A stretch of 49,306 nucleotides of DNA, taken from assembly GCA_001275005.1 (NCBI GenBank), contig JWZX01003347.1, positions 1 to 49,306 of the forward strand, written 5' to 3'. The stretch comes from Chrysochromulina tobinii (Eukaryota; Haptophyta; Prymnesiales; Chrysochromulinaceae). Under the pieces are notes generated by a model. That model was not told where the DNA came from and did no database searches. It saw only the letters and a list, made by a program, of their open reading frames with translations. A program made the position numbers and the translations under genes. Positions 1 through 49,306 of this stretch are shown here, piece by piece (within the stretch, counting starts at the first letter, position 1; every line of letters begins with the position of its first letter).

Positions 1-120
1 GCACTCGGTGTGTGAGTTCGCGTAAACGTTTCTTGGGTGGAAGGCCCGCGTCTAGCGTTTCACAGACTGTACTCCAGGCGGTCTGGTTGAATCTAACGAT
101 TCGTGGCGGGTGTCGATATG

Positions 121-177
121 CTCTCTCTCACTCACTCACTCACTCACTCACTCACTCACTCACTCACTCACTCACTC
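121..177. repeat. (CTCA)n microsatellite before the first gene
   Basis: A run of about 13 CTCA units lies roughly 60 nt upstream of the ATG at 236, so it sits in the putative 5' leader or core promoter. A shorter, interrupted CTCA tract lies about 75 nt upstream of another forward gene (ATG 22642). The reading frame through the tract has no ATG and gives only a Leu-Thr-His-Ser repeat, so it is not counted as coding. Confidence 0.9.
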
Positions 178-235
178 AAAACTAGTATCGGCATGCGGCC
201 ATTCCTCGGCACTCAAAGAGAGGCCGCCAGTGCCT

Positions 236-3062
236 ATGTCCGATTTCGCCCGCCTCTCCACGCTCTACAAGCAGTTGCGCGTCCTTGCTGCGAACGATAT
301 CCTCCCGGCACGAACGCTCTCCTTAGTGGCACGTATCCTCAACGCAGACCTCGATGTGCGCCCCACCCTCTCACCCCATGAACGTGCTGAGCTCAAGCAG
401 CTGAGCTGCACCTTGCCGCCGCCCGTCGAGCGGGGATCAGACGCCGTGCTCGCTGCGTTCGAAGCGCTGCTCTCGCGCTGCGTCCATATCGGTGTCTTGA
501 GCCCGGCGCAGCACCTCGCATTTCTCGCATTGCGAGACGAGGCCGCACGCATGGCTGAGGACGATGACGCCAGTGCTAGCGTCGACGAGTCTGACAGTTG
601 GAGCTTGGTCAGCGACGCGAGCAGCTGGGCGGGAGCCGGCGACGCCGAGGTGGCGAGTGCGACCGACGAGGCGCGCGCCTTCGCCGCCGTGCTCGAAGCG
701 CGGCTAGAGCCACTTCGCGCCGAACTCGGCAATACAACCATCCGCGACCTGTTGGCGGAGGTGGCGGCCCAGGGGCGAGGCGACGGCGTATCTTGCCAGC
801 TGCCACTCCTCGATGCAGACGCCTCGATGCAGTATACGGTTCTGCTCAAGGTGCAGCGTGCCGCTGACGCCGACGGCGCCGTCGACGCTTGCCCCGCTGC
901 TCCCCCCGCTGGCTGTGCGGACGAGACATTGGCCGATGCGCACCCGGTACTGTCGGTGCTTGTGAGCGCGCCCGCCTTTGGGACACGCCGCGACGAGCTT
1001 GTGCTGAGCGAGGCAGGCACGTGTGTCGGCACTGCACTACCTCTCGCCGCCGCGCTCAAGATCGTGGTTCGGATGATCACGGCACACCAAGAGGCTGTCA
1101 AGCTCGCATCTGTCCGTGCTGCGCTGCCGCGGCCCACGTACGCGCTCAAGCTCCGTCTGTTTGCCTCTGATTGCCTCTGATTGCCTCTGATTGCATCAGG
1201 TACGCGCTCAAACTCCGGACCGCATTGCCCGAAGCGACTGCTGCTGATCCCCGACCCCCCTCTGACGCCCCCTAACGAGCCCCTTGACGCCCTCCCTGAC
1301 GCCCCAGGCTGATGTTACGTGATGACGAGGAGTGGGCCGAGCTCCGACACGTCAGCCGCCACCTTCCTTTCCGCGCGTTTGATCCTTCTGAGATCAAGCG
1401 AGTCGCCATGGTGCAGCTGGCGTCGCGCCTGCTGCCGAGAGACGTGGCGGTGCTCAAGGTGGAGCCTGTGGTCTCGGCGAGGCTGTTTGAGCGCTTCCAG
1501 CGCGCGCTCGAGGCGGCACGGGGAGGCGATGACGAGGAGGCCGAAGAGGGCGCTCGAGGGACGACGGTGGAAGATGAGCGAAGACGAGAGAAGATGGGCG
1601 AGCAAGATGGTTCGGAGAGGGCAGAGGGGGAGGAAGCGGTGGAGGCGGAGGGGGAGCGGGAGGAGGCGGAGGCGGAGGAAGCGGTGGAGGCGGAGGGGGA
1701 GCGGGAGGAGGCGGAGGCGGAGGAGGCGGCGGTGGCGGAGGGCGCATGCAGCGAGGGCGACCCTCCACAGGGTATGGCGGTCACGGACCTAAACGAGCGC
1801 ATCTTAGCTCCGACGCTTGCATTCCACGGCGCTCCAAGCCACGAGGCGTTAGCCGGCATTCTAGCCGAGGGCCTGCTCGCTCCGGGAGAGTTGATCTCGC
1901 GCACCGGCCGCGTACTCGAGGCTCACCACGGTAATCGGTATGGTGATGGGCGGTATCTGAGTCAGGATCTGCATCTCGCGGCAGAGTACGCCCTCGCAGA
2001 TGCTACATGCAAGCGGCAGGTGCTTCTCTGCCTAGTCGCTCCCGGTCGGTGCGAGCGCCTTCCACACGGCTTTGAGGAGGACGCTGCCACCGATCGTGCA
2101 GCAATACGTCATGCCGATTGGCATTTGGCGCGCTGCCGCGTGTGCACCGCACCTCGGTGCGATGGGGTGCAGTGCAAGCTCCTTGCAGCCCGAGCAGCCC
2201 TCGACGAGTGGCGAGCACGGCAGCAGATGTGCACGCTTCACACAGCACCCGCGAAGCTCATCGTCGGGGCTGCGACCAGCATGGATGACGTCAAGCGCCA
2301 CGCGGCGGAGGTGGCAGCGAAGGAGGCAAGGCGTGCTGCGGGATTGAGCGAGCAGGAGCTGGCGGTGGGCTTTCGGCTCGAGTGTGCAGTTTCGCACCTC
2401 GAGAAGGAGGCGCTCAAGGCGGCGGCACTGGGCAACTACACCTGTCGCATCTCGCCCGATCAGAAGCAGATGGTCGTCGCCGAGGCCGAGCAGACCTTGC
2501 CGTTGCTACTGATCACCTTTGAGCGCCGGAAAGCCCTCGATCTGCGCCGGACTGGGCACTTGCTCGGCGGTCCTGCGCACGGGGCAGGGGTGACAATGCA
2601 CGCCCTTGGTAGCTGGGCAGGGGCGATGGCGATGGACGCGACGGCGACGGAGATGGGTGCTCGAAAGTCGCGCGAGGCCACGCGATGGTGCTCAATGCAT
2701 GGGGCAGACCATGCCCGCAGGCTCGCACGAGCTGCGAACGAGGCGGAGGAGACGGCTGCGGCGGAGGCCAATGTGTTCCTTAAGGAGGCTGCTCGGGAGG
2801 CTTTGGAGGCGACCGACGTGGCCGTTGAGGGTGCCGTTGAGGGCATGGAGACGTGCCGTCTGCTCGCTCCTATCAGGTTACCGAGGCTGCAGCCTGGTGA
2901 GACGTCCCCGGCGCTCAGTCTACGCACCACCCGCGAGCTCACTGCCACGATCATCGTCACGATCATGTCCGACCCCTCCGACGCTTTGATCGCCAGCCCT
3001 CGCTTTGTGACTCTCAACCCGCCCAAGCCACGCAAGCCTGCTGTGGGAAAGGCAAGGGGCGA

Positions 3063-3094
<32 letters not shown>

Positions 3095-6000
3095 ATGCAA
3101 CCTTTAAGCTCACCGCCGTGCGCGCAGTCGACTCGCCTGTCATCGTGCGGTATGTGCTCAGCGGGGCGGGCGCCGCCGGCCTGATTCCGCCGCCGTCGGC
3201 CAGCCTTATCATCCAGAGTTGCACCTGGGCAGTGACGATTACCGCGAGGTTGTCGAGCGAGCAACGGGAGCGCACGTGACAAGCAGGCTGCATCTCATCA
3301 CGGTCATCCACGGCGTCCCCGATGCAGAGCGATCCACGTGCTTTGCTGCCGCACGCCACATCGTGCGCGAGCTTCAGCCGCAGAGCACGGGGCTGATCGA
3401 GAGCGCGGAAGCCGTGCCGGCGCGTGTTTGTGCTCCGCTGGGCCCAGCGGAGCGGCTACTGACGAGACTGGATACTCTCAAGGCATCCCCCTCCCCCCCC
3501 GCCCCCCCCGCAAGGGTTGCACTTGGCAGCCAGGCGGCGGAGAAGGAGCGTGGTACTGAGGGGCTTCTCGGCGGTGTGATGGCCGCGCTCGACTTGGCGC
3601 TCAACAGGCTTGAGAAGGAGCGAGAGCAGCGGTTGCTGCGGGCAACGGCGCAAGCAGATCGGGATCTGTGGGCACTGCCACCGCCACCCTTCCGTGCGCG
3701 GGACGACGTCGTCGGCTGGTGCCGACGCGCGGTGGATGGCATCGTTCTGCACGCGGCGTCTCTGGGTGCGGCCGGTAAGCAGAGGCGGCAGCGATGGGTG
3801 GAGCAATCGGCCACGGCCCATGCGAAGCACTCGGATCGACAGCAGGATTCTCTCTTTATGATTCAAATCGTGCAGTACGGCCCAGCGCTCGCTCGAGCCC
3901 CGGATCCACTTGCTGGCAACGTGGGGTTCGCTCTACCAACCGACGTTCTCTCCGTCGCATCTCGACGAATCTCCGGATCTGGGCTCAAGCTCGCGGTGCG
4001 CTTGCTCATTGTGCAGCGACGATGCAGAGCCGGCGACGGCGCTGGCGGCCAAGGCGGCGCTGCAGACCATCGTGGCATGGGAGCCCACGCCGCTGTACGT
4101 CGCCCTGACTCGCAAAGCCCTTCCAGCGGCTGTGCGCCAGCTCAGCCAGGACGCTCAGCGCTGCTGCTTCGCGACGCCCCTCTCGTTGGCTTTACCGCCC
4201 ATCGCGCGTGTGCTGCATGCCGGGTTTGTCACGCAGATAGGCCAGCCGCCCGTCTGGTCGACGAGCCTACGGCTCATGCCCTCGGAGGGAGTCTGCTTGC
4301 TCTTCGAAGGGCCACCGCCCCACACATTTCTCCTCAACGGTTGTGAGGTGACCGCGCGCCTCCGCGGGCCTCTCCACCGAGCCGAAAGTGCTGAGGAGGC
4401 GTTATGTCGTCATGCCTTCCTCGATCCACCGCTGCTGGTCCAAATGCTCCGGCTAGTGCAGCGGCACGTGTGTGCGCTGCGTGTGGCAGCTGGAAGGCGC
4501 ACCGACGTCGTCGCAGCCGTCAAGTGGCTGAGGCAGCTCGTGATGGGACTGTCGGCGCCGCCCGTCAAGCTTGCCGGTCTTGACGCGCTGCACAAGCATG
4601 CGCTTGATGGCGCGTTGGCAGACCCTTCGCAACGCCACTCGATTCTGCGTGAGCGCCGACGGATGGCATCAGACCTGATGGTGGCGCTCAAGGAGGTGGA
4701 TGAGACGGCGCTGCTAGCAGCGGCGGCGGCGGGCTCCCAGGGCCTCACCGCCGCCTCTTTCCTTTCCAAGCCCTCGGAGCTCAAGTTTGGCGCTAAGGTG
4801 CTTCGTCGGGTGGCTCGCTCGGCTATGCCGGCGATCCGCGTCCCCTCGTTGCTTCGAGGGCTGCTGAGTGTCCAGAGTCGTCACGAGAGTCAGGATCGAG
4901 GAGGCGATGGCAAGGCGACGTGGACAGGTGATGAGGCGATGCCGCTCTCAAGCCACAAGGACCTTGCCGAGCGCGCGCTGTCCATGTGGGCCGAGCTTCT
5001 GGCGTTTGCAAACGCCGCCCTCCGCAGGGAGCGCACGGTGCCTCCGGGCGTCGGCGCCCTTCTCTACTCTTTTGGGATGGTGGGCATCCAGCTTCGCGTT
5101 GGCCGATCCGAAGCCGCCGCTATCAACCCCTGGGCCATTCGCATCGAATACCTCTCTCGCACTCCTTGCGACACAGTGACGGCTCTCTCTGCCCTCGACT
5201 GCGGCCACCAGCTCACGGATAGCACCGGTGAGCTCGCTCCAGATGTCTTGCCCCTCATCGACCCTGCCCTCGGCGGCAAAGCCTGCGAGGCGGTGGCCGG
5301 CTTCGTGAGATCGTCTCTCTATGCGACGCACCTCGCCCTTCTGTTCACCCGCTCACCCGCACTGCGCCTGCCGGCCCAGCGGGCGGCTCTGCTCGTCGTC
5401 TCGTTCGCCAAGGCGGCAGAGCAGCTGCTGCGCCGACGTGGGGGAGAGAGGGTCGCAGAGCCACGCGTCACGCGTCAGCCCTCCCGCTTTCAGCTGGATA
5501 CTAGCGTCGAGGACATGCGGCTCGCTCTCGCCATCTTGCACACCCTCGAGCTCACACAGGCGCACGCGACCGTTGTGCCCCAAGAGATGGCAAAGCAGCT
5601 CCTGGGACCGACTCCGGGAACATGTATGACCGAGGCGGGCGACGAGGGTCTCGACTCCCCCTGCCAGATCCTCGTCTTCCTCTGCCTCTCGCATGAGCTC
5701 TCCGCGCTCTTCGAGCCGACCGCAGAGGCGGCGGCTCAGCGCGCTCGGGTCGCTATGGCCCTTCTCGCCGAGGCTGTGTCGCGTTCGTGCCGCGTGCTGC
5801 TGCGCACGTCGCCGCCGCCGTGCGAGGAGCTCGAGGCTTGCTCGGGACAGAGCCCGATGATGCTCACCGCCCGCTCACTGGTGCGCAAGGCACTCGGCAT
5901 CAGCCCGGAGTCATGCCACGATGTGATGGCTGATGAGCTCGCCGAGCCGGCTGAGGTCAAGCATGCCGGCGAGTATGATGTTGACCTGGCGGTCCGCGCC

Positions 6001-6957
6001 TCCGGAGGTTTCTTCTTAAAGGCTTACACCAACGCGACTCCGTTTGCCGTCGTTGGATGTGTCGGGGTGGCCGAAGTGATCCGCGAGTGGCTCCGGATCG
6101 ACGCACCAGGCCGCACGCTGCCTAGCGTGCTACGCGACGCTGGCGCCAGCGCGGCCCTCGCCAGGGCCCTCGCCGGCGCGTTTGAGTCGAAGCGGATCTC
6201 CATGCGCCGCTTCCTCGAGGACCACTTGCCAGGGGCGTCGCCTCCACACGTCCAGGCCGCACTCTATTGTCAGGGCCTCACCTACCACGATTCACGCGCG
6301 CGTCGCGCCGGCCTCCCCCCTCTCTCGCGCAGCCATGACCTCCTGCGCACTCTAGCGGAGAATGAGCGGCGAGAGGTCTACCTCGCTCGCCTCCAGAGGA
6401 AGCAAGGACGCCTAGCAGCCATCGCGGCCTCTCGTCGGGGCGCCGTCCGCCTCGCGATCGCCCGTGCAGCAAAGGCCGAGTTCATGGCGACGCACGATGG
6501 GGTGCCTCAGCTCTTTGACCACGCGCAGCTCGCTCGTCTCAACGCCACTCGCCCGCCCGATGAGCAGCTCGAGCTGATGGGAGCTTCACCCGGCTTGCTC
6601 AAGCACCACTGCTGCTACCCGTGCTGCCCTCACTTCCTGAGAGACCTTCGCAGTCCGAAGGATCGAGCTGCCGCAACCGCGGCCGGTACCGCCACTGGCC
6701 ACGGCCGGTCCGCGGCGCACTTCCGTCGCCACGGCCTCTTTCGGCACCTCAAGTGGTTTCAGTGGCCCGACCGCTCTTGGACCAAGGCAATGCATGCCAC
6801 GGCGCTACAGGAGTTGAGCCGCCGGCCAGCCCTGAGCCGAATCGAGTTTGTCGAGATGTGTGCGCGCAAGTTAGACGAACGGCGCAACGGCATGTCGCAC
6901 ACCGAGCTCGAGCGCTTGCTAGGGCTCATTCACGACAGTGTGACGTCTCGTCTGTAG
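236..6957 (+). CDS. Large protein with PARP-type ADP-ribosyltransferase-like domain (4-exon model, ~2,053 aa)
   Basis: Model: 236-1137, 1308-3149, 3287-3774, 4028-6957, all phase-consistent. The first join (CAC|GTACGC to CCCAG|G) is firm. The frame changes near 3150-3290 and 3775-4030 are solved here by introns (donors GTATGT and GTAAGC) but could be indels. Near residues 470-570 it reads LAFHG, then YGDGRYLS, then AAEYA, then VLLCLVAPGRC, preceded by VEPVVSARLFERFQRAL. This order matches PARP catalytic folds: the FHG histidine and the GxxY tyrosine are visible, the third catalytic residue is not clear. An acidic Glu/Ala linker (1600-1745) is inserted just before FHG. The ~1,000 C-terminal residues are unassigned, ending in a Cys/His cluster (HCCYPCCPHF) that may bind zinc. 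By family, it would transfer ADP-ribose from NAD+. Targets are unknown. Confidence 0.6.
1138..1307 (+). repeat. Intron 1 with internal duplication and 10-nt repeats
   Basis: The intron runs from GTACGC to CCCAG and preserves codon phase (AC|G = Thr). Its first 18 bases recur with one mismatch at 1200-1217. Between the copies lie three units of TTGCCTCTGA and a TTGCATCAG (1161-1199). The second copy follows CAG, so an acceptor-like and a donor-like site meet there. The motif CTGAT in each unit resembles a branch-point consensus. Confidence 0.75.
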
Positions 6958-7854
6958 GATGGAGATCTGTCTTCAAGACTGTACACTGTTAGACTGGTAG
7001 ACTCCCTTCCCGCTCCAGCTGAGAGCCGGTTCTTTCTTGTCGATCGTCGATCTTAATTCCAAATTCGGAGTTATTATTTTTGTAGAGGTATTGCGACATG
7101 TATGAATCGCCGTGTACAACTGAGTTGGTTTGCCTTTTATTCTTCCCCGCCAATCCCTGACCATACCGGGCATTCCAAAGCCCTCGGCACCGGCCTGGTG
7201 GTCCCGTCGGGGGTCAGCGTTTGAGGCATCAACTAGTAACCGAGTAGCATCTCACCCGCCGCTCCAGACAGCCACGGTTCTCGCATGCGAGAACCCCCAA
7301 TTACTCGTCATACACTCGTCATACACACGTCATACACACGTCATACTCACGTCATACTCACGGCCATACTAACCCTCATGGAACCCCATGTTCCAATGCC
7401 CCCCCCATCGAGCTCAGCTTCACAGTTCGTTGGGCTCGGTTGGGATGATTGTATAGTGTTAACGAACACGACGTCCCCCCAATGCCTCAGAAACCCCATT
7501 GTAGTCAGCTTCCGCGCCACCGTGCGCGGCCATAGGTCATGGAAGTCCCCCTGAGCGGTAGCGAGTCCTCTCAAGTGCGGTGTGCGGACGAACGCGAGGG
7601 CATCGAAGATGGGCATATGGTATGGGGTGGCCAGTGAGATAAGAGGCCACCCGCTGCCCCCAGCGCGCTTCACCAGGGTGGACCTGCTTCGTCCCAACGC
7701 TCCCCCTCCCCGCCCTAACATGCCCCACCACCTGCGGCCCCCAGCGCGCTTCACCAGGGTGGACCTGCTTCGTCCCCACGCTCTCTACGCTCTCTCACCC
7801 GACCCCCCCTCTGCGCAACGCGTGCCTGAACCTCAAGTTGTGCTCCGCGTCCTT
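6958..7854. other. Convergent intergenic region with tandem repeats
   Basis: This lies between the 3' ends of the PARP-like gene (+) and the giant protease/oxidase gene (-). It holds a CGTCATACAC-type 10-nt tandem repeat (7306-7362) and a 40-bp perfect direct repeat (next entry). The short ORFs here are repetitive or lack ATG, and I see no convincing gene or RNA. Confidence 0.7.
7656..7776. repeat. 40-bp direct repeat, 81-bp period
   Basis: Copies at 7656-7695 and 7737-7776 are identical over 40 bp, starting GCCCCCAGCGCGCTTCACCA. They are separated by 41 bp of pyrimidine-rich filler. The period is like that of the other duplications in this window (75-84 bp). Confidence 0.9.
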
Positions 7855-10800
7855 CTAGACCTTGTATGGTTTAGTCATTGGCTTATTCGTTGGGGCTTGG
7901 ATCCTCGGTGGCATTGGGGGCTTGGCGGCTGGCACCTTGCCCTTGCGCCTCTTGATGAGCACATACAGAGCAGAGAGCACGAGGCAGCCTCCGAGGCCGA
8001 GACCGAGGCCGAGCCCGAGAGGAAGGGCGAGCGAATTGCTAGTGTTGGGAATGTTGTCGTTGGTCGTGAATGTTGGCGCTGAAGTGACGGTGATTCCGAG
8101 GAAGGAGCTGGCGGCCGAAGTCGAGCCAAGTGTGGTGGCGAGAGCGTTCGTGACGCCGGAGGCGGTGGAGCCGACGGGAACCGCTATGACAGCTGTGATG
8201 ATCACGGAGCCGGCAGCGACTTGGACAACGACGAAGGACGGGGGGACCTGATTGGGGGGCATGGGGGTGGTGAGGGAAGGGGGAGGAGAGATGTAGGGGT
8301 TAGAAGTGACGGGCAAGGGGTGACGAGGTAGGGGGGTGGGTAGGGAAGGAGAGGGTAGATGCGGCTCTCACCCCGGCCGCCAGCGCAAACTTGATTTGGA
8401 GATTCGTCATCCTCTGCTCATTGTAGTCAGACACGCTGCCGGCCGCCACAAGCGTCAGCGTGACCGTAGCGGCGCTCCTATTTGTGACTGTGGTGCTGCA
8501 GACCGCATCAGTGTTCCTATTGCATAGACTTGTGACGCCGGACTCCATGCACGTGCTGCATGCCGTGCACGGCGTCAGGCCGGTAGAGCTCCAGGTGGAC
8601 CCCGAGTCGCAGTTGGTGGCGTTGTTCACAATCGTAAACCCGAAGAGGCCCTGTGAAGAGAGGGAAGGCATGAAGAGGGGAGAGAGGGGAGGTGTGAAAG
8701 AGGGTAGGACATGTTCGACGCTTGGAGATATGGGGGGGGGGGCATGCAGGGGGCGTGCTTAGCAGATGCAGGGGGGGTGTAGTGCATGGGAGCTCACGAG
8801 GGAAGATACCGCCCTTGGAGATACATGGGAGATGCACATAGAGATACATGCATGCTGGGAGAAGAAAGGGGGAGAGTGCAGGGGAGCTCTCAAGCGCAGA
8901 CCGCCTTCTCACCTCCTTGAAAGATAGGGCCGACGCGGCGTTTCCTTGAGAGTCGACCCAAGTGCCCGATTCCCATCCCATCACGTACCTGCGGAGAGGG
9001 GCGGGGCGGGAGGTGTGAAGAGAGGTGTGCACCGCTGGTCGAGTGCGGAAGGCAGGGTAATGATGATAGGGAGAAGAGAAGTATGAAGGGCCTTGTGGAC
9101 GGCGCGCCGTTTGGATGGCGCGTGTGGACGGGCGCTATGAAGGGAGATGTGCAGAGAGGCTGCCGCTGCCATGGCGCGGGCGCTCAAGCGGAGACAAACG
9201 TGCGACGTGAAGAGAGGTGTGAAGAGAGGTGCAGAGAGAGCGGTGTGGAGAGGAGCGGAGAGAGGAGTGGAGAGAGGAGTGGAGAGAGGAGTGGAGGGAG
9301 GTGTGGGAGAGAGGCGGGGCGGGAGGCGGAACGGGAGGTGTTGAACAGAGGCGGTAAGATCCGTGTGAATAGAGGGCGGTGTGAAGACGTACGTGGCGGG
9401 TCCCGCGAGCGGAGGCAGTGTGAACACGACCGAATACTCGTTGGAGGGCGCCGGCGTCGCATTCAGCGCCGGGTAAGTCACAAAGCTGGCCGTGGGGGCG
9501 AACATGTTAGCCAGGCCCCTGGTGGCGTTGTTCAGGACGATGATCTTCATGTCTGCCTTCGGGGTGAGTCGGGAGCTCGATTTAAACGTCGCCGTCACGA
9601 CGACTGAATTGGCCGTCAGAGCGGGTGTGAGGCGAACAAGGGTCGGCCCTTCGGAGCAGCCTGTCGTGTAGCCGAGAGCCCTCGAAGGAGGCTGAGCACT
9701 AGTTGTCCTGGCCGCGAGCTTGCGCCGACGGCCGTTCACAGTTCGGAAGCTCGGGCTCGTCACACTTGCAGCATCGGGAGCGTCCGAATCCTCGAGCTTG
9801 CGGCGTCCAGCGGAGGGTGCGGAGGGAGGGTCAACATTGAACCTGGCTTGATTTCCTGCGCCATCGATGATGGCGCCATCATCGATCGCGATCGTGTAGA
9901 CGGTGTTCGGCTTCCATTTGCGGGGCTCCGAGTCCTCGTCGGTGGGATCTGAGAGGAGGCGGACCTCGACACGAGATTCGTCCTCGTACACGATGACCTG
10001 TTTCGGATCTGGCATCGCGAGATTGTGGAACCATCATGGGGTGGGGGGGAGGGTGGGTGAGAGGGTGTGTGCGGGATATTCTCCGAGGGAGGTGGGCGGG
10101 GAACGAGGGAGATGCAGGGTGGATGGCGCACCATTCATCGCGACGGTGAATGTGTCGACCGTAGTGCCGTTGTACTTGCCAGTAAATGAGATGTTCTTGC
10201 CTGGGACTGCTTCAATGTACTCCTGTGATAGATATGGGGGAGAAATGGGGGAGATTCTGTGTGAGATTGAGATCGCATGGGACCCGTCGAGATGCAGGCG
10301 AGGTGTGATGTGAGGGGGATTGCATGCCTCCTCGTTGAAGCAGAGGACGAGCGGCTGCGTCTCGTCCACGTCCGTGGCTCCCCATTTGGCGTCCGCCTCG
10401 GGGCACTCTTGCAGAGTCGGGGGAGTGGTGTCCGGAATCGTGTTGAAGTAGTAGTACTCAGATTCAGTGGTCATGGCGGTCTCGGCCATGTCGTAGATGG
10501 CGTCCGCGGGAATCTTGAGTCGGAATTGGCCACCCGCATAGAGCGGGCAGTTCTCGTTTGGCGAGATCAGGAGCTGCGCGCCGTCCACGTCGATATCGGG
10601 GTTTGTGATCTTCTCGCCATCCTCGTCAGTCGCGATGAGGGGGAGGGCGCAGTACGGTTCCGTATCTGAGTAGGATTCCCAGCACGATCCCCATCCCTCG
10701 TCGCAGAGCTCGTCAATGCTGATCACCTTGTCGGAGTCGTCTGGGATACGGATCGCGCGGGAAAAGGTCGCCTTGATCGTCGAAGCTGTCGTGAAGGCTG

Positions 10801-11200
10801 GGGCTGCGTGGTCGATGGACTTGTTCGCACTCTCGTACCCGGCACCCCATGTCTCGTCTGGCGTCACAGCGGGAGGCGTGAAGCCAGTCAAGGTGAGCGC
10901 ACCCGAGAAATCTTCCTGCAACGCTCGGCGACCTGAGACAGTGAAGGTCGACGAGAATCCCGCGACATTGTTGCCTAGGCCGTCGTGAAAGTAGCCGGCG
11001 GGCACCGTGACGGTGTATGTGCCGGCTGAGAAGGTTACGTTTGAGAAGGCAAAGTTGGCGGTGGAAGCGCCGTCCTCGAAGAGGTTTAGCGTGATGGTGG
11101 TGGTCGGGTTGCCGCCGGCTGGCGCGACGGTCGAAGGGGAGCTTGGTGGGAAGCTCGCTGGGCAGCTGCCAGCTGAGCAGGCCTTGACGGCGCGCGCCGC
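7855..11200 (-). other. Module 4: Ig-like/Cys-rich ectodomain, membrane span and tail
   Basis: The segment TPPTLQECPEADAKW...LVLCFNEE, followed after a GC-AG intron by EYIEAVPG, resembles SbsA-type Ig-like calcium or wall-binding repeats. A Cys-rich stretch (TACSTCMESG, CNRNTDAVC) looks like a TNFR/ephrin-receptor type knot. Two short modules of the type TVTLTLVAAGSV and VVVQVAAGSVIITA follow. The last exon encodes LGLGLGLGGCLVLSALYVLI, one membrane span, then a basic cytosolic tail. Confidence 0.65.
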
Positions 11201-14200
11201 GACCTGGGCAGGTACGAACGGGGGCGAGGGAGAAGTGAATGAGAGGTATGTGTGTGAGATGCGTGTGAGATGAGGGGAGGTGCGGGGAGATGCGCACCTG
11301 GCCAGTCTGGAAGGCGCCGTGGACAGTCCCTCTGAATAACGCCGACGTGTGCTCGCCTGCAAAGAAGAGTCTCCCTCCGACATTGCGACCAAAGGCGTCC
11401 GTGATGGTGTTCTTCGACGTACCTGCCATGATAGAAGACTCGGGGCAACTCAGGGGAAGGTCGGAGAACGGCACAGCCAACGGCAGCAGCGATGGGGGCG
11501 GCAGCGATGGGTTGGTCGACGCACCGACTGCGACATACGTGTACGCGCCCTTCGCAAGTGGATTGGCGCGCCAAGCCGAGCGAACGATCTGAGGCGCATC
11601 CGTCGGGACCGTGACAGAAGTCGGGAAGATCTTGACCAGATTCGCTCGGATCTGCGGGGGAGATGCCGGGGAGATGCGCGGGAGATCGTGAGCAGGTTCG
11701 TCCGGAACTACGCCCAGGCACTTGATGGGTAAGAGGTGTGCTGGAGAAGCGAGGGAGAACGCACCTGCGCCCAGACCTCGGCGTCGCTCATCCCTTCGGC
11801 CGTGTCGGCAGCCGCACCCAGTGCAAACGTCATGAGCACCGGCTTGGTCGACAGCTCATGCACGTTGAGGAAGTAGGTGAAGAGGCCGCGGTTGGTCCCC
11901 TGGGCAAGGCCATAATAGTGCGTGCCTGACGGCCACCAGTTGGTTGGAAACAAGAGTGCGATCTTGACGACGTTGCCGAAACCAAGCTGAGAGATGCCAT
12001 TTGCCGTAGCTGTCGGGAGTGCCGGGCTGAATGTGACTCTGGAGCTCGCGTCGGTGCTCTTGAGCACCCCGAGGGGGATCGTGATGATCACGTAATCAGC
12101 GTTGTACGTGCTGCTGTCCGCAGTCGTCAGCACAACTCCCGTGCTGTTGTACGTGACGGACGTGACGCGCTTGTTGTACGTGACCGAGATGGGCTGTCGG
12201 CTGGCGGACAGCACGGCGGTCACCTGCAGGGTGCTCGAGCCGTCATTTACCCGGACCGCGCCGCTCTGCAGCGCCTCGTACATCTGCTTGTACCCTTGTG
12301 CCCACACGAGCTCAGCGCCGTTAAATTTGGAATCATCATTGTAGTTCCAGGCTGACAGGTTAGTGACCGGCCCGGCGGTGTTGAACTCAGTGCTGACGGC
12401 GAGGTGGTACTGGAACAGCTCCGAATCTCGAGTCTGCCCCGAGTTCGAAAGGCCGGCGAGCGCCTGCCAAAGCGAAATGTCCGTCGTCGCCGAATTCTCC
12501 TGTGCTTGTGAGAGCAGGCTTTTGTACGGGTTGTACTGATCGTCGCTGGGTTCCGAGCAGGCCGAGTTCTGGTTTTCGGTGCAGAGGCGAAGTTCGGCCA
12601 AATTGTTTCTCGTCCGGACAAGTCCGGCACCTTCAGCCAGGCCCAGGGCCGTCGCGATCTTGGTGATCGGATGCGACTCATTGCTCCCGTGGATCCAGCT
12701 GGCGCCCATGTCCGTCGGCGCTCCCAGGGCGCCGGCGGTGTCCCAGGCCGTTCCCGCCTCGGCAGCATTCAGCGTCCATGTACGGCCACCAATGCGAGTC
12801 CCAGCTTCGAGCACCGTCAGCTCCAGGTGTCCTCCGTTTGCAGCAGTATCCCACGTGTCGATCAGAGTACGCGCCGCGGCGAGACCCGATGTGCCTGCAC
12901 CGACGACGACTACTTTGACAGTTGTGGCGACTGGCGTGGCAGACCGTGGCGACGGCGACGGCGACGGCGGTAGGGAGAGCGGCGGCAAGTGTGACGGCGA
13001 TGGTGCCTCACCTGAGCCCATGTCGCCGAGTGCGTCAGGTGGTGCCAGCGAGGGCGGGGACGACGAGGGCGACGGCGACGGCGGTTGGGAGAGCGGCGGC
13101 AAGTGTGACGGCGATGGTGCCTCACCTGAGCCCATGTCACCGAGTGCGTCAGGTGGTGCCAGCGAGGGCGGGGACGACGAGGGCGACGGCGACGGCGGTT
13201 GGGAGAGCGCCGGCGAAGGCGAAGCCAGCAGAGGCGATGGTGGGGAGGGCGTGCCCGTGTTGGTCGTGCTGGTATTGCGACTGCTCAGGCGGCTGGCGGT
13301 GCCGTGGTGGCCGTAGATGAGCAGGTTCCAGCTGCGGAGCAGCGAGTTGACGCTCGGACCGTTTGCGAGCCGCCGATCGCGGATCGCGAGCGTCCACGTG
13401 CCCACCGGGCTTTCGCCCCAGCTGCGCACGCTCGTCATCTTCCAATTGAAGCGTGGCAGGTAGAGCGAGGGCTGCCCGTTCGTGCCCGTCCAGTTCGCCG
13501 CAAGGCAGTCGTTATAGTCGCATTCGCAAGACTGAGGGTTGTCGCAAATGCCATCATTACTCGACGTGCACGTGTCGTCCTCGGCCGAGCAGCCCACGAC
13601 CGGCGGGTTGGACGTCTCGGGCCGCGGGCCGGGGGTCAGGACGGAGTGCGTGCCCGAGGGCGAGGTGAGCTCGAGCTGCAAGTCGCCGCGCGACGAGTGG
13701 TTGAGGTTGACGAAGATTTCGATCCACTCGATCGCCCACGCCTGGCTCTGTGCGCCGACCGTGACACTGGTCGACAGCGTCGAGCCATCGTGCGGGACGG
13801 TGAGCTGCTGCGACGAGTTCGCAATAATGCGCCGCTCAATCCCCCAGTTGGTCCACGAGAGCGCGGCGGCCACGGCCGCGCTGGCGTCGACCATGCCGAA
13901 GCCGTACTTGATGTTGTGGATGAAGCCGGCCGCGTTCGTGGTCCAGAGGGAGCTAGTGGGGTCGTTTCGGCTCGTCGTCGCCGCGAGGATCCCCGTGCAC
14001 GTCGCGCCAGCCGAGCAGCGGATTGGCTTGGAGCATGAGCGCGACCACGCCCGAGACGACGGGGCATGCATACGAAGTTCCCTGCCCCTGCTCGGCACAG
14101 CCGCCGCCTGTTGCCGCGACGTGCCAGCTGTTGCTGTGCTGAGTTGCGTCGCCGCCCGGCGCGGAGATGAAGAGCGACGAGCCCGTCACCGAGTAATACG

Positions 14201-17200
14201 AGTGCAAGCCGAGCTTGTCGGTGGCGCCGACGGTGATTGTGAAGCGCGAGTGCAAGTACTGCTCCATGTTGACGTCCTCACCTTGGGCGTTCTCGTTGCC
14301 TGACGACATGACGTACACGATGCCACGCCCGCTCCGCCCCTCGAGGACGCCACGCTGCAGGGTCCGTTTGGTCGCCCAGGGCAGGTGCGTGTACGCGCAT
14401 GTCATCCAGAGGTGCGTCCACGAGGCGCACTCGCCGTCCGCGTCATAGTTGGACACGTCCTGGCAGTAGGTCGAGATGACTGCTTCGCACGTGCTCAGCG
14501 GCGACGTCCAGCTGGCCCCAGGGCACTCGGAAGCGCTGCACGGGCTGGTGCCCGAGGCGGCCGTGGCCGCGAAGGGGCACCCCTGCAGCTGGCGCTGCCG
14601 GAGCTTGCGCCGCCCGGAGCTAGCGAGGGCTGTGCACGGGTCGATCCCCCACGAGTTGGATGAAATGTGGTTTCGGGCCATGTTGCCGATTAACATATTC
14701 GTGACGGTGTTGCCGTTCATTCCGCACTTGGACAGTGTCGCACCATACGCGACGCCGCGAGAGCACTGGTCGTTGCCGGCCGCGAGCGCGATCGCAGCCA
14801 CGGTAGTACCGTGGCTGCCGGTGGTGTGCGTCGGGCACGACCCCAACGCATCATACTTGCCCGAAAAATCCGGGTGCGTCTCATCGGGCCCATCGTCGAC
14901 AATGTTGATCGTCACGCCAGCACCAGTGTAGCCTGCTGCCCAGGCGGGCTGCAGGTTGATCAGAGTGTGCGCCCAGGCGTTTGTCTCGTAGTAAGGGTCG
15001 GTGACGTTCGACGCCACGCAGCCGCTGCTGTACGTCCAAACATCGTGCGGGCAGAGGACACGATCTCCAGGCAACATCGTGCTGGTCTCCATCGGACCAG
15101 TCGCACACAGCGCGCCCGCGGCGCACCACGCGTTGGCGGATTGGTCGGCCATGCAGCTGCTGCACGTGTAGAATCCGGATCTGAAGGTCAGCTGCCGTCT
15201 GTGAAGGTCGAAGAAGTTGGCGGCGGAAGCGCCGTCCTCGAAGAGTCTACGAGGATTCGACGTGATGTTGGTCGAGGTGCCGCTGGCTGCCGCGACGGTG
15301 GCGACTGGCGTGGCGGCAGTCCGCTGGAAGACAGGGGCCGAGAATCCGAACGAGATGGCAGAGATCGTCGCGGGCACGTTGGCGGTTGCAGCCGGCTGGG
15401 TTGTGGCGACGGTGGGCACGGGACGGGCCGCGGTGACGGTGAACTTACCGGACGGCGCCCAAAAGGCGCAGCCGGTGGTAGTCTGACCAGGGACCTTGGC
15501 CATGTCGGCGACGACACGAATCTGGGCCACGGTTGAGCCGACCAGACTCGTCGGGAGCACGACGTATGCCGAGCCTTCTCCCTTGTTGTTGAGCTTGACG
15601 AGGTGCTGGGATCGGACGAGGTCCGTCCAAGCGAGTCCTCCGTTGGTCGTCACTTCGAAGGTGAACTTGGCGCCCTTGACATCGTCCAGCCCGGGGCTCG
15701 CCGCCGGGTTTTTATAGCCATCGAGCTTAAAGGTGACGAGGGTGATCCCCGCGGGCACGGACGCGCCAGCGGCGGGCTGCTCGACGAGCATGGGCCCCAA
15801 GTCGACGACATTGACCTTGGTGATCGCGGCGTGCCAACTTCCATACGTGAGGTCTTGGCTGGCATTCGTGGGCTTTGCCGCCATGTAGTTGTCACGGACG
15901 GTCATGGCGAAGTGGATGTCTCGGGCCGTGAAGGGGAGCCTCTCCCCTGGCCAGAACGCCGACCCTCCGGGGACGACGATGGCCGCCGTCATGTTCGGGA
16001 AATTGCGCAGGAAGCCATGCGGCGAGGGGGAGACGGACCGAAAGAGGGGGCCCTTCCTGAAACCGATCGACATCGACTCTGCAAACTCCGCCGGGTCGAC
16101 TTGCTCCTAACTTGCTCCCAGGTGTAGGCGAGCACATCGGCCGCGTTCGGGTCGGTGCCCGAGCCTTGCAGGAAGAAGGGAGTGCTCTTAGGGATGGCAC
16201 ACGTCGCGGGCACGTTGGCGGTGGGCCGTTGGTTCGCGATCACGGTCCTGGTGCCGCACTGCTGCAGGTTCATGTCGTCGTTCAGTCGAACGTTGGCCTG
16301 GAAGTACTTCTCCTGGAACTCGTTCAAGTTGTAGACGTGGAAGTAGGGATCCGAGCGCATCTGAATGTTGTCGTCATCGCAGATCCCAGCATAGGTGACG
16401 AGCGTAGAGCCTGCGCCAATCTCCATCGCGGACGCGGCCATGAAATTGGAAGGCGAGCAGCTCGACCCTTTGCCGGACCATGTGTGAGACGTCCCGAACT
16501 GATGAGAGAACTCATGTGCGACGAAATCCACATCGTAACCATCGCCGACGGGGACTTTGCCGGCGGTGGCGCCGTTTGCCTTCGCGCTGAAGATTGGTTT
16601 CTCACCAGACCAGAACCCCGTCACCGGATCCTTGGTCCAGTGGGGAGACTGCCTGCATGGGTACATGCCGCCCATTCCTGGGAGATGCGTGGGAGATGCG
16701 TGGGAAGGTGTGGGAAGGTGCGGGGGCATGCGATGGGAGGCGCTCGAGGAGTTGGGGGGGAGATGGGGGTGAGATGTGGGGTAGGCCGCACCTGAGTCCA
16801 TGCCCACATGGAACATATGGCCGAGGTCGTAATCGGTCCGATTGACTCCCGTGGGGGTTGCGGTCTTCTTTGACTCAGGAGATGAGGGGTCGCCGATGAA
16901 CTCAATGAACCACTCGCCGTCGTTCATAAAGGCCTCGTTATTTCCGTTGGGCAGCCCGACTTGGTTGCTGGCTGACCATTTGGGGTAGTGAAGCAGCATA
17001 CCTTGCTTATCGATCATCACCATGTTGAGCCCCATCTCGCGACGCCAGATGCCGTTCGAGCGCGTGCAGGTGTTGACGATCGTTGCGAGCGCCGCCTCCT
17101 TGCACTTGGTCGCATCGCACGGATCAGTGTTGCCCTCGGTGTTCTCCTTGCACGGCGGGCAGCCACTATGGCCTGGCCAGCGGTACGGGATCGTGCACAT

Positions 17201-18250
17201 ACCGTTGTTACATACCTGAGGCAGGGTGGGAGTGTGAGGGTGGGGGCGAGCGTGAGGGCGAGCGTAAGGGCAAGGGGTGAGGATGAGTGAGGGTGGACCG
17301 AACGAAAGCGGCCGCGGCGGGTAGCGTCACGCCCCGGGGGAGGCGACCGGCGGTGCGCGCGCGCTGAGCAGCCGACGTGAGCGTCAAGGAGGGTGTTGAA
17401 TGTGAGGCTGAGATGGCAGCCAGACTGGAGCATGGCGCACCGAGGGGGTCACCATGCCGAAGACGTACTCAAAGCTGACCGCGACAGCCATCCGGAGCGT
17501 GCGAATGGTCTGATTCCCCTCAGGTGGGGGGTGTGTAACGGTCCAGATCGGATTGAAGGGCGCCGCCTGAAGCCGCCGCCCGTCGTGAACATCTCCCTCC
17601 GTTGTGAACGTCTCTGCGAGCCGGCGCCCATCGTGCACGTCTTCAGAGATCTTGGTGAACGTGCGCACCCCCGGCTCGCCCCGCTTGTTGGAGCTGTGGT
17701 AGACGGTGTACAAGTCCGTACGGCTGTGGGTGTGAGGGTCGATGTGGCACCGCCCCAGGTTCGGCTCGCCCTCGGCGCCCCCAATCCAAATTTGGCCGCG
17801 CACGCCTTGGATGGAGACGGTCAGGTCAGCGGTGTGGGCCGACCGATCGGCAGGAGGGGAGACCTCGACTCCGTGATAGGAGCGGATCCTGGGGAACTCG
17901 GCCTCGAGGCCGGCCGGCATGACGGGCGACTTGGTGAGTTTGAACGTGGCGGCACCACCGCCCAGGCAAAGAGGAAGGGAGATCTCCGAGCCCTCGACGA
18001 TCCCGAGCGCCGCTCCATCAAACACGAAGTTCTCATTGTCCTCGAGGTGCCGCCGCTTCAGCTCGGGGTGACTCAGGTGGAGCGAAACGAGCCGCACCGT
18101 GTCCGAGGGTGCCCGACGAACATACGCGTCGCCCACCTCGTTGCTCAAGTGACGCCCATGGAGCGGCGCATCGGTCACATCGGTCCAGTGGATACTCGGC
18201 CGAAGCTCTGGCAGTGCAAACGCCGCTGCGACGAGAAGAGCGAAGATCAT
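7855..18250 (-). CDS. Giant secreted metalloprotease-kexin-amine oxidase membrane protein (10 exons, ~2,935 aa once two indels are allowed for)
   Basis: Exons in coding order: 18250-17453, 17215-16792, 16677-11765, 11651-11298, 11203-10328, 10222-10132, 10008-9393, 8988-8913, 8650-8372, 8247-7855. Every join has GT-AG (one GC-AG, at 10327) and matching phase. The protein starts with a hydrophobic signal peptide (MIFALLVAAAFA). M12B metallopeptidase, S8 protease with P domain, Pro-rich linker, FAD amine oxidase, Ig-like and Cys-rich modules follow. A glycine/leucine membrane span and a basic tail (IKRRKGK) end it, so it is predicted type I with all enzymes outside the cytosol. Two indels inside exon 3 (11 nt near 16100-16120, 1 nt at 13991-13994) shift the frame. 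Together they add 12 nt, so the flanking parts share one frame. It could be split into separate genes, but no start, stop or promoter gap is seen between modules. Confidence 0.72.
8989..9392 (-). repeat. 404-nt intron made of pyrimidine-rich short repeats
   Basis: The intron joins GCCAC|GTACGT to GCAG|GTACGTG in phase 2, giving AT|YVMGWESG. Its interior consists of degenerate CACCTCTCTT and CTCCACTCCT repeats on the coding strand. No protein signal was seen. The downstream exon (8988-8913) is only 76 nt. Confidence 0.7.
11205..12930 (-). other. Module 3: FAD-dependent amine oxidase
   Basis: The module opens with the FAD-binding VVVVGAGTSGLAAARTL, then LEAGTRIGGRTW and MGASWIHGSN. It closes with SAWRANPLAKGAYTYV and LFFAGEHTSALFRGTVHGA, the C-terminal flavin-contact region of polyamine/monoamine oxidases. 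The domain spans exons 3-5 and looks full length (~550 residues). By family it oxidises an amine and releases aldehyde, ammonia or amine, and hydrogen peroxide. The substrate cannot be told from sequence. Confidence 0.87.
12973..13208 (-). repeat. 38-residue Pro/Ser-rich tandem repeat (114 bp period)
   Basis: Two nearly identical 114-bp units and a partial third encode LSQPPSPSPSSSPPSLAPPD followed by ALGDMGSGEAPSPSHLPP. They form the hinge between the P domain and the amine oxidase. The high identity implies a recent duplication and a flexible, probably O-glycosylated spacer. Confidence 0.9.
13310..15000 (-). other. Module 2: kexin/furin-like S8 serine protease with P domain
   Basis: All catalytic blocks are present: Asp in INIVDDGPDETHPD, His in GSHGTTVAAIALA, Asn in MSSGNEN, Ser in GTSYACPVVSGVVALM. 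The DDG form and the following NPLLGWRDV and YGFGMVDA segments are typical of the S8B (kexin/furin) group. A P (Homo B) domain follows, with WIEIFVNLNHSSRGDLQLEL and GTWTLAIRD. It has a small Cys-rich insert (CDNPQSCECDYNDC). By family, the enzyme would cleave after paired basic residues. Confidence 0.88.
13991..13994 (-). other. One-base frameshift in a G4 run within the S8 protease
   Basis: The coding strand reads GACGTGCACGGGGATCCTCG. The upstream frame gives NPLLGWRDVHG and then leaves the family pattern. Dropping one G continues as ILAATTSRNDP and KYGFGMVDA, as in kexins. No intron fits because conservation is continuous across the site. The cause is either a homopolymer error or a true disabling indel. 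Confidence 0.8.
16100..16120 (-). other. 11-nt tandem duplication that shifts the frame
   Basis: The coding strand has GGAGCAAGTTA directly followed by GGAGCAAGTCG. With one copy only, the reading is TWEQVDPAEFAESMSIG, leading into KGPLFRSV, the expected family order. With both copies the frame is lost. A 35-nt intron starting GTTAGG is formally possible but would use a poor GAG acceptor. Confidence 0.75.
16110..18250 (-). other. Module 1: propeptide and M12B/reprolysin-like zinc metallopeptidase
   Basis: After the signal peptide come ~230 residues of prodomain-like sequence with two VHDGRRL repeats. The catalytic part has the metzincin zinc site HEFSHQFGTSH (about residues 460-470, near 16490-16520), fitting HExxHxxGxxH. 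It is followed by a GSTLVTYAGICDD segment that resembles the region after the zinc site in reprolysin-like peptidases of bacteria and protists. The module ends in a family-typical LAYTWEQ, exactly where the 11-nt duplication falls. Confidence 0.8.
16678..16791 (-). repeat. 114-nt intron with GCATCTCCCA repeats
   Basis: Donor GACTCAG|GTGCGG and acceptor CTCCCAG|GAATGG join as GMDSG|MGGMY. The length is a multiple of three, so the ORF reads through. The 3' half is two GCATCTCCCAC and two CACCTTCCCA units that supply the polypyrimidine tract. The same CATCTCCC words recur in other introns of this gene (11652-11763, 11204-11296, 10223-10327). Confidence 0.75.
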
Positions 18251-18867
18251 TTGACCTGCGCGAGAGGCGCAGACGTGCGCGCGTGAGGAAGTGCACGGCG
18301 CCAACCGGTGGGAGACCTGCCCAGGGCCTAGCTCGGCGCCCGACGCAGGCCCATGGGCGCGCATTACAGTCAACAACTGATGAATTGCAACTGACGCAAG
18401 TGACACGTGCGAAACTTCGGGATTTCATTTCGTCGAAAAATGTCTTGAGATCAAACCCGAGATTTTGAAAAAATCTTCCGTCAAAAGGAGACAAGAAATG
18501 GTCCCAAACCACAATCTTATCTCGACAGACTTGCCGAGGCTGGCTGCCGAGGTGAGCCAGCCGTAAACGGCTAACCCCCCAGCCCGGCAGAAGCCGAGGA
18601 ACACAAGTACAAGAAAAGTGAATTTTCAACACAATGGCACCCAGTGGACGACGAGAAAAGACAATTTCTCGTGGCCAACCAAATATTAATAACGGGCAAG
18701 ATGCATGTCGTAGAACGCAAACCACATTTCGTCGCATGCATTCCGTTGACGAACACGCAAAGAAAATACATGAACGCCAAAAAAGAGTTTGCAGAAGGTC
18801 GTGGCCGGCCCGGGGCTGCTCCCTGCCCTTGTTGGACCTGAACTTTCGCTGTCATTAGGTACTCCGC
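18251..18867. promoter_or_regulatory. Divergent promoter region, relatively AT-rich
   Basis: About 620 bp separates the oppositely oriented starts of the giant protease/oxidase gene (ATG 18250, -) and the EF-hand gene (ATG 18868, +). It is clearly less GC-rich than the flanks. It contains a perfect hairpin AGATTTT-GAA-AAAATCT (18460-18476) and a short palindrome AGCCGTAAACGGCT (18559-18572). No defined promoter element is recognised. Confidence 0.4.
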
Positions 18868-21800
18868 ATGGCCGATGCTGTCGCGGAGTATGAGATTCGG
18901 AGGCGTGCTCCCCGCATGGCCTGGAACGACGAGACGCTCAAGCTCAAGGCGGCGTCCAAGTCGGCGCGGGAAGTGGCGGCTCTCAAGGACGTCGACGGTG
19001 CCAAGCAACTACATGTACAGCTACAGCAGGTGCTACAGAGGGACCCGTTCGCCGCACTTGGTGAGCTCTCGCAGCGCCTCTTCGGAACGTTTGGCAGTCC
19101 CGAGACGCCACCGACGCCAATTCCCAATATCGAAGTCGGTGGCAGAGGAGGAGGAGGCGTCGGCGCTGGCGCGTGGCGGCCAGTGACTCACCCCAAAGGC
19201 ACACGTGAGCCCGCTCGTGAGTTCTTAGCTTGGCTACGAGCGCACAATCTCGAGCTCAACGAGATCCTCTCCGACGACTGTGGCGTTCATGCTCGCGTGG
19301 TGCCTCGCGGCGAAACCACGCACCACCCTGCTGTCGACGCCCGAAACGACGCCCGAAACGACGCCCGAAACGACGCCCGAAACGACGCCTGCGCTACCAT
19401 TGGTGACCACAAACTCCCTCGGCCCGCGGCATCCATCTCGTCACCGGCGGCATCGATCTCGTCCCCAACCACGGGGCTCGCTCCCCATCGGCTGACCCTC
19501 CCGAGACTGCCCTCTTCAGGGCCGTCGACGAGCTGCTCCATTAAGTCTCCGCCCGCCGCAGGAGAGCCCAACACGACGCTCCACCCCGGCACGCCGTCAC
19601 CGCCGCCCAGCCAGTGGTCGGGAGACAAGCCGAATGGCACGCCGCCATCACCGCCCAGCCAGTGGTCGGGAGACAAGCCGAATGGCACGCCGCCGTCACC
19701 GCCCAGCCAGTGGTCGGTCCAGAGACCAAATGGGCATTCAAATGGGCCGAGAAAGGGCGCGAGCGCACACACGGACGCGGGCCGCTCGCCTCAGGCGTCC
19801 CGCCGAGCGAACGGCTCCGAGGGGCGCATGCAAGTGCCCAGCACGGCGCCCGCAGGCTCCGAGCGCCCGCGACGCATGCAAGTGCCCAGCACGGCGCCCG
19901 AAGGCTCAGAGCGCATGCAACGCCTCGACTTCGAGACGCTCGAGCTCTTAGAGGCACGCCAGGGAGGCACGCTCGCGCTCGACTCGCGCCGAAATCCGAC
20001 CAGCTCGTCGACGGAGCGCCTGCCGTCGATGCAGCTCAGCAGCACTCCGATAGAGCGGGGGCTCCCGCTCGATGCACCTGATGAGGGACGCAATCAGATG
20101 CAATCAGAGGTCATCAGATGCAATCAGTGGTCATCAGAGCGGGGGCTCCTCGGGCAGCTCCTCGGTGCCTCGCGGCTCACGCCCGCCGCGCACTACGTCG
20201 AGGCGGCCGCGGCGATACGTGGCACAGTGGACGGCGAGCGTGCGCGGATGAGCGCCGTTTGGTCACAACTCGACCTTCGTACGCTCGCCGCGCCTCGCCG
20301 CGCATACAGCGCGCGCTCTCCTCCCCATAGTGCTCTCTCCTCCCCTCCGTGCTCGCTCCCCCGAGCGCGCGTGCCTTACCCCATCCCCCGGCGGTCGCCT
20401 GATGAGGGATACAATCCGAGCTCATCATCATATCTCATCAGTGGCAATCAGGCCTCCTTGCCCCCGGCGGTCGCGCGACTGACCGCCGATTGCTTGACTG
20501 TGCGCTGCGCCGTGCCGGCAGGCGTGGGGCTCGCCATCCTCGAGCGCCAGCTCAAGCCCAAGGATCTCGTCCAGCTCTGGGACAAGAAGGGCAAGGGCGG
20601 GGTGAGCAAGGTCGAATTTCGTCAAGGCCTCATCCACAGCCTGGGGATCAGCGCGGAGATGAGGGCGGCCGACATTCTCTTTGACCAGCTCGACGATGAC
20701 GGCGGCGGCACTCTCGACTTGGGAGAGTTGGACTTGGCGCTGCGAAAGGTACTTGACGAGGCGGCGACGCGAGAGGAGAGCGAGGCGCATGCAAGTGCTC
20801 ACCACACGGCACCTCGTGTCCGCAGGTACGCGACAAGGCGGCGAAGCTACGGGCGAGCGAGGCGCATGCAAGTGCTCACCACGGCGCCTCGTGTCCGCAG
20901 GTACGCGACAAGGCGGCGAAGCTACGGGCGAGCGAGGCGCATGCAAGTGCTCACCACGGCGCCTCGTGTCCGCAGGTACGCGACAAGGCGGCGAAGCTAC
21001 GGGCGAGCGAGGCGCATCTCGGCGCGGTGGAGGCGGCGTGGATGGCGCAATTGACGAAGCTCGAGACGATTGCCAGCGCGACCAAGAGTGCGGTGCGGGC
21101 TCTAGAGGTCGCAGCCGCGTTGGGTGTGACGGCCGCTTCCATGGAAGATGCAGTCGCGGCGTTCACACAGGGGCCATCCGAGGGCGAGAAGGAGAGAGAA
21201 GGGGCGGCGAAGGTCGGAGCGACCATGCGGCCGATGAGCGAGCGCGCGCTGTGGAGAGACGCAGCTTCACCAGCAGAAGCGGCCGCGACCGCGGCGGCCG
21301 CCTTGACGCTGGCCCTGCAGTTGCAGCAATCTCTTGCAGAGGAGGAGGCGGAGCGCGCACGGTCCTCGATCCTCGCGCGCGAGGAGGCCGAGAGGCGGCG
21401 GCGCGAGCTCGAGGTGCTCGAGGCCTTCGACCGCACGCCCGTGCTGCCGTCGCTCGAGCTGCAAGGCCGGCTCGACGCGCTCGATATGGAAGTGCACGAG
21501 CTCAGCCGCGCGCCGCCGATCGCGCCGAGCTCCAACGCCGATACGAAAGTCGGGCAGGCGCTGGCCCAGAAGAATCTCATGACGCCAAAGGAAGTGGCCA
21601 AGGCTTGGGACTCCAAGGGGCGGGGGGAAGTCGGCCGGCTCGACTTCCGACTGGGGATTAAGGCGCTTGGGGTCAAACTCGACGAGAAGGAGGTGGACAG
21701 GCTGTTTGGCAGCCTCGACGCGGACGGTACCGGCGCCCTCGACGTGGCTGAATTGCACGAAGCCCTCCGGGTGCTGCGCGAGGCTGCTATGGAGGCTGAG

Positions 21801-22400
21801 GAGGCGCCGAAGCGACGGCTTGCGAGGCAACTGCGTCTCACACAGCACCGTACAGTCCTCGCGCAGGTGCTCAGGGTCACCGCTGAGGCCGAGGCGGCGG
21901 CGGCTGCAGAGGCCGCCGCCGCCGCTGCGTCGGCGTCGGCGGCGGCGGCGGCGGCGGCGGCTCAACGGGCGCCTTCGTGGACCAAAAGACCGAACTCCCC
22001 GGCTGCTGCTGCTGCTGGGTCGGGCGCCACGACGAGCGCCCCGTCGGAAGGGAAGCTCAAGGCGACAGCTGCGACGGAGCGGCGGCGGGACGCGATTCGG
22101 GCCCAGATGGTACTGGCCGATGCGGAGCGGGAGCTCGTCGCAGCACACGAGCGCGCGGACGCGGACGCGGACGCGGAGCGCGCGCGCTGGCGACACAACA
22201 GCCCTACCGGTACCAAGTCGACTAGCGTCCTCGTGAGCGCCGCGAGCGTGCTGACCAAAGGGCTGGGCAAGGGGCTGGGCAAGGGGCCGAACACGACCAC
22301 GTTGATGCCTAGCGCCAGCCCAAGCTCAGTTCGGAGCTTGTTGAGTGGCGCTGCGGCTGCGGGTGGGGCGAAGAAGAACGCTATGGAGGTTTCGATCTGA
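18868..22400 (+). CDS. Four-EF-hand protein with tandem micro-exons (~1,143 aa)
   Basis: Model: 18868-20790, 20826-20867, 20901-20942, 20976-22400, keeping one frame. An alternative is one 185-nt intron (20791-20975). Two EF-hand pairs are seen. LWDKKGKGGVSKVEF pairs with FDQLDDDGGGTLDLGELD before the micro-exons, and AWDSKGRGEVGRLDF pairs with LDADGTGALDVAEL near 21600-21780. In each pair the first loop lacks canonical ligands and the second is closer to canonical. The N-terminal third is disordered, with 12-nt and 48-nt repeats. An Ala/Glu-rich helix (21880-21960) follows the last EF-hand. No enzymatic domain or membrane span is visible. A Ca2+-sensing scaffold role is inferred from the EF-hands only. 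Confidence 0.72.
19336..19389 (+). repeat. 12-nt coding repeat (Asp-Ala-Arg-Asn)
   Basis: Four perfect copies of GACGCCCGAAAC encode (DARN)4 in the disordered N-terminal region of the EF-hand protein. Confidence 0.95.
19605..19720 (+). repeat. 48-nt coding repeat (16 residues)
   Basis: Three units with a 48-nt period (CCAGTGGTCG at 19611, 19659 and 19707) encode PPSQWSGDKPNGTP. The high identity shows recent expansion within a disordered segment. Confidence 0.92.
19813..19924 (+). repeat. Copies of a GCATGCAAGTGC element within coding sequence
   Basis: Elements starting GCATGCAAGTGCCCAGCACG occur at 19826 and 19874, with a truncated GCATGCAACGCC at 19913. Each alternates with copies of a host-like GGCTCCGAGC. 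They stay open in frame (MQVPSTAP), so here the element is probably translated. It is related to the micro-intron sequence at 20787-20975. Confidence 0.8.
20052..20149 (+). repeat. 84-bp duplication with ATCAG-rich filler
   Basis: AGAGCGGGGGCTCC occurs at 20052-20065 and 20136-20149. The filler contains CCTGATGAGGGA and repeats of CAATCAGATG and GGTCATCAG. The 84-nt period keeps the frame, so it can be read as a 28-residue insertion, although the filler resembles intron repeats elsewhere in the window. Confidence 0.85.
20385..20474 (+). repeat. 76-bp duplication with related CCTGATGAGGGA filler
   Basis: CCCCCGGCGGTCGC occurs at 20385-20398 and 20461-20474. The filler again starts CTGATGAGGGA and ends in CATCAGTGGCAATCAG. 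The 76-nt period is not a multiple of three, so the two copies are read in different frames. Either an unrecognised intron is present here or the upstream frame was changed by the insertion. Confidence 0.8.
20784..21017 (+). repeat. Tandem array of 42-nt micro-exon plus 33-35-nt GC-AG mini-intron
   Basis: Two complete 75-bp periods and a third, terminal copy of the exon are present. Each exon copy starts GTACGCGACAAGGCGGCGAA and encodes VRDKAAKLRASEAH. Each intervening block starts with the GC donor GCAAGT and ends CGCAG: 20791-20825 (35 nt), 20868-20900 and 20943-20975 (33 nt). Splicing all of them joins the upstream EF-hand frame to the downstream frame. Without splicing, the 35-nt block forces a frame switch and a stop at 21054. 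Confidence 0.75.
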
Positions 22401-22641
22401 AGGGGTTTTGGACAGGGGCGGTGCGATCAAGGAGTCCAGATCCCGCGGTTTGCTTCCGTGGGGAACGAAATGCTGTGGGTGCGTGCCTTGCCGAGAGCAG
22501 CGAGCGAGCCATACAAAGACGCGGTAGCTTGCTCACACTCACTCTCACTAACTCACTCACTCACTCAGCTTGCATGCAAATCATAATTCGAAACGTCTTC
22601 GCAAACTGAAGCCTCTCTCTCGTTCCCCATCTTCGAGAGGG
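22401..22641. other. Intergenic leader with interrupted CTCA repeat
   Basis: This 241-bp gap separates two forward genes. CTCACACTCACTCTCACTAA followed by CTCA units (22530-22568) lies about 75 nt upstream of the next ATG, as at the first gene. No gene is seen. Frames opening before 22642 start with TTG, not ATG. Confidence 0.6.
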
Positions 22642-25245
22642 ATGCCGCCGACGAGCCCCGTGGCTCCGAACCCCGTGCTCGGCTTCTTCGACAGCATCTT
22701 CTCCCCAATCGACAACCTCTTCAAACCGAATGAGAGCCCCACGAAGGGTGAAGTCGAGGGGGACGATGGCCCGTACTGGCCACCGCCGAAGCAGCCGAAG
22801 AAACCCCCAGAAGAAGGAAGCACACCCGGAAGAGTGAGCATCATGACGGAGAAGGACGCTCGGTTGGAAGGAATGCTGCAGCGGAAGCGCGAGGCTGCCG
22901 AGCGCCCATCCTCAATGGGCACGGTCATCGAGAGCAGTTCGACCAACCCGGTGACTCACGGAATGCTGCGCGTCGTATCGGGAGGCAGCAGTCAGTTGTC
23001 CGCACAGCAGGAGTTTGAGTTGAAGAAGGCCAAGAGGCGGGCGGAGGAGGAGGCCAAGGCGGCGGCTGGAGCGGCGCCGGCAGCGGTGCCCAAGACGGCC
23101 GCGGCGGCACAAGAAGCGAAAGCCGCACAAGAAGCGGTCGAAGCGGCACGCGCATATCGAGCCTATCGAGCAGCGGCACGTGAAGCGACTGCTGCCGCAC
23201 TGGCTGAAAAGGCGGCGGCGGATGTGGCGGCCACAGGCACCGACCTCTCTGACGACGATGGCGGTCTTGGCCGTCTTGCCCATGGCGGCGTCGACGCCGC
23301 CTCAAGGGACGACCCGAAGAAGGCATGGAAGAAGGCGGCTGAGGAGCCAGCCATGAACGACGGAGCGGCGGAGCCTGCTGCCATGAACGACGGAGCTGAC
23401 AACGAGGCGGACGACGAGGCGGACGAAGAGGTGGACGGCGAGGAGGTCAAGAGGGCGGCTAGTCTCTGGTCAGACGAACAAGCGCCGGCTCTGCCGCCTC
23501 GGACGCCGACGCCGCCGCGCCCGATCAAGGCTCGCGATGATCAGACCGCGGCACGCCTCGGGCGGCTGCCGCACGAGGTGCTCGTGGACCTTGTGATCGA
23601 GGCGTGCGCGACGAGCGAGCACATGCGCTGCGCCTTGGAGCGCGCCCTCGCGCAGCATGTTCACGGTCCCGAATCTCCGACCAGCGCCCTCTTGTCGTCA
23701 CCAGACATGCGCGTGCCTCTCCTTGTGCCTCTGACGGTGCGACGGGTGTCGAGGAGCCCCGCGGGGGTTGGCGCGAGTCCCGTGGGGCGTTCGTGGCGCC
23801 AAGAGTGGGTGGACGCGATGATGGAGCGCGGCAAGCTGAATGGCGATGAGTACAGCCGATCGATGTTCGAGTCGGGTGGCGTCGCGTCGATAGAGAGGAT
23901 CATGATGGACCTAACCGTTCCTATCCAGAGCAAGGTGGACAGCGGCTGGTCGCGAGAGCATGCCGAGGCATATACGCTCATTGGCCCGTTCCTCGCTGCG
24001 CCGCTCGCAGCCGCCACGCGGGAGCGCTCGCCCAGGTACGCGGCGTGCATGCGTGCGCTGTGCGAGGCTCTCGCGGATCAGGCGAAGCGGCTCACGGCCC
24101 CAGCCCCGCCCGTCTACATCAACCTGACCGGCAAGCAAGGGCTAGCCGCCGAGGACCCTGCATGGGATGTACTGCGTTCTCCAAAGGCACAGCCAGGCCT
24201 CCGCTTCGTCACCGACGGCCTCGGGAAGGCGTTCCTCCCGACGCCCAACACCTTCCCCGACGACAAGGGCTTCTGCGTGGTCATGAGCAGGGGAGGACGC
24301 GACGTGTATGAGCTGCAGGACTCGGATGTAGTGTGCCTCCGGAGCGCGCCTACTGACGCCAATGGCTGCCACTCGCTCATTCCGACGAGCGGCGGCGGAG
24401 CGCACGCGCTGCCGCCCTTCGCGACTGTCACACTCGAGAAGGTGATGCAGCCGGGCGAGTGGGAGGTGTGCGGTCAACATGTCAAGAGGCGGCTGCTGAT
24501 GGTGGGGGTCACGCTGAGCGACGATGCTGCGCAGAAGCCGTCGAACAGGCGCGCCATCTACGCGGGCGTCGCTCAGCTCTCGCCGCGCGGACCTGCCGAG
24601 CTGAGCTACGCCGAGCTCCCCGCCGCCCCACTCGATCTCACGAGCGAGAGCGCGAGCGAGATCGTGAGCAAGATCGTGCCGCGCGAGCTCCACTTTGCCG
24701 ATTATAAGGAGGCGGCCGCTGTGAAGAAGGCGGCAGCCGTGAAGGAGGGGGCAGCTGTGAAGGAGGCTGAGATCAAATCCTCGAGACCTCCGAGATCAAA
24801 CGATAGGCGCGCTCGCCGGGAGAGCGCCGCGACGGGCACCCCGCCGATGAACAGCGCTGGGCCCAAGCTTCCAGACTCGCCTTCAGAAAGCCTCCTTCAG
24901 AAGAGGGAATCGTTCGCAAAACAACGAGAATTCCTCAGAGCCAAGGAGCGGGAAGCCCTCCTGAACGAGGAGAATAACCCGCTGTACAACCCCGACATGC
25001 CCCCCACACCGCCCCGACGTGGCCCCACGCCGCCGCCCCGCGGTGTCCCCATCGCCGCGGTGATCTGTGCGCCCACGCCGCCGCCCCGCGGGCAGAGGAG
25101 CCCCGAGGAGGCGAGCGCCGTGGTGAGCACCGCGGTGAACTCCGCGGGGGCGAGCGCCGATACCGTATCGAGCGCTGCGCCCTTTTCGAAGAGTCCTGCG
25201 GTACTCTTTCTCGGGGACTCGCTCAAGGATCAGGTGGCGGAGTGA
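22642..25245 (+). CDS. Unassigned 867-residue protein, Ala/Pro-rich with a globular core
   Basis: The first in-frame ATG is chosen (AGGGATGCC). The N-terminus is Pro-rich, followed by a long Ala/Glu/Lys helix (about residues 130-215) and an acidic stretch (DDEADEEVDGEE). A conserved-looking globular region lies near 500-690, with YINLTGKQGL, GFCVVMSRGGRDVY and LPPFATVTLEKV. It continues as PGEWEV and KRRLLMVGVTL, which distantly recalls the strand pattern of mono-ADP-ribosyltransferases; I would not assign it. The C-terminus has PPTPPRRGPTPPPRG repeats that may be SH3/WW ligands. No signal peptide or membrane span is visible. The stop lies inside a duplicated 39-bp block. Confidence 0.6.
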   Translation: MPPTSPVAPNPVLGFFDSIFSPIDNLFKPNESPTKGEVEGDDGPYWPPPKQPKKPPEEGSTPGRVSIMTEKDARLEGMLQRKREAAERPSSMGTVIESSSTNPVTHGMLRVVSGGSSQLSAQQEFELKKAKRRAEEEAKAAAGAAPAAVPKTAAAAQEAKAAQEAVEAARAYRAYRAAAREATAAALAEKAAADVAATGTDLSDDDGGLGRLAHGGVDAASRDDPKKAWKKAAEEPAMNDGAAEPAAMNDGADNEADDEADEEVDGEEVKRAASLWSDEQAPALPPRTPTPPRPIKARDDQTAARLGRLPHEVLVDLVIEACATSEHMRCALERALAQHVHGPESPTSALLSSPDMRVPLLVPLTVRRVSRSPAGVGASPVGRSWRQEWVDAMMERGKLNGDEYSRSMFESGGVASIERIMMDLTVPIQSKVDSGWSREHAEAYTLIGPFLAAPLAAATRERSPRYAACMRALCEALADQAKRLTAPAPPVYINLTGKQGLAAEDPAWDVLRSPKAQPGLRFVTDGLGKAFLPTPNTFPDDKGFCVVMSRGGRDVYELQDSDVVCLRSAPTDANGCHSLIPTSGGGAHALPPFATVTLEKVMQPGEWEVCGQHVKRRLLMVGVTLSDDAAQKPSNRRAIYAGVAQLSPRGPAELSYAELPAAPLDLTSESASEIVSKIVPRELHFADYKEAAAVKKAAAVKEGAAVKEAEIKSSRPPRSNDRRARRESAATGTPPMNSAGPKLPDSPSESLLQKRESFAKQREFLRAKEREALLNEENNPLYNPDMPPTPPRRGPTPPPRGVPIAAVICAPTPPPRGQRSPEEASAVVSTAVNSAGASADTVSSAAPFSKSPAVLFLGDSLKDQVAE

Positions 25246-25326
25246 CTTCCAAATGGCGCCGTGGTGAGCACTTGCATGCGTCTCGCTCTCGGGGACTCGC
25301 TCGAGGATCGGGTGGCGGAGTGACTT
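25210..25326. repeat. 39-bp direct repeat flanking an inverted GCATGCAAGTGC element
   Basis: Copies at 25210-25248 and 25288-25326 (CTCGGGGACTCGCTC...) differ at two of 39 positions, period 78. Between them, 25255-25279 is the exact reverse complement of the 25-nt sequence at 20864-20888. On the plus strand it offers a good donor, GTGAGC. The first copy contains the stop codon of the upstream gene. Confidence 0.88.
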
Positions 25327-25795
25327 CATCTGCACACGCCCATCGGCTCCAACGTCGTGTCGCCCAGGGTTCGGCAGCTCGTTGCGTCCTGTGGGAGCCC
25401 CCGGGCAGAGTAGGGACGACATCTGGTGGGGATCGCTATTTCTGGTCTGATCGGTGCGTGTTTGTGGAGATCCGGAGGTGGCTGACTGTTACTGTCTGTC
25501 CGTGTTGGGTCATGTGTGGAGACACCGGAGGTTATCATACGTTTGGCTCGGCCGCGCCATGCAAGAGGCATATCGGTGTCGCGTCGTCCCAAAAGTAGAG
25601 CCCAGTCGCGAGTGGGGACATTGGATGTCCACGTAACCACGAGATGATGTAGCTGTTTGACGGTCTGTGTTTGTTGTGCTGATTCTAATTACATGTTCTA
25701 TGTACATGTAGATGAACTGGCACGCATGCATCCACAATTCGCGAGCTCCGGCGCGGCCACGCCCCCTCTTTCTGTTTCACTCCCAGGTCGCCACA
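25327..25795. other. Intergenic region upstream of the second EF-hand gene
   Basis: No gene is seen. An ATG at 25712 is in frame with the next gene. A pyrimidine-rich tract ending in CTCCCAG (to 25788) lies just before the better ATG at 25796 and looks like a 3' splice site, so a 5' UTR intron is possible. Confidence 0.45.
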
Positions 25796-28243
25796 ATGGC
25801 CTCTCACGGCCTTCTCACAGCTCATGAGTTTAGCATGCGCCAGCACACCTCCGAGCGACGCGACCGGATCAACGACGGCAAGCCAGCGCATGATGCCTCG
25901 TTTACGCCGCTGACGAACGCCGGCAACAGCCTGGCCGCCTCCAAGTTGGCGATCAAGGACGTCCTCGCGGGGCAGCTCCCGGCGCTCGCCGAAGTCTTTG
26001 CCAGCGCGGACCGTAACCTTAGCGGCTGGGTCGCCCGCGAGGCCGTGTACGACTGGCTCGTTGCGATCGCTGAACGCGTGGGCATACACGACGTGACGGC
26101 GCGTACCATCGAGGCTGTCATCGACGACTTTGATCCCTCCGGCGACGGCAAGGATCAGATCCGCTACGATGAGTGGACGCGCCTCGTCCTGCGCGACGCC
26201 CTGTTCCGAGCGAGCACACGGCTGATCCACTTCATACGGGCGCGCGACCGCGAGGGAAAGGGTGGTGTGGATAAGGCGCTCCTGCGCCACGCCATCTGTG
26301 CCTTTGGGCTTCCCGCGTCGCGGGAGCTGCTCGACTGCGTGTTCGACGAGATGGACCTCGAGCGTACCGGCTGGCTGCGGTACGAGGAGTTGCAAGCGAA
26401 GCTCAAGCTGGGCTCGGCGGTGCGCCTCGCGAACAAGGGGTACACGGGGCAGGTGTACGAGCTGACCGCACGCTGTGCCAGCCCTCTTCGAAGCTCCTCA
26501 TTGCTCGAGCAGTTCCTCGATCTCAACGCGTGCCCGCGCCCCCCGGCTTCTGCCTTGCGTACGCACAACCCCTGGATGGCGCACGCCGAACCTCGGACGG
26601 AGGCGCACAACCCTGATTCCAAGCCTCGGACCACCCACTGGCGTGGCGAGCTGTACAGCGCCCCATGCGTCGTCAAGAGCGCACCAACACGCGCGGAGGT
26701 GCGGCCGTTGAGCCAGCCACGCCAGTCGATCGATGCCTTTGGAAACGGACAGTACGTGGGCACGAGTCCGAGCGGCGAGGCCTACTACATTGAGCGTGAA
26801 GGTGGCGGCAGCGGCAGCAGCCTGGACCGGGTAGCCGCTGACACCGCCGCTGGATGGGGCGGGCTGCTTGAGTACAAGCAATGGCCGAACGCGAGGAGAC
26901 GCGCGATTGAGACGGCGCAGCGCCACGGGCGACCGCTGCCCTCTCCGGTGCCGGCTATACCGGCGGCGCCGCGCGTGCCGAGCAGCTATAGCGCCCTCCG
27001 CTCTTGGAGTTTGCAGGCCAAGCCCGCCAGCGCCGAGCTCCTCGACGTCCTGGACGAAGCCGAGGAGCAGCAGCAGGAGGAGGAAGGGATGGAGGAAGGG
27101 ATGGAGGCCTCATCAGGTGCCGAAGAACGTCTCGAGGCAAGTGTCCATTGGGGAGATTCGTGGGACGATGCACCGTCGGCGCCGCCTTCGCGTTACGCCT
27201 CGACGGCCGCCTCGACGGCCGCCTCGATGCGCTCTGACCTGCGCTCGACCCTACAGAGCCCACTCCGAGGCTTGACGTCGGTACCGCAACTGGCTCGCTC
27301 GGCTAGCCTGAGCTCGCTTGCCACCGCCCGGGACCCGACGTTCTTTGGCAGCTCGACCGGCGTCGCGATCGCGACGCGGACCGCCATGCTGGCGCCCACG
27401 GGAGCAGTGCTGCGTGACCTGAGCAGCTCGCGTAGCGCTGGCACCCTCCTCATGAAGCACCCGTCGTGGGCTGGAACCCCGGCGCCTTACACGGCGGGCA
27501 CGGAGCGCAGCATCATCCTCGCGAGCGATCCTTCGGGGGCGTCCTTCCGGCAGGAGCCCGCATCCTTATACAACTGGGTGGCCACCGCTCCGCTCACTGC
27601 CGTCAGCGGCACGATCGCTCATAGCAGCACGCTGCGTGCGGCCGCGAGCGAGCCAGCCCTCTCTACCGCTGCCCTCACTACCGCCGCCCTCGCTACCGCC
27701 ACCCGCCCAACCAAGGCGCCACCAAAAGGAGGTGGACCCAACCCAACTCCCGAGAGCACGGCGCGCCACTACAAGAACCAGTTTTGGGTCGAGCACGAGC
27801 TGCGCGTCGTCCGGACGCTCACTCGCGAGAAGGTGGTGTGCGCGCGCCATGGGAAGCTCGAGCCTGAGAGTGTGAAGCCACTCACGTACCCGCGTAAGAC
27901 TACCCCCGGCTACGGCGGCCATCGGTGGAAGGAGCCACTGGAGCAACACATCCCTCGTTCCCACAGTGTGCATTCGAACACGCGCGCGTACACCGTCGTC
28001 CCCTTGCCCCACGAGCAGCTCTGGACCACGAGCACCGGGGCGGCCCCCGTGCTAGCGGGTGCCACGACGGCGCTGCCGCGACCGCCCTTTTTGGACTCGA
28101 GCTCGATGAAGTTTTGGGAGACGCCGGCCGTCCAGTCGAGATCGAGATCGAGATCGAGATCGAGCAGCACGGCTGAGCCTAAAGCAGGCGTGGTGTCAGC
28201 GGGTGTGGCCACGCCGCTGATGAGGGCCGGAGGGCGTGATTGA
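25796..28243 (+). CDS. EF-hand protein with long disordered tail (815 aa)
   Basis: The start is taken at CCACAATGG; an in-frame ATG at 25712 would add 28 residues. Four EF-hand-like segments occupy the first ~210 residues: ADRNLSGWVAREAV, DFDPSGDGKDQIRYDEW (a loop with extra residues), RDREGKGGVDKAL and DLERTGWLRYEEL. The loops are mostly degenerate, so calcium binding may be weak or lost. The remainder is low-complexity Ser/Ala/Thr/Pro sequence, with an acidic QQQEEEGMEEGME run and (RS)4-5 from GAGATC repeats (28137-28165). Short motifs such as YGGHRWKEPLEQHIPRS recall flagellar or cytoskeletal EF-hand proteins, but I do not recognise a named family. Confidence 0.65.
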   Translation: MASHGLLTAHEFSMRQHTSERRDRINDGKPAHDASFTPLTNAGNSLAASKLAIKDVLAGQLPALAEVFASADRNLSGWVAREAVYDWLVAIAERVGIHDVTARTIEAVIDDFDPSGDGKDQIRYDEWTRLVLRDALFRASTRLIHFIRARDREGKGGVDKALLRHAICAFGLPASRELLDCVFDEMDLERTGWLRYEELQAKLKLGSAVRLANKGYTGQVYELTARCASPLRSSSLLEQFLDLNACPRPPASALRTHNPWMAHAEPRTEAHNPDSKPRTTHWRGELYSAPCVVKSAPTRAEVRPLSQPRQSIDAFGNGQYVGTSPSGEAYYIEREGGGSGSSLDRVAADTAAGWGGLLEYKQWPNARRRAIETAQRHGRPLPSPVPAIPAAPRVPSSYSALRSWSLQAKPASAELLDVLDEAEEQQQEEEGMEEGMEASSGAEERLEASVHWGDSWDDAPSAPPSRYASTAASTAASMRSDLRSTLQSPLRGLTSVPQLARSASLSSLATARDPTFFGSSTGVAIATRTAMLAPTGAVLRDLSSSRSAGTLLMKHPSWAGTPAPYTAGTERSIILASDPSGASFRQEPASLYNWVATAPLTAVSGTIAHSSTLRAAASEPALSTAALTTAALATATRPTKAPPKGGGPNPTPESTARHYKNQFWVEHELRVVRTLTREKVVCARHGKLEPESVKPLTYPRKTTPGYGGHRWKEPLEQHIPRSHSVHSNTRAYTVVPLPHEQLWTTSTGAAPVLAGATTALPRPPFLDSSSMKFWETPAVQSRSRSRSRSSSTAEPKAGVVSAGVATPLMRAGGRD

Positions 28244-28840
28244 TGCCACGGGATGAAGGGGCTGCGCCACGTACGCACGCGAGTCGGGACGAAGCGGAGA
28301 AGGTCGAGGGATCTCGTCTTGAGCTGGAGCTCGGCTGGAGGGAAGTTTTGGGAACACCTCGGAGAGGCCCGAGCTGGATCTTCTGGTATGGCGGTGGTGG
28401 CCGATCGACGACCCAGCGTTGATACCAGTGGACCGAGGGCGGGAGTGTGAAAAGTGATCTGTCGGGTACAATATCGTACATTCCCACGATTCCCTAAGTA
28501 AGTAAGTAAGTAAACAACGCCAACAGGCAGCGTACACGTGGCGAGGGGGTCTCCCCCAGGCATACGAAGCGTGTACGGTGTTCAACAACACGGGAGTTGA
28601 AGCTGATGAAAGCCATCAGTCAACCCACGGTTCCCGCGATTCCCGATTCCCTAGACCCTACACTCCCGATTCCCCACGCTCGGTCGGAGCCGAAAATCCG
28701 AGCTCCATAACGACTTAGCGTGCGCACGACCACTTCGGTAGAACCATCCGGATACGGCGCGTGTCTCATTGTTGGCGTTGCTTATCGGAGCGGCGCGAAA
28801 GTTTTATCGTGACTTTTGGACCGGCCGTATACCCTGATGC
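28244..28840. other. Convergent intergenic region with TAAG microsatellite
   Basis: This lies between the stop of the EF-hand gene (+) and the stop of the EEP-like gene (-). It holds (TAAG)4-5 at 28495-28513 and several dispersed CGATTCCC words around 28485-28680. No coding or RNA gene is recognised. Confidence 0.65.
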
Positions 28841-31435
28841 TCACGCAGCCACCCTCCTTGCCGCTGCCCTCGCATCCCTCGCATCCTCTGCCGCCTCCCT
28901 TGTGTACCTTCTCACCCATGACAAATTCCTCACCGTGTAATAATCCACCCACCCTTTCCTCGTCTCCCAATCCGCCCTCTCCGCCCCGGCCGTCACCGTC
29001 GCCAGCGCCGTCTCCGCCGCCCTCTCCGCCGTCTCCGCCGCCCTCTTCGCCAAGTCCGCTTCCTTTACCACTATTGCCGCTGCCTCCTCTGCCGCCTGTG
29101 CCGCCGCTTCCGCCACCTCTACATCCGGTGGCACACTCCACGCCGCCCTATACGCCCTCGTCCTCGCCGCCCTCGCCGCCTCTGCTGCCACCGCCACCGC
29201 CCTAGACGCCAGCGTTGACTGGTTGTATGCAGGTTGAAACACATTGAAGGCGTTGGCCGCCGCCATGAGTTCGATTTCTCCTTCGACGTACGTGCCCTCT
29301 CTTGACATGCGGTCGACAATGATTGCGTCGAGGGAGGCTTTGGAGGAGGTGCTGTTGCCGTCCAACCACAGCTCCAGTATGAGGCCGTCGTGATCGAGCG
29401 CGCCGTCAAGCTTGTGTGTTACGGCGCCGGCGCATGCTTGGTCAGGAGGCGTTGCCTCAGAACACGAGCAATGGCCGGCGTCGCGGCATTCTTGTCTTCT
29501 CGGCAGCAGCCCAAACGACTGACGATCGTACATGCGGAAGCGACGGGGCCGCCGCGCCATGAGCGGCAAGACCTCCGGTGGATAAAACAACATGTGATCT
29601 ATGTCATTCTGACGATTCCCGTTGCGCCTCCTGCCTGCACACTGCGATCGCACGTTTTCATCTGGGTCCAGCCGCTTAAACCCGCCGAACTCCTTGGGAT
29701 CGTATCCGGGCTGCAGCTCAATGTTGAAGTCGCCCGCAAAGAGACAGCAGAGCGCTGCATTCTCATCACACCACCGGCGCAAGTGCTCACACAGCTGCTT
29801 TACCACCGCCACCTGAGCGGGATTCTTAACGTTGTGCGTGTTCTGCCCGTGCCAAGTGGCCAGCAAAAACGAGTGGCCCGGCGGGTCCCGTTGCGTCGCC
29901 TTTGCGCACAAAAATCGCCCGTCGTAAGCTTCGTTTGGCAACCATTTGTAGAACTCAGAACTCGGTTTGTAGAACTCGGTCGGCATTTTTTCGAGGACAA
30001 AGGCTCCTGCTTGCCGCGTGGCGATGATGTTGAAGGTACCGCCCTCCACGCCGGGGATGCTGTAGAAGCCACTCTTGTTGGACACTTGTGTCTCCTGCGC
30101 ATACCTCCAGCAGCTGCAACGCATCTCGGAGCAGCGTTTGCAGGCGGCTTCTTCGGTCGTCAACGTGAACCCAAGCGTCCTTTGCACTCGCTTGTCGGTA
30201 CCGCCTGGGCCCTCTTTGCCATCTTTGCGACTGCCCCAATCGTACTCGTTGGCGATGAGGAAAGTGGCGCGTTGGCCCGCGTGGCGCACAGTTGTGTGGA
30301 TGTGCTTTTGCCGCACCTCTGCGGTCACCTTCTCCTTTTCCGCTGCCTCCTTCGTACTCATATCAGGGGTCATGTCATCGGCACTCGCAGGTGCCCCTGC
30401 CTCCTCTGCCCCTGCCTCCTCTGCCCATGCATCCTCGGCCCCTGCTGCCTCACCCTCGGCCCCTGCTGCCTCACCCTCGGCGGCGACGAGAGCGACATCT
30501 TCCACTTTGCCTACTTTGAAGAGGGTCTCCACTTTATCTCCCTTGGCTCCCTTGGCAGGCTTCTTCTTCTTGGCGATCGTCTCATCCTTCAGACGCTTCG
30601 CCTCCTCCTTCGCCTTTGCCGCCGCCTCTTTTTCCGCCTTAGCAGCGGCCACTTTCTTGGTGAGCGGCTTGACTGGGGCAGGCCTGCTGCCACCCGTGCC
30701 GAGGTTGGCCACCAAGATCACAGCAAGCTTTCCCTCTCTGACGAGATCAACACGAATCTCGCGCGTTCTTTTCCATGCTCGGCACAGCAAATGGGCTGCC
30801 CAATTGGCTGCAAAAGCTTCAAGCAAAAGCTTCTTGAACTGCCTATCGTGCAGAAGATTGGCCCCGTCGGCAGCTCCTTCTGCGAGCGGCGCGCTACCGG
30901 GGTCAGCCAGGGGGCAGTTCGCCAAGAAGGCCCTGAAGAAGCCATTGCCGCTCAACAACTTGTGCAAGGCCTCGCGTTTCAAGAAGGCCTCCGCGACGAT
31001 TCTCACGCGCCGAAGGATTATCATCGGCAGCGGTGGCTCTGGCACCGGCGGCTCCGGTGCCGCCAGCTCCTCTGCTGCGGGCTCCTCGGCCATGGGCGCC
31101 TCGGCACTTTCAGGGATGACCTCCAAGCTCACCTCCGCTGCAACCGGCTCCTCTACTGCAGCCGACTCCTCCACTGCAGTCGACTCGCGGGCGCTGTCTT
31201 TGCCGTTGGCTTTCTTCACCTTCTTTTTCTCCTTCTCCTTCGACTTGGGATCCTCAGCCTTCGCCTTTGGTGCAGCCGTTGATTCCTCAGCCTTCGCCTT
31301 TGGTGCAGCCTTCGCAGCCTTCGCAGCCGATGACGACTTCGCGGCCTTTTGCTCACTCCTCGCCGAGTCCGTTTTTGTTTTTGAGCTGCTTGCAGGTTCT
31401 TTGTTTGTCGCCTCGGGCGGCGGTTTGGGAGCCAT
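28841..31435 (-). CDS. Endonuclease/exonuclease/phosphatase (EEP)-fold protein, 864 aa
   Basis: A single exon starts at ATG 31435. The first ~130 residues are Lys/Ala/Glu-rich and disordered, then a helical region and Glu/Ala repeats (AEGEAAGAEGEAAGAED) follow. The C-terminal half has EEP landmarks: SFLLATWHGQN (~residue 518), the metal-binding LFAGDFN (~567), NDIDHML (~608) and LDHDG (~680) as the final Asp-His pair. By family this is a Mg2+-dependent phosphodiesterase fold cleaving nucleic acid or phospho-ester head groups. The substrate is undetermined. A Cys-rich insert (CKRCSEMRCSCW) sits before the core. The Ala-rich C-terminus is probably coiled coil. Long open frames on the opposite strand are codon-bias shadows. 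Confidence 0.7.
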   Translation of the reverse strand: MAPKPPPEATNKEPASSSKTKTDSARSEQKAAKSSSAAKAAKAAPKAKAEESTAAPKAKAEDPKSKEKEKKKVKKANGKDSARESTAVEESAAVEEPVAAEVSLEVIPESAEAPMAEEPAAEELAAPEPPVPEPPLPMIILRRVRIVAEAFLKREALHKLLSGNGFFRAFLANCPLADPGSAPLAEGAADGANLLHDRQFKKLLLEAFAANWAAHLLCRAWKRTREIRVDLVREGKLAVILVANLGTGGSRPAPVKPLTKKVAAAKAEKEAAAKAKEEAKRLKDETIAKKKKPAKGAKGDKVETLFKVGKVEDVALVAAEGEAAGAEGEAAGAEDAWAEEAGAEEAGAPASADDMTPDMSTKEAAEKEKVTAEVRQKHIHTTVRHAGQRATFLIANEYDWGSRKDGKEGPGGTDKRVQRTLGFTLTTEEAACKRCSEMRCSCWRYAQETQVSNKSGFYSIPGVEGGTFNIIATRQAGAFVLEKMPTEFYKPSSEFYKWLPNEAYDGRFLCAKATQRDPPGHSFLLATWHGQNTHNVKNPAQVAVVKQLCEHLRRWCDENAALCCLFAGDFNIELQPGYDPKEFGGFKRLDPDENVRSQCAGRRRNGNRQNDIDHMLFYPPEVLPLMARRPRRFRMYDRQSFGLLPRRQECRDAGHCSCSEATPPDQACAGAVTHKLDGALDHDGLILELWLDGNSTSSKASLDAIIVDRMSREGTYVEGEIELMAAANAFNVFQPAYNQSTLASRAVAVAAEAARAARTRAYRAAWSVPPDVEVAEAAAQAAEEAAAIVVKEADLAKRAAETAERAAETALATVTAGAERADWETRKGWVDYYTVRNLSWVRRYTREAAEDARDARAAARRVAA

Positions 31436-31873
31436 CCAGTCTGGTTACGCTGCCAGAGGAGGGCCACACCCGCTCGGGGTCACCCGTTTCAATGCAAGTT
31501 TCAGTCAGATCAGACAGTTTCGTCGCGCTCATCACACCATTTCGGGTTGGGAGTCCTTGTTTTCTACAATAGTATGCGTGGATCCATGGAAATGGTCTGG
31601 CGAACGTTTCTACCTGTTCGGTTCAAACACCGGGGCAGCCGGGACACAAAAACACCGATTACCCCAAAACACTGTGCGTACATGTTAGCATATGACCGTT
31701 TTCGGGATACCACCGGTCCCGATCCGTGACTCGGTAAGTGCCGAAAACGCTCATATTTGACTGGCTATCTAATGCTGTGCGTGGCTATCTAATGCTGTGC
31801 GTGGCTCTGCTAAACAGCGCGTCCTGGCAAACAGTTGGGGATCATGGTGGGGCCCAAGCGCCATGGATGGGGC
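31436..31873. other. Spacer between two minus-strand genes with a 20-bp tandem repeat
   Basis: This is the upstream region of the EEP-like gene and the 3' side of the transporter gene. GGCTATCTAATGCTGTGCGT occurs twice in tandem (31763-31802). No gene is seen. Confidence 0.65.
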
Positions 31874-33217
31874 TCATGCGGTGCGGCACGAGTCGAAGGC
31901 TCCGATGAGAGCGCTGGCCATGCCAGCCGTCCCCATGGCCATGATGACGACCATCCGTGCGATCGCAGCGGGCGTGCGCTCGGCTGGAGGCATCAGCTTG
32001 AGGTAGAACCACGGAGGGAAGATGAAGATCATCGCGTTGTTGCACGTCCCGCCCACGAGACCCATGACGCAGAAAAAGTGTGTGCCAATTGCCCAGATCA
32101 TCAGGGCCACGCAGCCCATGGTGAGCGCTCGTATCGCCACCTGCTGTGCACTGTAGTCGGCGGCCCCTGCGTAGTGGTCCATGATCTGGCCCAGAGGGAT
32201 GTGCACGGTCACAGCAGCGAAGAGCAGATGGACGGTCACTGCGATCAGGCCAAAGGTGTGAAGAGCAGATAGACGGTCACTGCGATCAGGTGCAATCAGA
32301 TGCAATCACGTACCTGCGATCAGGCCAAAGGTGTCGATAGGGCCGCTAAAGTTGGTGAGGATGTCGGAGCCCACAGCTCCGCCGAGCGTGAGCACCGAGC
32401 CGATGGAGGATGCGAGATACATCGAGGTGCAGGCAGCAAAGGAGCCGACGATGGCCTTGCGGAATCGCGCGGGTGTCGGGTTGAGCATGGTCGCCTGCAG
32501 CGCGGGAAGAATGGCATGCCCTCCGAATCCGAAGAGAATCACACCAAACGCAGAGCCGAAGGTCGAGAAGGTCACCGCCGGAGGTGGCGCGTACGGATCG
32601 TGGGGAGCATCCGTGGCGCACAGGATCACGACGACGACGACGAGAACGACCGATGCGAGGATGGCGAGGATGGCGGTGCCCCAAACGTGGCCCGGGCGAA
32701 GGAGCATCAGCGGCGCAAGAGCCCCGGAGCCGACGAGACTAAAGAAGAGGCTCGAGCGCTGCGGGACGAGTTTGTTCAGATTGATCCCCGAAATCAAAAG
32801 GAAGAGGACGAGCACACAGAACTGGGTGAGCACCTGCGCTAAAGTGACCGCTGCTGCACCGACTGCTCCGGCCGCCTTCCACCCTATCGCAGCATACGGC
32901 GAGCGAGCAAAGTAGCTGCTCTCGCATGGTTCCTCCGACGCGTACGCATCCGCACCTTCGACAATCTTCTTACGTGGCGTAGTCAGGCTGTAGCAACGAC
33001 CTAAAATGTCAGCCGTGTAGGCGGAGAGAATCGCTGCGCACACTACCAAAACGGAGCCAGCCACGAGGCCAGACTGATTGATGGCTTTAGGAAGTGACAA
33101 GATCCCAGCACCGGCACAGTTGGCGATGATGAGCAGCGACGTTTGCACGATCCCGTTCTTCACGATCACCCGTGGAAGAACATGGTCCGCCGCTGGCAGC
33201 AACTCATCGCCCAACAT
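31874..33217 (-). CDS. AAAP-family amino-acid transporter (2 exons, 422 aa)
   Basis: Exons 33217-32314 and 32238-31874 join in phase 1 (ATCGCAG|GTACGT to GATCGCAG|TGACC). The protein begins after ~20 residues with SLLIIANCAGAGILSLPKAI, the typical first helix of the SLC38/Aa_trans group. Hydrophobic spans follow at regular spacing (about 10-11 in total). The length fits the family. By family it is a proton- or sodium-coupled amino-acid carrier in the plasma or vacuolar membrane; the substrate is unknown. The intron contains copies of the exon edges (see repeat entry). The start is the first ATG in frame. Confidence 0.85.
32219..32334 (-). repeat. Intron bounded by copies of its own exon junction
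   Basis: The 21-nt exon end (coding strand ACACCTTTGGCCTGATCGCA + G) is repeated exactly at the 3' end of the intron (32239-32259 versus 32314-32334). The 20-nt exon start is also repeated inside the intron (32219-32238 versus 32260-32279, one mismatch). The only other material is 34 nt starting GTACGTGATTGCATCTGATT. The total intron is 75 nt. Using the internal CAG acceptor (34-nt intron) would lead to a stop. Confidence 0.88.
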
Positions 33218-33298
33218 CAAAAGTGATGAGAGTTTCGTCGATTTTGATTCGTACGCGTGAAATCACAGGAGGAAAGTCCGTTTCATCTCGAACCCTCC

Positions 33299-34093
33299 CT
33301 AGGGACCTACGTCGCAGCTTTCACTCTCGCCTGCTGCTCGCTTGGCTAGGCAGAACTCATGCGCACGCTCGAGTAGCGCCGCGTCCGGCCGCCATGGCAC
33401 TACTTCGCCAGGTCGGCGCACCAAATCCCCAAGCAACAGGTCGCCCACGCGCACTCGGACGAGGCGGAGCGTTGGGTGCCCGACGGAGGCCGTCATTCGG
33501 CGCACCTGACGAAATTTGCCCTCGATGAGCGTGAGTGCGATCCAGCTTGTGGGCGTCTCTAAAATGGTCCCATCCATCTTCTTCCTCTTCAGTCCCGGAT
33601 GAGGCGAGCGGCGCAGAGGCAGCTTAGGTGGCTCGTCGAGCCTGCAGACCTTGCACGGTCGCGTCAGATGCGACTCTCCGCCCTTCAACGAGAGCACCAC
33701 GCCACCAGCAGCAAGGCGTTCCATGTCGGCTGTGCCCATCTCACCCTCAATTTGAGCGTAGTACTCCTTCTCAATTTGACGAGACTTTGTGATGAAATGG
33801 CTGAGGCTACCGTCGGTGGTGAGGAGCAGCAGGCCTTCGGAGTCTTGGTCAAGACGTCCGATGGCCATAGTCGCCGGTGAGAGCGAGGACGCGCCGAGAA
33901 GATCGCTCAAGAGACGTTGGCGCATGCGAAGTCTTGGGGAGATGTTGGCGTCAGCGCGAAACTGAGAGATGAAGCCGTCTGGCTTGTACACCATGGCATG
34001 TTCAGCCACGGCCGCCGTAGGAAGCCGCCGCCTGTAAATCTCCGTGAGAGCCGAGAGCCGTCGTAGGCCTGGGCGCAAAAGGCGGCCGTGCAT
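33299..34093 (-). CDS. RluE/RsuA-type pseudouridine synthase (264 aa)
   Basis: The landmarks are YKPDGFISQF, the catalytic block MAIGRLDQDSEGLLLLTTDG with the nucleophilic Asp, KEYYAQIEGE, and EGKFRQVRRM near the C-terminus. These match the family that converts one uridine of large-subunit rRNA to pseudouridine. Like RluE, it has no N-terminal S4 domain. The start is the first in-frame ATG. The basic N-terminus (HGRLLRPGLRRL) could be an organelle-targeting peptide, which would fit a bacterial-type enzyme, but this is inferred. It follows the transporter gene in the same orientation with only ~80 bp between. Confidence 0.85.
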   Translation of the reverse strand: MHGRLLRPGLRRLSALTEIYRRRLPTAAVAEHAMVYKPDGFISQFRADANISPRLRMRQRLLSDLLGASSLSPATMAIGRLDQDSEGLLLLTTDGSLSHFITKSRQIEKEYYAQIEGEMGTADMERLAAGGVVLSLKGGESHLTRPCKVCRLDEPPKLPLRRSPHPGLKRKKMDGTILETPTSWIALTLIEGKFRQVRRMTASVGHPTLRLVRVRVGDLLLGDLVRRPGEVVPWRPDAALLERAHEFCLAKRAAGESESCDVGP

Positions 34094-34363
34094 GTGTGAA
34101 TGCTGCTGCAGCTGCTGCTGCTGCTGTGAAACACACAAACGCGCACACTCTCCGGACCCCCAAGCACGAGGGCCTCCACATCATGCGAAGGTTCAATACA
34201 ACGCTCCCGCAGTCAAAACGGGTCGACGGCGCTCGTGCAAGCGCGCCTGCCGGGGTCGCGTTTACAGTACATGTACGTTTACAGAGACTACTGACAGAAG
34301 GCCAGGTGCAACTGTGAATGTGTACGCGTCTGCTGTGAGTTTTGGTTGAAATTCGTTTCGCGC
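34094..34363. other. Divergent intergenic region with a CTG/CAG tract
   Basis: This separates the pseudouridine synthase (-) and the fucosyltransferase-like gene (+). A short (CTG)n run (34101-34129) lies just upstream of the synthase ATG. No separate gene is seen. Confidence 0.55.
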
Positions 34364-35887
34364 ATGCACTATGCTGGACGGGCGTCCGTTACTTTTCACG
34401 CCTCCAAACATCCCTGGAGCCTGTCCAGGCGTTATTGCACAATGCGTGCACATTCGGATGCAGCACCCACCTGTCGCGTGAGGATGCCACCGCCAAGCGA
34501 TTCCGACACCGCCGCATCGGCTCCTGCCCACCGTGAACGACCGCGAAATCTTGCACCGTGGCAGCACGTCCGTGCCTTTGCACACCCGTGGATGTTTGTG
34601 CCCGCAGCCATACGCCACGACGATGGTTGGTTACCATTGATTCGCACACTGCAGCACCCGGAACTGTGCTCACGGTACATGCTCGTTGAAGACGACATGC
34701 TACGCGCTGGCCTTGGCTTCACCGGCCGCTTGCTTGCATCCGCGCTTCTGCTAGCCGTTCGCCATGGCCGCGTGCTGCTGGAGGTGCCGCAGGTCAATGG
34801 CACGGCATCCAACCACTCAGGGATGCCCTATGGTCGCTGGTGTGATCAGCCGCCTCATACACTGCAGTGCGCTTTTGAGCCTTGGACGCACTGCGCACCA
34901 CCCCAAAGTCATCGTGACGTCGTGATATTCGAGACAGAGTGTGCTTGCTTGTTGCATGGGAAGTTCGAGATGGATCGGATGCCACAGTTGCACACCACCA
35001 ACTGTACGGGGCATAAGGACTCTCTTCTCAACCGCGGTCGCTGCCTGCTGCACCATAAGGCAGCGGTGATGCAAGTCAAGCTGAGCTCCATCTACCGAAT
35101 GCGATTCCTGTACGAGAGCCCCGGGGATGCCGCGTTCAGCGTGCTTCGTGCCGCGCAGCGCTACCTGTTAACGCCGCGGCCGTGGGTACGCGCGCTCGCG
35201 CGGTGTTTCAAGCGGCAGCACGGGCTGCACTCCGGCCGCTTTCTCAGCGTGCACATTCGCAGCTCGCCCGAGAAGAGTGCTGAGGCTGCTCGCTCTAACA
35301 AGCGCATGCCACCGGTGAAAGCTTACATCCGGCTGACCCAGCTCGTGACCAACGTGACGGGCTTTCGCCAGGTGATCCTGCAGACAGCGAGCCCACGAGC
35401 GCTGAGCGAATATGTCGCATGGGCCACCACGGCCAATGTGAGTGTGAGCTACACTGAGAACCCTCGCGAGGAGGGTGATTCATGGGGTGGATGGAAGGCT
35501 GACGATCACTCCACGCCGACCGCGGTGGCGGCCGTGAATCTGTATCTTGCCTCCGGGGCTGCCGTCCTCATCTCGCCCACGCCCTCGGTGAGCCTGTGGA
35601 CGACGCTTCTGATACACCATCTGGGCTACGACTCGAGTCCGAACGCATCGCACGTACCTCGAGTCGGTGGCGGCCATGTTGCTTGGCATAGCGCCGACCT
35701 CGGCGAGATGTCCTTCAATTGCGAGCCGCGCGCCAGCAACCTTGTCGCGGTCGTTCGCGCTGCGGCTTTTGTCGCCCCACGGGTCTCGCTCGTCGAGCAG
35801 CGCCTGTGGAACGAGAGTTCAAGTGGCGGCTGCACGGGTAGGGCACGGGGCACAGTCATAGATTCACGTACACTTACACAGTCGTAG
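34364..35887 (+). CDS. Fucosyltransferase-like (GT23-type) protein, 507 aa
   Basis: A single exon from the first in-frame ATG. GLGFTGRLLASALLLAVRHG followed by RWCDQPPHTLQCAFEPWTHC resembles the donor-site entry of alpha-1,6-fucosyltransferases. FLSVHIRSSPEKSAEAA (~295-311) then PVKAYIRLTQ corresponds to the HVRRxDK..EA block that binds GDP-fucose. Here HIRSSPEK keeps the first Arg and the Lys but not the second Arg-x-Asp. The end region (AVNLYLASGAAVLISPTPSV) fits the family's last strand-helix. It would act in the Golgi on glycans, but no clear signal anchor is seen in this start, so an upstream exon may be missing. There are several N-glycosylation sites (NGT, NHS, NCT, NVT, NVS). Confidence 0.5.
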   Translation: MHYAGRASVTFHASKHPWSLSRRYCTMRAHSDAAPTCRVRMPPPSDSDTAASAPAHRERPRNLAPWQHVRAFAHPWMFVPAAIRHDDGWLPLIRTLQHPELCSRYMLVEDDMLRAGLGFTGRLLASALLLAVRHGRVLLEVPQVNGTASNHSGMPYGRWCDQPPHTLQCAFEPWTHCAPPQSHRDVVIFETECACLLHGKFEMDRMPQLHTTNCTGHKDSLLNRGRCLLHHKAAVMQVKLSSIYRMRFLYESPGDAAFSVLRAAQRYLLTPRPWVRALARCFKRQHGLHSGRFLSVHIRSSPEKSAEAARSNKRMPPVKAYIRLTQLVTNVTGFRQVILQTASPRALSEYVAWATTANVSVSYTENPREEGDSWGGWKADDHSTPTAVAAVNLYLASGAAVLISPTPSVSLWTTLLIHHLGYDSSPNASHVPRVGGGHVAWHSADLGEMSFNCEPRASNLVAVVRAAAFVAPRVSLVEQRLWNESSSGGCTGRARGTVIDSRTLTQS

Positions 35888-36945
35888 ATTCACGGTCGGA
35901 TCATGGCGGGCTGGAAGAAAGAGCTGAGCGCCGGCCGGCCGGGCCGCCAAGACTGTTCTGACTACTTGATGACCCGAACTTAATCCCCAGGATGCGACAC
36001 GAAGGGCATGCGGTTAACATGCGGTATGGAGCTGAGCTGCAGAGTGCAGTTGCTGCATGCTGGACCTGGAGTGAGAACGAGTCTACAGACTTAATCCAAT
36101 CGCAATCCCTCGTGCCGCCCCTCCACTTCCTGGTACTGCTTGTTTTCCCCTTACCGGCACTTGGTGCCCGGATCTTGGATTTAAGTTTCAATTTCGAATC
36201 AGAACCCCATCTTACAATTTTTGATTGGTAAAGATAGTGATTTGTATTGGTGGTTTCAGCGTGCGGAGCGCTGCTACGGGCGCACTCGGCACACGGCAGG
36301 GAGCCGCCCCCCCCAATACATGTAAGGTTAATTAGGGCTCAGCGCCCAATGTCAGCGCCGGGGAACTAGCGCACCAACTGGCTGTTATCGGCTGTGAACG
36401 AAAGGCGGCGCATCTGAGGAATCTTATATGAGAGCGCGCCCTCGTTCACGCGAGAATCATGGAAGCCGACGAGGACGACGGCATCCCGCGATCCCGCACG
36501 AGGCCACCCCGCTCGCACGTACGCTCAAGAACGCTCACTCAAAAAAAAGCACACTTAAAGTACACACCAACCACCCCAGCAGCCACCAGCAAACATCCAA
36601 GTATTACTGTACGGAACCGGAAGTAGTCTTAGCACAGGACAGTAGCCAGAACGACAGAGATGATCTCCGAAATTAACGATCTCGGATAATATCTCGGCGA
36701 GTTCAGGTGAAGCGCCGCGGATGCGCGAGACGCATCCTAGGATCGGTTGGGCCCAATGCCGTGTATGTCCCTATAGCATAGAAGATGCTAACCGTGTACC
36801 TATGCACAGGACACAGTTCACAGAGCTTGAGCGCTCCAAACGAACAAACCATATGCCCGGCGCCACGCGTCCGTTTCACTTGTGCGAGTGACCTTTTTGA
36901 GGACTCACAAAAGGCCCAACCGACGCGTACACAGCGAGGTTGCCA
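35888..36945. other. Intergenic region, ~1.06 kb, no gene seen
   Basis: This is less GC-rich than the genes and full of stops in all frames. A run of C (36307-36316) and an A8 run (36541-36548) occur. The short open frames (such as 36428-36676) show no recognisable protein. It presumably contains the terminator of the upstream gene and the promoter of the next. Confidence 0.55.
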
Positions 36946-39900
36946 ATGGCAGCACCCGCGCCGGCGGAGGAGGCCCTACGAGCCGACGAGGTGGATGAGG
37001 TGGCGCCGGGCGCTGCCGCCGGAGAGCCTGAGCCAGAGCTACCGGAGCTGCGTTCGGTGGGCCCCGTGGATTCCTCTTCGGAATCTGATCAAGTGGACTG
37101 TACAAATGACGAGCCAGCGATAGCAGCAGCACCAGCGGAGCTCACGGCAGCCACTTCCACGGCCGATGCTGCTCAAATAGAAATGCCCAAAACGCCTGCC
37201 GGGGCCGTGATGGAGGAGGTGATCGCTGCGAGTGTCCTGGCCGTTACCGGTGAGGCGGAGGAGGAGGCAAGCAAGGCCGCCGAGACCAAGGAGAATGCGC
37301 CGCGGCAGGCCGGCGCCGGCGTGCTGGTCGCCTTCGAGCCTCCGCGGTCGCAGCTGCCGCCGCCGGACCAAACTTCAAGCGTGGCCGGCATCATCGGGCA
37401 GCTCAAGATGGCGCTCGCTATGAATTTGCCTCGGATCATCGACACGTTCCGCGAGATTGACGAGGACCAGTCGGGCAAGATCAACAAGCGCGGGTTCCGG
37501 CTCGCGCTGCAGAAGCTTGGCATTGTCGCCCACAAGTCTACGTGCGACCTCACGTTCGACTCGCTCGACAACGATCGCTCCGGCGCGATCGAATACGAAG
37601 AGCTCAAAACTCACCTGCGGCTGTTGCCGGACTTGACCGATGAGCCAGCGATAGCAGCAGCACCAGCAGAGCTCACGGCAGCCACTTCCACGGCCGATGC
37701 TGTTGAAAGTGAAAGGCCCAAAACGCCTGCCGAGGCCGTGGTGGAGGGGGTGATCGCTGCGAGTGTCATGGCCGTTACCGCTGAAAGGCCCAAAACGCCT
37801 GCGGAGGTTGTGATGGAGGGGGTGATCACTGCGAGTGTCCTGGCCGTTACCGGTGAGGCGCTGCCGGACTCTGCCGATGAGCCAGCGATAGCAGCATCAG
37901 CAGCAGAGTTCACGGCGGTCACCTCTATGAATGACGAGCAAGCGGTAGTAGCAGCAGGGGCAACAGAAAACGTGGTGCTCCTCAAAGCTGTTCTGCAGGA
38001 GGACGAAGACGGCAAGGAGAAGCTCGGTCAACGGATCCACCGCGAGGTCGCCTTTGTCCAAGATTGGAATGAGAATCAACTTGCAGAGGCAGGCTTCACC
38101 CCAGAGGAGCAGCTTCATATCGACAACATAGAGCCACCTAACCCTACGCGTCGACAACTCTTTGGATTCAACTCGCAGGCCTTGACGACGCCTCAACGAA
38201 AGTACCTCGCTTCGTCGAGCACCGAAGATGATGCGGAATACATGAGAGGAGAAGTCAAGAGTGCGGCCGATATGAACAAGGCCGTTACACCACCGCGCCG
38301 GAGAAGCTGGCTACGCTGGCTTTGGCCGGGGCGTTCGAAAGCGGGCAGAGTCGGCGACGCTGGATCACAGGTTGATGCACAGGCCGGAACTCAGGAAGTC
38401 GAGAATGAGCCGGAAGAGGAGCTGGCCGATGGGTGGCAGGCGGAGATGCTCGACGACGGGCGGATCTTTTATTGGAACGCCAAGACTGAGGAGACTTCAT
38501 GGGTGCGCCCTTCCAAGCCCAAGCAACCCGAGCCGCCCGAGCCGCCCAAGCTCGTCGGCAGAATCGGTAGGAAACTTGCACTGCTGCATAGGCTCAAGAA
38601 TAACGCCAACGCTGGCGCCTCCCGAATCAAGGCGAAGCTCGAACGTGACTGGTATAAGCTCAGGAGCATCACGCTACTGGACGTTGGACGTTGGGCAAGC
38701 TACCTGTTCACGACCTTAAGCCATCCCTTCCGTTCGATGTTCTTGGCGTGTTCGGTCGGCTTAATGGGCTTTTTGTGTGTGCCTGTACTGCTGCTGCTGC
38801 TGCCCATTCGACGCTTTCGTCCCACGTGGTGGTACTCTATTACCAATCCACTCTTTGCTCAGCTGTGGGCGACCTTCATCGTCGCATTCGAAGTCTTTGG
38901 TGGACTCCGCATCTCCTTCTTTGGGGAAGAGCCCATGCCTGGCGAGAAGCTCGTCATCTTTGCAAATCACCACTCCTCTTGTGATTGGCTGGTACTCCTT
39001 GGTCTCGCAGCCCGGTTTCGCGCGTTGGAAGGCACGCGATTTGTTGCTGAGACACCGACATCCAACATCCCCTTTTTCAAAACCATGCTGTGGCTGCAGC
39101 AGACCGGGACGTCGTCGGACTTCATTGCGACGTCGCGCGACCTCGGGGAGCACTCTCGTTCGCTGTGGCTGTGCCTCTTCCCGGAGAACAACAAGGTGTT
39201 GCCCGATGCAAGTCCAAGCACAGCTCGCACATGGACGTGGCGCCGTCGCGGCTCATCACAGCGGGTGCAGCCACAAGACGAGAGTCCCAAGCTGCCTGGG
39301 TCGTCCGAATCGGTGCCTCCGCCGACATTGTCGGTAAAGTGCCCACCAGGCTTTGGGGCGGGACACACCGTGACGGTGGAGGATCCGAGCACCGGGAAGG
39401 AGTGGCAGGTGACGATGCCAGAGGGGATCGCGCCCGGCCAGACCTCTGAGTGGATAATACCCCAAGCACCCAAACCGCCCCCCAAGAAAAGATTTTGGGA
39501 CTCGTGGACGAACGAAGACGCTGCAGCAGCTGCCGACAGACTCTTTAAAGAGCTCGACGCCGACGGGAGTGGCAAAATCTCTCGCTCAGAGCTTGAGTTG
39601 TGTATGCGGGAGATCTATGGCAAGCCTCTGGAGGCTGAGGTTCTCGACAAAATGATTGCGGATTTTGACGTGGATGGCGATGGTGAGATTGACCTCATGG
39701 AGTTCCGGATAATGATGCGTGCCTGCGAGAAAGAAGCAGAGGCTGCCAAAGAGGCTATGACGAAGCTCAAAGAGCGCGCGCATGCGGCCGACCTGGTGGC
39801 AAAGCTGCGGCGCGTCTTACTGAAAAAGGGGTTGTTTCGCGTGTTCGAGACCTTTCGCAAGATTGATGTGGACGGTTCCGGCGAAATCGAAGTCGATGAA

Positions 39901-41388
39901 TTCAGTGATGCGATGCGCTTGTTGGGGCTACGTTTGTCCGACGAGGACGTCGACCTGCTCTTTCGCCAAATCGACGCCGACGGGAGTGGCACAATCGAGT
40001 ACAGAGAGCTGAATAAGCTCTTGCGGCATGGCGAGGACGCACCGAAGGGTGAGATTTCGGTTGCCTCGCCCTCGCCCAAGCGCATAGAGACCTCGCCCAA
40101 GCGCACCAGTACCTTGACGTACCAGCATCTATCGCAGCCTCGTGCCAAGATTCTCCAAGACGTGCTGCAGGGAGCAAGGCCGCCATTGTTGCACGCTTTC
40201 GACATGACGCTTGCATACTATGACAGTGACACCGGAAAGCCAGCCTCTCTCTGGGATGGCCTCTTTGGTACCGTTTCCGTCGATGTGCTCATGCGGCGCA
40301 TCCGGCTGCCAAAGGGCCCCGTGGTGCCAAATAGCGTGGGCACGCTCAAGGTGACGATCTTGCATGCGACCAACCTGCTGTCGGCCGACTCGAACGGCAA
40401 GTCGGACCCGTACGTTGTCGTGAAAGCGGGCGGGATGGCCCAGAGGACGAAGCACGTCCTCGAGACGCTCGACCCAGTGTGGAATAAGACCATCGAGTTC
40501 CAGGGCAAGTTGGAGACGTTCCTCGCGCGGCCGCTGCATCTCAAGCTCTTCGACATGGACGTCTTTTCAGCCGACGACCCGCTCGGTGAGGTCAAGGTGT
40601 CGCTCGACTACCTGATTCTGGGTGGCCAGCAGGACTTTGTCGAGCGCGTCCAACCTGTCAACGGGACCTTGGATCCGAGCCAGGGCACGCTCAAGGTGAC
40701 GATTAAGCATGCGAACGGGCTGATGGCGGCCGACTCGAACGGTTTATCAGATCCGTACGTGGCAGTTCACGCAGGCGGGATCGCCAAGAAGTCGAAGGTC
40801 ATTCCTAAGACGCTCGACCCGGTGTGGAATGTGACCTGGGAGCTGCAGGGTAAGCTGGAGGTGTTCCTCGCGGAGCCGATGCACATCGAAATCTTCGACA
40901 AGGACCCCTTCATCTCAGACAAATCACTCAAGCTCTACGACGACCCGCTCGGCGATGTCAGGATCCCGCTCGACGATATCATCGCGCGGGGCGGCAAACG
41001 GGAGATGACCGAACCGCTGGGGGTTCCAGAAGGGGCACCAGAAGAGATGAAAGAAGGACAGGGCACGGTCAGCTTCGAGGTCGAGTGGATCTCGGGCCAG
41101 GGCACTGTTTACTTTTCGGCCGAATGGCTCCCTTCCGAGGGCCTTTCCCACAGCTCCAAGCAAAATGACATAGCCGTCTGGCTCGAGGATATCTGGGCCG
41201 AGAAGGATAAGGCCCTACACGCGTGGAAACGTGACCCTGCGTGCTGGTTTGAACGAGCCGGCTTTCAGCACGCTTGGCTGCGCCTATGCCCGATGCTTGT
41301 TGGCATCATCTGCTATTTGACACCATACCTTGTGCTGGCCGCTGCGATTGTGACCGGAATCATGATTGGGACCGGGGTAGGGACGTGA
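36946..41388 (+). CDS. WW/EF-hand/LPLAT acyltransferase/double-C2 membrane protein (1,480 aa)
   Basis: A single exon starts at CCAATGG. In order: Ala/Thr/Glu-rich repeats (EPAIAAAPAELTAATSTADA, three copies) flank an EF-hand pair (DEDQSGKINKRG, DNDRSGAIEYEE; ~170-222). A WW domain (GWQAEMLDDGRIFYWNAKTE; ~494-522) is followed by a hydrophobic span (~597-620). An acyltransferase core follows, with NHHSSCDW (HX4D, ~675) and LFPEN (~745). Four canonical EF-hands come next (~870-1025). PLLHAFDMTLAYYDSDTG (~1080) resembles the later part of AGPAT enzymes. Two C2 domains (~1132-1345) carry DSNGKSDPYV and DSNGLSDPYV Ca2+ loops, and a C-terminal membrane hairpin ends the protein. By family it would acylate lysophosphatidic acid at a membrane. 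Ca2+ control is inferred. Motif III is FPEN rather than FPEG, so activity is uncertain. Confidence 0.75.
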   Translation: MAAPAPAEEALRADEVDEVAPGAAAGEPEPELPELRSVGPVDSSSESDQVDCTNDEPAIAAAPAELTAATSTADAAQIEMPKTPAGAVMEEVIAASVLAVTGEAEEEASKAAETKENAPRQAGAGVLVAFEPPRSQLPPPDQTSSVAGIIGQLKMALAMNLPRIIDTFREIDEDQSGKINKRGFRLALQKLGIVAHKSTCDLTFDSLDNDRSGAIEYEELKTHLRLLPDLTDEPAIAAAPAELTAATSTADAVESERPKTPAEAVVEGVIAASVMAVTAERPKTPAEVVMEGVITASVLAVTGEALPDSADEPAIAASAAEFTAVTSMNDEQAVVAAGATENVVLLKAVLQEDEDGKEKLGQRIHREVAFVQDWNENQLAEAGFTPEEQLHIDNIEPPNPTRRQLFGFNSQALTTPQRKYLASSSTEDDAEYMRGEVKSAADMNKAVTPPRRRSWLRWLWPGRSKAGRVGDAGSQVDAQAGTQEVENEPEEELADGWQAEMLDDGRIFYWNAKTEETSWVRPSKPKQPEPPEPPKLVGRIGRKLALLHRLKNNANAGASRIKAKLERDWYKLRSITLLDVGRWASYLFTTLSHPFRSMFLACSVGLMGFLCVPVLLLLLPIRRFRPTWWYSITNPLFAQLWATFIVAFEVFGGLRISFFGEEPMPGEKLVIFANHHSSCDWLVLLGLAARFRALEGTRFVAETPTSNIPFFKTMLWLQQTGTSSDFIATSRDLGEHSRSLWLCLFPENNKVLPDASPSTARTWTWRRRGSSQRVQPQDESPKLPGSSESVPPPTLSVKCPPGFGAGHTVTVEDPSTGKEWQVTMPEGIAPGQTSEWIIPQAPKPPPKKRFWDSWTNEDAAAAADRLFKELDADGSGKISRSELELCMREIYGKPLEAEVLDKMIADFDVDGDGEIDLMEFRIMMRACEKEAEAAKEAMTKLKERAHAADLVAKLRRVLLKKGLFRVFETFRKIDVDGSGEIEVDEFSDAMRLLGLRLSDEDVDLLFRQIDADGSGTIEYRELNKLLRHGEDAPKGEISVASPSPKRIETSPKRTSTLTYQHLSQPRAKILQDVLQGARPPLLHAFDMTLAYYDSDTGKPASLWDGLFGTVSVDVLMRRIRLPKGPVVPNSVGTLKVTILHATNLLSADSNGKSDPYVVVKAGGMAQRTKHVLETLDPVWNKTIEFQGKLETFLARPLHLKLFDMDVFSADDPLGEVKVSLDYLILGGQQDFVERVQPVNGTLDPSQGTLKVTIKHANGLMAADSNGLSDPYVAVHAGGIAKKSKVIPKTLDPVWNVTWELQGKLEVFLAEPMHIEIFDKDPFISDKSLKLYDDPLGDVRIPLDDIIARGGKREMTEPLGVPEGAPEEMKEGQGTVSFEVEWISGQGTVYFSAEWLPSEGLSHSSKQNDIAVWLEDIWAEKDKALHAWKRDPACWFERAGFQHAWLRLCPMLVGIICYLTPYLVLAAAIVTGIMIGTGVGT

Positions 41389-42017
41389 GGGCATCGCGAG
41401 CGTTCTGTCTGCGGGCGAGCTGGCTGAGAGGGATGCACAGAAGGCATCGGAATCTTATCGGAATCAGACAGTCTCGCGTGTTGCGAGACCGATCCATATT
41501 CTGAGCGTGCCTCGACGACCTCGGGGCGAGCGGTGAGGAGTTTGAGGAGTGCGCAGGAGCGGGGCCTCGTCGGACGTCGCGTGTGAAAGTATTTACCATC
41601 ACACCCCGAGCCTGTTTGATACCCCACGGCGTTGTCGCGGTGTCAATGCTGTGCGATTAATGCTCGAAACACGAAAGCTGCACTCGGTTGATTGCGGCCG
41701 CCATCCGTTCCGTCCCGCTCCGGTTTCGCGTTTAAAAGGGCCGGCCAGACACACACGTCACACCCATCGAAGCCCCGGAGATGCGTACAGTACGTGGGAG
41801 GCGCTCACGCAGACACACTAATGAGTGGCCCTCGATGCACGCCCATATGGGCAGCGCTTTTGCCAGGCCCAATTGCTGTCGTCATCGTGCCGTTTCGTCG
41901 CCAAGCGGCTACCGGTACCGGTACACGCCCACTCGATTACGAGTGCAATAAAGGCCTCTCCCGTGGGCGGAGCACACGATCAGGACGTGAGCGTGGCGGT
42001 GTACCCGCGGACTAGGG
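41389..42017. other. Intergenic region with two 12-bp palindromes
   Basis: No gene is seen in this 629-bp gap between two forward genes. Perfect palindromes GCCCATATGGGC (41841-41852) and ACCGGTACCGGT (41911-41922) lie 166 and 96 bp upstream of the next ATG. A TTTAAAAG word (41731-41738) is the best TATA-like match. These are regulatory candidates only. Confidence 0.45.
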
Positions 42018-43643
42018 ATGGCGGAAAACGACCGCTTCGCTCAGGTCGAAACCAACTTAGCCGCTCTCGGATTGGATCGGTACGCTCCTGCGTTCAAGGC
42101 AAAGGGGTATGACGATCAGGACTACCTGGACGAGTTGTCCCAGGAGGAGCTTCTGTATGTCGCAAAGAGCGTTGGAATGCTCCAGGGTCACGCCCTCAAA
42201 TGGGTCAAGTCGGTGAGCGGGGCCAATATTTCGCCCGCACAGGTGGGGCTGGCGTTTTCGGGCTCTGGTGCCGCGGCAGTCCCTAGTGCTGAGACGAGAG
42301 CTCGCCCCGAGCGCGGAGTCAGCATCCTCGACAAGCTCATCGACTCCTTTGGTGGTGGCAAGGATGGCGTACCGGTGCAATTCCGGCCGATGAATCCGCT
42401 CTGTGATGCCGCCGAGCAGGGCAACCTGCCGGTACTTACGCAGCTTGTGTCGACGGGCACGGACGTGAACATGACTGGTGAGAATGGCAACTCGGCGCTC
42501 GCGTTTGCGTGCGCCAACGGGCATGCGGACTGCACGGCGCTGCTGATCAGCAAGGGCGCTCAGGCCAACCAGAGGTCGTCGCTGGGTAACGCGCCGCTGC
42601 ATGCTGCCGCATGGGCCGACTCGCTGAAGTGCATCCGCATCCTGGTGGACGCGCAGGCCGACGTGGACCTAAAATCATTCTCGGGTGCGACCCCGCTGCA
42701 CGTGGCGATCCAGGGTGGGCGCGAAGCGGCGCTTGCCGCGCTGCTCTCCTTTGGCGCCTCGCGCACTCTCAAGGACGGCAACGGGAAGACGCCGATGCAG
42801 CTCGCCCTCAGCATGGGCCATACGGAGTGTGTCTCTGTGCTCAAGCAGTCTCAAGCCGAGAGCGAAGCGCGTGAACGGGTGCGGCTCTGTGCCGAGCGCG
42901 AGGTGGCCGAGAAGCGCGCCAACGCCGCGGCGGAGGCGCTCCTCAGGGAGCTCGAGCTTGAGGAAGCTGCCAGCAGCGGGACGCAGTCCAAGTCTGGCAA
43001 GGCCTCGAAGAAGAAAGCGGCCAAAAAGGCAGCGAAGGCGGCGGAACTGCTGTCGCCTGCGCTGCCGGCGCCGACTCGGATGCGCTCGAGTGCGCAGCAT
43101 CCCACACAGACTCCGCGAGCGGTGCTCCCGCATGCGCTGGAGGAGGCCGCTGCCGTGAATGAGTCAGCTGTGGAAGAGGATTTGGGCGCCATCGACGACC
43201 AGGCGTCCGAGGACGAGGACGCGGCGATGGCCTGTGCCCTCCTCGGCCAGCGGAGTGGCGGTCGCAAGGCACGCAACCACCAGCGTGGAGGCCAAGCGTC
43301 GGTACGCCTCAACGGCATCTCTCCGAGCGATGCGGGTGCGGGCGGCGACGGAGCACGCCTTGCGCCAGCGAAGGACGGCGGCGACGCTGAGATTGAATCG
43401 GATCGTCTCGCCGAGCATCCCACCATATCTACCGTTTTGAGCCGTCCAAAATCTGTGGCGCGTTGCCCGCACTGCGGCTCGCGCGCACGCCCAACGGCCG
43501 CCAACCGCTGCCCTTCATGCTCGCGAAACGTCTTGAGTAAGCCATTACCCGATGGCCCATCCGATCACGCATCCGATGCGACTAGCATGGATGCCGACGG
43601 CGCGGTGCGGACCTTGCCTTCCAACGTGAAAGATGTAGATTGA
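42018..43643 (+). CDS. SAM-ankyrin-zinc ribbon adaptor protein (541 aa)
   Basis: The ATG at 42018 opens an N-terminal SAM-like helix bundle (LGLDRYAPAFKAKGYDDQDY, SQEELLYVAKSVGMLQGHAL; ~5-68). About four ankyrin repeats follow (~125-270), with GNSALAFACANGHADCTALL, GNAPLHAAAWADSLKCIRIL, GATPLHVAIQGGREAALAAL and GKTPMQLALSMGHTECVSVL. A charged Ala/Glu/Lys helix (~275-345) and a disordered linker lead to a four-Cys zinc ribbon (CPHCGSRARPTAANRCPSC). It has no catalytic domain, so a protein-interaction adaptor is inferred. It is intact and unspliced. Confidence 0.8.
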   Translation: MAENDRFAQVETNLAALGLDRYAPAFKAKGYDDQDYLDELSQEELLYVAKSVGMLQGHALKWVKSVSGANISPAQVGLAFSGSGAAAVPSAETRARPERGVSILDKLIDSFGGGKDGVPVQFRPMNPLCDAAEQGNLPVLTQLVSTGTDVNMTGENGNSALAFACANGHADCTALLISKGAQANQRSSLGNAPLHAAAWADSLKCIRILVDAQADVDLKSFSGATPLHVAIQGGREAALAALLSFGASRTLKDGNGKTPMQLALSMGHTECVSVLKQSQAESEARERVRLCAEREVAEKRANAAAEALLRELELEEAASSGTQSKSGKASKKKAAKKAAKAAELLSPALPAPTRMRSSAQHPTQTPRAVLPHALEEAAAVNESAVEEDLGAIDDQASEDEDAAMACALLGQRSGGRKARNHQRGGQASVRLNGISPSDAGAGGDGARLAPAKDGGDAEIESDRLAEHPTISTVLSRPKSVARCPHCGSRARPTAANRCPSCSRNVLSKPLPDGPSDHASDATSMDADGAVRTLPSNVKDVD

Positions 43644-43764
43644 CCGATGCGCGTCAAGACCGAGAACTGACCAGGGGGAGGGTTTGCGCAGGGTTAAAGG
43701 TAGGTGCAAGACGCAAGTGTGAAAACTGGTCCTGTACAGTAGGATCCTATGTTCACAGCCAATC

Positions 43765-43773
43765 TTTATAAAT
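43765..43773 (+). promoter_or_regulatory. TATA-like box upstream of the SNARE gene
   Basis: TTTATAAAT lies 39 bp before the ATG at 43812. It favours that ATG over an in-frame one at 43749. The spacing to a transcription start cannot be measured from sequence. Confidence 0.3.
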
Positions 43774-43811
43774 GTTCACATCTTCAAACGTCAGCGGTCG
43801 AACGGCGATTC

Positions 43812-44534
43812 ATGTTGGTGCCCTACGCCGCAGTCGCCTCGCCCTCGGGCGAGGTGCTCGTCGAGCACCGCGCACGCTCGGGCAACGCCGACGAGATCGC
43901 CGCACGCATCCTCCGCCGGCTGACGCGCGAAGGCACGGCGGCGGGGCGGCGCTCCTTTTCGATGCCCGAGCAGGGTTTCACATTTCGGATCGCGTGGGGT
44001 GCCGGTGGCGGCCAGGCCTTTGTTTGCATGGAGCGCGGCGTGGGCGAGCCGGGCGCGTGGCGACTGCTCGGCCGCATGCGCCAACGCTGGGAGCAGCGCT
44101 TCGGACCAGGCGCCACCGCCGTGTCAGCGCATGCTGCCTCGCCGTTTGCCTCGGTGCTGGCAGAGGTGTGTGCACGGCCCGAGGCGGCAGCTGATGGCGG
44201 TGGCGCCGAGGACGAGCTGAGCGTCGTGAACCAGCAGCTTGAGCAGGTGCGCACAGTGATGGCCGATTCGATCGAGAAAGTCCTCGAGCGTGGTGAGCGC
44301 ATCGAGCTGCTCGTCGAGCGCGCCGATCGGCTCGAGGCGAACGCTGTCCAATTCTCGAAGGGCTCGACGCATCTGCGCAGGAACATGCAGTGGCAGGCAC
44401 GCAAGTTCTACGCGTATGTCGGCGGCGCCATTGCCGTCGCATTCATCCTGCTGGCTTGTACGTACTGCGACGGGCCGACTCTCTCTGGCTGTAGGCGAGG
44501 TGCCGCTGGGCCGGTGGGCTTCGTCCCTGTTTGA
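43812..44534 (+). CDS. Longin R-SNARE, VAMP7-like (240 aa)
   Basis: The start MLVPYAAVAS aligns with the first strand of longin domains; the upstream ATG at 43749 would add 21 unrelated residues. A longin-like N-domain (~1-115) is followed by the SNARE helix (NQQLEQVRTVMADSIEKVLE..ERIELLVERADRLEANA). An Arg in the central layer region makes it R-type. A single C-terminal span (AYVGGAIAVAFILLACTYC) gives a tail-anchored topology. By family it drives fusion of vesicles with endosome, vacuole or plasma membrane. Confidence 0.87.
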   Translation: MLVPYAAVASPSGEVLVEHRARSGNADEIAARILRRLTREGTAAGRRSFSMPEQGFTFRIAWGAGGGQAFVCMERGVGEPGAWRLLGRMRQRWEQRFGPGATAVSAHAASPFASVLAEVCARPEAAADGGGAEDELSVVNQQLEQVRTVMADSIEKVLERGERIELLVERADRLEANAVQFSKGSTHLRRNMQWQARKFYAYVGGAIAVAFILLACTYCDGPTLSGCRRGAAGPVGFVPV

Positions 44535-45357
44535 TTAACGCTGAAACACGCCTGGACGGGCTGCGACAGATCGACCCCGCGTGAGACGGACGAGCTCGCG
44601 TGAGTAACAACGCCTTGCATTTGGTCGGGAGCGTACGGCGCACTCGCGGACACGCTGCGCGGAGGACCTCCTTCGACGAGAGAAACTACGCAACGCTTCC
44701 GGGGCTTCCAGATTCGATTCCTCGTTGGATGGGACGCCAATGTTGGTTTGGGTGGCGAGGCCCCATCGTTGCAACCGCGCGCATGGCACGGGGGAGAACT
44801 TGTTTCGGATGAGAAATAGTCCAAATTTCGCACGGATACTTTTAATCAAGCGATGAGTAACCAACCCTGCAGGGCCTCGTCGGCTCGGTCTCCCTCACAC
44901 CGCTCGGGAGGGGGGAGGCACGCACACGGCACAGCACGTCGCACCACGTGTGTCAACTCCGGACGCTCCAACTCGGACCGCCGACTGCAACACTGACGAA
45001 TGACACCCTGCAGCGCGTCGGGCGCGGCCCCTCATCTCTGTCACACGCGAGGAACTCTCGAACAAGGCCCCCACATCTCATTGCATGTCCCGCCTTTGCT
45101 TGTACACCTCCCTTGTACGCGCACCATCGCACCTGCCTCTGCCTCTTTCCGACAGCCCCCACTCTCCACCAGGCCCGCGCCAGCACCGCCGCTGCTGCTG
45201 CTGTGGAAGGCCGTTGTGGAAGGCCTCGAGCCGTTGGCGGGCTGTGGAAGGCCTCGAGCCGTTGGCGGGAACGCCGATCGACTGACCACGACGGCGCTCC
45301 AACGGCCTGAGCCCGCGCTCGTATGGTGCTCATCTCGGCGCGCCGCTCGTATGGTGC
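44535..45357. other. Convergent intergenic region with 27-bp tandem duplications
   Basis: No gene is seen between the SNARE gene (+) and the U-box gene (-). TGTGGAAGGCCTCGAGCCGT + TGGCGGG is tandemly duplicated at 45215-45241 and 45243-45269. A second 27-bp duplication (CGCTCGTATGGTGCTCATCT...) at 45316-45342 and 45344-45370 runs into the end of the U-box gene. Confidence 0.65.
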
Positions 45358-46105
45358 TCATCTCGGCGCGTCGGCCGCACGTCGCCGAGCGCTCACGCGG
45401 CGCCCGAGGGCTGGGCAGGTGCCGTGGGCGCCATCGTGGGCGCCATCGTGGGCGCCATCGTGGGCGCCATTGTGGGCGCTGCGACCACGCCGGCCAGCAG
45501 CAGCCGCGGCGGCAGCTGCAGTGGCGGTGGCGGCGGCAGCGGTGGCGGTGGCATCGGCGGCGGCTGCGGCTGCGGCGGTGGTGCCTGTGCTGCCACCGCC
45601 ACCGCCAGAGCCGCCGCTGCCCACCACGGCGCCGGTGGCAGCGCCCGTTACGGCGCCGCTGCCGGTACCGCTGCCGCTGCTGCTAGCTCGTGGCCTGAGA
45701 GAGCCTAAGCGCATCTCGAGTTGGCTCCGCGGTTCGTCAATTTCGTCACTGCACCGGATGCTCCCGGCGCTGGCTGCGGCTACAGCGGCCGCCGCGGCCG
45801 TGCTGGCAGCCTCCTCAGCGTCGGTGCCCAAGACGGCGCCGCTCCGACGAGGCGCCGTCTTGGGCGCCGCTGAGCTGGCAGCCTCCTCAGCGTCGGTGCC
45901 GGCGTCAAGGGCTTGAGAGCGCTCGAGATAGCGCTTACGCTTCTTACCCGCGCGCGCGTCGTGCGACCGAGCCGCATTATCGTCGCCGTCGGCGGGAGGT
46001 TGCCTAATTAGGCCAGTCTCGGCGGGTGCGCTGGGCACGTTCTCGCCCAGAAGCGCGGGCGGCGCTGCCGCATCGTTGCGCAGTTGCTGTTCCGGATACT
46101 GCTGC

Positions 46106-46143
<38 letters not shown>

Positions 46144-48596
46144 CGCCTCGTGTGCTAAGCGCTCGCGTAGCGCGCTCATCGTGCGCATGATGCGCAAATG
46201 CTCGCGCTCCGGCCACTCCCGAATGAGAGTCCGGACCGTCATAGAGCTCATCACGCGGGAGTGGGCCATCTCCTCGTTGGTCATCGGAGAGCGACGGCTC
46301 TCACTCAAGTGGCGCTCGATGGCGTTCCGCTCGTATGTGTACCCGTCGGCGGCCACGACTGGATCACGCATCACCTCGAGCGTGATCGCGCACTTGAACT
46401 CCCCGGGCATCTCGGACAGTTCCGCGGGCGCACCGACCGCGCACCGCTCGGCACGACGCTTGGCCTCAGCTTCGGCTTCGTCAAGGGCGTTGCGACCGCC
46501 ACGCAGTGCCACGTCGAAGGCGGGAGAGCGCCCCGCCACCTGCGCCATCAGAGGTCATCAGAGGTCATATCCGAGGTCATATCAGAGGTCATCAGAGGTC
46601 ATCAGAGGTCATCAGAGGTCATCAGAGGTCATCAGAGGTCATATCAGAGGTCATCAAAGGTCATCAGACGTCATCTGAGGTCATCTGAGGTCATCAGAGG
46701 TAATCCGAGGTCATCCGAGGTCATCCAAGGAGAGTGCCCCGTCACCTGCGCCACAGCCTCAAGGGAGCGTTGCACCGCCACACGCAGAGCGTCGACGTTC
46801 CCATCGGCATCGTCGATGGTCGTGGCGAGCAGGTCCCCCAGCCTCTCTCGATGCTCATCGAGCTGCCCAGTCTCGAAGGCCGGGGAGTCGGTGCCCACGA
46901 GCAGCAGAGCGGCACGCAGCTCAGGCGCCGTCGTCGCACGCTCGAGCCTCTCCAGGATGGCCGCCCGGGCGGCCTCCTGGGCGCGTACCGCGGCGAGCCG
47001 AGCCTCGGCTCTGAGGATTCGAGACCTCTCGACCTGCCAAATTTGGGCCAATTCGGAGGTTTCGTCAGATGCACTCGGATGCACTCAGATGCACTCAGAT
47101 GCACTCAGATGCATTCAGATGCACTCAGATGCACTCATATGCACTCATATGCACTCAGATGCACTCAGATGCACTCAGATGCATTCAGATGCACTCAGAT
47201 GCACTCAGATGCACTCATATGCACTCATATGCAAGCTCTCTACCTTGGCCTGGCGTGCCTGCCGGATGGCCACCTCGAGGCCATCACCCACCGCGTTGCT
47301 CTCCGCCAGCGTGAGCGCTTCGAGCGCCGTGCGCCTGCGCAGCTGTGGCAGCATGCCTCGGGCGCGCAAGAGCAATGCGTGGTCACATGGGACTGGGCAG
47401 GCATGCGCTGCCTCGAGCGCCGTCTCGAGCACGAGGAGGAGCGCGGAGGCGGCGGCGGTCATCGCTCCGCCCACACGCAGCGCAGCCACCTTGGAGTCGA
47501 TGCCGTGGTCGTGATTGGAATGGATCTCGACGCGAACACGGTCCGCGCTCCCCGCCTCCGCTGCGGTGAGAAGTGTGACCCATCCTTCAGTCAGAGAGAG
47601 CGCGACGACCTTAGTGGGAGTCCATCGAGTGGTCTCGTCCGCCCCGGTGCGTGTGAGCAGCAGCAGGCGCGAAGGCGAGTAGTTGTCGAAATCCTTGACA
47701 TGGAGATCGATCGCGCCAAGCGGCCAGCCAGGGCGGGGCGAGGCGAGCTCAATCCAGTGCTGGCCCGACTGCCCACTCGATTGCCAATAAGTCTCGAGCT
47801 GCGCGGGAGCGAGGGGAGCACATAGGGAGCACAGGGAGGTCAGCATAGCGAGGTCAACGCAGCTAGGGCAGTGGTGGAGCCCGGGCTCTGATGTGCGGCA
47901 GCGAGCTCGCAGCTCGAGCTCGCGATCTCGCCACGAGCTCGCCGACTTCACCTTGCCATCGAGGAGATTGGAAGCTTGATGGCGGCCGTCCGTCGACGAG
48001 ACCGTCACGGTCGGCTCGAGCAGCCACGGCCGAGGGCCTCGCCAGCCGAGCAGCGCCGATGTGGTGGAGGAGGCCGCCGTCGCCGCGCCACCGTCGCCGC
48101 CGCCGACAGTCGCGCCGGACGCGGCGGCGCTGCTTGCGGCGCCCAAAGCGGTGGCGGCGGCGGCGGCGGCGGCGGCTGCGCCGTTGCCGCCCGAGATGCC
48201 CAAGGCGGCCTCGATGACCTCGACCGCGTCGAGCAGCGGCGTCTCGACCATCGCTCGCTGCACCGCGACCAGTTTCGAGCGCGCCTCGTGCAGGACCGAT
48301 GCGGCGACGGTGCCACAGCTCTCGGCGGCCTCGAGCGTGCGCTGCAGCAGGCCGACGGGGTCGTCGATCACGCGCTCGATTTCTGGTACCTTGCCGTGCC
48401 AGTTGTTGTGGCCCGGGAAGTCCACGTCGCACCGCTCGCCGTCCATGCGCACCACCCTGCCCACACTCGTCGAGCGCACGTTGCCCCAGCCGAGCGATGG
48501 GATTACACCGGGCCGCACGCGCACCCGGTCGCCCACCTTCAACGGCGCCGCATCGGTGCAATCGCTACCGTTGATGAGGGTATGCACCATGGCCAT
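45358..48596 (-). CDS. MIB/HERC2-DOC-U-box protein, candidate E3 ubiquitin ligase (4 exons, ~889 aa)
   Basis: Exons 48596-47952, 47798-47244, 47033-46746, 46539-45358 all join in phase 0 with GT-AG. Near the N-terminus, VGDRVRVRPGVIPSLGWGNV and DGERCDVDFPGHNNWHGKV match the MIB/HERC2 domain. A DOC/APC10-like beta domain spans exons 1-2: NLLDGK|LETYWQSSGQSGQ, HWIELASPRP, VRVEIHSNHDHGID. A helical linker follows, then a U-box (GEFKCAITLEVMRDPVVAAD, GYTYERNAIERHL; ~541-600). A polyglutamine run and an Ala/Gly/Ser-rich tail with HDGA repeats end it. By family the U-box recruits an E2 and the other domains select substrate. An acceptor-like GCGCCGCAG precedes the ATG, so an upstream exon may exist. 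Confidence 0.78.
46100..46143 (-). repeat. CAG repeat encoding polyglutamine
   Basis: A CTG/TTG run on the plus strand encodes about 15 consecutive Gln just after the U-box helical segment of the ubiquitin-ligase candidate. Confidence 0.95.
46523..46753 (-). repeat. Intron bounded by 25-bp copies of the exon junction, filled with GACCTCTGAT repeats
   Basis: The 25-bp blocks at 46523-46547 and 46729-46753 (coding strand TGGCGCAGGTGRCGGGGCRC...) match at 23 of 25 positions. The donor (CAG|GTGACG) is at the AGGT of the upstream block; the acceptor (CAG|GTGGCG) is at the same place in the downstream block. The interior is about fifteen units of the plus-strand word CATCAGAGGT, with degenerate copies at one end. 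Confidence 0.9.
47034..47243 (-). repeat. Intron filled with GAGTGCATCT repeats
   Basis: The 210-nt intron runs from GCCAAG|GTAGAG to TTGGCAG|GTCGAG and joins in phase 0. About seventeen 10-bp units (plus strand GCACTCAGAT, variants with CATAT) fill 47066-47235. The intron start GTAGAGAGC resembles the downstream exon start GTCGAGAGG. Confidence 0.88.
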
Positions 48597-48888
48597 CGCC
48601 TGCGGCGCGCGCGCAGCAGTCAGCGAGGGGGAACCTTTTCTGGAAGGAGATGGGTGCGAGGGGCGTGGGCACCTCGAGCAGCGACTTCTCGGCTTCAGAT
48701 ACGGAAGGAGGCACCGCACGGCGCCCTCGGGAGGACCGAGTTTGGCCGGATGGCATCGGATGCGTCCTGTACGTGCCTCTCACCGCGACGGGCCCCAGGG
48801 CCTCTCCTGCGAAAGCGAATAACGCAGACTAGCGATGTTTCGGACGAAACCCTAGTTACTTTACAAACTAAAACTTCAAATTATGCTC

Positions 48889-49306
48889 TTACATTTCATC
48901 ATCGTCCTGCGGCTCATCCTCCGCGTCGTCGTCCAGCAGCACCGCCTCGCCCAACGTCGCGTCGTTTAAATCAAGCTTCTCGTCCTCCAAATCGCCGTCA
49001 TCCTCATCGTCCTCCACGCCGCCGTCGCCGTCTTCATCGTACTCATCTTCTTCATGGGCGATCCCCGGAATGGGAAGCCACGGTGAAGAGGCCGCGAAGG
49101 TGCCCGCGCTTGCAGGCAGGATCGTCACAGGCGGCGGCGGGGGGCCACGACGGCGCCCGGAGACCGTCGACTGTCCTGCCGCTGCACCTGTCGCGTCCGC
49201 CTCCGCCATCTCAGCCAACCCCGTCGCCTCCGCCATCCCTGCCGCTCCCGTTGCCTCGTCCTCCAAGAGTTCGGGCTGCCGGCAATGGGCTTCGTCGGTT
49301 TCGTCC
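48889..49306 (-). CDS. 3' end of an acidic protein (partial, continues beyond the window)
   Basis: The frame is open from the window edge to a TAA at 48889-48891, with no convincing ATG inside, so the 5' part lies beyond 49306. Visible segments are an Ala/Glu/Thr-rich region, GRRRGPPPPPVTILPASAG, SSPWLPIPGIAHEEDEYDED and an acidic tail ending DEPQDDDEM. The pattern is common in nuclear or chromatin-associated proteins. I do not recognise a family. Confidence 0.55.
   Translation of the reverse strand, partial: DETDEAHCRQPELLEDEATGAAGMAEATGLAEMAEADATGAAAGQSTVSGRRRGPPPPPVTILPASAGTFAASSPWLPIPGIAHEEDEYDEDGDGGVEDDEDDGDLEDEKLDLNDATLGEAVLLDDDAEDEPQDDDEM

What the first reader, a model, noticed from the sequence alone, without database searches (positions are those of the whole stretch)
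7855..18250. One polypeptide combining an M12B metalloprotease, a kexin-like protease with P domain, and an FAD amine oxidase
Seen: HEFSHQFGTSH, the full S8 Asp/His/Asn/Ser set with a P domain, and both ends of a flavin amine oxidase lie in consecutive exons whose splice phases agree from signal peptide to membrane span. Known: each family is normally a separate protein. I know of no described protein with this order. Inference: a surface-anchored enzyme that could cleave proteins or peptides and then oxidise released amines, giving ammonium and hydrogen peroxide. In an alga this could serve nitrogen scavenging, defence or wall/scale processing.
Basis: partly seen in the sequence, partly recalled or inferred. 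Interest (0 to 1): 0.92.

Follow-up and report, generated by a model that had tools for sequence, protein, structure and literature searches.

The report
Algal protease–amine-oxidase chimera gene
A freshwater alga carries a surface-protein gene in which a furin-like protease and an amine-oxidising enzyme have been pasted, fused together, into a metalloprotease gene; the protease–oxidase fusion is well supported, but whether all three enzymes are made as one chain is still open.

Summary
The window is from the haptophyte Chrysochromulina tobinii. Minus strand 18250-7855 holds an 11-exon gene model from a hydrophobic N-terminus to a C-terminal membrane span. It encodes an M12B metalloprotease with PKD/Ig-like domains, a kexin/furin-type S8 protease with P domain, a Pro-rich linker, a polyamine-oxidase/LSD1-type flavin amine oxidase and Big_5/Ig domains. 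Splice phases agree, but the frame does not: exon 3 breaks twice (near 16109 and 13998), and as assembled translation stops after 636 residues. The S8-P-oxidase fusion is real: one 825-aa frame here, plus a near-identical metagenome protein (P0001) with Ig-S8-P-oxidase in one unbroken 1427-aa frame. Related M12B-Ig-Big_5 proteins (P0084-P0087) lack the cassette. It sits inside their Big_5 domain, flanked by a roughly 85-bp direct repeat, and is tiled by DNA 88-90% identical to separate protease and oxidase genes of the same genome, introns included. Other relatives carry the oxidase alone near this place. So this is a recent nested domain insertion in a gene family that exchanges enzyme modules. 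The M12B-S8 link as one chain is plausible but not shown: the first frame break lies where identity to P0084 drops. No transcript was available.

The parts
17453..18250 (-). exon 1: hydrophobic N-terminus (signal-peptide-like), prodomain, first strand of the M12B domain
   Evidence: open frame and splice model; relatives of the N+M12B+Ig unit; no signal-peptide program was run
16792..17215 (-). exon 2: M12B metalloprotease, N half
   Evidence: splice model; alignment A2
11765..16677 (-). exon 3 (4913 nt): M12B C half, PKD/Ig, start of Big_5, S8, P domain, linker, oxidase N part; broken in frame twice
16484..16516 (-). zinc-binding motif HEFSHQFGTSH
   Evidence: three His and Glu invariant in 16 of 16 rows
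16095..16117 (-). first frame break: short tandem duplication with in-frame TAG 16109-16107, at the point where identity to P0084 drops
15214..15299 (-). left copy of the direct repeat (start of Big_5) flanking the cassette
   Evidence: 77.5% identical to 11131-11052
13253..15171 (-). S8-P cassette: kexin/furin-like protease with P domain
   Evidence: 87.8% DNA identity to C1468; Pfam; furin 3.8e-42 and kexin 1.1e-35 via P0001; Foldseek top hits Kex2/furin from a low-confidence model
13987..14003 (-). second frame break (one-base shift) just after the catalytic Ser region of S8; absent in P0001
12925..13252 (-). Pro/Ser-rich linker with a 114-bp-period tandem repeat, in frame with both neighbours
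   Evidence: ORF 14185-11708; repeat 13214-13064 / 13100-12950, 97%
11136..12924 (-). flavin amine oxidase cassette with introns 3-5
   Evidence: 90.2% DNA identity to C919 including introns; Pfam; PDB
11525..11651 (-). exon 4 (oxidase)
11298..11422 (-). exon 5 (oxidase C-terminal FAD motif GGRLFFAGEHTS)
11052..11131 (-). right copy of the flanking direct repeat (Big_5 resumes)
10328..11203 (-). exon 6: oxidase end, Big_5/Ig-like domain
10132..10222 (-). exon 7 (Ig-like)
9393..10008 (-). exon 8 (Ig-like)
   Evidence: Big_5 only at 0.012, below cut-off
8913..8988 (-). exon 9
8372..8650 (-). exon 10: Cys-rich stretch, start of a SEA-like region (by eye)
   Evidence: no Pfam family above cut-off
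7855..8247 (-). exon 11: SEA-like region (by eye), membrane span (about 8034-7951), short basic tail, stop

Best explanation
A cell-surface, multi-enzyme chimera of Chrysochromulina tobinii made by recent DNA-level domain insertion. The host gene is a bacterial-type M12B (reprolysin) metalloprotease with PKD/Ig and Big_5 domains. Into its first Big_5 domain a cassette was inserted: a kexin/furin-type S8 protease with P domain, joined by a Pro-rich linker to a polyamine-oxidase/LSD1-type flavin amine oxidase. Shown: the S8-P-oxidase fusion in one frame, relatives without the cassette, the flanking repeat, and separate protease and oxidase genes in the same genome. Inferred: the intact allele is secreted and membrane-anchored; the proteases trim or degrade extracellular proteins or activate the chimera itself at dibasic sites; the oxidase turns amines into an aldehyde, ammonium or a smaller amine, and H2O2 at the cell surface, serving nitrogen scavenging, oxidative defence or scale/matrix cross-linking. 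Whether M12B is in the same chain as S8-oxidase in this strain is unresolved (I put it near 0.5).
For: S8 C-part, P domain, linker and oxidase N-part lie in one 825-aa frame. P0001: 99.6% identical over 1412 residues, unbroken Ig-S8-P-oxidase, 18 member sequences on 3 contigs. Cassette-free relatives: P0084 residues 1-608 match model 331-905 and residues 571-839 match model 2149-2417; P0085-P0087 align likewise. Flanking direct repeat. Tiling by C1468 (87.8%) and C919 (90.2%, introns included). Separate S8-P genes (C1468, C1453) and oxidase genes (C2142, C919; C1768 by similarity) in the same genome. Oxidase alone after the M12B-type Ig region in P0008, P0005 and P0003. Catalytic motifs present in the window model. 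P0001 and the S8 model resemble furin/kexin; the oxidase resembles LSD1/PAO. dN/dS 0.31-0.69 between window modules and paralogues. N-terminal hydrophobic stretch and C-terminal membrane span.
Against: Two frame breaks as assembled; translation stops after residue 636. The first break coincides with a fall in identity to P0084 from 250 of 250 residues to 46/50 and 43/50, which could mean an assembly chimera or a recombinant. P0001 and P0005 are called from Met residues just past that point. No full-length relative among 24 hits. No transcript or protein evidence. In the oxidase exon, changes private to the window are 11 nonsynonymous and 7 synonymous, so relaxed constraint is possible. C468 is a decayed relic of the same gene. 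Fused oxidases fall in two clades, one holding a signal-peptide-type oxidase, and metagenome contigs may be chimeric. The M12B Met-turn is changed.
Confidence: 0.72

Rival explanations
1. Two genes or products: a secreted M12B metalloprotease that ends soon after 16109, and a separate S8-P-oxidase product downstream, with its own start outside the model.
For: In-frame TAG at 16109-16107 in the downstream frame. P0005 and P0001 start at the first and second Met after it. M12B relatives without S8 or oxidase exist (P0084-P0087).
Against: The called start of P0001 has no hydrophobic leader (by eye), although the downstream frame codes for extracellular domain types and ends in a membrane span. 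P0008 and P0084-P0087 read through this place in frame. The Ig region after the break is joined to M12B in those five relatives and in the bacterial reprolysins of alignment A2.
Confidence: 0.25
2. Assembly chimera: the contig joins an M12B-Ig-Big_5 locus to a different S8-P-oxidase locus at the duplicated bases near 16109 (454/Illumina hybrid assembly re-joined with Phrap).
For: Identity to P0084 is 250 of 250 before the point and lower after it. The assembly method used shredded consensus fragments (PMC4580454 passages). About 6 Mb of the published 59 Mb is not in the copy held here.
Against: No second M12B locus and no second Big_5 region of this kind was found in the 53.15 Mb held. M12B-Ig continuity is natural in five relatives. 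P0001 independently joins Ig to S8-P-oxidase.
Confidence: 0.2
3. Pseudogene: a recently decayed chimera with no product.
For: Two frame breaks; relic copy C468; dN/dS up to 0.69 and 11:7 private nonsynonymous to synonymous changes.
Against: The near-identical P0001 lacks the S8 break; outside the two breaks the spliced model has no stop; active-site motifs kept; S8c-P dN/dS against C1468 is 0.31.
Confidence: 0.15
4. Chance or domain mis-assignment: unrelated neighbouring genes read as one.
For: Compact genome (abstract of PMC4580454); long frames are also open on the other strand at high GC.
Against: Single 825-aa frame with two curated families above cut-off, and P0001.
Confidence: 0.03

Closest known systems
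Bacterial reprolysin-like M12B metallopeptidases (Pfam Reprolysin_3/4/5)
   Same: prodomain, HExxHxxxxxH zinc motif, PKD/Ig-like C-terminal part; 24-39% identity over 27-100% of the N-terminal 837 residues for the 90 hits outside the algal-type group
   Different: bacterial ones often end in a T9SS sorting domain or P domain (Pfam column); the algal one has introns, Big_5 and a membrane span, and Val in place of the Met of the 'IM' turn
Kexin/furin proprotein convertases (S8 with P domain)
   Same: Asp/His/Asn/Ser motifs, P domain, closest solved structures furin and Kex2
   Different: Cys-rich insert of about 80 residues (by eye) with a polybasic stretch between the Asn and Ser motifs; embedded between other enzymes
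Polyamine oxidase / LSD1-type flavin amine oxidases
   Same: FAD motifs and the Lys motif; best matches LSD1 1e-38 and maize PAO 6e-29 for the paralogue P0007
   Different: extracellular layout, fused to a protease here; other algal copies carry a C-terminal Hint domain (PF01079) or an internal ShKT-like insert (by eye)
Haptophyte cell-surface amine oxidase activity (Prymnesium parvum)
   Same: extracellular oxidation of primary amines to ammonium by a membrane-bound enzyme, as cited in PMC4478897 (passages)
   Different: that paper links the activity to a copper amine oxidase; the enzyme here is flavin-type

Membership tests
M12B reprolysin | Zn motif HExxHxxxxxH | tested here: met
   H, E, H, H columns invariant in 16 of 16 rows; Reprolysin_4 4e-11, above cut-off
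M12B reprolysin | Met-turn methionine | tested here: not met
   13 of 13 other rows read IM; the 3 algal rows read LV. So it is filed as 'works like, M12B-related', not as a strict member
M12B reprolysin | M12B fold | tested here: inconclusive
   Structure prediction failed, pLDDT 34; profile A2 matches ADAM8 at E 0.0033; single ORF found no relevant PDB chain
Kexin/furin (S8B) | S8 catalytic motifs plus P domain | tested here: met
   frame broken between the motif part and the C end in the window, intact in P0001
Kexin/furin (S8B) | Cleavage after paired basic residues | not tested
   acidic subsite residues were not mapped; needs an assay
Flavin amine oxidase, PAO/LSD1 type | GxGxxG FAD motif, Lys near N5, C-terminal FAD motif | tested here: met
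   all three in the spliced window model; in relatives P0001-P0018 the first two in 18 of 18, the third in 5 of 18 (many of the others are gene calls that end before it or run out of frame there); catalytic role of the Lys is recalled
Flavin amine oxidase, PAO/LSD1 type | Oxidation of a named amine | not testable with these tools
   needs expressed protein
Single three-enzyme polypeptide | One open frame from M12B to oxidase | tested here: not met
   stop after residue 636; 0 of 177 listed proteins hold both the algal-type M12B motif and the oxidase FAD motif
S8-P-oxidase fusion | One open frame in an independent assembly | tested here: met
   P0001

The most novel reading that the evidence does not exclude
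A combinatorial ectoenzyme locus: in freshwater Chrysochromulina one surface metalloprotease gene receives and exchanges enzyme cassettes at its Big_5 domain (empty, oxidase, or protease-oxidase). In the three-enzyme form the embedded kexin-like protease matures its own polyprotein at the over-represented paired-Arg sites between modules, giving a surface proteolysis-plus-amine-oxidation machine.
Probability: 0.2. Interest if true: 0.85.

Novelty: new variant of a known kind. Interest (0 to 1): 0.58.

Why it matters
It is a traceable case of nested domain insertion, with separate donor-type genes, a flanking repeat and cassette-free relatives, that yields an enzyme combination I saw in no other protein of the searches except P0001 (S8-oxidase). 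If expressed, it links extracellular protein cleavage to amine oxidation on one algal surface protein, and the flavin oxidase family offers testable genes for haptophyte cell-surface amine oxidation and H2O2 release. It also suggests how an alga can rebuild a bacterial-type metalloprotease gene by module exchange.

Tried and rejected
Viral contigs: no match to P0001. Full-length relatives: none among 24 hits. Structure of the M12B part: failed, pLDDT 34; the Ig-S8 model has mean pLDDT 49 and is usable only in the S8 core. PDB search with the single M12B ORF: nothing relevant. Literature: six searches of the held open-access library, listings only, showed nothing on the fusion or on reprolysins in haptophytes (12 of 27 papers listed; 43: 8 of 8; 53: 3 of 3; 57: 10 of 190; 61: 2 of 2; 76: 0). 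Palenik & Morel 1991 is not held; I know it only through passages of PMC4478897. Considered and rejected: chance juxtaposition (P0001), retro-copying of the oxidase (its introns came along). Considered and left open: the first frame break as the scar or remnant of an introner-like element (9-bp direct repeat; introners occur in Chrysochromulina sp., PMC9860276 passages; introns of this gene resemble each other). All 10 acceptors in the model are CAG and this place would need another, so I rate it low. The RR enrichment (15 against 4.7 expected, 0 of 2000 shuffles) has a weak control: of 9 other long window ORFs, one was reached by only 2 of 500 shuffles and three more by 18 to 35 of 500. In the oxidase tree the signal-peptide group came out empty, so no label test ran; I read the tree by eye.
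Full report
What it is and where. The window is contig C2188 of a 53.15-Mb draft genome. Its genome paper (PMC4580454; I saw the abstract, the outline and the passages of one term search) reports a freshwater isolate, 454 plus Illumina sequencing, a 59-Mb assembly in 3,472 contigs and RNA-seq at seven time points. The terms 'amine oxidase' and 'protease' do not occur in its main text.

The gene model. On the minus strand, 11 exons run from the ATG at 18250 to the stop at 7855. Nine introns are GT-AG and one is GC-AG; all ten acceptors are CAG; phases agree. Pfam: Reprolysin_4 4e-11, S8 3.9e-30, P domain 7.5e-15, amine oxidase 1.2e-40 and 1.4e-9, Big_5 8.3e-9. The first residues are hydrophobic and a membrane span lies near the C-terminus; no signal-peptide program was run.

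The frame breaks. The first break is a short tandem duplication (a 9-bp direct repeat) within 16117-16095, with a TAG at 16109-16107 that is in frame with the downstream part; the second is a one-base shift near 13998, just after the S8 serine region. As assembled, the product ends after 636 residues with only the metalloprotease. Unbroken forms exist elsewhere: P0001 reads through the second place, and P0008 and P0084-P0087 read through the first.

The S8-P-oxidase fusion is real. ORF 14185-11708 (825 aa) holds the S8 C-part, P domain, linker and oxidase N-part without a stop. A search with it gave 59 proteins among 7982 scored candidates, a capped set limited by length. One of 59 has S8, P and oxidase together by the Pfam column: P0001 (JGI, 1427 aa, 18 member sequences, 3 contigs), 99.6% identical over 1412 residues of the model. 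The other 58 have either S8-P or an oxidase. Two further capped searches, with the read-through model (24 hits) and with the N+M12B+Ig part (98 hits), showed no other protein with S8 and oxidase.

How it arose. P0084-P0087 are M12B-Ig-Big_5 proteins without S8 or oxidase. P0084 residues 1-608 align to model 331-905 and residues 571-839 to model 2149-2417; P0085-P0087 align likewise: versions without the cassette. In the window the Big_5 start occurs on both sides of the cassette as a direct repeat, 15299-15214 and 11131-11052, 77.5% identical. The cassette is tiled by DNA of other genes of the same genome: 15171-13253 is 87.8% identical to the S8-P gene on C1468, and 12924-11136 is 90.2% identical to the oxidase gene on C919, introns included. 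The 328 bp between them are a Pro-rich linker with a tandem repeat. The separate genes whose starts I saw look secreted: C1468 and C1453 (S8-P, membrane span by eye), C2142 and C919 (oxidase directly after a hydrophobic start; C919 with a Hint-type end). A more distant oxidase gene, C1474, has no hydrophobic start. P0003, P0005 and P0008 have the oxidase joined directly to the M12B-type Ig region; P0002 has it after a stretch 94% identical to the window's exon-11 SEA-like region. In an oxidase tree of 20 rows, read by eye, the fused copies fall in two supported clades (99/96 and 100/99), one containing a signal-peptide-type copy, so joining or exchange happened more than once, unless metagenome contigs are chimeric. 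C468 is a decayed copy with large internal losses. The M12B gene is single-copy in the assembly held. Of the 98 hits, 8 are algal-type and 90 are others at 24-39% identity; of the 12 of these whose name states an organism, 8 are Bacteroidota, 3 Gammaproteobacteria-type and 1 Phycisphaerae. This suggests a bacterial origin; no tree was made for it.

Does it work? Zn-motif residues are invariant in 16 of 16 rows, but the Met-turn 'IM' of the 13 other rows is 'LV' in the 3 algal rows. S8 motifs are present in the window model; with strict patterns all four are found in 7 of 14 S8-bearing relatives, P0001 among them; several of the rest are partial proteins. The nearest solved structures are furin (3.8e-42) and kexin (1.1e-35) by sequence for P0001, and Kex2 and furin by fold (TM 0.31/0.45, from a model with mean pLDDT 49). 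The oxidase, judged by the C. parva homologue P0007, is nearest to LSD1 (1e-38) and maize polyamine oxidase (6e-29), then spermine oxidase (1e-22), MAO-A (1e-14) and L-amino-acid oxidase (3e-13). dN/dS between window modules and paralogues is 0.31, 0.46 and 0.55 for S8-P pieces and 0.59-0.69 for the oxidase exon; changes private to the window oxidase are 11 nonsynonymous and 7 synonymous, to C919 11 and 4, to C2142 5 and 12. This speaks for weak to moderate constraint, not for none.

The open link. Between the M12B part and the rest, identity to P0084 is 250 of 250 residues up to residue 580 and then 46/50, 43/50, 50/50, 47/50, 48/50, 23/27; the change falls in the block that holds the first frame break. 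Either the contig joins two loci, or a real recombination or insertion scar lies there. P0005 and P0001 are called from the first and second Met after that place, which may mean a stop there too or only a gene-caller's choice. I could not fetch their contigs. Against two separate products: the called start of P0001 has no hydrophobic leader, although the gene ends in a membrane span.

Mechanism, marked by step. Shown: architecture, fusion of S8-P and oxidase, the traces of insertion. Follows from family knowledge: an M12B-type zinc protease, a subtilase of proprotein-convertase type, and a flavin oxidase making H2O2. Inferred: surface display; self-processing at dibasic sites (RR occurs 15 times against 4.7 expected, 0 of 2000 shuffles; the control is weak, see Tried and rejected); role in using amines, in defence or in matrix cross-linking. 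Haptophytes are reported to oxidise amines outside the cell (Prymnesium parvum; PMC4478897, passages), but that report points to a copper enzyme.

Novelty. Each part is a known family; the combination is not among the hits except for P0001 and the partial fusions named above, and the literature listings showed no mention (open-access papers only). I file it as a new variant of a known kind (multidomain surface enzyme made by domain insertion).

Noticed in passing
16791-16678, 11764-11652, 11297-11204: Introns 2, 3 and 5 resemble each other beyond shuffles (scores 48, 37, 33 against maxima 29, 29, 26 of 100; best of 45 pairs, pairs 8-9 and 2-8 exceed theirs only barely), as introner-derived introns would (introners reported in Chrysochromulina sp., PMC9860276 passages).
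   Followed up: partly
L052 (C468) 4059-5000: A decayed copy of this gene: pieces of exon 1, exon 8 and the C-terminus brought together with large losses and a 26-bp inverted bit.
   Followed up: yes
L020 (C919); P0004, P0007, P0012: Secreted-type amine oxidases with a C-terminal Hint domain (PF01079), an odd fusion in its own right.
   Followed up: no
P0003, P0008, P0013: A ShKT-like Cys-rich segment (by eye) is inserted inside the oxidase domain.
   Followed up: no
L028 (C1468) 6536-1797, strand -: S8-P protease in one 1579-aa frame with ShKT-like N-terminus, membrane span and a long Ala/Glu-rich tail that by eye looks armadillo- and PDZ-like.
   Followed up: no
36904-41385 (+): ORF with EF-hands, C2, WW and a weak acyltransferase match.
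   Followed up: no
41994-43640 (+): Ankyrin-repeat ORF with a weak SAM match.
   Followed up: no
7783-7647: Direct repeat of about 56 bp just downstream of the gene, 94.6% identical, also found downstream of the C468 copy.
   Followed up: no
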